A stretch of 43,737 nucleotides of DNA from a virus. Positions within the stretch are counted from its first letter, which is position 1. Every line of letters begins with the position of its first letter. Below the pieces are notes generated by a model that worked only from the letters and a program-made list of their open reading frames with translations, was not told the DNA's origin and ran no database searches. A program made the translations under genes and the position numbers. Positions 1-43,737 of the stretch are shown here, in pieces. The stretch is from the IMG/VR virus record IMGVR_UViG_3300010354_000172, positions 1 to 43,737 of that record. The stretch is one strand, 5' to 3'.

Positions 1-126
1 GTTCCCTGGGTTCCTGTAGTTCCCTGGGTTCCTGTAGTTCCCTGGGTTCCTGTAGTTCCCTGGGTTCCTGTAGTTCCCTGGGTTCCTGTAGTTCCCTGGG
101 TTCCTGTAGTTCCCTGGGTTCCTGTA
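1..126. repeat. 18-bp tandem repeat encoding GTQGTT
   Basis: Seven identical copies of the 18-mer GTTCCCTGGGTTCCTGTA run head to tail from the window edge. Read on the minus strand each copy gives two Gly-X-Y triplets (GTQ GTT). The array may continue beyond position 1. Identical codons across copies suggest recent slippage or recombination. Confidence 0.95.
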
Positions 127-896
127 GTACCTTGAGTGCCTGTTGCACCTTGAGTTCCTGTAGTTCCCTGAGTCCCTGTTGTGCCTTGAGCTCCATCAGT
201 GCCTTGAGCTCCATCAGTGCCTTGAGCTCCATCAGTGCCTTGAGCTCCATCAGTGCCTTGAGCTCCATCAGTGCCTTGAGCTCCATCAGTGCCTTGTGTT
301 CCTGTGGTTCCCTGGGTTCCTGTAGCACCTTGAGCACCTGTTGTTCCTTGTGTTCCTGTAGTTCCTTGGGTTCCTGTGGTTCCCTGAGTACCGATAGTTC
401 CTTGAGTTCCTGTGGTTCCCTGAGTACCGATAGTTCCTTGAGTTCCTGTGGTTCCCTGGGTTCCTGTTGTTCCTTGAGCACCTGTAGTACCTTGTGTTCC
501 TGTAGTGCCTTGAATTCCCGCAGCAAATGGCGATGTCCAGGAAACTCCAGCACCAGTTGAAACTAAAACTGACCCTGCAACACCAACATTGCCATAAAAA
601 TCTTTAAGACCTGAACGAAGTCTTAAATTTCCACCAGTTATATCTGCTTTATCTGATGGAACAGTTGTGCCAATGCCAACATTACCTTCAATGAAATAAG
701 TATCATATACATTTGTTCCTACACCGACAGACCAAGGATTAATCGCAAATACTGTAGTTCCCAACCCCACATTTTTTGATGCGTATAGTTTTGCATCATA
801 AGTGTTGAGGGCTATTTCTCCCAGAGGAACTTGATTCTCTGTTGGAATTTTTCCAGGTACAGATGACCTTTTTAACTTAATTTTAGGGTCTGCCAT
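1..896 (-). CDS. Collagen-like repeat fibre protein, C-terminus outside window
   Basis: The frame is open from an ATG at 896 to the window edge, giving about 298 residues with no stop, so the C-terminus is missing. The N-terminus ([20 protein letters not shown]) followed by a [13 protein letters not shown]-type segment is the usual entry domain of cyanophage fibre-like proteins, which are built to carry a repetitive shaft. From about residue 120 the protein is pure Gly-X-Y: GTQGTT units, GTQGTI units, six GTDGAQ units, then GTQGTT again up to the edge. Gly-X-Y repeats form collagen-type triple helices in phage fibres. The gene follows the modification cassette on its right and has a late-type promoter at 953-960. 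Role in a virion fibre is inferred; the receptor-binding end is not visible. Confidence 0.85.
183..290. repeat. 18-bp tandem repeat encoding GTDGAQ
   Basis: Six identical copies of the 18-mer GCCTTGAGCTCCATCAGT. On the minus strand each encodes two Gly-X-Y triplets (GTD GAQ). It is a second array inside the same collagen-like gene, different from the one at 1-126. Confidence 0.95.
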
Positions 897-922
897 TTAA
901 ACTCATCTGTGGTATATACCGT

Positions 923-943
923 AAAAACTCAATATCTATTGAG
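923..943 (-). other. Hairpin plus T-run in leader of collagen-like gene
   Basis: On the minus strand CTCAAT, loop AGAT, ATTGAG forms a 6-bp stem followed by TTTTT. It lies 10 nt downstream of the late-type promoter at 953-960 and before the start codon at 896. It could be a weak terminator for the upstream cassette or a stabilising hairpin at the 5' end of the fibre mRNA. The stem is AT-rich, so termination would be weak. Confidence 0.4.
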
Positions 944-952
944 CCTTTAAGA

Positions 953-960
953 TATTTATG
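953..960 (-). promoter_or_regulatory. Late-type promoter CATAAATA
   Basis: Matches the T4-type late promoter core TATAAATA at 7 of 8 positions. It overlaps the stop codon of the 63-residue gene and lies about 57 nt upstream of the collagen-like gene start. Assigned by resemblance and by the recurrence of the motif ahead of late genes in this window. Confidence 0.5.
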
Positions 961-1147
961 AAAGAGTATCTTCAAGTTTTGTTGATTTTTTAGTTTTCAA
1001 CAATAATTTTTGATTTTCTTCTTTTAAAGATAAAATAGATTTATTTAATTGTTCAATTTGAGTCTCTAATACAATATTTTGATTAAACAGTTCAAAAGTT
1101 TTTTGTTGATACTTTGCAAGAACGGCTTTTAAGTCATCTTCAGTCAT
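956..1147 (-). CDS. Small coiled-coil protein, 63 aa
   Basis: A short charged protein with heptad-like spacing of Leu, Ile and Val through most of its length (QIEQLNKSILSLKEENQKLL), which predicts one long coiled coil. There are no Cys residues and no signal or membrane segment. It starts 10 nt downstream of the 2OG-oxygenase-like gene, so it is probably co-transcribed with the cassette. Small coiled-coil proteins of this size are common next to fibre genes in cyanophages, but I do not recognise a named family. A role as fibre chaperone or trimerisation partner is only a guess. Confidence 0.75.
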   Translation of the reverse strand: MTEDDLKAVLAKYQQKTFELFNQNIVLETQIEQLNKSILSLKEENQKLLLKTKKSTKLEDTLS

Positions 1148-1157
1148 GACAAACTTT

Positions 1158-1763
1158 TTAATCTGTTATATTTAGAGTGTCAAAAAAGAACATATGAAAT
1201 AAACGTGAGTCAAATTTATTATATCCAAAATATTTGGACGCTGCATGGGGACATTTTGCATCCCAAATTACAAGACGATTAAAAACATTTGCTATCACGT
1301 CAATATGCTGCCAAGGAGTTGGATCTAAATGTTTATTTGCCCATATCACATCAGACCCTTCTACATTTACATGACGAATACCAGTTTTCTTATGTGCAAG
1401 TAATGAAGTTCCACACTCATATGGAGCATTGGGGGTTAGATAAACTGTAGCCGCCCATGTTTGAGCATCGGCATGATAAACCAAAGCATCTTCACAAGTG
1501 CAATGCTGAAAACGACCACACATTCCATGAGTTTCCATCCAGTGAGAAATTTTTGTGCCCATAATACTTTCAAATGCTTCACGAGTTCCTGGTATTTCAA
1601 ACTGATGTTCAGTTCTTCTACCACGATGATAATCACTGAGATGAAAGTCTTGACTTAAAGCAAATTCACGAACTGCCATTGGGTCTTGATAAAAATTATC
1701 AATAACCCATAAAGTAGGATTAAGTTGTAAATTGATTCTCTGATTATCTAACATATATCTCAT
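1158..1763 (-). CDS. DUF6445-like putative 2OG-Fe(II) oxygenase, 201 aa
   Basis: The layout fits a 2-oxoglutarate/Fe(II) oxygenase of the DUF6445 type found in marine phages and bacteria. A candidate HxD iron-binding pair is at H97-A98-D99, within YHADAQTWAATVYLTP. The distal His would be H173 (CPHAAS) and a 2OG-binding Arg R187 (SRLFHMFFF). The N-terminal IDNFYQDPMAVREFA segment is also typical. Its ATG overlaps the upstream radical SAM gene stop by 4 nt (ATGA), which indicates translational coupling. The substrate is unknown; hydroxylation of a sugar, protein side chain or product of the neighbouring enzymes is plausible. Family assignment is from memory of motifs, with no search. Confidence 0.75.
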   Translation of the reverse strand: MRYMLDNQRINLQLNPTLWVIDNFYQDPMAVREFALSQDFHLSDYHRGRRTEHQFEIPGTREAFESIMGTKISHWMETHGMCGRFQHCTCEDALVYHADAQTWAATVYLTPNAPYECGTSLLAHKKTGIRHVNVEGSDVIWANKHLDPTPWQHIDVIANVFNRLVIWDAKCPHAASKYFGYNKFDSRLFHMFFFDTLNITD

Positions 1764-3910
1764 GGTTCTACTGCATTTTCACAGAGACGACAAAGTTCAA
1801 AACATTGATTATTTTCAGGTACAATATCTTCATAAGATTGCTCATAAAGATTTCCAAGAATGTGTTTGAGACCATAGTCCATACAGCACAGAGACACATC
1901 ACCATTTGGAAGCATCACATTATGATACATCTTTTCAAGGCAACCACAGGTCATTTGCTTTTCACCGTGATTGGCAATTTTCCATTCTGCTTTTCTTTCC
2001 AGCAGTTCTGGTTTCATAATCATCTCACCAACAAGATTACCCGCTCTTGACCACATATCATAAACAGGAGCACTTGAAAACACATGGCGTACATCTTCAT
2101 GAACAGTTCCCATACACATTGTTGTGAAGTTATGAATCTGATTTTGAATCTTACCAAAGTGCTCAATGACTTCAATATAACGCTTGGTGATTGGATGTTT
2201 TGCTTTCCGTTCTTGGTCTGGGAGGTGAAGTGTAAAACAACCATTTGGATTTCCAGCAAATGGAATGTGCTTGATACGCTCAATGTCTTCAATACTCATA
2301 CCAATACCAGTGGTAAAGATTGAGATAGGATGTCCTTTCTCATGAGCATAAAGAACCATATCAGTACAGTTTTTATTCAACCAAGGTTCAGTAAACCCAG
2401 CAAAGGTCACTCTGACCTCCTGTGGGAGTTTATCAACTGCCTTCTTGAAGTTGTCCAGGGTCATAAATCGCTCACCCTTGTAGGACTTTTGAAGAGTTCT
2501 TTGTGGGCAAAAGACGCAATCAACCACACAACCATTCTGAGTATCAATGGAAGTCGTGAACTCCATTGTTGGTGCAATAGAATTTCTCCAACGGTCTTTA
2601 CCACTGAAACGGTTGTCAATATAAAGAGTAATAATTGCATAATACTCAATAAACCAATCTGACCAAAGATCATGTTTGATATTTACATTATCAATTGAAA
2701 AAACTTCATGGTTCGATAATGCTTTCAGATAAGTATCTCTAAATTTACGAAACTGTGCTTTTTGTTCTGGGGTAGTTAAATGAAACTCTCCAGCAACTTT
2801 TTTTACATTTCTTTTTATCCATTCAAAGTTTTCATCATTAAAAATATGATATTCTCCACCTTCACAATCAGTCTTTAAAAAGTCAATTTTTTCAATTTCA
2901 TTTTGTTCAATAAAAGTTTTAAATTTAACTGAATCAACTGTTTTTTTATTTTCTTCCGAACAAGTTTCAGTTAGATACTCATTAAATAATCCTAAAGTTT
3001 CTTCTTGACCATCAGTCTCAAGAATTGCTTTTGGAATACAAATTACATTGTCAGATTCTACATTTTTAATTAAAGTAGAATAAAGTTTATCATATGGTTC
3101 AAAACAATAAACTTTACTTGGATTTTGTTCTTTAATTGAATATGTAAATGGGCCTGCACTTGCTCCCACATCAAAAACTATATCACCTTCTTCAACTGCA
3201 AAAAACTTTTGATAGAGATTGTCTATAAAAATTTCTTTTTCTACTGTACTTCTAAACCATTCATTTTCGGCAGCAATTCCCCAATCAAAATCTCTAAATT
3301 TTTTGGGAAGATAAACATTATGAAGACCTTTATTTGATGAAGTTAAACGTGCTAGATTATTTTTTACTGCTTCTTTATGAAGAGCATCCAATTCAAAATT
3401 TTCATCAAGGTCTTCAAAAATTTTTCTAGATTCATCGCACAACCCACACCACCAAGAAGAAACTGCCTTTTCAAATATGATTCCATAAAATCCAGGATAA
3501 TCTACATTAAAATCTAAAGGTTTGCAGTTAGCATCTGCAACTTTTTCTCCAATAGAAGCAATTAGATAAGAATCATGATATTTTTCTTCCCTTTCGTAAA
3601 ATTTACTCAACAAGAAATATGCCTCAGGTCTTTTCGGAAGAATTGCTAACGCATGTTGAAGAAGTCCTTTAACTGTAAAATTTCTAGACCCCTGAAGATC
3701 AAAACAAATAGCAGAGCGAAGAATACATTGATATTTCGTTTTATCACATGTAGTTCTTTCAGCAGCTCGAAGATAGTATGAAACTGCTGATGCAGTTTGT
3801 CCGATAGAATCATAGTATACTGCTAAGTTAATATTATTTTCTACGCTTGCCGAATTTTCTATAAACTTATGTAAAAGAGTAAGTAGGTAATTGTTGTCAA
3901 CTTCAATCAT
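1760..3910 (-). CDS. TPR / FkbM methyltransferase / radical SAM-SPASM fusion, 716 aa
   Basis: Three modules are visible. Residues 1 to about 190 are helical with TPR-like repeats (NLAVYYDSIGQTASAVSYYLRAAE). Residues about 205-440 are an FkbM-type SAM-dependent methyltransferase: glycine motif DVGASAGP at 247-254 and DFLKTDCEGGEY from 343. Residues about 450-716 are a radical SAM enzyme: C461-X3-C465-X2-C468 (CVVDCVFC) for the 4Fe-4S cluster, then a SPASM-like Cys-rich C-terminus with C655, C657, C675, C676, C703, C707 and C710. The start overlaps the upstream GH130-like gene by 8 nt. FkbM enzymes usually O-methylate sugars, and SPASM proteins usually modify peptides or carbohydrates. I infer modification of a glycan or surface protein; the substrate cannot be read from sequence. 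Confidence 0.88.
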   Translation of the reverse strand: MIEVDNNYLLTLLHKFIENSASVENNINLAVYYDSIGQTASAVSYYLRAAERTTCDKTKYQCILRSAICFDLQGSRNFTVKGLLQHALAILPKRPEAYFLLSKFYEREEKYHDSYLIASIGEKVADANCKPLDFNVDYPGFYGIIFEKAVSSWWCGLCDESRKIFEDLDENFELDALHKEAVKNNLARLTSSNKGLHNVYLPKKFRDFDWGIAAENEWFRSTVEKEIFIDNLYQKFFAVEEGDIVFDVGASAGPFTYSIKEQNPSKVYCFEPYDKLYSTLIKNVESDNVICIPKAILETDGQEETLGLFNEYLTETCSEENKKTVDSVKFKTFIEQNEIEKIDFLKTDCEGGEYHIFNDENFEWIKRNVKKVAGEFHLTTPEQKAQFRKFRDTYLKALSNHEVFSIDNVNIKHDLWSDWFIEYYAIITLYIDNRFSGKDRWRNSIAPTMEFTTSIDTQNGCVVDCVFCPQRTLQKSYKGERFMTLDNFKKAVDKLPQEVRVTFAGFTEPWLNKNCTDMVLYAHEKGHPISIFTTGIGMSIEDIERIKHIPFAGNPNGCFTLHLPDQERKAKHPITKRYIEVIEHFGKIQNQIHNFTTMCMGTVHEDVRHVFSSAPVYDMWSRAGNLVGEMIMKPELLERKAEWKIANHGEKQMTCGCLEKMYHNVMLPNGDVSLCCMDYGLKHILGNLYEQSYEDIVPENNQCFELCRLCENAVEP

Positions 3911-4886
3911 TTAAATATTCCTCAATAACTGATTCTGTAAATTTAAGTAGATATGCAGCATTATCTTGAAATCCAAAAGACATTAAAAAGTGATCATCTT
4001 TAAATGCAAGACCAACACAAAATTCTACATGTCCTCCCAGTATAGAAAAATCTTTTGACCACTTAATAAGATTCCAATCTTTATCCCACAAAACTAATCT
4101 ATGTCTATAAATTGCATCTTTCCTTCCAACCTCACTTTTAAATAAATCTACTTCGTGAGTAACTGCGAGATAATAATCTTTCCACTTTATAACTTGAGAC
4201 CCTCCTCTTAAATCTCTTGGAATGTTTTTTCGTTCTCCACAAAAAATTTGTTCACAAGTATTCTCTATAGGATCTATTTTAACAACTTCTGTTGGATTTG
4301 CCCATTTAATGAAATGATAGGGCAAATCTAAAATTGGCATCCAATTTTTTTCACAATATGAATTTGGGTCAATAGGTGGTGGAATTCTCACCCTGGAAAC
4401 TTCAATAACATTATCATTATCAACTTGTATTTCACACAATTCCATTCTCCCAATACCAGTAGTATCTAAATCTCTTCGAACTCCTGCAGTATATAACTTT
4501 CCATTCCATCTAAAAAGTCTTGCATCTTCAAGACCTACAAAGTCCCATAATTCCTTTTCTGGAAAGTTTGAAGTATCTATTTTATTAACTCTTGTTATTT
4601 GATAGTCATCGTTCAATTCAAGATAATAATTCCAAGTTCTTAAATGAATATCATCCTCTGGATGAACATATGTTAGCGGACCATATTGATGTTGAAATAA
4701 TTTTTCTTCCGAATGATAAAATGTATAATTTACTGCTCTCAAATTCATGAGAATTTTATCACCATCAATAAAAATTGATGGATTCATCAGTCCTAGTCCA
4801 TTATTGAACTTTGAGTCTATAATTAATGGATGAATACTTCCGCCAGATTTAATTACACTTTTTGCAAAAGAATCAACAAAATTCAT
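3903..4886 (-). CDS. GH130-like five-bladed beta-propeller protein, 327 aa
   Basis: The sequence has the feel of the GH130 / glycosidase-related five-bladed propeller family. Near the N-terminus is GLMNPSIFIDGDKILMNLR; in the middle GLEDARLFRWNGKLYTAGVRRD, with E120-D121-A122-R123 resembling the conserved EDPR/EDAR blade motif. Family members phosphorolyse or transfer mannose and related sugars; related proteins sit in surface-glycan clusters. It is first in a cassette with the FkbM-radical SAM fusion and the oxygenase-like gene, and the promoter CTATAAATA at 4907-4915 starts about 20 nt upstream. Whether it is catalytic or only sugar-binding is unclear, because the general acid cannot be placed with confidence. 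Confidence 0.7.
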   Translation of the reverse strand: MNFVDSFAKSVIKSGGSIHPLIIDSKFNNGLGLMNPSIFIDGDKILMNLRAVNYTFYHSEEKLFQHQYGPLTYVHPEDDIHLRTWNYYLELNDDYQITRVNKIDTSNFPEKELWDFVGLEDARLFRWNGKLYTAGVRRDLDTTGIGRMELCEIQVDNDNVIEVSRVRIPPPIDPNSYCEKNWMPILDLPYHFIKWANPTEVVKIDPIENTCEQIFCGERKNIPRDLRGGSQVIKWKDYYLAVTHEVDLFKSEVGRKDAIYRHRLVLWDKDWNLIKWSKDFSILGGHVEFCVGLAFKDDHFLMSFGFQDNAAYLLKFTESVIEEYLND

Positions 4887-4906
4887 ACCAAATATTCGCT
4901 TTTAAA

Positions 4907-4915
4907 TATTTATAG
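4907..4915 (-). promoter_or_regulatory. Late promoter CTATAAATA
   Basis: Contains the exact T4 late promoter core TATAAATA on the minus strand, about 20 nt before the ATG at 4886. It is the best match in the window and probably drives the modification cassette (3903-4886, 1760-3910, 1158-1763). Confidence 0.7.
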
Positions 4916-4923
4916 CGTCTACT

Positions 4924-7224
4924 TTAGAAGGTTCCTGCGTCAATTGTAATATTTTCAAGTGTTCTTACTCCATCAGAACAATTGATAACTTGAGATTGAC
5001 CTGCACAATCATTTATCCAAAGAGAACCAATTTCAATAGCTGCATAAGATGTGAATGTAATTTGTGGAGCATCTACTCCTGTCCCACCACCATCAGAAAT
5101 TTCTGATCCAAACTTGAATCTTGAATCTGCTTGTTCCCAAATAACGGCAGACTTTTTAGCTGATGTTTGATAGTAATTAAACAGAACACCTAAATCCCAA
5201 GTCGTTGTTGAAGATGGTGCATTTCCATCAACAACACCTAACTCAATCGTTCTGTCTTCAACTGTTATTGATGAAGTATTAACTTGAGTAGTATTTCCAT
5301 TAACATATAGATTTCCACTAACGGTAACATCATCCGCAAAGGTTACATCATTTGCAGATAATGTGGCAACTGTTGCTCCTGTGCTGGATTGAATGATATT
5401 TCCAGTAACTTGCAAATTACCCTTAACCTCAGTAAGAGTATTAGAGGTCATTGTGATGTTTGTGTTGCCATCACTTGCCTGAATATCATTACCATTAACT
5501 CTAATATCACCTGCAAAAGTTGTTAATGTATTCGAAGCAAGAGTAATATTTGTGCTACCATCTGATGCCTTAATATCATTACCAAATATTTGCAAATCGC
5601 CTGTAATTTTTACGTCACCAGTAGAAGGATTAAGTGAAAGTCCAGCGCCAACTCTTACAGTCTCGCCGTTTTGGCCAGCAAGAGTATCGACAAATGGAAC
5701 AAAAAAGTCGGCATTTGTGGAAGTTGATGTAGTATCAACTGTAATTGCTCTAGTTGCTGTACTAGCAGTACCTGTTAATGTTCCCTGAACAGTTACATTG
5801 CCCGTGAAATCCGCATGTTGTGTTGTAAATGTATTTGTTCCTGGGTTGTAGTAAATTCCATCATCAGTGTATACAGTTTCATTAGTTGGTGATCCATTAT
5901 GTGAGTTGACAAACGTTATATGATGTGTTGCATTTAAATCACTTGCAGTAACCGTTTTAACCTGATCTGCACTGGAAGCGTTACCTGAAAAAGCTCCGTA
6001 AAAATTAGTCGCAGATATTGCGGTATCACTAATCGTAACTCCAGTTCCAACGGCAAGGCGAATACCGCTTGCCATAGTTGTTGTACCAATTGCAACACCA
6101 TAGTTGAAAGCAAATGCATCTGTGGAGAAACCTAAGGTTCCATTTTTAAACCACATCAATTGCTTATAAGTATCGGGAAGTGTATTAATTCCAGATGCAG
6201 AAAAAGATACTAATGGAGTTCCGACTGTAGACGCAATTGCAACACCACCATGATTTGCTGTTGTATCATTTGATGCGTCTTGACCACCAACACTTGTTGT
6301 ATAACCTAAAACAATATCTTTATTACTAATAAAAACGTCTTGGCCAATTAAAGTTACAGTAGTTCCACCAATTGTAACATTTCCATTAACTGTTAAGTTA
6401 TTTTGAATTGTAACGAAATCATCAATAATCGTTTGCCCGCCTGCAGAATTTAATGTTAAGTTACCCGAAACAGTATCAATAACATTTGCGCCAGTGATGC
6501 CAATCTGAACTCCATCAGCAACTAAACCGGTAGCAAAAGTACCTATGCCAGAAAAATTAGTGTTTCTCCATCTTTTTCCACCGATGCCAATATCGTAAGT
6601 ATCATCAGCGTTTGGAACAAGGTTTGAAACAAATTCACCAACAACATTAATATTATCAGTGTCACCATCACCAATATTAATTGTGCCACCTTTAAAAGTT
6701 ACAACTCCAACAAATTCCGAATATCCACCAACGTGAAGATTTTGTTTTACGGTGAGATTTTTGGCAATTCCCATGCCACCATCAAGTTGAACCGCACCTG
6801 TATTTTCATTACCTAGTGTATTATCTGTTGTATCACTAAACGTTGTGATACCAGTGAATGTTGCATTATTTGAACCACTTGCCCAACTTAAATTTCCACT
6901 TCCATCATTTGTTAAAACTGAAGAAGGAGCTCCTTGAGATGCTGGAAAATAGTAAGTAACCGCTGCACCTACCGTTGCTGGTGCCGCAAGAGTAATAAAG
7001 TCACTTCCATTAGAAGTTCCCTCAACAAGATTTATGCCGCTTCCTGTTGAAGTGGTTTCTTTTGTCCAGTATCGATGTGAACCAAAAAATTTATTTGTTG
7101 ATGTCTGTGAAGAAACACCGACATATAAGTCGTAACTGTCAGTTGTAAAACCAGGTTCACCAGCCCTAAGACCAGGCAGATTAGTAAGCAGACCTCTTTT
7201 AAACTGTAAAACGGGTGCTGCCAT
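4924..7224 (-). CDS. Fibre-like virion protein with repeats, 766 aa
   Basis: The N-terminus (MAAPVLQFKRGLLTNLPGLRAGEPGFTTDSYDLYVG) is the short entry motif of many phage fibre proteins, resembling the N-terminal domain of the major tropism determinant family. The rest is low-complexity beta-rich sequence with repeating modules such as NDIKASDGSTNITLASNTLT, NDIQASDGNTNITMTSNTLT and LYVNGNTTQVNTSSITVEDRTIELG. It ends in ITIDAGTF, a tail shared with the next gene upstream. There are no catalytic motifs. A late-type promoter lies 24 nt upstream (7248-7255). A virion fibre or decoration role is inferred from the repeats and from the position after gp16. Confidence 0.8.
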   Translation of the reverse strand: MAAPVLQFKRGLLTNLPGLRAGEPGFTTDSYDLYVGVSSQTSTNKFFGSHRYWTKETTSTGSGINLVEGTSNGSDFITLAAPATVGAAVTYYFPASQGAPSSVLTNDGSGNLSWASGSNNATFTGITTFSDTTDNTLGNENTGAVQLDGGMGIAKNLTVKQNLHVGGYSEFVGVVTFKGGTINIGDGDTDNINVVGEFVSNLVPNADDTYDIGIGGKRWRNTNFSGIGTFATGLVADGVQIGITGANVIDTVSGNLTLNSAGGQTIIDDFVTIQNNLTVNGNVTIGGTTVTLIGQDVFISNKDIVLGYTTSVGGQDASNDTTANHGGVAIASTVGTPLVSFSASGINTLPDTYKQLMWFKNGTLGFSTDAFAFNYGVAIGTTTMASGIRLAVGTGVTISDTAISATNFYGAFSGNASSADQVKTVTASDLNATHHITFVNSHNGSPTNETVYTDDGIYYNPGTNTFTTQHADFTGNVTVQGTLTGTASTATRAITVDTTSTSTNADFFVPFVDTLAGQNGETVRVGAGLSLNPSTGDVKITGDLQIFGNDIKASDGSTNITLASNTLTTFAGDIRVNGNDIQASDGNTNITMTSNTLTEVKGNLQVTGNIIQSSTGATVATLSANDVTFADDVTVSGNLYVNGNTTQVNTSSITVEDRTIELGVVDGNAPSSTTTWDLGVLFNYYQTSAKKSAVIWEQADSRFKFGSEISDGGGTGVDAPQITFTSYAAIEIGSLWINDCAGQSQVINCSDGVRTLENITIDAGTF

Positions 7225-7247
7225 TTTATTCTATTTACACTTTTTTT

Positions 7248-7255
7248 TATTTATC
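7248..7255 (-). promoter_or_regulatory. Late-type promoter GATAAATA
   Basis: NATAAATA motif on the minus strand, 24 nt before the fibre-like gene start at 7224, followed by an A-rich leader. Confidence 0.55.
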
Positions 7256-7268
7256 TGATTAAGTTATT

Positions 7269-7601
7269 TTAAAACGTACCTGCATCGAGATCAATACGAT
7301 TATCCAAATCAATATCCAACTGATTATTGAAATCATCTGGTAATCCTGGTTGCGTTGTTTCTGTAGTTGAAGATGCACTTAATACGGCATCTGGATTAAC
7401 CGCAGTGTATTTTCCAGTTGAGGCATCGTACATAATAACATATTTGTCTGAAACGGAAGTTCCATCAAAATCTGATAAGTCGGAAAAAGACGCTGGCACT
7501 TGAATTCCTCCTACAGTAACACCAACTTCAAACGTTGGAGCTTGCTCTAATGTTGCGTATGTAATTGATGATTGTTCTAAAGTTACGTTATATTCGGTCA
7601 T
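7269..7601 (-). CDS. Putative structural protein, 110 aa, DAGTF tail
   Basis: A small beta-rich protein without Cys. It contains a segment seen in phage fibre-linker proteins (SFSDLSDFDGTSVSDKYVIMYDASTGKYTAVNPDAVL), in which DKYVIMYDASTGKY resembles a linker repeat, and ends in NRIDLDAGTF. The same DAGTF ending occurs on the adjacent 766-residue fibre-like protein. The start overlaps the stop of the upstream 110-residue gene by 4 nt, so translation is probably coupled. Probably a minor virion or fibre-associated protein; the family has no name I can give with confidence. Confidence 0.75.
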   Translation of the reverse strand: MTEYNVTLEQSSITYATLEQAPTFEVGVTVGGIQVPASFSDLSDFDGTSVSDKYVIMYDASTGKYTAVNPDAVLSASSTTETTQPGLPDDFNNQLDIDLDNRIDLDAGTF

Positions 7602-7930
7602 GCTGATACGGTGTCTTTTACAATAACTGTACCTTCAAAAACTTTAGTAATTGATGACCCACTGTTATTTGCAATAACCACATCGTAGTAGTTTCTTCCA
7701 GAATCTAACTGTGATGTAATTGTAGATCCCATTGATATTTTAATTTTGCCAGTTGCTGCTGTCACAGTTGTTGAAAATGATTTATATGAAGTTGCTGTTG
7801 GGTGCTTTTTTATTCTTGCTGTCGCAGTATATCCAGCTAAGGAGGCAACAGAATCATCAAAGTTTGTAAGATTAAAGGTTGCCTCAAAACTAGTCCCTTT
7901 ATCTATTGATAGATTGATTACTGCAGCCAT
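7598..7930 (-). CDS. Putative structural protein, Ig-like fold, 110 aa
   Basis: About 110 residues with the alternating pattern of a single beta-sandwich: INLSIDKGTSFEATFNLTNFDDSVASLAGYTATARIKKHP, then two further strand pairs ending in VFEGTVIVKDTVSA. This layout matches small phage Ig-like proteins beside tail or fibre genes. There are no catalytic residues, signal peptide or membrane segment. A late-type promoter at 7948-7955 lies 18 nt upstream, so this gene probably begins the transcript covering both 110-residue genes. The virion role is inferred. Confidence 0.75.
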   Translation of the reverse strand: MAAVINLSIDKGTSFEATFNLTNFDDSVASLAGYTATARIKKHPTATSYKSFSTTVTAATGKIKISMGSTITSQLDSGRNYYDVVIANNSGSSITKVFEGTVIVKDTVSA

Positions 7931-7946
7931 GACGTAAGTTTTTTAA

Positions 7947-8393
7947 CTATTTATCAAATTTTTGCTGTTTGAGCAATTTTGCCAATTCTGCCGTTGAACC
8001 TACAAAGAGAGCATTTGTAACATTTGAAGGTCCACCCGATTGTTTTTCCTCTTCAATATCTTTTAACTTCTTCTGAAGATCCATTAACTTATCTGTAGCG
8101 TCAGCAACGTTTTTAATAAGTTGACCAGCAACTTCGTATGCTCTTGGAGCTTCAGTTTCCATGGCAAGTTCAAGAATACCGTTTATAGCTTCTTGTCCCT
8201 TTTCTATAATTGAATAAAGATTGCCCCTTGTATATTCATAGTCTTTTTTAACATCATTTGAAGATTTTTTTTCGACTGATGAATCTGAAGGAACAATTTC
8301 ACATTCCGACGCAACTGCATTTTTTGGTGCAACAATGTCTGAATCAACATTGAATGCATCATTTAGACTGTCATACTTTTTTGTCATTTTCAT
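7947..8393 (-). CDS. gp16: Terminase small subunit, gp16-like, 148 aa
   Basis: Corresponds to T4 gp16, which regulates DNA packaging by the large terminase. The central helical region (YEYTRGNLYSIIEKGQEAINGILELAMETEAPRAYEVAGQLIKNV) and the C-terminal NALFVGSTAELAKLLKQ match the gp16 pattern; T4 has a similar VFMGSPTELMDEIG segment. T4 gp16 is 164 residues. It follows gp15 with 4 nt between, in T4 order 13-14-15-16. In T4 the large terminase gp17 comes next; here fibre and enzyme genes follow, and gp17 is not seen inside the window. Confidence 0.85.
   Translation of the reverse strand: MKMTKKYDSLNDAFNVDSDIVAPKNAVASECEIVPSDSSVEKKSSNDVKKDYEYTRGNLYSIIEKGQEAINGILELAMETEAPRAYEVAGQLIKNVADATDKLMDLQKKLKDIEEEKQSGGPSNVTNALFVGSTAELAKLLKQQKFDK
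7948..7955 (-). promoter_or_regulatory. Late-type promoter GATAAATA
   Basis: NATAAATA motif overlapping the last codon of gp16, 18 nt upstream of the 110-residue Ig-like gene start at 7930. Confidence 0.5.
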
Positions 8394-8397
8394 ACAA

Positions 8398-9402
8398 TCA
8401 ACTTAATGAACCACTAAATCCAAAATCATCTCCCAATTGAACCAAATCATTGTCTGATGGTGTAATTGGTTTAACTGCAGCTCCAGCAAGGTGAGGTGTT
8501 ATTTTTGTATTATCTTTTCCTCTTTCAACAGTTACCTTATTTCCAGATATGTTTGTAACAAAAACTTCTTCTCCCTCAATATCTAAGTAAGTTTTGTTTG
8601 TTATAGAGCTAGAGTCATTTACTGTGATAATTGTATCAGTCGTTGTAATATCACTAGAAAGATTTGTTAAAATTTGACCAGTATAGTTTTGTGTTGCTCT
8701 TGGCGAAACTGTATAAGACAAAGCCCTTGTTGTGTTATTTGTATCAGTTCCCGTAAGATAACTGACAGATGCACTCTTGATAATGTCTTTGGTAGCTGTG
8801 GATATTGGACCAAAGAGGTATGTTTTTGCAGTAAATCTTAAAGTATAAAGTAGAACTCTTCTTGTGGTAAAGTTTCCCTCATAATCATCTTGCATGGTTA
8901 TATTTTCTAAAACAATCGGTATGTCTCTTTTTTCATTAACACCATTTTCTACAAGAGTTACAGTTAAATTGTAAGATGGCTGAAAATAAGGAAGAATTTG
9001 CTCAACAATTTGCAGAGCATCATCATTAAGTTTTGACATGATGCTAAGTTCAAATTGCATGTTATATGGAACAGGCATGAATGCCTTTTTAATCACGGAA
9101 CCGTCTTCAGCATCCTTCACTGTGAACTGTTGTGTTACTGAAACTTTTCTACTTGAATCATAAGTAATTCCAGTAAATTCAAAAGACATTCTTGGAAGAG
9201 TGATTTGAACAGGCTTATTCAAATCTGGTGACTGCTCAAGTCTTGCTAAAAACTTCTGAGTGGGACCATATGCCAAAGGAACCTTCATTACATTTACAAT
9301 GTCATCTGCAGAATTTGTCTGCTTGATTGTAATATTATTGAATAAAGTTCCAAAAGCAATGATTGTTTTACGAAAAATTTCGTGATAAAAATACTCAAAC
9401 AT
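8398..9402 (-). CDS. gp15: Tail sheath stabiliser / tail completion protein gp15, 334 aa
   Basis: Matches T4 gp15, the ring that caps the contractile tail and joins it to the neck. Signature segments: N-terminal MFEYFYHEIFRKTIIAFGTLFNNI (T4 MFGYFYNSSFRRYATLMGDLF), and QIVEQILPYFQPSYNLTV, followed by KRDIPIVLENI. T4 gp15 is 272 residues; the extra length is at the C-terminus, where residues about 235-310 form a module (DITTTDTIITVNDSSSITNK, then EVFVTNISGNKVTVERG) also seen in the gp7-like and DUF4815 proteins here. It lies between gp14 and gp16 as in T4. Confidence 0.92.
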   Translation of the reverse strand: MFEYFYHEIFRKTIIAFGTLFNNITIKQTNSADDIVNVMKVPLAYGPTQKFLARLEQSPDLNKPVQITLPRMSFEFTGITYDSSRKVSVTQQFTVKDAEDGSVIKKAFMPVPYNMQFELSIMSKLNDDALQIVEQILPYFQPSYNLTVTLVENGVNEKRDIPIVLENITMQDDYEGNFTTRRVLLYTLRFTAKTYLFGPISTATKDIIKSASVSYLTGTDTNNTTRALSYTVSPRATQNYTGQILTNLSSDITTTDTIITVNDSSSITNKTYLDIEGEEVFVTNISGNKVTVERGKDNTKITPHLAGAAVKPITPSDNDLVQLGDDFGFSGSLS

Positions 9403-9439
9403 TTTAGGCCCTACTTACCCGTTAAAATATATTTAGTCT

Positions 9440-10858
9440 TTATACTTGCCCAAATGGATTTCGTTCATTAAAATCCAAGATTGCATCTGCTTCTATTTCA
9501 ATTTGTTGATTTGATGCATATCCATCTGTGACAATTTCTTCACCAACAAGTCTTATCATATAACTTGCGGATGATGCTGAACCAACAACAGTTTCTCCTG
9601 CTATAAAATCACCACTTGCCGAAGCAACTTGTAGTTCATAGTTATTGGAATTCCAAGCACGAACTCTTGCAGTTGTTCCACTTGTTGATCCAGTAACAAT
9701 TTCATTGAAGACAAAAGTTCCTATTCCGGCGGTATATGGAGAACTTATAGTAATTGTTGGAGGTGTTGTATATCCTGCCCCAGCATTTATAATTTGAATC
9801 GCAGTGATTGTTCCAGCAGCACTTACAATTGCGGTTGCGGCCGCGGAAACTGTAGAAATACCTGTAATTGTGACTGAAGGTGTAGAAGTATAACCAGAAC
9901 CTGGATTTGTGACTGTTATAATTCCAACAACACCACTATCAATCAGAGAAGTTGCCGCTGCTCCACTTCCTCCACCACCAATAAACCGAATTCCAGGAGA
10001 AACTGTATATCCTGCACCAGGATTTATTATTCTTACTGCTTGAACTGATTGAGCCGATGGGTTTACATTATCATTACAAACAACAATTCCACTAATCATC
10101 AATGCGGTTGCAATACCAGTAATTCCACCTGCTGGTGCTGATGATATGGCAACTCTAGGAATGCTGGTGTATCCACCGCCTCTATTAATGACTGTGATAC
10201 TTCTAATTCCACCATTAACAATTGATGTTTGTGCAGTTGCAGTTACACCAATACCAACCATTGTAAGTTTCTTGATATTTCCTACAGCAACATATCCATC
10301 ATCTAGATTTGTTCCGATTCCAGTGAGAACATCATCAATTTCGCCAACACCTGTAGCAATAACATCATTTTGCTCCATTCTGAAGAGTTCACACTTCAAC
10401 AGATAAACATAATTTTTTCTAAGTTGATAGAATGGTTTTTCATGCTCAACATACTTGATTTCAAAGATACGATCTCCTAATGGAAAATAAATTAAATCGC
10501 CCTCTTTTGGTCGTGTTGATAATTTAATCGAAGGTCTATCTTTCAATAGTGGAGAAATATAAGTTTCAAATCGTTCTTTTGATATGATTAAATTGACTTC
10601 GTTTGTTGCTTGAATTCCAAATTTTGATAGAATAACACTGTTATCTGAGTATCCCTCATAATTATCAATGTATGCTTCTATTGGGTGGGCTTGATTAAAC
10701 GCTGATTGGATAACTTCTTTAATAATCGTCTTTTCGGTCAAATATTTTCTGGGTATGTAATAAACCTCAACGCCATATATCCTCAACTGCTCATTTATTA
10801 GATCTTGAATAAGACCTTGTTCTGATTGAGAGCCTTGTAGAAAAAAGGGATTTAGCAT
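9440..10858 (-). CDS. gp14: Neck protein gp14 with inserted GxGYT repeats, 472 aa
   Basis: The N-terminal half (MLNPFFLQGSQSEQGLIQDL, IYGVEVYYIPRKYLTEKTI) and the DLIYFPLGDRIFEIKYVEHEKPFYQLRKNYVYLLKCELF region are the conserved body of T4-type neck protein gp14. The C-terminal NQQIEIEADAILDFNERNPFG is also characteristic. T4 gp14 is 256 residues. Here about 190 extra residues (roughly 195-385) form four repeats with cores RGGGYTSIP, PGAGYTVSP, PGSGYTSTP and AGAGYTTPP. These are probably surface-exposed beta modules inserted into the conserved body. It is followed closely by gp15 and preceded by gp13 with a 5-nt gap. Confidence 0.93.
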   Translation of the reverse strand: MLNPFFLQGSQSEQGLIQDLINEQLRIYGVEVYYIPRKYLTEKTIIKEVIQSAFNQAHPIEAYIDNYEGYSDNSVILSKFGIQATNEVNLIISKERFETYISPLLKDRPSIKLSTRPKEGDLIYFPLGDRIFEIKYVEHEKPFYQLRKNYVYLLKCELFRMEQNDVIATGVGEIDDVLTGIGTNLDDGYVAVGNIKKLTMVGIGVTATAQTSIVNGGIRSITVINRGGGYTSIPRVAISSAPAGGITGIATALMISGIVVCNDNVNPSAQSVQAVRIINPGAGYTVSPGIRFIGGGGSGAAATSLIDSGVVGIITVTNPGSGYTSTPSVTITGISTVSAAATAIVSAAGTITAIQIINAGAGYTTPPTITISSPYTAGIGTFVFNEIVTGSTSGTTARVRAWNSNNYELQVASASGDFIAGETVVGSASSASYMIRLVGEEIVTDGYASNQQIEIEADAILDFNERNPFGQV

Positions 10859-10863
10859 TTGAA

Positions 10864-11706
10864 TTACCCAATCATGTCAAATGGAGGAAGTTCATAAGTG
10901 TTTGACATTTTCTCCATTAAAATATCTAACTCTCTTTGGGCATCATCATAAATTTGTCTGCCATTCAATTCTACACCACCAGGAAGTTTAACTCCTTGGA
11001 ATTTAATTAAATTCTGTCCCCATTGTTTTTTAACCAACAATGTTACATATTGTTTGAGAAATGAATCATTCCAAACATCAGAGTACCTGTTAGGATCTAA
11101 TACTGAATAACAATCAATAATGAAGTAATCGTTAGCCCTAACAGTGTTCCAATCAATGTCCAGATACAATCTGTCTTGCCTTTTATTATACCTAATTTGC
11201 TTTTGTGTAGTTAGAAGAAAGTTAATATCTTCAAGATATGTTTTAACCATAGCATAAGATAAAAGTTCTGTAGCACCCCAATAATAAATGTCGTTAAGGA
11301 ACAACTGATATTTTACACTAAACATATTACTAGAAATTGCATTAGAACCATCAAAATGAAATATTTTGGTTACTCCTATGACTGAGTTTGGAATTCTCAA
11401 ATAGTTTGAATTCTCATAGTACGTAAAGGTTGTTGCAGTACCAGTGATTGATTCTGTAACTGATGTTGTAGCAATACCAACTCCAGAAGGTGGTTTTCCT
11501 TTCCCCCTATCAATATCTTCTTGTGTAATTTTGTATTTGAAAAGTGCTGGATAAACACCATCAAAATGACGCTCTTGAAAGAACTGCACGGCATCATCGA
11601 TAATGTCATCAACTTGCTCATCAGCAACGTTAATTTCTAAAACTGGCGCACCCAGTTTCCTTTTTGCATAATCAATTAATTCTTGCCTAGTAGATGGTTG
11701 CGCCAT
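10864..11706 (-). CDS. gp13: Neck protein gp13, 280 aa
   Basis: Matches T4-type gp13, which with gp14 forms the head-proximal neck and lets the filled head join the tail. The start TRQELIDYAKRKLGAPVLEINVADEQVDDIIDDAVQFFQERHFDGVYPALFKYKIT is the conserved N-terminus of this family, and T4 gp13 has the same RxLGAPVVEIEV pattern. Length is near the 309 residues of T4. A late-type promoter at 11728-11735 lies 22 nt upstream, so gp13-gp14-gp15-gp16 probably form one late transcript. Confidence 0.93.
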   Translation of the reverse strand: MAQPSTRQELIDYAKRKLGAPVLEINVADEQVDDIIDDAVQFFQERHFDGVYPALFKYKITQEDIDRGKGKPPSGVGIATTSVTESITGTATTFTYYENSNYLRIPNSVIGVTKIFHFDGSNAISSNMFSVKYQLFLNDIYYWGATELLSYAMVKTYLEDINFLLTTQKQIRYNKRQDRLYLDIDWNTVRANDYFIIDCYSVLDPNRYSDVWNDSFLKQYVTLLVKKQWGQNLIKFQGVKLPGGVELNGRQIYDDAQRELDILMEKMSNTYELPPFDMIG

Positions 11707-11727
11707 TTATATGAGACCTTTTTTAAG

Positions 11728-11735
11728 TATTTATT
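11728..11735 (-). promoter_or_regulatory. Late-type promoter AATAAATA
   Basis: NATAAATA motif 22 nt upstream of gp13, overlapping the 3' end of the 64-residue gene. Confidence 0.5.
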
Positions 11736-11925
11736 CTAGACTAAAACTTTTTAAACTTAAATCAGAAACTACCTCTTGTTGTTTAAAATAAAGTTTGATG
11801 TAACATTTGCAAATATTCTTGAGAGATTCAATATCATCACACATATCCACCTCTCTAGAAAGTTTTTCATATTCAAACAATTTAGAAAAACTCTCTAAAT
11901 TTATTTCATCAGGATTTATTTTCAT
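11731..11925 (-). CDS. Hypothetical small protein, 64 aa
   Basis: A short, mostly helical acidic protein (MKINPDEINLESFSKLFEYE, ending KSFSLE) with three Cys in the middle (MCDD and KNICKCYIK). It overlaps the upstream 76-residue gene by 17 nt, which supports coupled translation and a real gene. Small proteins are commonly found at this place, between the baseplate block and gp13, in cyanophages. I cannot name a function; no domain is visible. Confidence 0.65.
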   Translation of the reverse strand: MKINPDEINLESFSKLFEYEKLSREVDMCDDIESLKNICKCYIKLYFKQQEVVSDLSLKSFSLE

Positions 11926-12139
11926 TGATTAAACTCCTCAACAGTGATTTAATTTCATCAAGATCATTTTTCATACTAGAAACTTCAGATTCAATATCCT
12001 CAATTTTTTGTTTTTCTTTTAGTCTTGACTCCTTACGCATTTTATACTCATCATATTCATTTTTGTTTGTATTAATGATTGCATTTGTTTGAGGGTCTCT
12101 GACTAAATCATCATGACCTTGAACTTTTAAAAATTCCAT
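11909..12139 (-). CDS. Small coiled-coil virion-associated protein, 76 aa
   Basis: The N-terminus MEFLKVQGHDDLVRDPQTNAIINTNKNEYDEY is the pattern of a small conserved cyanophage protein found just before gp13 (a segment like LVRDPxTNxIINT). The rest is a charged helix with coiled-coil heptads (IEDIESEVSSMKNDLDEIKSLLRSL). The start lies 7 nt after the stop of the DUF4815 gene. Likely a late virion assembly or structural component; the exact function is unknown. Confidence 0.78.
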   Translation of the reverse strand: MEFLKVQGHDDLVRDPQTNAIINTNKNEYDEYKMRKESRLKEKQKIEDIESEVSSMKNDLDEIKSLLRSLINENKS

Positions 12140-12146
12140 ATTTATT
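12139..12146 (-). promoter_or_regulatory. Possible late-type motif AATAAATA
   Basis: An exact NATAAATA match, but it touches the ATG at 12139. It could only drive that gene as a leaderless transcript; it could instead serve the 64-residue gene or gp13. It may be chance. Confidence 0.25.
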
Positions 12147-15100
12147 CTACGCTAAAGCAATAACTCTTAGTTCTTGAATTTTTGGTGGATAAGTCTGATC
12201 TGTAGATGTTAATACTAATTTAATTCTATAGGTTTTAAATGCTGGTAAATCATTTACCGTAAAGATATTTTCAGAAAACTGATCGGGTGAATCAATTGTT
12301 GAATTATGTTTTGGAACAAATTTATCAGGTAATCCACTATTATTACTTTCCAAAATGATGTCACCATTAACATCTAGATTATCATATCCAGGGAAAGCAG
12401 TAAAGATAGGTTCAAAGTTTTGATTATTGCTAATGGCATAGAATGCTCTAATTTCAGAATTTAAGTTTACATGTCCTAAAAGTAGAACTTTTAATGATGT
12501 GGCTGGATTTTGGAGTACTACTTCTCTTGTTACATATGTACATGCATGAGGGTCTGCTCTTAAAGAATTTACTCTACTATCTGTCAAATAATTATCAATA
12601 GGATTATTGACTCTGTTTGATGTAAGAATGGCACTCATTCTTTGAGTATCAATAATAGGACTTAAGCGATCATCAGAACTATTTAATGATACGCTAATAT
12701 TTAATGAGCGGTCTCCTTGCTGATTAATAGTGTCACTATTTGAGGTTTCATTTATTCTGGATGCTACAATTCTTGGGGTACTTAAATAATTCGGAGTATT
12801 CAAAGTAATTGTTTCATAACCTTGGTCGATAAATGGAATATCAGAACCTTGTCCAGAACCATTATTCAAACTTGTTCCTGAAATTGTCTTTAATGTAGCT
12901 GATACATTTGTTCCTGGAACAGTAACATTTTGAATCATCGGTGTTATGATTTCAAATGACATATTTTGAGTTGCCTTGATTGCAAATCCACCTACTGACT
13001 TATTTTCATTAAAGTGAAGTTTGGGGAAACTTGTGTCAGTACTTCTATCAACACCATCTGTGGACATGTTAACTTTAACATTATATGAATCAAAGGTGAT
13101 TGGTTTTGAAACAGTTACATCACTTAAAAGATGAGTTTTGTTAACTCTTCTGAGAGAAACTCCACCAAGTTCATATTTGTAAACTGGTGTTCCTATTTCA
13201 TAAGAACTTGGATTAGAACCTCTTGTTATGCCATTGATAGATCCAGAGGAGACTGAAGTGTAAGAAATAACTTCATTACCTAGCAGTAAATATCCTGGAT
13301 TTGTTGTGCCAACTCCCACATTTTCAAATGAAGAGAATCTTGAACTATCTTCAACTAGAATAGATGAAGTAGAATTAGAAGTATATGCCGTTGTCAGTTT
13401 TGTGGGAATTATGTCAGATTCAACTCCAGAAATTGTCACTCTGTTTGTTTCATGATGCATACCATGATTTAAATGATTTACGACAAAATGTAATCCATCA
13501 GTTACCGTATCAATTCTTAATGGTACAACATTGCCTCCCGAATTGGCATTAAAATCAGTAGTAATTCCAAGACTATTTGTATAACGTAATGTTTTTCCAG
13601 CACCAACTACAAAATCACCCTGAACATTGTCTAAGATTAATTCATTGGTACTTGCAATCGAAACAACAGAAAGTCTTAGATTTAATCCTACGGAATCATT
13701 TCCAATTGTTGTAATACCCAATACATCGCCAACTTGATATCCAGAACCAGAATTTGCAACAGTTGCTGCAATCGCTACACCATCCTCAATGGTAACATTT
13801 GCGGTTAAATTCCTACCATTACTTACGATATTAGTTAAACTTACACCATCATATGTGTATGAACCAGAAGATGGAGTATATCCTATTCCAGCGTTGATAA
13901 TACTTAAGTTGCCGGTTGCAATTCCTGCTTTTCCGATATAATTACCTGTGGCATTAGTTCCTGCTTGTGTGACAGTATTTCCAAATTGCAATCCATTTGC
14001 ATCTCCAAAAGATTCAGTTAACGTGGAACCTAATCCAACTCTAATTTGTTTAGAACTTAATATGATAGAATTTGGTTGTAAAGTTGCAACTTGTCCATTA
14101 CCTTCACTGAGAATTGGATTATATATTTGTAAACTACCACTTTGAACAAACTGGGCACGATATAGAGTAAATTTAAGGTCTTCCCACTGACTTGCATCCC
14201 ATGTTGAAGCATTTTGTGACTTGAACAATGAACCTAAGTATGGTTGTTGTGAAATAAACTCTTGAGTTAGAATGTCAGATTCACCTACTCTAGATACAAA
14301 AGTTCTATATTTTGTTGACCAAGATGCAAGACAAATTGCATATTCTATTCCACCACCTTCCAAATATACTGGCGCTTTAAATGTTATTCGAGTTGGTACG
14401 CTTCCATCAGTCGAAGTAATTATATCTTCAGGGCTTACAATAACTTCAGAAAAAGGTAAAACTTTTTGAGTTGGAGTTCCATTTGCCATTGTCCGAATTT
14501 GGAATGTCAATGGAATATTCATATCATCTTTTGTTTGCATGAAAATATCACAACTTGTAATAAAGACACCTGTTGGATCTAAAACTTGGAATGATTGTGC
14601 AAGAGGATCATACCACTCACTCCAAGTTGACGTAGATGAAGAAATTACCTGAGAACCGACTAATTGAGCACCAAGAAATCTAGACGTAGCTCGTTGTTCT
14701 CTGCTGTGTAATTGTTCAAGTCTAGCATTTCTAACTGAAATGATATTTTCTTGAACAGTTTCAAGAGTTCCGGATGATTTAAAGGTCTCTTGACCTATGG
14801 TTTCTGCTAGATTTTTATCATCATTTTTATTATCTGTTATTCTAAAAACTTTTTCTCCAGTGGAAAATCTTGGATTAGTACTAACATTTGGATTTGGTAT
14901 AAAAACACTACCAATTAAGTTTGCACCAATGTCGGATACTAATCTAAGATTTGTAATTCTGGCGATAGCACCACTTGTTTGTCCAACTAAAATCATTCCA
15001 GGTTCTACATATCCACTAAATTCTCCTTGTGCTTGTAATGATAGTGAATATGTATCAACATTTAAAATAGTTGATGTCGATGAATACTCTGATGGTAATA

Positions 15101-17774
15101 ATACATTGCTAGCACCTGCAGAAAGTTGTACCGTTCCAACAGTATCGGCATATGTTTCTAGTGATGTTGCTGCAACTTGTGAAAGATATGGATTATTTTT
15201 GAAAACTCTTGTCGGAGCATTGTATGGTCCTTCTTGATGGTTTGCTACAGCAACTCTAAATCTGATTGATGCGTTTGAGGATTCGAACGCAGGTGCTAAA
15301 CCAGTTCTTTGAACAGTTCCGACAACAGTTTCACCAACTTGGAATGTTCCAGAAGACATAGATATTTCTAAAAGTTTAGGAACACAATACTTAGTTACAT
15401 TTACTCCATCAAAGAAAGCATAAAGTTGAGTCAGTGGTTTTAATTTTTTAGAAACAAATTGAATGTTTCTTGAACGCATAAATGCAATTACATCTCTACT
15501 TACAACTCTATCCCCAGCAGAAGTGTTATCAAACTGCATTGTTACTTGAGTCCTAACACCCTCTCTAGTTTGAACACCAATTTGAGTTGTATTTAAATAC
15601 GTATCTTGAATTACATCTGTTTGTTGAAACCAGACCCTCTCGCGGGCCCGCCCGCGCCCGTGGCCGCGGTCGTCGATAATCCAAGCGGCAGATGATGTTC
15701 GAGTATTAGTTGAGATTGATTGTTGTGTTCCAGTCCAGAATGTCTGCCAAGAATCCCAAACAATTGGGGTAAGTCCAGTTTGTGGATCAAGACCCTGTGT
15801 TCTTGCTAAATCTGCAACAGTTTGTGAATAATTACCTTCAACATTAATAATTTTTGCTTCAATGCGTGCAGTATCTACCCAAGTATCTGATGCGGGAGTT
15901 AACTCCATCGTTGCTTGCCAAAAACTTACTAAAAATGGAGTAATGCTTTCCGTTCTTGTTGCAAATGTTTGTTTTAACCACTCAACTTCATTATAATCTA
16001 AAGTAATAATATCAGCACTTCTTTTTATATTAATACCCTCAGGATTTGAAAATTCTAAATCTGCATCTGGAGCAAGATTTGAAACTGGCCCAAACATCAA
16101 ATCTATGGAATTTGTATAATGAGCTGGTCTGAGTAAATTATTTTGAATATCTAAACTATTTTTAATTTTTTGATCGGAATCTTGAGTTAGAAATGAAGTA
16201 AAGTTATCAACAAAAAATCCAGATTTAAATCTATTTAATCCTTCTGAGTCTGGAACGAATAGTGAAGAAGTTTTATTCTCCAATAATGAAAGTGATGTAT
16301 AATATTCAAGATTTTTAATTCTATCCTCTAATTTTTTAATATCGGACATTCTGTATCCTTTATTTTCAAGAAAAGATACAGTAGCTAAATTTACTGAATT
16401 TAGATATGGTGGTAAAGTAACATTTGCAATTTCTATCGCATCTTCAATTGTATTTGGTTTCTTAGGAGAATCTGATGGATCTCCATACTGAACTTGAATT
16501 TGCCCCTCTTTAGACAAATAAATTCTGTCTAGTCTTCCCAAATAATATGAATAATCTAATTTGATTGCTTCATCGCTTGCTAAAATGTTAGATACTGAAT
16601 TTTGAAGTAAAGAAAAATTTCTTCCTAAAAATTCAAAAGGAGATCTTGCGTTTAAATTTGCAGTATAATTTGAAACTTTTGGTCTAACATCTAATATATC
16701 TGTGTTTCTATATCCAGCTATGACTTGTATATCTTTAGTATAATCAAATGTATCATATGAATTTTTAGTTATAATGTCTCCTTCTGCAGAGTCAAAATAA
16801 GCATTTGAAAAATAAATTTTTAAACGTCTTGATGGTTTGTTTACATTTGATTTGCGCTCTATATAACCATGATCATAAAAAGTTCCTTTTTGACCATTGT
16901 TAAATCCATAATTTGATGCAATATTTTTACTTGGTGTATCTAAAACACTTACAATTGCCGTAACTTTTGATTCCTCAAATGTAATTGATTCACCCTCTTT
17001 GAAAGATAATTGGTTTCTTGGCAAATATGTAATTTGCGTGTCATTTATTTTTTCAGCAACAATAGCAACTGCTCCAGATGTAGAACCAACTATTTTTTCC
17101 CCAATAATCAAATCTGTTGTTTTTCCAGTTGTCCCAGAAATATTTGTAAGAGATACTTTTGGAGCTGAAGCATCAGATGTATCAGATGACTCATAAACAC
17201 CAAACACACTTAAAATATCACCAGCGTTTAAAGAAATTTTTTCATCTTGAACTCTAGTTCCATATGGATAGTTTCCATATGCTAATCCATCATTTAAAGT
17301 AGTAGCACCAATACCAGAAGCACTTATCGAAGACTTGTCAATTATTAATGTATTGACTCTATTTTTTTTCTTAACCTTTGCTTTTGCTTTTAAATTCAGT
17401 AGAGTTGTTGTTAAAGTTGCTCCAGTGTCATCAGCACCCAAATTGTTAATTTGAAGAACTGTAGAGCCAGAAGTTAAAGAAAATCTATCTGATGTAAGAA
17501 CCTCTGTATTTCCATCTGAACGAACCAGATAGTATCTTTCCTCGTCAAATGGTAGGAAAACTTGATTTTGGTCTGCAGTAATGGGTGAGGATAGTTTATT
17601 GCCGCTTATATTTACTGTATATGACTTTCTAATCGGAATTTCAGATGTATTTAAAGATACATCTGAAATGAATGTTTGAGGCATTACAGTATAAAGAGTT
17701 TCATCATATGCTTCATTTACAGAAGTCTTAAGAACTTTTAAATCTGTTACTGATAGATTTGATGATACAGGCAA
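12147..17774 (-). CDS. DUF4815-type structural protein, downstream part after in-frame stop
   Basis: A very long beta-rich virion protein of at least 1875 residues in the same frame as the DUF4815 gene at 18393-19736. The frame stays open from 17775 up to the TAA at 18393-18395, and I find no ATG, GTG or TTG codon between them; the codon at 17774 is TTG and the first ATG comes 30 codons later. So this is best read as the C-terminal three quarters of one protein spanning 12147-19736. It contains an EIANVTLPPYLNSVNLATVSF segment, GxGYT repeats (INAGIGYTPS, NSGSGYQVGD), an EVISYTSVSSGSINGITRG module and an Arg-rich patch at 15641-15670. Its position between gp8 and gp13 is that of the T4 gp9-gp12 group. 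Baseplate or tail-fibre attachment is inferred. Confidence 0.8.
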   Translation of the reverse strand: MPVSSNLSVTDLKVLKTSVNEAYDETLYTVMPQTFISDVSLNTSEIPIRKSYTVNISGNKLSSPITADQNQVFLPFDEERYYLVRSDGNTEVLTSDRFSLTSGSTVLQINNLGADDTGATLTTTLLNLKAKAKVKKKNRVNTLIIDKSSISASGIGATTLNDGLAYGNYPYGTRVQDEKISLNAGDILSVFGVYESSDTSDASAPKVSLTNISGTTGKTTDLIIGEKIVGSTSGAVAIVAEKINDTQITYLPRNQLSFKEGESITFEESKVTAIVSVLDTPSKNIASNYGFNNGQKGTFYDHGYIERKSNVNKPSRRLKIYFSNAYFDSAEGDIITKNSYDTFDYTKDIQVIAGYRNTDILDVRPKVSNYTANLNARSPFEFLGRNFSLLQNSVSNILASDEAIKLDYSYYLGRLDRIYLSKEGQIQVQYGDPSDSPKKPNTIEDAIEIANVTLPPYLNSVNLATVSFLENKGYRMSDIKKLEDRIKNLEYYTSLSLLENKTSSLFVPDSEGLNRFKSGFFVDNFTSFLTQDSDQKIKNSLDIQNNLLRPAHYTNSIDLMFGPVSNLAPDADLEFSNPEGINIKRSADIITLDYNEVEWLKQTFATRTESITPFLVSFWQATMELTPASDTWVDTARIEAKIINVEGNYSQTVADLARTQGLDPQTGLTPIVWDSWQTFWTGTQQSISTNTRTSSAAWIIDDRGHGRGRARERVWFQQTDVIQDTYLNTTQIGVQTREGVRTQVTMQFDNTSAGDRVVSRDVIAFMRSRNIQFVSKKLKPLTQLYAFFDGVNVTKYCVPKLLEISMSSGTFQVGETVVGTVQRTGLAPAFESSNASIRFRVAVANHQEGPYNAPTRVFKNNPYLSQVAATSLETYADTVGTVQLSAGASNVLLPSEYSSTSTILNVDTYSLSLQAQGEFSGYVEPGMILVGQTSGAIARITNLRLVSDIGANLIGSVFIPNPNVSTNPRFSTGEKVFRITDNKNDDKNLAETIGQETFKSSGTLETVQENIISVRNARLEQLHSREQRATSRFLGAQLVGSQVISSSTSTWSEWYDPLAQSFQVLDPTGVFITSCDIFMQTKDDMNIPLTFQIRTMANGTPTQKVLPFSEVIVSPEDIITSTDGSVPTRITFKAPVYLEGGGIEYAICLASWSTKYRTFVSRVGESDILTQEFISQQPYLGSLFKSQNASTWDASQWEDLKFTLYRAQFVQSGSLQIYNPILSEGNGQVATLQPNSIILSSKQIRVGLGSTLTESFGDANGLQFGNTVTQAGTNATGNYIGKAGIATGNLSIINAGIGYTPSSGSYTYDGVSLTNIVSNGRNLTANVTIEDGVAIAATVANSGSGYQVGDVLGITTIGNDSVGLNLRLSVVSIASTNELILDNVQGDFVVGAGKTLRYTNSLGITTDFNANSGGNVVPLRIDTVTDGLHFVVNHLNHGMHHETNRVTISGVESDIIPTKLTTAYTSNSTSSILVEDSSRFSSFENVGVGTTNPGYLLLGNEVISYTSVSSGSINGITRGSNPSSYEIGTPVYKYELGGVSLRRVNKTHLLSDVTVSKPITFDSYNVKVNMSTDGVDRSTDTSFPKLHFNENKSVGGFAIKATQNMSFEIITPMIQNVTVPGTNVSATLKTISGTSLNNGSGQGSDIPFIDQGYETITLNTPNYLSTPRIVASRINETSNSDTINQQGDRSLNISVSLNSSDDRLSPIIDTQRMSAILTSNRVNNPIDNYLTDSRVNSLRADPHACTYVTREVVLQNPATSLKVLLLGHVNLNSEIRAFYAISNNQNFEPIFTAFPGYDNLDVNGDIILESNNSGLPDKFVPKHNSTIDSPDQFSENIFTVNDLPAFKTYRIKLVLTSTDQTYPPKIQELRVIALA

Positions 17775-18392
17775 AGCGCCACTGGCGACACCATCAACTG
17801 TAGTGATACCTGCAACAACAATTGAAGTTGAACCAACACTTACAACTCTAGAATAAATTGGAACGGGTAAATTTAATCCGGTAAATGTAACTAGGTCGTT
17901 TCTCTTTACTACTTTTCCTGGAAAAAGTGGATTTAAACTTATGATTGTGCTTTGCCCTGTTGATGCATCATATGGGGTTACAGATGCAACACCAACATTA
18001 AAAGATGATTCTTGAATAGTGTCTGCTGTAAAAGTCTTAGCAAATCCAATTTCGCCTAAACTTGGCCCACCATAAACTGATTTGACGTTTGATAGTCCAT
18101 ATGCAGTTACTGCTATTGCAACTCTTGTATTTGTAGATTCATCTTCATTGAAAATTAGTGGTTCATTTGCTACAAAATCACCTTTCTTTTCATAGACTGT
18201 TAATGCTGTTCCTGCAGATACTGAACTTCTGAGGAAAGCCGTACTTCCACTATATTTTCCCTTGATGTAAGTTGGAATTGGAAGAGTTATTGGTTGATTT
18301 ATTGTAATTTCTGAGAATGTTTGAATATCGAAAAGAGAAACATCCCACTGATTGATTTTTTGATTTGAAGTTGAATACGAACCAGACTCTAA
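17775..18392 (-). other. Open in-frame coding continuation between the two DUF4815 parts
   Basis: This 618-bp stretch has no annotated start but is one open frame. After the TAA it reads LESGSYSTSNQKINQWDVSL, then continues through FDIQTFSEITINQPITLPIP to VASGALPVSSN, and joins the downstream part without shift. Composition matches the flanks. It is coding sequence of the same protein, not an intergenic spacer. Confidence 0.85.
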
Positions 18393-18395
18393 TTA
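18393..18395 (-). other. In-frame TAA interrupting the DUF4815 gene
   Basis: The codons are GTT TAT GAT TTT TAA TTA GAG TCT. The reading frame is unchanged on both sides over the full 12147-19736 span (2530 codons), so this single ochre codon is the only break. It may be a point mutation, a sequence error, or a natural stop that is read through. Confidence 0.9.
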
Positions 18396-19736
18396 AAAAT
18401 CATAAACTCTAGCAAGACCAATTTCTTTACCTGGTGCGGTTACAGAATTAACTCCAACTCTAGTATCACGTAAACTTAAAATGTAAGTATTTCCAATTCC
18501 AATTGTTGGAGCACCAAAAACTCTATTTAATTTTAGAGTTGTTGAGGTGTTATAAGGTATTAATTGATTTGTTAATGTTTTTGTTGTTCTTGGTTTAGGA
18601 GCATCAACATATGTTGGATAAATTACATCAACTTCATATCCTTTGACAAAAGCTTTTCCAGGAGATACTTCATATAATGCTAAGTCTTCTGATGGTGAAG
18701 AACCGGAATATGTGGTTTGTCCATTTTGAAAAACGCCATTATTTCCAACGTTATCATTCAGAGATTCTCTTATGGATACAGTAAATGGCTTAACTGTGTA
18801 ATCTCCAGATTCTGAATAAGTTCTACGAGCAAACTCTTCTGCTAATAAATTATATTCTGTTACTTTTGTTTTGCCAGTTAAAACACCATCTCGAATGACG
18901 CCAAGTTCTATAAAGTTAGAATCATTATAATCATCTATATCTTTAAACGATAATGAACAAGTTATTTTAAGCCTATCAGCTCCTGGGGCAGAATAATTAT
19001 TAAACCCTTTAGAGTTGTCATTTAAAGTTTCATCTTCATCAGAATTGATGATTTCTTCCTCTACTCTAAGACCTATTCGACCTGTTGGAGTATTTTTATA
19101 CTGATCTAGAATTAATGTTTCATCTAAAACATTAACAAATGTTCCCCTTACAAAATAAACACCATTTGAAATGGAAAATGCAGCAGCAAGTGATGATGAA
19201 TTAACTCCAATTGTCGATGCAACTGATTCTCCAGATGGAATATATGGATTATTATCTGGGCCAGAAACAACATCAACGTCTAAAGATAAAGATTCACCAT
19301 CTAAAAATACTTTTTGCTCGCTGTCTACTACTCCGGAAGAAATATAAGAAACATATATTGTTGTATTTCCCCTTTCAGAATTCTCAGATTTTAAAATTTT
19401 ATTGACAATAGCAGTCACCCCAGATACTAATCCGATGACTCTTCTACCAACAAATTGCTCAACATAAAAATCAACAGGAATACCTAAATGAGTATTGTTA
19501 AGTTCTACTGCATAATAGGATCTACTATACGCAGTATTTCCAGGTATAACTTTAGCACCTTCTTTAAAGAAATGCTGACCAAATCTTGAAAGTTGGTTTT
19601 GTAGGATTGACTGAAGACCAGTTAGTTCTCTTGCCTGAACTGGATAACCAGGCTTGAAAAGAACTTTGTGATAATTTTTGTCAGGATCAAAATCATCAAA
19701 GTATGGCGAAATGTTGAGATTAGTTTGTTGAGCCAT
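18393..19736 (-). CDS. DUF4815 structural protein, N-terminal part, 447 aa
   Basis: The N-terminus (LNISPYFDDFDPDKNYHKVLFKPGYPVQARELTGLQSILQNQLSRFGQHFF) is the DUF4815 domain signature found in large structural proteins of T4-like cyanophages and related phages. The domain continues to about residue 440 (VSPGKAFVKGYEVDVIYPTYVDAPKPRTT) and ends at KEIGLARVYDF followed by TAA. In relatives, as I recall them, the protein does not end here but goes on with a LESGSY-like segment, which is exactly what follows the TAA in frame. It starts 6 nt after the gp8 stop, so it belongs to the gp8 transcript. Without readthrough, only this 447-residue fragment would be made. Confidence 0.88.
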   Translation of the reverse strand: MAQQTNLNISPYFDDFDPDKNYHKVLFKPGYPVQARELTGLQSILQNQLSRFGQHFFKEGAKVIPGNTAYSRSYYAVELNNTHLGIPVDFYVEQFVGRRVIGLVSGVTAIVNKILKSENSERGNTTIYVSYISSGVVDSEQKVFLDGESLSLDVDVVSGPDNNPYIPSGESVASTIGVNSSSLAAAFSISNGVYFVRGTFVNVLDETLILDQYKNTPTGRIGLRVEEEIINSDEDETLNDNSKGFNNYSAPGADRLKITCSLSFKDIDDYNDSNFIELGVIRDGVLTGKTKVTEYNLLAEEFARRTYSESGDYTVKPFTVSIRESLNDNVGNNGVFQNGQTTYSGSSPSEDLALYEVSPGKAFVKGYEVDVIYPTYVDAPKPRTTKTLTNQLIPYNTSTTLKLNRVFGAPTIGIGNTYILSLRDTRVGVNSVTAPGKEIGLARVYDF

Positions 19737-19742
19737 AGTTAG

Positions 19743-21293
19743 TTAGAATTGCAATATAACTTTAATGTCTTCTTTTTGGTTGTTGGAACGAGTGATAGCT
19801 GGTCTGTTGTCAATGTAAATTATATTTCCAGAGTATTTTTTAACTTCTGGATTTGCCAACCCATTTGTAAAAGACTGACCAAGATAATATGTTCTATTAT
19901 TTATTGAGGTAGAGAACCCAGTAAATGATGTACTTATTGATAAATTGATACTCCCACCTACAACTGTAAGACTTCCGCCAGATGATGGGGAAGATGAAAA
20001 TCTTGTTAAGTCATAACCATATACGGGAGTTGTCTGTGCAGTTCCAACTGTATTAAATCCTGCAAGAGTTCTATCTTGCCAGTATTTTAAAACTCCAGTC
20101 ACATTGTCATAACTTATTACCTTTCCAGCAGCAGTGACTCCTGTTCCAACTGTTTGTGTTACAATTGAATCTGCGGTAAAGGTTGCTGTGCTATATCCAG
20201 TTCCTGTTAATCTAAGCGCATAAACTGCACTTGCTTTGTCAATTGATAGAAGTTGTGATGAGTTATAAGCTTGAGGATTTTCAATTAAACCAATTCTTGA
20301 AATTTCATTTCCAACTATAAAATCTGGATTTTCGGAATCATTTTCAATTCTTGAATATAGAAGAACATTACGTGCTCCAAGTTCATTATAAATGTCATAT
20401 CCATGTCCTCCAGATGGTGGAATAATCACATCGAGAAGTGGTAAAGAAGTAGGAGTTGGTACTCCACCAGCGATTAAATCAACATTACCAAATGTATATC
20501 CTGACCCTTGATTTGTAACTGTTACTGAATCAACTCTTTGGTCATTATCGATTGTTATCGTACACTCCGCTCCAGTTCCATCTCCTTTGATTGGAACTCT
20601 AGCATATGTTTTATTTGCAGTTCCTACTCCAACACCTCTATTCTTTATGACGACAATTTTGATGCCACCATCAACTGCATTTTGACGTACACTAGCATTT
20701 TCATCAGAAGTTTCCCAATTTGTTGGAGTTGGAATGTAATCAATGGAATCAAACTTGACTGCTTCTGCTGGTTTGATTGTATAAAGATATTTCCAAATAT
20801 ACCCATCTCCACTAGTTCCCGCCGCTCTGGGTTCAAGATCTACAAATGTTGGTTCATCTAATGATGGTTTTCCTTCTGGAGTTTCTGGTGTAGTTCCGTT
20901 TTGCAAACAAATATAAACTCTAAAATCGCCATTTATTACATAATAATTTGCCGAATATAATGAAGAAACTGCTGAGTTTGCTGGGGGATTAGCAACACTA
21001 TAGTCGTGACGATAATAGTCATAGGTTGTTCCAGAAGACCATACGTTCTTCTTCACCATTAATTTAACATCCGAAGATGTTATTTTTTTCAATGCAATTA
21101 TAGTATCCCAGGTATCCCACTCGGAACTAAAATTATCTGTTGGACTCGGCGGACTATCATTCCAATCACTTTTAATTGTCGTGGGGTTAGGTAAACCTAC
21201 AAAAGAATAATAAGAATTTGTAGAGGTTGTTACTCCAGCTACAAATTTTTTCGCATTTAATATTCTAATTTTATCAGTTATAATTGCAGCCAT
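19743..21293 (-). CDS. gp8: Baseplate wedge protein gp8, 516 aa
   Basis: Matches T4 gp8, a dimeric wedge subunit. Diagnostic segments are the N-terminal start on IITDKIRILNAKKFV, a central GDGYIWKYLYTIKPAEAVKF (T4 GDGYVWEYLFEIPP) and the C-terminal IIYIDNRPAITRSNNQKEDIKVILQF (T4 MIYMENRPPIIMAMDQTEEINILFTF). T4 gp8 is 334 residues; the additional length is in the middle (about residues 215-480), including a GSGYTFGNVDL repeat of the same GxGYT type as in gp14. The promoter GATAAATA lies 18 nt upstream. Confidence 0.9.
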   Translation of the reverse strand: MAAIITDKIRILNAKKFVAGVTTSTNSYYSFVGLPNPTTIKSDWNDSPPSPTDNFSSEWDTWDTIIALKKITSSDVKLMVKKNVWSSGTTYDYYRHDYSVANPPANSAVSSLYSANYYVINGDFRVYICLQNGTTPETPEGKPSLDEPTFVDLEPRAAGTSGDGYIWKYLYTIKPAEAVKFDSIDYIPTPTNWETSDENASVRQNAVDGGIKIVVIKNRGVGVGTANKTYARVPIKGDGTGAECTITIDNDQRVDSVTVTNQGSGYTFGNVDLIAGGVPTPTSLPLLDVIIPPSGGHGYDIYNELGARNVLLYSRIENDSENPDFIVGNEISRIGLIENPQAYNSSQLLSIDKASAVYALRLTGTGYSTATFTADSIVTQTVGTGVTAAGKVISYDNVTGVLKYWQDRTLAGFNTVGTAQTTPVYGYDLTRFSSSPSSGGSLTVVGGSINLSISTSFTGFSTSINNRTYYLGQSFTNGLANPEVKKYSGNIIYIDNRPAITRSNNQKEDIKVILQF

Positions 21294-21310
21294 TTTTTAA
21301 GTTTTTTATT

Positions 21311-21318
21311 TATTTATC
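21311..21318 (-). promoter_or_regulatory. Late-type promoter GATAAATA
   Basis: NATAAATA motif 18 nt upstream of gp8, in an AT-rich spacer containing a second overlapping AATAAATA-like register. Probably drives gp8 and the DUF4815 gene. Confidence 0.55.
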
Positions 21319-21333
21319 TTGCATGTAAAATGT

Positions 21334-22884
21334 TTATGCAAACGAACCAGCATTTGTGGAAATTCTTTCTACTGTGTAATAACTACCTGCAAGTGGTGTA
21401 GCAACTCCTGCACTTTGAGTTAGTTGCAACTTAAATGTTGTCGCAGCGTTTGTCACTACCTCAACTTCAAACATGTAACTATGATTAGCTATTGAAAGTG
21501 ATGATGTTGCACTAAATACTGCAGTTGTTGCTGCCTGTGATCCAGTATATCCACTTATTGATCCTGGTGCAATGCCTGTAACTGGATTGGCAATATAGTA
21601 ACCAGAAATTAAAGTTGGTGCTGAACTTGCTGTTAATGTCCAAGTTGCAGTTCCTGAAGAAGTTTTTTTAGTAAAATATGCGTGGAATTTTATTTTGTAA
21701 ACAGAACTTGCTGCAAGGTTGATTGCACTAGTTGCTCCATAAAAATCTGCAATTGTAGCTCCAATATCAGACCCATTTGATGTTAGTCTAAATGTTCTTT
21801 GAGTTACAACTTGACCACGACCACTGGTTGTATCTGGTGTTGCGTAAATATAAGTTCCATCATACTCCATAGCACCTGCAACGGGAGTAGTTAAATTTGT
21901 ACCAAGAGTAAATGTAAGTGGAGCAACACTAGTAGTTCCTGCATTAAAAATCATTTGAGATGCAGTACTTATTCCAGAGACATAAAGATTGGTTGATGTA
22001 ACAAATCCTAATGTACTTATTCCAGAAACATAAAGATTGGTTGATGTAACAAAACCTAATGTACTGATACCTGGTACATTGAGTCCTGTTGTTACTCCAG
22101 CTAAAGTAAGATTAGCAGCACTCACACTTCCTAAAGTACTAAATCCAGATACGTTTAGAGTTGTGTTCTGAATAAATCCTAAAGTAGTAATTCCGGGAAC
22201 ATTAAGTCCTGTTGTTACTCCAGCTAAAGTGAGATTAGCAGCACTCACACTTCCTAAAGTACTAAATCCAGATACGTTTAGAGTTGTCGATGTAACAAAT
22301 CCCAGATTATTAAATTGTGAAGAAGTTACAATGCCAGTTATGTTTACATTAGATGCACTTAAACTTCCTAACGTACTAAATCCAGATACATTTAGAGTAG
22401 TTGATGTAATAAATCCAACAGTGTTAATACCTGAAACATTCAAAGTTGAGGCATTAATATTACCAAGAGTGCTTGTTCCAGAAACATTTACGTGGGATAA
22501 TCTAATACCTATAAAGGTTCCTACGCCACTGAAATTAATATTATCACCGGAAACACTATTTAAAGTTGAAAATCCAGAAACACTTAATGTTTGGGTGGTT
22601 ACTAAACCTAAAGTACTAATTCCAGAAAAATTGAGAGAATCGCCAGTTACAGAATTGAGAGTGCTTATTCCAGTTACTGTTATATCAGTAGTTGAAACTT
22701 CAGTTAAAGTTGAAATGCCAGTTACATTTAATGTGTTGGCATCTATTTCACCTAAACTACTCCCATTTCCTAGAAAATTATAAAGTTCTAAAAAGTTACT
22801 GTTAATTTTTACTGCACCAACTGCAAGACTATCACCAGTCCCATCATTTGGTACTACACCAGTACTTATTCCCTGTCTTGCCAT
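21334..22884 (-). CDS. Repetitive fibre-like virion protein, 516 aa
   Basis: The N-terminus GISTGVVPNDGTGDSLAVGAVKINSNFLELYNFLG is a common anchor domain of phage structural and fibre proteins. Residues about 45-300 are more than a dozen copies of a 15-16-residue unit of the form TLNVSGFSTLGSVSAAN or NLYVSGISTLGFVTST, predicting a beta-helix or triple-stranded shaft. Residues about 335-516 form a separate beta-rich tip (TFRLTSNGSDIGATIADFYG and onwards), which may bind a ligand. It sits between the gp7-like gene and gp8. The promoter GATAAATA is 35 nt upstream. No catalytic motif is visible. Confidence 0.82.
   Translation of the reverse strand: MARQGISTGVVPNDGTGDSLAVGAVKINSNFLELYNFLGNGSSLGEIDANTLNVTGISTLTEVSTTDITVTGISTLNSVTGDSLNFSGISTLGLVTTQTLSVSGFSTLNSVSGDNINFSGVGTFIGIRLSHVNVSGTSTLGNINASTLNVSGINTVGFITSTTLNVSGFSTLGSLSASNVNITGIVTSSQFNNLGFVTSTTLNVSGFSTLGSVSAANLTLAGVTTGLNVPGITTLGFIQNTTLNVSGFSTLGSVSAANLTLAGVTTGLNVPGISTLGFVTSTNLYVSGISTLGFVTSTNLYVSGISTASQMIFNAGTTSVAPLTFTLGTNLTTPVAGAMEYDGTYIYATPDTTSGRGQVVTQRTFRLTSNGSDIGATIADFYGATSAINLAASSVYKIKFHAYFTKKTSSGTATWTLTASSAPTLISGYYIANPVTGIAPGSISGYTGSQAATTAVFSATSSLSIANHSYMFEVEVVTNAATTFKLQLTQSAGVATPLAGSYYTVERISTNAGSFA
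21971..22066. repeat. 48-bp tandem duplication in fibre-like gene
   Basis: Two nearly identical 48-bp copies beginning ATTCCAGAGACATAAAGATT and ATTCCAGAAACATAAAGATT, encoding the 16-residue unit LGFVTSTNLYVSGIST twice. High identity at silent sites points to recent duplication. Confidence 0.85.
22082..22287. repeat. 83-bp direct repeat, period 123 bp, in fibre-like gene
   Basis: Positions 22082-22164 and 22205-22287 are nearly identical over 83 bp, starting AGTCCTGTTGTTACTCCAGC and ending TACGTTTAGAGTTGT. They encode a repeated block around SAANLTLAGVTTGLNVPG. Confidence 0.9.
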
Positions 22885-22918
22885 TATTTTAAAGACTATT
22901 TGTGGATTGATTTAAAAG

Positions 22919-22926
22919 TATTTATC
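22919..22926 (-). promoter_or_regulatory. Late-type promoter GATAAATA
   Basis: NATAAATA motif overlapping the stop codon of the giant gp7-like gene, 35 nt upstream of the fibre-like gene start at 22884. Confidence 0.5.
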
Positions 22927-25900
22927 CCGTGTAATTATCAAACTTTAATCTATTGGTTCTCAAAATATAATCAGATGTATTTATTCCAACCAATCCATAT
23001 TTTGCATAAGATGTAAAAGTATTAATTCCAACTCTTGGCGAAGTGTTAACCTTACCCCAACTAAAGTCACCATAATAACTTAGTACTGTGTAGACCAAAA
23101 TATTTTCATTTGCCAAGTCTATTGCAGATTTTTTATCAAAGGTTATGGTTGTCAAATCAAAAGTATCTAAAGTTGATGAGAAGTTTGTTTGTCCAGCACC
23201 AGAAACTCTAACAGTAACTCTATTAACATAAGTAAGTCCGACACCAGTAACTTCAGTTTGTAATATGTTAGATTCATATACCTGATACAAACCGTCTACA
23301 AAATTTGTAGAAATGCCAATAACTGAATCATCATTTCCATAACTAAATCTTTCTTTTCCGGAAGAAATTCCAAAATTAGATTTATTGATGACGAAGAAAT
23401 CTCCAGTAGAAATGCCACTTACAGTAACAGCAACTCCTGTAATTGTTGACGATCTTAGATGTGAATTTGATGGAATATGGAAATCAAGAATCATTTTATC
23501 CATTGAAACTACACTAGTTCCAATTCCAACATCAAATCCATTTGTAAAGGCAACTCCTACTATAATTCCAGAATCTCCAGAATACGTAGAAACTCCAATA
23601 ATTTCTTGAGTTGTAGTTGGTGGTGAAATTAAGACTGCAGGAGGGTTGGTGTTTGTATATCCAACTCCAGGACTTACAACTTGAATGTTGGTGATTATTC
23701 CATCAGAAGAAATTACAGGGTTTGCTGTTGCTCTTGTTGTACCAATTCCAACTGGATAGTCAATAACAACCTGACAAGTTGTATAACCAACTCCACCATC
23801 CGAAATAACAATACTTGTAATTGTTCCTGCTGCTGAAACAACTGCTGTAGCAGCTGCGGCAACTTTTGTTTGTTGGGAAACTATTGTAATTTTGTTCTGA
23901 TGTTCTAGATTTTCACCTTCATTTTGTGGGAAGAAGAAGGGACGAACGTTTTCCACATAAATCGTGGTTGAACCAATTCCCAAAGATGTAATTATATTTG
24001 TTGTTGGGAAAACACTGGGTTCATAAGATTCTCTATCTTTTGTTATAACTTTATTTTCTATAATTAAGTCTTCAGTTTGTTTGCAGAGTGTAACAGCTCT
24101 GAGAACTTCACTATCTTCAATTAATCCAGGGCCATAATAAACGTTTGTATCAACTGAACTTGAAGAATTAATATCAGTAATTACTCTTTTATCCTGCTGT
24201 AAGAAACTCTTTTGATTTAAAGAATCTCTATAGTTAAGAGTTAATGTATCTCCAGGTTGAACTACATTTGTAACTTCTTTTGGTAGAATATCAATTCCAC
24301 TTGTTCCTTTATAGAAGAAGAACTTCAGGTTATCATCTTTTCTTGGTGCTTCCTTAAATGTAATTGTGCTTCCACCTTTAAAGGTATAAGAAACACCAGG
24401 AACTTGTAAAACATCATTGATAAAGATTACAACTACGTCTTCAACTTTCACCAGAGAACCATACTTAGATTGAATTGAAACTGGAACTCCTGAACGAGTA
24501 ATTGGGAATGCTTTTCTAACTCCATCAAAAAGACTTGAGAAATTATCTAGGACTTCAAGCTCACCAATAGACCAAGCTGAGAATAAATCAGTTTGAACTT
24601 CTTGAACTTCAAGTTGAAATTCTCTGAAGTTTGCACTGGATGTTGTTGGAATTCCAGTCAGCCCTCCAGATGGTATAGTCAAAGTATGATTTACACCATA
24701 TCCATAACCCAAATCTACTAGTGAAAATGCAATTACACTTGAACCTTGACCAACTGTTATATCAACTTTTGCTTGAGTTCCACCTCCACCTAGACTACTT
24801 TGACTGTAGATCAATGGAATATTTGAATATGGAAGAGGAGCATCGATTATAACGTATGGTGGATTGTTCTGACTAAATCCAGAACCTGGATTTGTAACTG
24901 CAATGCTTACAATATGACCATTACTGACCACAGCGGTTCCAATAAATTGAAGATTTGGAGTTCCTACGGTTGACGATGCGACTGCAACACGAACTGTTTG
25001 AACACCTACTCTATATCCAGAACCACTATTGCCGATGCTTACGGAGGAAATTGTTCCTGCAATTGAAACAACCGCAGTGCCACCAGCACTTACAAGAGGT
25101 TGATAACCAAATCCCATTGTTGACCCAACAGATACAATAATTCCTCCTGTGGGTAAACTCAGAGCATTTGGATCGTATGATTGTGCGCTAGGAGTTCCGG
25201 TAAATGTAATCGATGTAATTCCAGATACTTCACTTAATGTATAATCATAGTTTAATCCTTTACCCTGAACAATATTGTTAATCAGAATAAATGCATTATT
25301 TGTTGCAATACCAACAACATCAGAACCTCCTGATTTCAGAGTATATGTGTTGCGACTTGCGGTAAAGTTCTGAGATATATCATCAAAAATGTAATTTTTT
25401 GCATATGCTTCTTCTGTTCCATTTTTAGCACCTGAATGCATGAAAACTCTTCCGCTGAAACTTGAAGAAGTAGTAATACCTTCCCAATCTCTAAATGGAA
25501 CTGGATCTGTTATAGAGCCAATTGGATTTCTTCCGGGAGGTGGGTCCGCAAAGGTAATGATATTTTCTACAATATTGTAATTACCAGAAATTCTTGTTAT
25601 CTTTGCTCCAGTGTCGTGTCCAGCAAGAACCGTTCCCATTTCAGCACGTGCAACTTGAATTGCATTAGTAGATCCAATTCCCACACCAATAATTTTCATA
25701 ATTTCATTGTCAACTTTTATAAGATTCCCACTAAAGAATGAAGTAATTCCCGTAAAATAGATTAAATCTTGTGTTATTGGCGCTTCAGCTGCAAGTGATG
25801 ATGTTACTGAAGTTGCAACAATTGGAGACTGCACTAAATTATCAAGAGAAATCAATACTTTTTGATTTTGTTTTTTCGAAACTATGCTATGCGATGTTCC

Positions 25901-28900
25901 TATTCCAACTGAAGTTAGATTAATAGGTACAGGAATATCTTTAAGTGCATTCTCAGGAGAGGCTGCAAATTTAATTTTAGACTCGTCAACTTTAATAATG
26001 AATACGGAAGAGGGTAACTTACTTGTAGTGCCTATACCAATAACAGAAGTTACTGCAATACCAATATTGTTAGTACCAATTCCAGTTTTTGGATAGTACG
26101 ATACTTCTTCTCCACTAACGAAGAAATGATTTGGAATGAAAACTGTATTATTTTCCAAATCAACTACAGAAGAACTGGAACCATCAAATACTCTCTTAAA
26201 TATTGAATATCCCTTATAAGAAAGATTAAAGTCTCTCTTAACATCAACCTCAGTTCCTCTATAGAATGAAGTATTACTCTTAATACTCGCAGTTGCCAAA
26301 TCAATATTTGAGCCGATATTAATTACATCTATTCCAATTCCATGAACTAATGATTTTATTTTTGCATTATATGTTGATGCCCTTGTAAATGTTAGTTCAA
26401 CATTCGAACCAACTATTCTTGCGTTTATTGTACCTAAGTCAGTTCCAGAAGTATTAACAACCCCATATTCCGAAATGTAAGCGTTTGATGAATCCCAAAG
26501 AACTACGACTTCTGATAGTTGATACTTATTATTGTCAATATCGGATATTTGTACAATACAATAAGCCGCTTCATAATCTATAGGAATCGAGACTATTGTT
26601 TGCTCTGTTGAAGGTAAAGAACTTGGAAGTGATTTATCTTGTGCGGTTATAATTCCATTAGATAAGTAATTGGTTGCACCAACACCAGTGTTTTCTGCAG
26701 TATATGATTCGGAAGAAATTGCAACAACAACTGAACTAACTTTAGCAGTAGTAACTCCAGAACTTGCACTAAGTTTATAGTCAACAACAATGTCTGAACC
26801 ACTTAAGTAAGGATAAAAAGTTCCTAATCCAGATGCTGAGAATGGATCTGATAATGTGTGCAAACTTAATTGTCCAAAATCAATAACATGAACGTCTGTT
26901 CCATCATGAATTAAATTAATTTCATTAAATTCACTTACACTTTGAGACTCATTACTTTCAATGACTGTTAAAATCTTTGCAGATCTTGTTCCAGATGTAG
27001 TTGTGTTAATTCCAGAGAGTCTTAGAATTGTTTCTGTTACACCAGAATTAACAAATACATTTGAAGATGCAATGCTTACCAATGAACCAGTACTTCCTGT
27101 TGAAATACCTAAATTCAAAACACCAGATGCAGTCTCAGAATCTGTTAAAATTTGTTCTATATCATAAGATACAAATGTAACATTATAATTGTTAAATCTA
27201 AATTTTGTAGGATAAAATCTCAAATAACCTATATTTTCGACAATTTCATAATCAAATGATCCTAAATCAAGTTGACTTTCAACTCTACCATATTGATTTA
27301 AAACAGTAATTAATCTTGCAGGGTCGCTTAAAACATTGACAATAGAAACCTGTCTTTCTCCAGTAAATAATCTATCTCTAACGTATGCAATATATCTCGT
27401 TGCTCTACTTTCTAAAATGCTAGTGCCATCGACAATGTTATATGGAGTTTGTCTTCCCGCGCTATTAAATTCACTACTTATATCATCTATTCGTAAAACA
27501 CGATTAGAGATATTTTCATCATAATCCTTAAGAATACTAGAATAGAAATTAATTTCATCAGAAAATGCAACTTCACTATTTGTTAAGTAATTTTCAAATG
27601 CTAAATCAATATCAGACACGCAATTTAAATCATATTCACTGTCAATTGAAATATACGCAGTTACAATAGGTGTAATTTCTGGAACAAGACTTTGTGTATG
27701 AGTTGATTCAACTTGCAAATCACTGAATTTTTTAAATCCTGCAGTATGAGTTAATGTGCTAACAATATCATTCCACTTGTCATAATAAACTTTAGATTTA
27801 ATTGCATAAGAGAAATTTTGATAATACTCGTTATCGTGAAGTCTTTGAGAAGAATCATTTAAGAAACCTGTTGCATATTCCCATCCATTGTCAACGACAG
27901 AATAGTAATCTGTTTTATATGATGAATCAAATGAAAAAATATTTTTAATTCTACCTGTAGCACCAGTTGCATTAGATCTGATGAGATTTCCTACATGGAA
28001 TTCATCAGAACTCTCTACAATCAAATATTTGTTTTTAGCATCAAATTCAAAAACAGTTCCTGATGCAACACCATCAGATACAACATCTAATTTTCTAAAT
28101 TCCTGAGCTTTTAATTCAGGTTTAAAAGTTGGGAAAAATCTTTCAGGAACTATTGTTGCTGATGAATTACCACTATCAAAGTTTCCAGGATATTCACCAG
28201 GATTAAGATACTCAGATAATGAATATGTTACAATTCCTATTCCACCAGTGTTTTTGAAAACTTTAGTTACTTTGAAAAGTTGATAATCGTAATTGGATGA
28301 GTTGTAACCTGTTCCAGTCGATCCAACACCAACACTTACACCTTCAACTAAAATTCTATCGTTTACTGAGATTGGGAAAGACTCTGCTTCCGAATATGAA
28401 TTTTTTAATGTAGCGGTTACTTCACCTGTTGATGAATTGTAACTCAGGTTTGATACCTTAATTCCATTTGAATTTTGTACGGGTATAATTTTTGGTACTT
28501 GATTTGATATTGAAAAAGTATTTTTAACGATCTCAATAACTGGTTTACTATACTGCTCTTCAAGTTTTTCTGGTGTTTTTGTCCAGTCAGAACTTGCAAA
28601 TCTAATGTCAATATCAGGTACTATTTTATTTGTAATAGAATCAATAACAACTAATTTTGGTGGAATTGGGTATGGTTGTCCAAAAGATGTAAGTCCAACA
28701 AAGTTTAATCCATTTAACAATTCAATTTGTAGAACCTGGGGTATTTTAACCGATGGTCTTAAAGTTAAATCTGAAGAGTAATCGAATCCAATATTTTCTA
28801 TTGAAGTTCTTTTAATTCTTCCTATTGAATTACTATATGCCTCTAAGATTGCTTCTGTGCCATTAGAAGACGCAATTCTAACTATACTTGGAACTTTCGT

Positions 28901-31900
28901 ATAACCTTTTCCTTTATCATTTAATAAAATTTTATCAATAGCGCCAGATGCGCTTTGTGATGATGTTGTGTACTTTATCACTGAATTTGAGGTTGAATAT
29001 GAATCTGCCTCTGGGTAAGATTTTAAAGTATAATTAAATGTATTATTTGAAGATACTTTTATCTCATATTCACCATTATACTTACTTGATTCAATTAGAA
29101 TTTGATTATTGAAATCTACACTCTCATCTATTGATATTCGCTTGTTAATTTCCGGATTATCTGTAACATTTAATGGTAATAATCTATAATAAAGAACTTT
29201 AGGAGTTCCTTGATTAACCTTTACAGTGACTGAAGCATTGGTGGAAACTCCAATGATACCATTTCTTGTTACTTCAAATTCTGATGTTTTTTGTAAAGAT
29301 TGATATTCATTCAAATAATTTTTATCAGTATAAATTACAAATTTAAAAGCAGGATATCTAACACCACTTTGGATGTATGATAGTGAATTGTGAGATACAT
29401 CAAAAATAAGTGTAGAATTTTTATAAGCTTTTACTGGTGGATTCACTTGGTATAAAGTGCCAAATGAAGATGATTTAATGTCAACAACTTGGGGAATTTT
29501 TTGTAGAGACTCATACTTGATATTTGTAAGTTTTATTTTGTTTTTGTCTACAACGTGAACAAAATATTCCTTTTCGTTCTCAAGACCACCAGATGAAGAA
29601 TCTGAAATATGAATTACTTTTTGCCCAGAAACTAACCCATGATTTTGAATATAAATTGTATTATTTAAAATATCTACAGAACTAGAGGTAAAATTAAGAC
29701 CATTGACTATTAATTTTTTATGATTATTATCGTAACGTACAGAAATAGATGTTGTTGACGCTGGATTTACATCAATAAAAACTGAATCAAAATTAGACAA
29801 ATTATGAGTGCTAGCAGTTGCAACTGTTACTAAATTTTTAGTTACTGTTCCAGTAACTACATTTGGATAGTTTGTTCTAAAACTATGATTGACTCCTCTT
29901 CCAACTCCAGTAAAGTACAATAAACCACAATGACTTGTTGAAGCTGCAGCACCAACGAATTGACCAGTAGTTCCTAATCCAACTTTAACGCTAGATATTC
30001 CTATAAAATCTTCAGATAATTTAGCAACATAAAGAGATGAAAAACTTGATAGTGCAATTGAAGAACCACCACCAACGGTTGATATTCCGATTGAGTCTTC
30101 ACTATTTGAATAATTAGGATAATATGTTAATTCATCACCGGTGAGTAATCCATGATTAGGTATATAAATTGATCTGGTTGGAATAAAAACTTGAGTTTGT
30201 CCTGCGCCTGGATTAGAAATGTTAATTGTTATTCCAATTCCAGTGCTAGCATCACTTCCAATACCAATCGATTCTTCAGGATTAAAGTAATATTCTCTAT
30301 TAACTGATGGTGTTAAATTAGTTTGAACACCCGTTCTAATTGTAAATCTTCTAGAATTATTTTTTATTTTTGTTCCAGGTGGGAATCTATATGTATTAGC
30401 ATCCGTTCTTAAAACTTTTATTCTGGACGACTTGGAATCTATATTTAAAACTTTTACGTTTTCAACATTTGCTGCTTGGCTAGTGGCAGGTCCACCATCA
30501 TCTGGATTTTTAAATTCATTTGAACCAAACACTCTTGTAACCATTAAGATATCGCTTAGTGGTCCAATAACTCCATTACCATCAACGTCATGGTAAGCAG
30601 TTCCACCCATGGTATGGAGTCCAATAAAACTTCTTATCGAACTGCTAGTATTTCTAGTTGCATTATTTGGGAACTTAATGTTATGAATTAAATTATCACC
30701 GGAAAATCCAAAATAGTATCTAATTAAAACAGTCGTATCATTTACCGATACAATACCATCACCATCCACATCAAATGCATCATATTTGTCCCAACACCAA
30801 TTGTATATGTCAGCATCATTTTTTCTAATAGCATTAGACGGAAGTGCTTTAGATGTGATGGCTGTTCCTACTTGAGGTGAAAGTTGTCTAAATGGTTGCC
30901 CATAGTTAAAATCTCCATATAACGTTAAAATATCATTTTCTTTAATATTTGGAAACTGCAGAGAATCAATAGACCCTGACACATTAATAAAGGTTACAAT
31001 TCCTGTTGTAGATGCATAATCTAACTGTTTAGTGAGCGTTAATTCTGCAGTTGTTACTCCTACAGAATAAGAACCTTCAAATAAAGAAGAAGAAGAAGTT
31101 GAGAGGCCAGAAATATTGATAAAATCACTATCTTTTAGATTATGTGCTGAGGCAGAAATTGCAAGAATTTGTCGCTCAGATTCTGGATAAAATTCAACAT
31201 TACTAATTTCTAACGATTCAACACTAATTGTTCCTACTCCAACTCCAAGAATTCTTGATACTTTAGCCTTAGCATCAAATCCGTTCGTTGGGTCAGATTC
31301 AAAAATTACACGGTCATTTACCTTATAATTTTTTCCACCTGTAATTATTCCAATAGAGTCTACAGTTCCTTTTTCAACATACCTTACAATACTGTCTTGA
31401 TTTGTGTATTTGTACGATTCGTTAATATATTCATATGAACTATTCTTTTTAGTAATTCCATAAGGATAAACATTTCTTATCCAATTAGTTTTATTCAAAT
31501 CTATTTCATCTTGATTTGATTTAATTTTGAAATTAAAGTCGTTTGGTTTTGATTTGTAATTTTTTCCTATTAAGTATGGAAAAGATGGTTTTTTGAAGTT
31601 CTTAAATAAACCATCCGATGATGCAATCAAATCAAATGTTGCAAAATATGCATACACTCCATTTGGATAATCAGGAGTGACGCAGAACCTTCCATTATTT
31701 TCATCCAAATAAGATTCATCTGTTGAATCTGCCCAAGTAAAATCTTCAACAAAGAATTCCTCAGGGAACTCACTTAAAGGAGGTCTATTTGGTTTTAAGT
31801 CTAAACTATATCCAGATTTTAATTGAATAATTGATCCGCCATTTTTATTCGAATATCCAAATGGACCATAAATTGGGTTTCCATCATATGCCCATCCAAT

Positions 31901-34900
31901 TATCGGTGAGTGATTGACGCTATTTGTTTCAACATCATTGAATTTGGTAATATCAAATTTTCCATATACTGGATTTCCAAATTGGTCGATTGAGTTCAAT
32001 GAACTTCTTAAACTTCTAGGTGCGTACATGTACGCACATTGCAGTTCATATGATGAATTTAAAGATTTTGTAATAAAAGTATCATCATCACTTATATTTG
32101 AAAAATTCTTTTTATATTGATTAATTCTCCACGATTGTAGATTAACTTTAAACTGTGCTCCAGTTCCTGGGGTTTCTACACTTATTATCGTTGTTTGTTG
32201 CTTATAACCAAATCCACCATTATTAATTCTTACTGCGATTATTTTTCCATCAGAAATAACTGGAATTAAATTAGCACCTTCACCATCACCCATAACTACT
32301 AGTTTTGGTGGTGCATTATACTGTTTTCCTCCAGATAAGACAACTACTTCTACAATTTCTCCATTTTGAACTATTGCTGAAAGTTCGGATGAAGTTCCGG
32401 AGAGTAATGTTACTTCTGGACTTCTATCGAAATTAATAATGTTAGATACGCCATATCCTACACCATTATCTTTTAAATTAACTGTTATAATTGAACCTCT
32501 AACTACTGGTTCTACTTGTGCTTTATATGTATTATTTGCAATTGATGATAATCCAACTTTTCCTATGATTTCTACTGTAATATCTGGATAGTTAAACGAA
32601 TGCGTTCCGGCTCCAGAAGTTTTTAGTTCAACATATTGCCCAGTCTTTAAGTAAAAATCTTTATTGGTAATTCCGACACCAACTAAAGACAACTTAAAAT
32701 TATTTTTATCAACTTTTGTTACATAATACTCATCCGAAGTGTTAATTCCAGAAATAGGAGTTTGATCAAATGAATATTTGACAATCTCACCAGTTTCAAA
32801 TCCATGATTTTCGATTGATATAGTATCAATGGCAGTATTAATTCCAATAGGTGAACAAACAACTTTCTTGTTAGTATATCCCTCACCTGGATTTACTATT
32901 TGAATATTGTTAAGTATTGCTTTTCCATTTAGAGAGCAAATTGCATGTCTTCCACTACCATAATCTTCCAAAGATACAGTATTAATTCCAACTGCAGAAT
33001 CTTCAAAAGATTTATGTAGTGTTACGGTATAATCATCAACCACAGAAACATAATAGATTGAATTAGTGTTTATTCCTGATATTGCGGTGTTTCCAAAAGT
33101 TTTGTAAGAAACTCTTTCCGAATTTCTAAATTTATGTTGGGTGGAAAATCCAATTGTCGATACTTCTGAACCTAGTCCAACATTATCAGAACTATCTGCA
33201 TTGAAAAGAACCTCATGAGGTATAACTCTCAATTTAGCTTCGGCTACTGCCCCTCTTCCATTTCCACCACTAATCTTTACTGTGGGAACTTCAAGGTAAT
33301 CAAATCCAGGATTTGTAATAAGAATATCTTGAAAAGATCCAGTGACACCACAAAATCCCGTTGCGCCAGAACCAACAGGGTCTGAGATATTTAAAATTGG
33401 TGGATTAATCACATCATAATTTTTTCCACCAGAAACTACATCAATAGAATTAATTGAACCATAATAAACTCTATCGTCAGACTTATAATTAAGTAATTCA
33501 ACACCATTCACTAAAATGCCAGTAAATCCAGATTGTGTTTCATAAATCTTATTATCATCGACTGGATTTGCAATTTCTCGCAATAATTTTTGTGGTTGAA
33601 TTATCTTTGAATTAAATTCATACCTCTCAAGACAATTATTTGTGATTAAAATTTGCCCAAAAGACTCACCTACGCGGACATAAATTTCTTTATAAAGATT
33701 TGGTCTACTTTTTGCAAATTTTACAGTATTTTCATCAACTCTCCTTATAAAATAAAGGCCTTCAGAAAAAAGAGAACTAAGTACATTTCCATTTTCATCT
33801 TTTTCTGGAGTGTAATAGACTGCATCTCCATTGAAAAAATTATGATCAAATTTGTCAGTTATTTTAAAAGTTTCATCTCCACCAGAAAATCTTCCAGAAA
33901 AAATTATTTTTTGATTTCTTGGATTTATTCTTAAATTTGAAAATGATGGTAAAGAAGAAGAAGCAACTAAAACTCTATCTTCATCTATATAAGTGTTTTG
34001 TACACTGGACGAGTACTTATTCAGGTACGGATAGAAAGATGAGTTTACTTTTGTGATTATTCTTCTTACTTTTTGAACTTTATCTGGACTTGAAATACTT
34101 GGTCCTTTAATCGTAAGAGTTTTACTGTTGTAAACTGCTGTTACATCAAACTCCCCACTTATAGAGTTTCCATCAAATAATATTAAAGATAATTTATCTC
34201 CTGCTAATAAAATATTTTCATCTTTAGTTGTTAATCTAAAAATATTATTTTCTGGGTCAATTAAAACTAAAGATTCTATCTCATAAGACTGTGATGTATT
34301 AAAAATCCAATTATTTTGTTTAGGATTATTACCAACTTTTCCAGAGGAAATAATTTTTATTCTAGAACCTCTTTTCTGCCCGTATGTTCTGTCTGGTATT
34401 TTTAATTCATTTAAGACGGATCTAATTTTTACTCTTATACCATCAGTAGTCCCAGCACCAGCAGCATATGCAAAAGTATTTTGGTCTATTTCAGTCTTGT
34501 CTAAAATTGGTTTTTCAATACCAATTACATCTAAAAATTGATTATATGTTCTACTTGAATATGTAACTATGCCTATGGTGGAATCATTATATGCAAATGT
34601 TAATGTTCCCGAATTGGGAAATCCAATTGTTGAATCGACATCTAAAAATGTTTGACCAATTCCAACGTTGCCAATTACTTTTGTTTTGGCATGTGATGAA
34701 AAATTATCATAAAGTAGTTCGGTATTTGTTCCTTCTTTTTTGATAGTAGAACCGTCAACACTGATTTTATAATATCTGTCTGTTAATAGACCTACAGATA
34801 CACTTTCGACGTTAGAAACTGGCGCATATGCCTTAGGAATATTTTCAAAAACATCTTGATATAGTGTTTTATTGACCAAATCAAATGGATTTCCAGAAAC

Positions 34901-35629
34901 TGATTCTACAATTAAATCTTTTGTCTTTCTGAAATTTGCATTTGATGGTGAAATTATATAATCTTTTGGCTTAATAATGTCAACAGTCTCACCATAGAGA
35001 GCCTTGAACAGAATCTTAAATGATACGTCTGTTCCTCTGGTAGAATAAAAATCTTTAGAATGTTGTATAAATTGCTGCTCATTTAAAGGAGAAGTTAACT
35101 CTCTATTTTGGAATCCAGGTAGAATTTGCGATTTTATCTTATTTAAAAACTGCTGTAAAAATAAAACGCTAAGATTTTCTACCTTTGAACCATTGGTATG
35201 AGAATCTGCAAGAGATGTTGAAAAAACTAAATCTTCTGGATTTTCAGAATTTCTAAACGAAGTTATTCCACTGAAACCTCTAGTGCAGTTTACAAACGAA
35301 ACACTTGTTTTGGATTGATATGTAATAATTTCATCATTGATTTTTATCAAACCATAATTTTCTGGAAATCCACTTGTATTGGCAACTTGTACAGTTGTGG
35401 AATCAATTTCCAAGTCTGAAGAAAGAGTCGTTGAATCAATCGTGTTACCACAGTTAGATAATTTAATATAAGAATCTATATTCTGAATTAAATCAAGAGG
35501 AGCACCTTGAAACTCTTGACCCAGATAGTAACTTTTTAAAAATTCACCAATAAGAGGAAAGTCCTCTTGTACGTAAAGAGGTAATTGATTGGTAACAACC
35601 TTGTTGAATTGAACTCTTTTCTTCGTCAT
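22922..35629 (-). CDS. Giant gp7-like baseplate wedge protein, 4235 aa
   Basis: A 12.7-kb gene directly after gp6 (4-nt gap), in the position of T4 gene 7. Residues about 188-218 (FIQHSKDFYSTRGTDVSFKILFKALYGETVDI) match the FYSTKGIEASYKFLFKVLYNEEVEI region near the T4 gp7 C-terminus, so the N-terminal 220 residues look like the gp7 core. The rest is a chain of accessory modules: a DSTTVQV...EIITY module near residue 75, GxGYT-type repeats, a YHYH domain near 1240-1300 (GWAYDGNPIYGPFGYS), a dockerin-like EF-hand pair near 1610-1710 and a FINDVLQVPGVSYTF module near 3730. T4 gp7 is 1032 residues. It is probably a baseplate component and could present adhesive or fibre-attachment domains. No frame break is apparent. 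Confidence 0.8.
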   Translation of the reverse strand: MTKKRVQFNKVVTNQLPLYVQEDFPLIGEFLKSYYLGQEFQGAPLDLIQNIDSYIKLSNCGNTIDSTTLSSDLEIDSTTVQVANTSGFPENYGLIKINDEIITYQSKTSVSFVNCTRGFSGITSFRNSENPEDLVFSTSLADSHTNGSKVENLSVLFLQQFLNKIKSQILPGFQNRELTSPLNEQQFIQHSKDFYSTRGTDVSFKILFKALYGETVDIIKPKDYIISPSNANFRKTKDLIVESVSGNPFDLVNKTLYQDVFENIPKAYAPVSNVESVSVGLLTDRYYKISVDGSTIKKEGTNTELLYDNFSSHAKTKVIGNVGIGQTFLDVDSTIGFPNSGTLTFAYNDSTIGIVTYSSRTYNQFLDVIGIEKPILDKTEIDQNTFAYAAGAGTTDGIRVKIRSVLNELKIPDRTYGQKRGSRIKIISSGKVGNNPKQNNWIFNTSQSYEIESLVLIDPENNIFRLTTKDENILLAGDKLSLILFDGNSISGEFDVTAVYNSKTLTIKGPSISSPDKVQKVRRIITKVNSSFYPYLNKYSSSVQNTYIDEDRVLVASSSLPSFSNLRINPRNQKIIFSGRFSGGDETFKITDKFDHNFFNGDAVYYTPEKDENGNVLSSLFSEGLYFIRRVDENTVKFAKSRPNLYKEIYVRVGESFGQILITNNCLERYEFNSKIIQPQKLLREIANPVDDNKIYETQSGFTGILVNGVELLNYKSDDRVYYGSINSIDVVSGGKNYDVINPPILNISDPVGSGATGFCGVTGSFQDILITNPGFDYLEVPTVKISGGNGRGAVAEAKLRVIPHEVLFNADSSDNVGLGSEVSTIGFSTQHKFRNSERVSYKTFGNTAISGINTNSIYYVSVVDDYTVTLHKSFEDSAVGINTVSLEDYGSGRHAICSLNGKAILNNIQIVNPGEGYTNKKVVCSPIGINTAIDTISIENHGFETGEIVKYSFDQTPISGINTSDEYYVTKVDKNNFKLSLVGVGITNKDFYLKTGQYVELKTSGAGTHSFNYPDITVEIIGKVGLSSIANNTYKAQVEPVVRGSIITVNLKDNGVGYGVSNIINFDRSPEVTLLSGTSSELSAIVQNGEIVEVVVLSGGKQYNAPPKLVVMGDGEGANLIPVISDGKIIAVRINNGGFGYKQQTTIISVETPGTGAQFKVNLQSWRINQYKKNFSNISDDDTFITKSLNSSYELQCAYMYAPRSLRSSLNSIDQFGNPVYGKFDITKFNDVETNSVNHSPIIGWAYDGNPIYGPFGYSNKNGGSIIQLKSGYSLDLKPNRPPLSEFPEEFFVEDFTWADSTDESYLDENNGRFCVTPDYPNGVYAYFATFDLIASSDGLFKNFKKPSFPYLIGKNYKSKPNDFNFKIKSNQDEIDLNKTNWIRNVYPYGITKKNSSYEYINESYKYTNQDSIVRYVEKGTVDSIGIITGGKNYKVNDRVIFESDPTNGFDAKAKVSRILGVGVGTISVESLEISNVEFYPESERQILAISASAHNLKDSDFINISGLSTSSSSLFEGSYSVGVTTAELTLTKQLDYASTTGIVTFINVSGSIDSLQFPNIKENDILTLYGDFNYGQPFRQLSPQVGTAITSKALPSNAIRKNDADIYNWCWDKYDAFDVDGDGIVSVNDTTVLIRYYFGFSGDNLIHNIKFPNNATRNTSSSIRSFIGLHTMGGTAYHDVDGNGVIGPLSDILMVTRVFGSNEFKNPDDGGPATSQAANVENVKVLNIDSKSSRIKVLRTDANTYRFPPGTKIKNNSRRFTIRTGVQTNLTPSVNREYYFNPEESIGIGSDASTGIGITINISNPGAGQTQVFIPTRSIYIPNHGLLTGDELTYYPNYSNSEDSIGISTVGGGSSIALSSFSSLYVAKLSEDFIGISSVKVGLGTTGQFVGAAASTSHCGLLYFTGVGRGVNHSFRTNYPNVVTGTVTKNLVTVATASTHNLSNFDSVFIDVNPASTTSISVRYDNNHKKLIVNGLNFTSSSVDILNNTIYIQNHGLVSGQKVIHISDSSSGGLENEKEYFVHVVDKNKIKLTNIKYESLQKIPQVVDIKSSSFGTLYQVNPPVKAYKNSTLIFDVSHNSLSYIQSGVRYPAFKFVIYTDKNYLNEYQSLQKTSEFEVTRNGIIGVSTNASVTVKVNQGTPKVLYYRLLPLNVTDNPEINKRISIDESVDFNNQILIESSKYNGEYEIKVSSNNTFNYTLKSYPEADSYSTSNSVIKYTTSSQSASGAIDKILLNDKGKGYTKVPSIVRIASSNGTEAILEAYSNSIGRIKRTSIENIGFDYSSDLTLRPSVKIPQVLQIELLNGLNFVGLTSFGQPYPIPPKLVVIDSITNKIVPDIDIRFASSDWTKTPEKLEEQYSKPVIEIVKNTFSISNQVPKIIPVQNSNGIKVSNLSYNSSTGEVTATLKNSYSEAESFPISVNDRILVEGVSVGVGSTGTGYNSSNYDYQLFKVTKVFKNTGGIGIVTYSLSEYLNPGEYPGNFDSGNSSATIVPERFFPTFKPELKAQEFRKLDVVSDGVASGTVFEFDAKNKYLIVESSDEFHVGNLIRSNATGATGRIKNIFSFDSSYKTDYYSVVDNGWEYATGFLNDSSQRLHDNEYYQNFSYAIKSKVYYDKWNDIVSTLTHTAGFKKFSDLQVESTHTQSLVPEITPIVTAYISIDSEYDLNCVSDIDLAFENYLTNSEVAFSDEINFYSSILKDYDENISNRVLRIDDISSEFNSAGRQTPYNIVDGTSILESRATRYIAYVRDRLFTGERQVSIVNVLSDPARLITVLNQYGRVESQLDLGSFDYEIVENIGYLRFYPTKFRFNNYNVTFVSYDIEQILTDSETASGVLNLGISTGSTGSLVSIASSNVFVNSGVTETILRLSGINTTTSGTRSAKILTVIESNESQSVSEFNEINLIHDGTDVHVIDFGQLSLHTLSDPFSASGLGTFYPYLSGSDIVVDYKLSASSGVTTAKVSSVVVAISSESYTAENTGVGATNYLSNGIITAQDKSLPSSLPSTEQTIVSIPIDYEAAYCIVQISDIDNNKYQLSEVVVLWDSSNAYISEYGVVNTSGTDLGTINARIVGSNVELTFTRASTYNAKIKSLVHGIGIDVINIGSNIDLATASIKSNTSFYRGTEVDVKRDFNLSYKGYSIFKRVFDGSSSSVVDLENNTVFIPNHFFVSGEEVSYYPKTGIGTNNIGIAVTSVIGIGTTSKLPSSVFIIKVDESKIKFAASPENALKDIPVPINLTSVGIGTSHSIVSKKQNQKVLISLDNLVQSPIVATSVTSSLAAEAPITQDLIYFTGITSFFSGNLIKVDNEIMKIIGVGIGSTNAIQVARAEMGTVLAGHDTGAKITRISGNYNIVENIITFADPPPGRNPIGSITDPVPFRDWEGITTSSSFSGRVFMHSGAKNGTEEAYAKNYIFDDISQNFTASRNTYTLKSGGSDVVGIATNNAFILINNIVQGKGLNYDYTLSEVSGITSITFTGTPSAQSYDPNALSLPTGGIIVSVGSTMGFGYQPLVSAGGTAVVSIAGTISSVSIGNSGSGYRVGVQTVRVAVASSTVGTPNLQFIGTAVVSNGHIVSIAVTNPGSGFSQNNPPYVIIDAPLPYSNIPLIYSQSSLGGGGTQAKVDITVGQGSSVIAFSLVDLGYGYGVNHTLTIPSGGLTGIPTTSSANFREFQLEVQEVQTDLFSAWSIGELEVLDNFSSLFDGVRKAFPITRSGVPVSIQSKYGSLVKVEDVVVIFINDVLQVPGVSYTFKGGSTITFKEAPRKDDNLKFFFYKGTSGIDILPKEVTNVVQPGDTLTLNYRDSLNQKSFLQQDKRVITDINSSSSVDTNVYYGPGLIEDSEVLRAVTLCKQTEDLIIENKVITKDRESYEPSVFPTTNIITSLGIGSTTIYVENVRPFFFPQNEGENLEHQNKITIVSQQTKVAAAATAVVSAAGTITSIVISDGGVGYTTCQVVIDYPVGIGTTRATANPVISSDGIITNIQVVSPGVGYTNTNPPAVLISPPTTTQEIIGVSTYSGDSGIIVGVAFTNGFDVGIGTSVVSMDKMILDFHIPSNSHLRSSTITGVAVTVSGISTGDFFVINKSNFGISSGKERFSYGNDDSVIGISTNFVDGLYQVYESNILQTEVTGVGLTYVNRVTVRVSGAGQTNFSSTLDTFDLTTITFDKKSAIDLANENILVYTVLSYYGDFSWGKVNTSPRVGINTFTSYAKYGLVGINTSDYILRTNRLKFDNYTG

Positions 35630-35633
35630 TTTT

Positions 35634-37568
35634 TTATCTTACGATATTTCCGATGTTGTAACTTGAACTAACTTTATAATTTGAACCTGATGGATCCAAT
35701 CCAGAACTGATTTCATCAATAATAACTTCAATTTCACTCCTATCTAATTGTAAATACAAATCTTGAAGGCCAATAACATCATTTGATGATGGAATTCCTG
35801 AAATTTCTAAAATTTGTTGATCATTTTTAAGTTTTCCAGATGTTATATTGATAGGATTAAGTGTAATTCTTCCTCTCATATAATCAATTCTTCCAATATT
35901 TTTTCTACGAATAATTGGCGATGATGCTTGAGTAGAAGGTAATGAGAATAAAGAAATTATTCCCGTTTTTCTATCAGGATTTGGAACGTCAAACAAATAA
36001 ACTTCATCGGAGATATCAATAACTCTGAAAGCACTTGATTTAATATTGTATCCGTTCATATCTGAGATGTGAAATTCATTACCAAAATCAATTGCATATT
36101 CTGCAAATGTACCAACTTCAAGTCTCAAGTCTCTTCTCATTTGAATTGTTGTAATATTTGAAGTTATTGACTCGTGACTTTGATCAATGAGTTTCAAAAA
36201 CTTACTGTATTTGAAACGAGCACCATACTTATTTAACTCACTTGATTCGCGGTACTTTGTAATCGATGCATCAACTAAAGATGATACAAATGATGTATTT
36301 GGAGCTAGATTTGAGTTATAGTAAACTTTACTATTAGTTTCAATGTACAAATATTTTAGATCTAGAATTTCTGGTACAATTCCAGCAACTGCATATTTCT
36401 TTAAGTCTCTTTTAATATTCTCCTTAATTGAATTAGGGACAAAATCACCTGTTCTAGGTTTGATTGTGATAAAAACTTTTCCATATTGTGGAGGAATGAG
36501 TTCTTCTCCACCAAATACAGTAACAGATTCTGCTTCTGGATAAATTTTATTTGGTATTAAGACTTCATAATCCGATGCAGTCAATGCTCTGTTCTGTGTT
36601 CTATACTTTTGAGGAGCATACTTTCGAATTGACTCTACACCTTCAATTTGCTCCCCTCCAGTAGAGGAATTCTGAACATTTAAAAGTGAAATTCCAGATG
36701 TTACTGAATATTCAATTGAATTTCTGTTGTAAATTAATTTTCCACTGAATGTAAGATTGCGAATACCATTTGCGGAATCGCCAGAAGTTACGATATAGGA
36801 AACTTCAATGACATTTCCATCTTCTAATGCTTTCCCAAAAACTCCATCTCCAAAAACAAGTTCATATTGCTCATCTTCTACTTCTTGAACAAAATATACA
36901 GTTGAATTTTCATTGATAACTGAACTGTTTAATTCATCAAATAGGTTTTCTTGGCGTTTGTATCTAACACCAACTGTTGATGTTGAATTTTCTTTGACGG
37001 TAACCTTTAGAGTATCTAAATCAATTCCAGAATTCTCTAAAATAAACCTTTGAGTCTTATTGAATTCAGAAAATGTGAATCTTCTATCAACAAGTGTTCC
37101 CTCATAGACTTCAACTGAATTAAATTCAGCAAGATTATCAACAATTGTGACTGTAATGTCTTCAGTAATGCAAAAAACATAGGATTGGTCACCAAATTGA
37201 TTACCAGATGCTGCTACTGGACCCTTCTTTAAGATAAGAGATGATGGTGTTGGTGAAATATTATCCGTCTCTACGAAAAAACTAACATTTGTTCTTGATG
37301 ATTTTTTAGAACGAGGTGTATATCCAATATTACGAGCAAGTGCAACCACATTCTCTCTTAGGGTTGCACTATCAATGAATACCTCATTCGACACCATATT
37401 TGCATTATATGATGTGATGTATGTATTGTATGCTAAAACATCAAGAATTGTTGACAGATTAGAACCTTCGAAGTCATAATCTGTAAAATTAGGATTTGCT
37501 CTTAAATAGTCTTTAAGGGTTTGTTTTATCTGGTCAAAATCAAGACCAGTAAAGTTTTGTAGTGGCAT
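35634..37568 (-). CDS. gp6: Baseplate wedge protein gp6, 644 aa
   Basis: Corresponds to T4 gp6 (660 residues), the wedge protein that forms the baseplate ring and belongs to the baseplate J family. The N-terminus FTGLDFDQIKQTLKDYLRANPNFTDYDFEGSNLSTILDVLAYNTYITSYNANMVSNEVFIDSATLRENVVALARNIGY is strongly conserved in T4-like phages. RKYAPQKYRTQNRALTASDYEVLIPNKIYPEAESVTVFGGEE in the middle is the baseplate J-type core. It is 8 nt downstream of gp25 and 4 nt upstream of the gp7-like gene, matching the usual 25-6-7-8 order. Confidence 0.94.
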   Translation of the reverse strand: MPLQNFTGLDFDQIKQTLKDYLRANPNFTDYDFEGSNLSTILDVLAYNTYITSYNANMVSNEVFIDSATLRENVVALARNIGYTPRSKKSSRTNVSFFVETDNISPTPSSLILKKGPVAASGNQFGDQSYVFCITEDITVTIVDNLAEFNSVEVYEGTLVDRRFTFSEFNKTQRFILENSGIDLDTLKVTVKENSTSTVGVRYKRQENLFDELNSSVINENSTVYFVQEVEDEQYELVFGDGVFGKALEDGNVIEVSYIVTSGDSANGIRNLTFSGKLIYNRNSIEYSVTSGISLLNVQNSSTGGEQIEGVESIRKYAPQKYRTQNRALTASDYEVLIPNKIYPEAESVTVFGGEELIPPQYGKVFITIKPRTGDFVPNSIKENIKRDLKKYAVAGIVPEILDLKYLYIETNSKVYYNSNLAPNTSFVSSLVDASITKYRESSELNKYGARFKYSKFLKLIDQSHESITSNITTIQMRRDLRLEVGTFAEYAIDFGNEFHISDMNGYNIKSSAFRVIDISDEVYLFDVPNPDRKTGIISLFSLPSTQASSPIIRRKNIGRIDYMRGRITLNPINITSGKLKNDQQILEISGIPSSNDVIGLQDLYLQLDRSEIEVIIDEISSGLDPSGSNYKVSSSYNIGNIVR

Positions 37569-37576
37569 CTATCTGG

Positions 37577-37978
37577 TTACCTAGTTGGCAATAATACAAA
37601 TTCTAATTGTTGAGGAGAAACATCAATACCAATAATTTTATATACAATTACAACTGAAAAACCTTGATTATCATAGTCTGGATTGACAGAAACTTCTATT
37701 AAAGAGACACGAGGTTCATAGTTACGAATAGAAGTTTCAATTTCATCTTGAATTTCGGATGCTGTTAAATCATCGATGTTTTCGAATAATAATTGAGAAA
37801 CACCTGAACCGAAGTTTGGATTAAAAAACTTCTCTCCAGGTGCTGTAAGTACGATATTTCGAATGGATCTTGCAATTGCAGACTCATTTTTTAATGCAAT
37901 CAAGTCATCATTCAAAGGATTAGCTTTAAATGTCATACTAATGTCTTTAAAACTCTTGCTAACCCTCTGTAAAGGCAT
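37577..37978 (-). CDS. gp25: Baseplate wedge protein gp25, 133 aa
   Basis: T4-type gp25, the small wedge protein that nucleates the sheath and is related to type VI secretion TssE. The diagnostic pattern is present: ALKNESAIARSIRNIVLTAPGEKFFNPNFGSGVSQLLFENID, then the EPR motif in RNYEPRVSLIEV. T4 gp25 is 132 residues, so the length is normal. It starts the gp25-gp6-gp7 transcript; a late-type promoter CATAAATA is 23 nt upstream at 38001-38008. Confidence 0.96.
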   Translation of the reverse strand: MPLQRVSKSFKDISMTFKANPLNDDLIALKNESAIARSIRNIVLTAPGEKFFNPNFGSGVSQLLFENIDDLTASEIQDEIETSIRNYEPRVSLIEVSVNPDYDNQGFSVVIVYKIIGIDVSPQQLEFVLLPTR

Positions 37979-38000
37979 TGAAAACTATAAATTCTATCTT

Positions 38001-38008
38001 ATTTATGG
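38001..38008 (-). promoter_or_regulatory. Late-type promoter CATAAATA
   Basis: NATAAATA motif 23 nt upstream of gp25. Likely drives gp25, gp6 and the giant gp7-like gene. Confidence 0.6.
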
Positions 38009-38018
38009 GTAATTTCAA

Positions 38019-38270
38019 CTAAAATTCTTTCAATGGAATGGGTTCCGTACCATAACTCCAGTCATCATAGTCCTCATCATTGCGTATTTTTTGATGAATT
38101 TCGTTCTGATGAAAAAAATCGTGTTTTTTGGGCGTTAAGTCATCATTCGCAATCTCACGAAGCATTTTTTTAGACTGAACTTTAGAATCCCAACCATATT
38201 CACTTGACAAATACTGAGTTCCCCACTCATTTTTCATGAAATTTTCATCTTTATCGACTTGTTTGGTCAT
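38019..38270 (-). CDS. Hypothetical acidic protein, 83 aa
   Basis: A highly charged protein (MTKQVDKDENFMKNEWGTQYLSSEYGWDSKVQSKKMLREI, then HDFFHQNEIHQKIRNDEDYDDWSYGTEPIPLKEF) rich in Asp, Glu, Trp and Tyr and with no Cys. It overlaps the upstream 231-residue gene by 20 nt, supporting co-translation. No domain is recognised. Its place directly before gp25 suggests a late or assembly-related role, but that is only context. Confidence 0.7.
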   Translation of the reverse strand: MTKQVDKDENFMKNEWGTQYLSSEYGWDSKVQSKKMLREIANDDLTPKKHDFFHQNEIHQKIRNDEDYDDWSYGTEPIPLKEF

Positions 38271-38946
38271 TTTGTGCTCCTGATTCGTTAAAATCAGAAC
38301 TTTTTACGGGGTTGCTATCCCGAATTTTGGTAATTTCATACATAAAATCGTCTGATGTTTCAATTTTTCGACGATTTTCGACTGAATATTCGGTTAAATC
38401 GATTTCATACCCTGGATTTTTGGTAATTCTATTCCTAGTCCACGCATCATCGTACCATAAAATCTTATTATTTGGGTATGCATAGAAATTTCCATTATCC
38501 ATCTTGAAAAAGTGAGCACATTTATGCTCTGGAGTCTCACTAAAATTAGTATTCAGAGTTGATTTTGACTCCCATGACCAATCAAGAGTGAACATGTATG
38601 TACCTTCATTCTTTTCTCCACGGTAATTGATGAGTTCAGCACGTAAGTTAGCCAATCTTGAACGAACTTGAACATCAATATAAGGTGAAAAACAATCCCA
38701 CCACATACACTCTTCTAACTCAGGTACTGGTGCATCAGGTTTCCAACAAAAGGCATGAATTGGTCTACGAGTCCAGTTCACTCCATTCTCTAGAAACGCT
38801 TCAAAGAGGGGCACATGCTTCTCTAAGGACGCTACAGAGTGTACATCGCATAAAGTTACCTCTCCATGCCCTTTTTTATGATTATACAAGAACTCATTGC
38901 GAATATAACAAGTAATCGTGGGAAGATTATGATTTAGATATGCCAT
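38251..38946 (-). CDS. Conserved hypothetical protein, 231 aa
   Basis: A soluble protein rich in Trp, His and Cys (FCWKPDAPVPELEECMWWDCFSPYIDVQVRSRLANLRAELINYRGEKNEGTYMFTLDWSWE). There is no signal or membrane segment. The C-terminus (DDFMYEITKIRDSN) is helical and charged. It resembles conserved unknown proteins located upstream of gene 25 in marine T4-like phages, but I cannot name a function. An intrinsic terminator ends the preceding transcript only about 10 nt before its ATG, so its own promoter is not obvious; readthrough may supply it. Confidence 0.72.
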   Translation of the reverse strand: MAYLNHNLPTITCYIRNEFLYNHKKGHGEVTLCDVHSVASLEKHVPLFEAFLENGVNWTRRPIHAFCWKPDAPVPELEECMWWDCFSPYIDVQVRSRLANLRAELINYRGEKNEGTYMFTLDWSWESKSTLNTNFSETPEHKCAHFFKMDNGNFYAYPNNKILWYDDAWTRNRITKNPGYEIDLTEYSVENRRKIETSDDFMYEITKIRDSNPVKSSDFNESGAQNDQTSR

Positions 38947-38954
38947 AATTGCAA

Positions 38955-38983
38955 TAAAAAAGAGCAGGAAGTTTTCCTGCTCT
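38955..38983 (-). terminator. Intrinsic terminator
   Basis: On the minus strand AGAGCAGGAA, a 3-nt loop and TTCCTGCTCT form a perfect 10-bp stem followed by six T. It lies 8 nt after the stop of the 46-residue basic gene and ends the transcript coming from the glycosyltransferase gene, separating the early-type block from the structural block. Confidence 0.9.
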
Positions 38984-38990
38984 ATCTAGG

Positions 38991-39131
38991 TTATTTACCT
39001 TGTCCGCGATACCTTTTCTTCTTTCCATTACGAGACGTAGCACTCAGTAGTGTACGAGCAGAACGCCCTTGACGAGTTTTCTTCGGTGCTCCAGGTTCGA
39101 ACACAACCTTATTCATTCCACCTTTAGCCAT
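38991..39131 (-). CDS. Small basic protein, 46 aa
   Basis: ATG at 39131, TAA at 38991-38993. Sequence starts MAKGGMNKVVFEPGAPKKTR and ends SRNGKKKRYRGQGK. It has about 15 Lys/Arg in 46 residues, suggesting nucleic-acid or ribosome association, or a small virion-internal protein. It overlaps the 54-residue gene by 19 nt in another frame, and a strong terminator follows directly. No family name is offered. Confidence 0.75.
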   Translation of the reverse strand: MAKGGMNKVVFEPGAPKKTRQGRSARTLLSATSRNGKKKRYRGQGK

Positions 39132-39277
39132 TCAATTTCCTCCAATTCGATGAGTGATGGGTCAATCTTATCTTCTAAGAAGAAAGATTCTGAAAGTTCT
39201 TGAAGAACCTCACTACATTCTTCTGCAGTGAGATTCGTATAAATTTTACGCCCTTTATAAAGTACGTTATAGTTCAT
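39113..39277 (-). CDS. Small acidic protein, 54 aa
   Basis: ATG at 39277, TGA at 39113-39115. The protein starts MNYNVLYKGRKIYTNLTAEE and ends LIELEEIEWLKVE. A short beta hairpin (YNVLYKGRKIYTN) is followed by an acidic helix (AEECSEVLQELSESFF). Its start overlaps the glycosyltransferase stop by one base (TGATG), a clear translational coupling. Function unknown. Confidence 0.75.
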   Translation of the reverse strand: MNYNVLYKGRKIYTNLTAEECSEVLQELSESFFLEDKIDPSLIELEEIEWLKVE

Positions 39278-40047
39278 CAGATGATGCGAGTTTTTTCATG
39301 TCCAACGCGAATACGAGGGTCACACCAGATTTCAAAACCCTTTTCTTTTGCATCAAGACAGAATGAGACATCCTCACCACACATGTCTTGTACATTGCCA
39401 GATTCAAAGACTTGCATCTTCGGTGCAAACCACGGATATTCAAGATTCTCAAAAACACCCTTTTTAATCAAGACCCATCCAAAACCTGTGTAATCTACCG
39501 TGAAAGGCTTCTTCCGCTTTGACATTGTTTCGACAGTTTCGTGATTCATCACTCCACCATTCTTACGGAAATCATCTTCCTCTAACCAATGTGCAACAGA
39601 TGTCGTATGACCATCTTCAGTTGCATACCATCCTGCAGTGATTTCCTTCTCTTCGCCCTCAGCAGGTAGTGCTAGGTCACAGAGTTGCCAAAACTTACTG
39701 GTATCAAAAACAATGTCGTTATCAATCCAAAGTTGATAATCATACTCAAGTTTTCCATCCCAGGGAACTTGATTTGGCCCACGAAGAACATTTGCTCCCA
39801 AACATTTGCAGCGAGCAAAATTCACCATCGACGAATAGTCCTGTGAGATTTGAATTGACATGCCGTTCTGAACCATGTCAAAACAAAGTTGTACAAAGTT
39901 TTTCAGAAAAATATATGAACAACCTCTTCCAGGTAGACAGAAGACAATTGATTTGCCTCGCATTCTCTGTTTGATTGCATCAATATCCCAGGTCTCAGTC
40001 TGAGTTTTCTGTGGTGTAACTGTTTTTACTGTAAATCCTTTAGCCAT
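39277..40047 (-). CDS. Family 2-like glycosyltransferase, 256 aa
   Basis: A GT-A fold enzyme judging from motifs: KSIVFCLPGRGCSYIFLKNF near residue 32, a DxD-type metal site D109-N110-D111 in YQLWIDNDIVFD, a GED motif at 224-226 (CGEDVSFC) that often supplies the catalytic base, and a late His at 250 (RIRVGHEKTR) that can ligate the metal. The length fits small phage GT2-like enzymes. It would transfer a sugar from a nucleotide donor to DNA, a protein or a glycan; the acceptor is unknown. A sigma70-type promoter sits at 40072-40100, so it is probably expressed early. Two micro-genes are coupled downstream. Confidence 0.82.
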   Translation of the reverse strand: MAKGFTVKTVTPQKTQTETWDIDAIKQRMRGKSIVFCLPGRGCSYIFLKNFVQLCFDMVQNGMSIQISQDYSSMVNFARCKCLGANVLRGPNQVPWDGKLEYDYQLWIDNDIVFDTSKFWQLCDLALPAEGEEKEITAGWYATEDGHTTSVAHWLEEDDFRKNGGVMNHETVETMSKRKKPFTVDYTGFGWVLIKKGVFENLEYPWFAPKMQVFESGNVQDMCGEDVSFCLDAKEKGFEIWCDPRIRVGHEKTRII

Positions 40048-40071
40048 AAGATTTGTAATGTATCAAGATCA

Positions 40072-40100
40072 ATTTTATCGTTCTATTTAGAATTTGTCAA
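40072..40100 (-). promoter_or_regulatory. Sigma70-type promoter for glycosyltransferase gene
   Basis: On the minus strand TTGACA (40095-40100), 17-nt spacer, TAAAAT (40072-40077). The -35 is perfect and the -10 matches 5 of 6. It lies 25 nt upstream of the ATG at 40047 and overlaps the end of the preceding gene. Confidence 0.75.
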
Positions 40101-40288
40101 TACGATGAGTTTCTTACTGTATCCTTATTTACGAGGACTTCCTCATAACTTAAATCATCCGCTTGATAATCTGTTTTGAGCAATCCTACCAGTTTGTTGA
40201 AGGTATTCCAAGTCATCTCAAAATCTTCTTCCTTTACGGAATGCATCAAACACTTATCCTTTGCGTAAATATGATAAATCTTTTCCAT
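40097..40288 (-). CDS. Conserved hypothetical protein, 63 aa
   Basis: MEKIYHIYAKDKCLMHSVKEEDFEMTWNTFNKLVGLLKTDYQADDLSYEEVLVNK is a compact alpha/beta pattern of a type seen in small cyanophage proteins. I chose the ATG at 40288 over a GTG at 40393: the upstream extension (35 residues) is Lys-rich, crosses a G6/T9 homopolymer stretch, and its AGAGG lies with no spacing before the GTG. No clear ribosome binding site marks 40288 either, so the start is uncertain. Transcription probably comes from the strong promoter at 40514-40542. Function unknown. Confidence 0.7.
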   Translation of the reverse strand: MEKIYHIYAKDKCLMHSVKEEDFEMTWNTFNKLVGLLKTDYQADDLSYEEVLVNKDTVRNSSY

Positions 40289-40393
40289 ACACTTTTTTGG
40301 GGGGAATTTTTTTTTCTCTCCAAAAGTATATAGAACCTTTCCTACCCTCCGGAAATTTTTTATGAGTGTGATATTTCGTTCGCGTTTTGTCAC

Positions 40394-40513
40394 CTCTGTA
40401 GGTTAGGGTAGTTAGTGATTTTTATATACGCAACGCCGCCGCGACGATATAAACGAACCGCGCAAATCACTGCCCAACGACTACTTTAACGCATAAACTG
40501 TTGTATACTTATG
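40394..40513 (-). other. GC-rich, foldable leader between promoter and gene
   Basis: No gene is seen here. It contains nested inverted repeats: an outer arm pair at 40415-40421 and 40464-40470 (GTGATTT / AAATCAC) and an inner pair at 40422-40430 and 40445-40452, around a GCCGCCGCG core. It could be a structured 5' leader of the transcript starting near 40508. Confidence 0.45.
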
Positions 40514-40542
40514 AGTATAACATATGCGTCCCCCACTGTCAA
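40514..40542 (-). promoter_or_regulatory. Strong sigma70-type promoter
   Basis: On the minus strand TTGACA (40537-40542), 17-nt spacer, TATACT (40514-40519). Perfect -35, 5 of 6 at -10, ideal spacing. It reads leftward into the 40394-40513 leader and the 63-residue gene. Confidence 0.85.
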
Positions 40543-40564
40543 GCAAGGGACGCACAGTTAACTA

Positions 40565-40705
40565 TTAGAACTGCACCTCATTCAGAGTGGGTTCGTTATC
40601 ACTTTGCTCCGAAACATTGTCAGCAGCAAGTGTATCAAGAATGGACAGAATCTCAGCGCCAGTGTTACCTTGAGCCAGCAGAGAAAGTGCAATCGACTTG
40701 GACAT
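40565..40705 (-). CDS. Conserved cyanophage micro-protein, 46 aa
   Basis: ATG at 40705, TAA at 40565-40567. It starts MSKSIALSLLAQGNTGAEIL and ends NEPTLNEVQF. A hydrophobic N-terminal helix followed by a GNTGxEIL turn and an acidic tail is the pattern of a small protein family found repeatedly in cyanophage genomes, function unknown to me. A TACAAT -10-like box lies about 60 nt upstream (40763-40768). The strong promoter for the next gene starts just after its stop, so it may be its own small transcript. Confidence 0.8.
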   Translation of the reverse strand: MSKSIALSLLAQGNTGAEILSILDTLAADNVSEQSDNEPTLNEVQF

Positions 40706-40762
40706 GTTGTGTTGTTTGTTGTTAGAAACTGTGTGTTGAGTGAGAGTGTCCCTAGTCCTCTC

Positions 40763-40790
40763 ATTGTAGCAGTGGTGCTACTTCCTGGAA
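40763..40790 (-). promoter_or_regulatory. Possible promoter for 46-aa gene
   Basis: TACAAT at 40763-40768 matches the -10 consensus at 5 of 6. The -35 candidate TTCCAG (40785-40790, 16-nt spacer) is weak. Confidence 0.35.
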
Positions 40791-40831
40791 CGGTGCCTAG
40801 TTTATACTCATGCGACAGGAGTTAGGTATGC

Positions 40832-41020
40832 TTACTGTGCGACTAGTGGTGCATCATAACTCCAGAACTTTGCAGTATCATTGTAGCGATAGAACTTACG
40901 CACCTCACTATAAACATCCGTCACCACTGGTTTGTGATACTGAGTGGGACGATTGATAGCATCTGAGCATTGCTGACAGATTTCATCAAAGGTATACTGA
41001 GACTGAGGAATGTAACGCAT
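40832..41020 (-). CDS. Hypothetical protein, 62 aa
   Basis: A small soluble protein, MRYIPQSQYTFDEICQQCSDAIN followed by an aromatic-rich C-terminal half (VYSEVRKFYRYNDTAKFWSYDAP). Two Cys in CQQC could bind metal or form a disulfide, but there is no second pair. It has no recognised domain. It lies 37 nt downstream of the DUF7249-type gene in the same orientation and is probably co-transcribed with it. Confidence 0.65.
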   Translation of the reverse strand: MRYIPQSQYTFDEICQQCSDAINRPTQYHKPVVTDVYSEVRKFYRYNDTAKFWSYDAPLVAQ

Positions 41021-41057
41021 GATTGTTGATAATGAAAGTGTGGTCAGTGAGTGTTAC

Positions 41058-41303
41058 TTAGAGGTCGAACACATCACTATCAATTTGGATGACATTTACC
41101 TTGGGGTCATTATAGCGAACCCCATCAGGAGTTTGTGCATTTGAACCGACGCAATCACAGAAGGTTCGATAACCACCACACTTACGGGCAAGGTTATACA
41201 AACTCTCATCATTGTTGATCCAGAGTGCAACATTCCAGGTCTCATAATTCTCCCACCCATTGTAGGAAATGTCGAGAGCATTGGACTGATAGGTGATACT
41301 CAC
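41058..41303 (-). CDS. DUF7249-type protein, 81 aa
   Basis: Contains YNGWENYETWNVALWINNDESLYNLARKCG, the hallmark of a small family (DUF7249, as I recall) common in cyanobacteria, cyanophages and other phages; its function is not established. The start is a GTG at 41303 because no ATG precedes the motif; there is no clear ribosome binding site. One copy of the 29-bp element (41324-41352) lies 20 nt upstream. C-terminal half VNVIQIDSDVFDL is beta-rich. Confidence 0.8.
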   Translation of the reverse strand: MSITYQSNALDISYNGWENYETWNVALWINNDESLYNLARKCGGYRTFCDCVGSNAQTPDGVRYNDPKVNVIQIDSDVFDL

Positions 41304-41323
41304 TGTGTCGTCGTTGTGCTTAC

Positions 41324-41352
41324 ACTATAGGGACACTTTAGAGGATCCAAGT
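41324..41352 (-). repeat. 29-bp intergenic element, copy A
   Basis: One of four copies of a 29-bp sequence. On the plus strand it starts ACTATAGGGACA and ends GAGGATCCAAGT, with one mismatch to the consensus (A for T at position 6). It lies between the stop of the 57-residue gene and the start of the DUF7249-type gene. Confidence 0.9.
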
Positions 41353-41361
41353 AACAGTTAC

Positions 41362-41535
41362 TCACCAACGGTCAGGTGTACTCAAATCCTCAACGTATGA
41401 TTCACACTTTTCTGCGGGTTCCAGTTTGAATAACTTTTCCCAGTCAATCTGATGCGGGTCGAAGTCACTGAATACATCAAGCTCCAGAGTGACTCTATAA
41501 CGCTGCTTCTGTGCTTGTTGATAAGCAACTGACAT
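41362..41535 (-). CDS. Hypothetical protein, 57 aa
   Basis: MSVAYQQAQKQRYRVTLELD, then VFSDFDPHQIDWEKLFKLEPAEKCESYVEDLSTPDRW. I chose the ATG at 41535 because GGAGAG sits 4 nt before it, the clearest ribosome binding site in this block; the frame extends further upstream, but into the promoter. The pattern YRVTLELDVFSDFDPHQIDWEKLFKLE is a beta strand then an amphipathic helix. A sigma70-type promoter lies at 41564-41592. Function unknown. Confidence 0.75.
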   Translation of the reverse strand: MSVAYQQAQKQRYRVTLELDVFSDFDPHQIDWEKLFKLEPAEKCESYVEDLSTPDRW

Positions 41536-41563
41536 AGCTCTCTCCGTTGGTGTTACTGAAAGT

Positions 41564-41592
41564 ATTGTAAGATGCTGGGGAATTTCTGTCAA
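41564..41592 (-). promoter_or_regulatory. Sigma70-type promoter
   Basis: On the minus strand TTGACA (41587-41592), 17-nt spacer, TACAAT (41564-41569). Perfect -35 and 5 of 6 at -10, 28 nt upstream of the ATG at 41535. It probably drives the 57-residue gene and the DUF7249-type and 62-residue genes after it. Confidence 0.85.
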
Positions 41593-41604
41593 GTCCCTGG
41601 GGAG

Positions 41605-41612
41605 TATTTATC
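41605..41612 (-). promoter_or_regulatory. Late-type motif GATAAATA upstream of the early-type promoter
   Basis: A NATAAATA motif just upstream of the sigma70-type promoter. It could give the same genes a late transcript as well, or be chance in AT-rich DNA. Confidence 0.3.
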
Positions 41613-41705
41613 GGGGTCGGTGTACTTTTGTGAGGGATGTGTGGGGTTTTGAGAACGCGGGGGTACTTGACATTTGTGCGGGGTTGTGATAGCTTGCAGG
41701 CAAAG

Positions 41706-41797
41706 ATCACAAGACTCTGACACATTTATAAGAGTCTAAATCACAAGACTCTGACACATTTATAAGAGTCTAAATCACAAGACTCTGACACATTTAT
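41706..41797. repeat. 34-bp tandem repeat with internal inverted repeat
   Basis: Two full identical copies (41706-41739, 41740-41773) and a third truncated after 24 identical bases (41774-41797). Each full unit contains AGACTCT, a 12-nt loop and AGAGTCT, so each can form a 7-bp hairpin. On the minus strand the loop includes TATAAATG. No coding frame uses the array. Confidence 0.95.
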
Positions 41798-41891
41798 CAG
41801 CACACTTTTCCACAGATTAAACATACTTTTCCACAACATTGTTGAAAACTCAGCTATATTTTTTAATACATTTTTAATCGTTTTTTAATAC
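41706..41891. other. Candidate replication origin
   Basis: In order: the 34-bp iterated repeats (41706-41797), two exact TTTTCCACA boxes at 41806-41814 and 41827-41835 (the DnaA-box form typical of cyanobacteria), a short dyad around CAACATTGTTG, then three AT-rich 11-mers in tandem (TTTTTTAATAC, ATTTTTAATCG, TTTTTTAATAC at 41859-41891). Iterons, initiator boxes and an AT-rich unwinding stretch in one gene-free region are the layout of a DnaA-type origin. This is inferred from layout only. Confidence 0.45.
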
Positions 41892-41919
41892 TTTTTTGCT
41901 TGATTTTGGCATAAAAGCA

Positions 41920-41949
41920 TAAAAAAAGAGGGGATAACCAGTCCCCTCT
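41920..41949 (-). terminator. Intrinsic terminator
   Basis: On the minus strand AGAGGGGA, a 7-nt loop and TCCCCTCT form a perfect 8-bp GC-rich stem followed by a run of T. It ends the transcript coming from the 42065-43683 gene cluster before the origin-like region. Confidence 0.9.
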
Positions 41950-42064
41950 CGCTTACACTACCCACTTAACCCTTAAGCGAATTATCTACACTCAACCTGG
42001 GTAACTTTACTGAAAAGGTGAGGCAAACCCGTTCCTCAGTGAGTATTAAACAATGATGATAGAT

Positions 42065-42268
42065 TCAGTCGCAAGGTGTGGTCTGGTGATTCACTACAGG
42101 TTCATCAAACAACAGGGAAATCTTGCTACGAATTGCATAAACATCTTCGGCATTGAAATCATCATCGTCCAGAGCATTTCCGACGAAGTTGTAGATCAAT
42201 TCCCACTGCTCTTCAGTGAAAAGATTGCGATAGATGTCTTTGGAAAGTTGAGAAACAGTCATTGTCAT
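42065..42268 (-). CDS. Hypothetical protein, 67 aa
   Basis: Mostly helical: TVSQLSKDIYRNLFTEEQWELIYNFVGNALDDDDFNAEDVYAIRSKISLLFDEP. A second ATG two codons in (42262) could also be the start. The acidic DDDDFNAEDV stretch and lack of Cys until the last residues give no catalytic hint. It is the last gene before the terminator at 41920-41949. Small helical proteins of this kind are common in cyanophage early regions. Function unknown. Confidence 0.72.
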   Translation of the reverse strand: MTMTVSQLSKDIYRNLFTEEQWELIYNFVGNALDDDDFNAEDVYAIRSKISLLFDEPVVNHQTTPCD

Positions 42269-42339
42269 TTGTTGTTGAGAAAGTAAGAAAGAAAGACTTG
42301 AGAAACGATTAGAATTGCAGCAGTTGTTTCTATCATAAT

Positions 42340-42657
42340 TCAGTTAAGAACCATTCCTTCAGTGAAAGGAATTGTGTTGCCGTTATCAATCACAAACCAT
42401 TCAAAATCACGTTGAAAGATTCGAGCGTCATTTCCGTGAACTTTCAGAATAGAATTGAGACGTGATTTGGTAGTGGAAGTTTTATACCCACAGGTGTAAA
42501 GTTCAAGGAAGGTATCACCAATCGTTGCGATATGATTGCCATGAAGATAAACATAATTGGCATCACGTTCGGGCGAATAGGTTACTTCAGTGTTCTCAGA
42601 TTTCCAGTCTTTGCAATCACAAATTGCCTTATTCATTTGGAGTTCAATCTTTCTCAT
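42340..42657 (-). CDS. Conserved hypothetical protein, 105 aa
   Basis: NKAICDCKDWKSENTEVTYSPERDANYVYLHGNHIATIGDTFLELYTCGYKTSTTKSRLNSIL followed by IFQRDFEWFV is a recognisable pattern of a small cyanophage protein (LHGNxIA, GYxTxTTxSRLN, FxWFV), whose function I do not know. I chose the ATG at 42657; the open frame continues upstream through the 29-bp element, but only with a TTG start. The protein is alpha/beta with a conserved TTxSRLN motif that could contact nucleic acid. Copy B of the 29-bp element lies 21 nt upstream. Confidence 0.75.
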   Translation of the reverse strand: MRKIELQMNKAICDCKDWKSENTEVTYSPERDANYVYLHGNHIATIGDTFLELYTCGYKTSTTKSRLNSILKVHGNDARIFQRDFEWFVIDNGNTIPFTEGMVLN

Positions 42658-42678
42658 GGTTGGAAGTTCAGTGGTTAT

Positions 42679-42707
42679 ACTATTGGGACAGTTTAGAGGA
42701 TCCAAGT
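42679..42707 (-). repeat. 29-bp intergenic element, copy B
   Basis: On the plus strand it starts ACTATTGGGACA and ends GAGGATCCAAGT, with one mismatch (G for C at position 13). It lies between the stop of the 69-residue gene (42713) and the start of the 105-residue gene. Confidence 0.9.
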
Positions 42708-42712
42708 TGCAA

Positions 42713-42922
42713 TCAAGCAGCGATTGCAGATTCTACATTAACCTCACGGGTATCCAGGATGGCATAATCAAAACCCTCAACTTCTTCTAGGTGCTTTTGA
42801 TAAGCAGTGGCAGAAGAGAAGCAATCAAACAAGCGGAGAGATTTGAAGTTCTCACCTTCATAATCATAACCACCGATTACAGCGTAGACTTTAGACATTT
42901 GGGACGTTTGGGAAGTGCTCAT
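42713..42922 (-). CDS. Hypothetical protein with SKVYxxxG N-terminus, 69 aa
   Basis: MSTSQTSQMSKVYAVIGGYDYEGENFKSLRLFDCFSSATAYQKHLEEVEGFDYAILDTREV reads as a small alpha/beta protein. It shares with the 76-residue gene (43233-43463) a Ser/Thr-rich leader followed by SKVY and a similar strand-helix-strand plan (FDCFSSATAYQKHLE compared with FALTAEGVADSVKHLE), so the two look distantly paralogous. The ATG at 42922 directly abuts 29-bp element copy C; an ATG at 42898 is an alternative. Function unknown. Confidence 0.7.
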   Translation of the reverse strand: MSTSQTSQMSKVYAVIGGYDYEGENFKSLRLFDCFSSATAYQKHLEEVEGFDYAILDTREVNVESAIAA

Positions 42923-42951
42923 ACTATTGGGACACTTTAGAGGATCCAAGT
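42923..42951 (-). repeat. 29-bp intergenic element, copy C
   Basis: Consensus copy. On the plus strand it starts ACTATTGGGACA and ends GAGGATCCAAGT. One end overlaps by a base the stop codon of the 46-residue gene and the other abuts the ATG of the 69-residue gene. Confidence 0.9.
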
Positions 42952-43091
42952 TAGAGTTGCTCTGCTACTTCATCACTGATTGAGCAAAACTCCATCAGAA
43001 AGTAATCAATCGACACACCTAGCTCATCTGCTTCGGATTTAATTTCAGGGAACAGATTTGCGGGAATTGCGTGATAGTTTGTTTCAATCAT
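42951..43091 (-). CDS. Hypothetical protein, 46 aa
   Basis: ATG at 43091, TAA at 42951-42953. It starts MIETNYHAIPANLFPEIKSE and ends FCSISDEVAEQL. A short acidic helical protein whose middle (IKSEADELGVSIDYFLMEFC) resembles a small ribbon-helix-helix-like turn, but too short to assign. Its start overlaps the end of the membrane micro-gene by 8 nt. Function unknown. Confidence 0.65.
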   Translation of the reverse strand: MIETNYHAIPANLFPEIKSEADELGVSIDYFLMEFCSISDEVAEQL

Positions 43092-43233
43092 TGGTTGAGA
43101 TAAGATTAGCAACAGTGTGTAATGTGTTCGAGGTGATGTTACGAACTGATGGTGAAAAAACTAATGCTACGATGAAGATTAGGGTAAAAACTTTCATCTT
43201 ATCAGGTGACTTGAAAGTGAGAACTTTTGTCAT
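43084..43233 (-). CDS. Micro-protein with one membrane or signal segment, 49 aa
   Basis: ATG at 43233, TGA at 43084-43086. After MTKVLTFKSPDK comes MKVFTLIFIVALVFSPSV, a positively charged start and a hydrophobic run fitting a signal peptide or single membrane helix. A second ATG at codon 13 would give a protein that is almost only this segment. Its start overlaps the upstream gene stop by one base (TGATG). Likely membrane-associated; could affect the host envelope. Function unknown. Confidence 0.65.
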   Translation of the reverse strand: MTKVLTFKSPDKMKVFTLIFIVALVFSPSVRNITSNTLHTVANLISTND

Positions 43234-43463
43234 CAATCAAAGCGAGAGGATACATCAGGACCAGGATTCTCAAGATGTTTTACACTATCAGCAACACCTT
43301 CAGCAGTTAATGCAAATTGCACTTTCTTGCCTTCATGATAGATGTCAAAGACAGATTGCACATAAGGTGTCAGATTGCCTTCAGAATCCCATGCATTTCG
43401 TGTATGTGAAGTCTCAACGATTTGGTAGACTTTAGAGGTGAGAGGGGAAGTGTAAGTGTTCAT
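43233..43463 (-). CDS. Hypothetical protein, 76 aa
   Basis: MNTYTSPLTSKVYQIVETSHTRNAWDSEGNLTPYVQSVFDIYHEGKKVQFALTAEGVADSVKHLENPGPD is a small alpha/beta protein. The ATG at 43463 directly abuts copy D of the 29-bp element, exactly as in the 69-residue gene, which is the reason for choosing it. No catalytic residues are visible. It is coupled to the membrane micro-gene downstream. Confidence 0.7.
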   Translation of the reverse strand: MNTYTSPLTSKVYQIVETSHTRNAWDSEGNLTPYVQSVFDIYHEGKKVQFALTAEGVADSVKHLENPGPDVSSRFD

Positions 43464-43492
43464 ACTATTGGGACACTTTAGAGGATCCATGT
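43464..43492 (-). repeat. 29-bp intergenic element, copy D
   Basis: On the plus strand it starts ACTATTGGGACA and ends GAGGATCCATGT, one mismatch to the consensus. It lies 5 nt after the stop of the 61-residue gene and abuts the ATG of the 76-residue gene. Confidence 0.9.
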
Positions 43493-43497
43493 TACTG

Positions 43498-43683
43498 TCA
43501 CAAATTGATGTTCCAATCAACATCTGCGGTAAGATTGACCCAAAAGTGATTCTTACCATTCGCAGAGGTTAGAAACACTTTGTCTCCACAATGTTGCTCC
43601 ACAATACATTCATTATTGCGGTTCATTAAGTTACAGAAACGATTGTGTGCTTTCTTGCTTTTGGGTGTTACAAATGCAGTCAT
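43498..43683 (-). CDS. Conserved hypothetical protein, 61 aa
   Basis: MTAFVTPKSKKAHNRFCNLMNRNNECIVEQHCGDKVFLTSANGKNHFWVNLTADVDWNINL has the conserved look of a small cyanophage protein: an N-terminal basic helix (KSKKAHNRFCNLM), then a three-strand sheet with GDKVFLTSxNGKNHFWV. Three Cys (17, 26, 32 by count) do not form an evident metal site. First gene of the right-hand cluster within the window. Function unknown. Confidence 0.75.
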   Translation of the reverse strand: MTAFVTPKSKKAHNRFCNLMNRNNECIVEQHCGDKVFLTSANGKNHFWVNLTADVDWNINL

Positions 43684-43737
43684 TCTTTGTTATTGAGGTA
43701 TTGAATCAAAAGGACATTTGCTGCTCCGAAAGTATAA
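43684..43737. other. Upstream region of right-hand cluster, cut by window end
   Basis: No gene. On the minus strand TATACT at 43732-43737 may be a -10 box whose -35 would lie beyond the window. Confidence 0.3.

Follow-up and report, generated by a model that had tools for sequence, protein, structure and literature searches.

The window analyzed here is a complete 43,737-base virus record (IMG/VR IMGVR_UViG_3300010354_000172), which is a fragment judged by its size and content. On the minus strand, a frame of 2529 codons extends from an ATG at 19736 to a TAG at 12147-12149, and translation revealed a single internal stop, a TAA at 18393-18395 (codon 448), followed by the residues LESGSYSTSNQ. 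An open frame of the length of 12147-19736 is not due to chance. The gene belongs to the DUF4815/phrog_358 virion structural family (VrlC/VriC-like structural protein), and both of its halves match the PF16075 (DUF4815) profile (5e-35 and 4.5e-27) as well as phrog_358 (1.9e-169 and E 0). The phrog_358 profile runs on across the TAA, with positions 1-434 found in the N-terminal 447 codons (18396-19736), which hold the start of DUF4815, and positions 441-2055 in the remaining 2081 codons (12147-18392), which lie in the same frame. Downstream of the TAA, the first in-frame start codon is a TTG at 17774 (codon 655) and the second an ATG at 17684, leaving 206 codons devoid of ATG, GTG or TTG. The preliminary description of this stretch had given the open frame, its one interruption and the start-free segment in the same way.

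The DUF4815 gene is located directly downstream of gp7 and gp8, as expected for the cyanophage family, and the other structural operon genes of the window are intact. Six bases following the gp8 TAA (19737-19742) part gp8 from the DUF4815 gene, and the two genes are in the same frame. The window also contains a very large gp7-like baseplate gene (22922-35629), whose product of 4,235 aa has a YHYH domain (PF14240) spanning residues 1235-1333.

A second contig, IMGVR_UViG_3300010370_000444, aligns over all of its 16,309 bases to window positions 4411-20719, with four substitutions (7163, 9706, 14622 and 18394) and no gaps. Site 18394 falls in the middle of the TAA, where the second contig reads TCA (Ser), keeping the frame open. 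All four differences are nonsynonymous (window/second contig: A/V, N/D, W/C and */S, respectively), a pattern closer to unselected noise than to circulating polymorphism, although four sites are few. Homologues most often share the window's N at 9706, and some of them have its W at 14622. With no clearly odd window residue at these two of the three sites other than 18394, the contig is not visibly error-rich. When the variable base was left open in a pattern scan, IMGVR_UViG_3300010370_000444 was the only second contig recovered, and a scan with a pattern from the gp7 region found no further near-identical contigs. The second contig goes unnamed in an estuarine virome study (PMC8546989).

Alignment to DUF4815 homologues, as the preliminary description had suggested, gave the same picture at greater distance. 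A stop at codon 448 is absent from all 191 further homologous loci aligned over it (a set in which some contigs are counted twice). The residues are A (88), R (53), K (19), S (8), H (6), Y (5), V (5), D (2), N (2), E (1) and L (1), with one gap, and the three closest relatives (~75% identical) have Tyr. The flanking ARVYDF and LESGSY segments are well conserved and the residue between them varies freely; codon 448 is unconstrained, so that a sense codon is ordinary at this position. A degenerate DNA motif containing the TAA had no match among 2.9 million viral contigs (IMG/VR), while a control motif that allowed any codon, and was slightly longer than the TAA motif, had at least 120. Among the control matches listed, 80 of 80 loci were homologous and all had sense codons. 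By these comparisons of sequence, the TAA is a single-base nonsense difference private to the window contig.

Because the near-identical contig and every related phage checked are free of a stop at this site, the TAA is most likely an error or a chance mutation. One substitution suffices to create it, so that splitting the gene takes only one base; nonsense codons are the outcome of ~5% of random substitutions in the DUF4815 gene and of 12% of C>A/G>T ones. We consider it probable that one wrong base in the consensus of a metagenomic assembly accounts for the TAA. That base would have entered the contig through a damaged template molecule or through an error in the reads or their assembly, and the virus itself would encode one uninterrupted DUF4815 structural protein of ~2,500 residues, normally translated. 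If the ancestral codon was the sense one, the substitution at 18394 may reflect a guanine-oxidation artefact (G:C to T:A). Counting against an error are the rarity, per base, of Illumina consensus errors and the lack of visible error-richness in the window contig.

The TAA could instead be a real nonsense allele, which we regard as possible but appreciably less probable. Some genomes of the population would then carry the TAA and be defective, or be kept by coinfection, or one packaged mutant would have been assembled. Four differing sites in 16.3 kb between contigs of the same virus make some real variation plausible, and a change of one base, of a kind that yields nonsense in one of twenty random cases, is all that is needed. 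Such an allele, however, forfeits 82% of the gene and should be purged, since every relative checked keeps the gene open across the site, and the TAA occurs in no other contig. From the Ser codon of the near-identical contig and the stop-free homologues, we infer that the base at 18394 is most likely an error rather than a real allele.

Both of these origins, a lethal nonsense mutation and a sequence error, had been offered in the preliminary description, and both stand, with error favored; its third reading, a stop that is read through, is not supported, given that the near-identical contig has TCA and that no homologue has a stop at the site. Readthrough or a TAA suppressor would yield a short 447-aa product together with the full-length protein, and the downstream frame is indeed open and conserved and has no early start codon. 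Nevertheless, we find this very improbable. Programmed readthrough lacks support from conservation, as even the near-identical contig does not share the stop, nor does any of the homologous loci. TAA is also the commonest ordinary terminator in the window operon and ends most of the neighboring genes, whose products a general TAA suppressor would lengthen. ARAGORN and Rfam identified no tRNA in the window, and hence no suppressor tRNA, and Rfam no known RNA element, the window being one piece of a genome that is probably much longer. Shuffled versions of the 120 bases 3' of the stop fold just as well (z 0.09), a stimulatory RNA structure not being required in every case of programmed readthrough. 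The phage recoding documented in PMC9523058 is of TAG (to Gln) and TGA (to Trp). Reassignment of the stop codon throughout the phage finds no support in the window genes either: many recoded stops would be expected in late genes, and apart from codon 448 the window's structural genes have no internal stop, the further in-frame stops for which a search had been proposed being absent from them. That a cyanophage subpopulation has a real, partly read-through TAA giving two virion protein sizes, with Ser in a sister strain, is more improbable still.

Two adjacent genes parted at codon 448 are about as improbable as such a subpopulation: some relatives (L176, L137 and L088) do have a natural split in this family, but it falls near residue 1,700 and comes with a new ATG, while no relative is split at codon 448, 206 codons without a start follow the stop, a terminator-like site is absent and promoter-like sites are not in excess. 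No homologue ends at codon 448, the finding that would have made this two genes according to the preliminary description, and a gene boundary there was rejected. DUF4815/phrog_358 occurs as two genes in L176 (1787-9250), L137 (1030-9174) and L088 (3914-12018), and also in L195, L172, L186 and L171. Counted on the window protein, the break in the split relatives lies close to residue 1,700, and the C-terminal gene (~820-845 aa) has its own ATG. These natural splits show where the family breaks into two genes, which is not codon 448. In contig L047, the DUF4815 match shifts frame near residue 630; L047 and L045 are 99.9% identical over 7,897 ungapped bases.

We therefore rank a consensus error first and a real nonsense allele second, and regard programmed readthrough and a two-gene arrangement as unsupported. 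The split made by the TAA carries little biological weight, although automatic annotation of the record would wrongly yield two proteins. When a lone striking stop is encountered in a metagenomic contig, near-identical contigs should be compared before recoding is invoked.

Among known systems, phages with reassigned stops (code 15, TAG to Gln; TGA to Trp) are similar in having an in-frame stop in a structural gene. Their genomes, however, have many recoded codons each, together with suppressor tRNAs, whereas the window has a single internal TAA, uses TAA as its usual terminator and has no tRNA in the contig. In gene order and best matches, the window corresponds to T4-like cyanophages. The DUF4815 gene comes after gp7 (baseplate wedge initiator) and gp8 (baseplate wedge) both in the window and in the Synechococcus phages SynMITS9220M01 and S-SM2, with an identical spacing of six bases between gp8 and the DUF4815 gene. 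The VrlC/VriC-annotated genes SynMITS9220M01_085 and SSM2_099 (S-SM2) are of the same family as the window gene over its whole length. Each isolate has a single uninterrupted CDS of ~7.6 kb, annotated as structural protein or as VrlC. DUF4815 proteins do extend beyond codon 448, as the preliminary description had stated; the window gene differs from these isolate homologues only in its private TAA.

Follow-up and report, generated by a model that had tools for sequence, protein, structure and literature searches.

Where does a T4-like cyanophage start to copy its DNA, and is a short gene-free stretch in one such phage the place? The replication start of these phages appears to have been little studied in the searchable literature, and a conserved, single-copy, short element would be a direct place to look for it. 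One candidate lies in a linear IMG/VR virus record of 43,737 bp (the window, by which we mean this whole stretch of DNA), which, searched piece by piece at the DNA level, comes closest to Synechococcus phages (DSL-LC02, S-SM2, and Bellamy among them). The original prediction had read part of it as a possible DnaA-type replication origin in a T4-like phage. By PHROG matches, the window carries gp6-, gp25-, and gp8-type baseplate genes, which supports the label T4-like. (Between the gp6- and gp8-type genes, 22922–35629 is a single open reading frame of 4,235 amino acids, and 38251–38946 has a PHROG match to a phage ferredoxin family, phrog_3704.)

What kind of element is this, then? The reading that we favor, and to which we would give an even chance, is that the phage starts replication here in the transcript-primed manner of T4, at an origin that most resembles oriE and whose initiator modules can be exchanged, one of them recruiting host DnaA.

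Anatomy of a gene-free stretch

Between 41536 and 42064, we find no credible gene (the list of open reading frames holds only overlapping, unsupported ones there), and the genes on both flanks all lie on the minus strand. Along the plus strand, in rising coordinates, the order is the minus-strand gene, its promoter, a conserved core, the 34-bp repeats, the boxes, the AT-rich 11-mers, and finally, the terminator of the opposing genes:

41362–41535, minus strand: small conserved gene of 57 amino acids, phrog_12516 (PHROG match, 2e-23), used as the locus marker in relatives
41564–41592, minus strand: divergent sigma70-type promoter of the small gene, TTGACA-N17-TACAAT (11 of 12 consensus matches)
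41667–41695, plus strand: promoter TTGACA-N17-TAGCTT, called from conservation in relatives, with a predicted start at about 41702
41667–41736, plus strand: conserved 72-position core, the promoter plus the AGATCACAAG...ACATTTA leader (profile match, E 2.9e-17)
41706–41739, plus strand: 34-bp repeat 1, with inverted arms AGACTCT/AGAGTCT (repeat analysis)
41740–41773, plus strand: 34-bp repeat 2, an exact copy of repeat 1 (repeat analysis)
41774–41797, plus strand: 34-bp repeat 3, matching over its first 24 bases and 76% over 34 (repeat analysis)
41806–41814, plus strand: DnaA-type box 1, TTTTCCACA (exact word)
41827–41835, plus strand: DnaA-type box 2, TTTTCCACA (exact word), its start 21 bp from that of box 1
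41840–41848, minus strand: inverted third box with one mismatch, TTTTCAACA, often a perfect inverted box in relatives
41859–41869, 41870–41880, and 41881–41891, plus strand: AT-rich 11-mers, with a degenerate fourth to 41902; a candidate DNA-unwinding element, with a similar tract in relatives
41926–41950, minus strand: intrinsic terminator of the opposing minus-strand genes (terminator scan)

All of what had been described here from the letters alone is present as described: the 34-bp repeats (two exact copies and a partial third), the two exact boxes in their 21-bp spacing, the three tandem AT-rich 11-mers, and the gene-free stretch bounded by a terminator. The identification of the box also stands, the match being exact: PMC4674748 gives TTTTCCACA as the cyanobacterial DnaA box, which makes up seven of the eleven repeats of the S. 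elongatus origin and occurs in most cyanobacterial oriCs.

What the original prediction lacked is the plus-strand promoter, which lies just outside the stretch that it had marked. A consensus scan of the window misses this promoter, because its −10 is TAGCTT, a weak hexamer with three of six consensus bases, and this miss counts against reading the element as an origin. We recognize the promoter because many relatives carry −10s nearer to the consensus (TATAAT, TAGAAT, and TACAAT, for example) at the same place. No supported plus-strand gene lies 3' of it in the window, so it is a promoter without a protein to express.

A conserved promoter and phased boxes

How general is this arrangement? 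Relatives were picked through the small neighboring gene, regardless of boxes. IMG/VR holds 365 relatives of that gene by a single query and 452 by an alignment query, and 80 loci were kept from each; 63 of the first 80 were used (the other 17 had <330 bp of upstream DNA) and 61 of the second, which together with six isolate loci and the window itself make 131 regions. A core of the form TTGACA...TGATAGANTGC...AGATCACAAG...ACATTTA adjoins the small gene in 125 of the 131, as counted with a loose regular expression. That is, a conserved TTGACA-N17-TANNNT promoter points into the element in nearly every region. The core was not matched in L082, L089 (S-B05), L090 (P-TIM68), L092 (S-SRM01), L093, and L095; by eye, the core of L082 has diverged, and that of S-SRM01 lies farther from the small gene. 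Judged from sequence, it is the promoter, rather than the boxes, that is the most conserved part of the element. Repeat cores of the ACATTTA type are found in 100 of 107 elements, one to seven per element.

A profile of the core gives a single match in each of S-SM2, SynMITS9220M01, Bellamy, and the IMG/VR record G001, and in the window, it matches the core and, weakly, the repeats after it; since 108 of the sequences counted above built the profile, matches in the records that contributed to it are not independent. A DNA search with the core of a marine contig matched, in some cases weakly, S-CAM9, Sf-FS3, S-8S53, S-8S55, S-8S56, S-PRM1, and the single-cell record AG-345-O18 (all of them but S-8S56 were read). 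In records of Kanaloavirus and S-PRM1, annotated plus-strand genes (2OG-oxygenase or hypothetical) come directly after the core. An ordinary promoter would be placed in the same way, and this too counts against the origin reading.

The boxes need more care. The window holds a third exact TTTTCCACA site outside the element, at 23949, and three sites against 1.09 expected is a number reached or passed in 13 of 100 shuffles. By its count alone, then, the box is no more frequent in the window than chance allows, and we therefore examined whether the arrangement recurs. The exact word occurs in 24 of the 63 regions of the single-query set and, once duplicates are removed, in 37 of 116 distinct homologous regions, compared with a mean of 0.99 regions for permuted words (one permuted word reached 35 regions, presumably by overlapping the box). 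Where same-strand boxes are neighbors, the spacing is exactly 21 bp in 19 of 27 pairs and 42 or 43 bp in another five. Among 107 distinct elements, 35 (about a third) carry the exact word, and these 35 hold 68 exact words vs. 7 of the next variant, TTATCCACA. It is this pairing and recurrence in relatives that lift the arrangement above chance. Two of the expectations attached to the original prediction are thus borne out: box number, 21-bp phase, and place are conserved in many related cyanophages, and the word is rare outside the element (two of the three sites in S-SM2 and four of the six in G001 lie inside it).

The same question can be asked in reverse by starting from the box pair, and loci fetched by that pattern are independent of the core profile. 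An IMG/VR scan for two boxes 21 bp apart, with no other condition, returned at least 120 stretches. Counting a core as near if it lies within 700 bp with E ≤1e-3, 49 of the 120, among the matches listed, have one; 43 of these 49 have the pair on the core's strand, 22 of them 62–209 bp after the core start and 21 of them 80–583 bp before it. The remaining 71 of the matches listed have no core, and many of those that we read resemble other phages. Among 119 bacterial contigs picked out by this 21-bp pattern, none has a core near the pair, none of 50 stretches with the reversed word at 21 bp has a core anywhere, and boxes 26 bp apart occur in only 6 stretches of the whole collection, two of them with the core. 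This reverse test ties the box pair and its two-turn phase to the promoter. Of the elements that we read, the most elaborate is L252, with seven exact boxes around its promoter: five before it (one inverted), two after it (one inverted), and then, the AT-rich tract.

Two side observations concern the box word elsewhere. In L181 (at 8821), L224, and L229 (at 7548), a 21-bp box pair runs right up to a start codon (AAAGTTTTCCACAGGTATTTAAAAATTTTCCACAGGTAAAAAATG), and the genes that follow appear to differ. The 284-kb record G002 has separate TTTTCCACA clusters at 29317–29434 and 239066–239129, perhaps two origin-like elements.

Cassettes exchanged between near-identical flanks

If only a third of the elements carry the host's word, what do the others carry in its place? 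The 107 elements typed by script (distinct, with a core, and with at least 140 bp after it) fall into 35 boxed (type a), 23 e, 14 b, 13 f, 8 c, 3 g, 1 d, two mixtures, and 8 with none. Type b has palindromes like TGATACGAATTCATATCA, and type c has boxes like TTGATTCTCAATAA plus an inverted copy; by eye, both may be Fur/Zur-like. Types e and f show, by eye, repeats every 11 bp, such as AGTAACTCC, AGACACCCC, and AGATACACC. (L055 is type e to the script and reads as type c by eye, and L165 and L169 were assigned to type g by hand before the tree was made.) Exact boxes are thus missing from 72 of the 107 elements, most of which have other motif arrays in the same slot, so host DnaA is not a general requirement. 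The suggestion that the phage recruits host DnaA keeps the support of box identity, phase, and conservation; it does not extend to the family.

The types do not simply follow descent. In a tree of the flank (the small gene plus 125 bp), boxed elements occur in both the freshwater-like and the marine-like groups, types b and c almost only with freshwater-like flanks, and types e, f, and g with marine-like flanks; the sole type e in the freshwater-like group is L055, the one that looks like type c. The tree needs at least 33 type changes, compared with a shuffled mean of 57.2, and on well supported branches alone, the boxed type must have been gained or lost at least 12 times.

Pairs of close relatives show how the change is made. 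The boxed L112 and the type-f L113 are mostly 88–100% identical over the 540 bp that precede the start codon of the small gene (51% in one 60-bp bin), and beyond that codon, they are alike (mostly 88–100%) for 180 bp, 30–56% identical over the next 420 bp, and 88–96% identical over the following 420 bp. For L152 (type e) and L160 (type f), the figures are 86–100% up to 180 bp, 36–73% over 180–480 bp, and 93–100% over 480–780 bp. The replaced block, about 300–420 bp, takes in the cassette, the AT-rich tract, the terminator, and part or all of a gene of ~50 amino acids. It is this repeated swapping between near-identical flanks, together with the other cassettes in two thirds of the elements, that makes the DnaA boxes one optional module.

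Does an initiator gene travel with its cassette? The ~50-aa minus-strand gene adjoins the terminator, about 390–550 bp from the small gene's start codon, in all five loci that we read (L112, L113, L118, L152, and L160), and it is the only gene that the swapped blocks of L112/L113 and L152/L160 hold. By eye, it is a mosaic, with its start common to L152 and L160, its end common to L118 and L160, and three different cassettes among these phages. Because its halves are common to phages of different cassettes, it does not travel with cassette type in these loci, and we rejected it as a linked initiator gene; no phage initiator gene was identified in the blocks read. Other passengers do turn up: plus-strand endonuclease open reading frames (GIY-YIG and HNH) stand right after the cassette in L015 (1659–2672), L079 (1867–2751), and L071 (2136–2675), and similar endonuclease-like starts are seen by eye in other contigs; like the genes in Kanaloavirus and S-PRM1, these fit an ordinary promoter and count against the origin reading. 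L015 is the G001 locus, where the GIY-YIG gene follows the boxes and replaces the AT-rich tract.

What kind of origin, if an origin?

Which known origin does the element resemble? T4 origins are not known to include boxes for host DnaA. T4 oriF and oriG use MotA-dependent middle promoters, whereas the cyanophage element has a full TTGACA at its −35, and its R-loop is proposed by analogy. The likeness is that of a promoter pointed at an AT-rich tract, a candidate unwinding element here, no more than a few hundred base pairs away; PMC3016281 describes oriF and oriG as some 100 bp that combine a promoter with an AT-rich unwinding element, with a transcript R-loop that primes the leading strand. 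According to the same review, oriE depends on an early promoter and has evenly spaced direct repeats that are conserved in the syntenic regions of relatives. The early-type promoter, the direct-repeat cluster, and the syntenic conservation are all here, with 34-bp repeats in the window and ACATTTA-type repeat cores in relatives beside the same gene neighbor. The difference is in the repeats, which are 12 nt in oriE, as opposed to 34 bp in the window and spaced by 11 bp (by eye) in types e and f; nor is repEA or repEB named among the PHROG matches of the neighboring genes.

Two other comparisons remain. Cyanobacterial chromosomal oriCs usually lie beside dnaN, with a skew minimum. The phage element does have the host-type box cluster (two exact boxes and one degenerate in the window) and a promoter and 34-bp repeats besides, but it shows no skew extremum, and its boxes, rather than being kept in all homologous elements, are absent from two thirds of them. 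The exact DnaA-box word with an AT-rich tract nearby remains a trait in common with cyanobacterial oriC (PMC4674748). Iteron plasmid origins also place direct repeats at whole helical turns beside an AT-rich tract; unlike them, the cassettes here swap without a linked gene, and no linked Rep gene was found in the swapped blocks.

Because the anatomy matches that of T4 origins, we propose that replication is primed here by a transcript and assisted by a helper module that can be exchanged. Carrying its housekeeping sigma factor, the host RNA polymerase would start a plus-strand RNA near 41702, against all the surrounding genes, from a promoter recognized by its conservation. The RNA would cross the 34-bp repeats and the box cassette and run into the AT-rich tract, where it would stay hybridized and, by analogy with T4 oriF, prime leading-strand synthesis. 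The cassette would be an accessory module that helps to open the tract or to load the replisome. In the window, the module consists of two host-type DnaA boxes set two helical turns apart and a third that is inverted and degenerate, and for that reason, host DnaA would be its likely binder. The conserved promoter points to the T4 style of starting rather than to a plain DnaA origin.

Two physical properties bear on this unevenly. Ranked by stability, the AT-rich tract falls within the bottom 2 places of S-SM2, the bottom 7 of 9220M01, and the bottom 3 of Bellamy; in the AT-rich window, where 23 places are as unstable, and in G001 (185 places), it does not stand out. The change in GC skew that had been looked for at the element is not there: in four records (three complete isolates and one 205-kb record), skew keeps one direction from end to end and has no extremum at the element. 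This weakens the origin rather than refuting it, because T4 oriA and oriC also lie outside skew shifts (PMC3016281).

Suppose instead that the region is a regulated early promoter or an antisense or leader RNA region, from which a short early RNA or a cargo gene is expressed, with the cassettes as operators and host DnaA as a transcription factor in the type-a alleles. The core does precede the endonuclease genes in some phages and the 2OG-oxygenase or hypothetical genes in Kanaloavirus and S-PRM1, and the window's plus-strand RNA folds better than its shuffles (z −2.64, 1 of 200), via the inverted arms of the 34-bp repeat. That fold is not a family trait, however: consensus folds of cassette types e, b, f, and c come to 0 to −3.3 kcal/mol, nearly unstructured, so RNAs of these four types are unlikely to act as structured RNAs, and Rfam gives nothing near its cut-offs. 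We accordingly set aside a structured RNA family, the window's own RNA being the exception. With no plus-strand gene after the promoter in the window or in most relatives read, with cassettes at variable distances downstream or upstream of the promoter start (62–209 or 80–583 bp), unlike operators, and with the AT-rich tract left without a role, we consider this account unlikely. An account in which the locus is a recombination or homing hotspot, with a strong promoter as its only function and the cassettes as hitch-hiking debris, would explain the inserted endonuclease genes and the frequent block replacement; debris would hardly keep exact boxes in 21-bp phase across the flank tree, in freshwater and marine phages alike, and we regard it as very unlikely.

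Two further accounts put DnaA at the center. One is the plain, oriC-like origin of the original prediction, with host DnaA essential, which fits the box word, its phasing, the AT-rich tract with its 11-mers, and the dense box arrays on both sides of the L252 promoter. Against it stand the elements without an exact box, the exchange of the boxed allele for others between near-identical neighbors, the lack of a skew extremum, and the fact that the promoter is better conserved than the boxes, and we give it little credence. The other is a datA-like decoy: by titrating host DnaA, an array of this sort could stop initiation of the host chromosome at high phage copy, with other cassettes titrating other host proteins. 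An exact word of the high-affinity type, clustered and phased, would suit a decoy, as would the seven boxes packed around the L252 promoter, but two or three type-a sites per genome are few for titration, and the fixed place between promoter and AT-rich tract is left unexplained, which makes the decoy quite improbable to us.

Can the transcript-primed reading be carried from one element to a whole group of phages? We would suggest, as a possibility that we ourselves find rather doubtful, that T4-like cyanophages have a single modular origin. Its fixed parts would be a promoter for host polymerase and an AT-rich tract; between them would sit an initiator module, exchangeable and drawn from at least six families, one of them the exact host DnaA-box pair in two-turn phase, so that phages would switch between host initiators by recombination. 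A T4-type origin is a known kind. We found no description of a constant promoter with exchangeable modules that include host DnaA boxes, and because most subscription papers were outside our search, that absence argues only weakly for novelty. Should the boxed alleles act as we propose, lytic T4-group phages would, unlike T4 itself, be borrowing the chromosomal initiator of the host and swapping in other modules; phage replication would then be linked to the cell-cycle state of the host, which could shape host range and the competition between co-infecting phages. S-SM2 and S-BM3 (boxed) and Bellamy and SynMITS9220M01 (unboxed) offer a ready-made comparison.

One last observation concerns the small genes around the element. 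Four near-exact copies of GGGACANTTTAGAGGATCC lie at small-gene boundaries (41330–41348, 42685–42703, 42929–42947, and 43470–43488), possibly a minus-strand promoter of the middle type or an intergenic signal. A longer form, ACTATAGGGACACTTTAGAGG, allowing up to four mismatches, occurs 11 times in 9220M01, 14 times in G001 (in 10 of its 11 pieces), 6 times in S-SM2, and 0 times in Bellamy, and one exact 25-mer is found in AG-345-O18.
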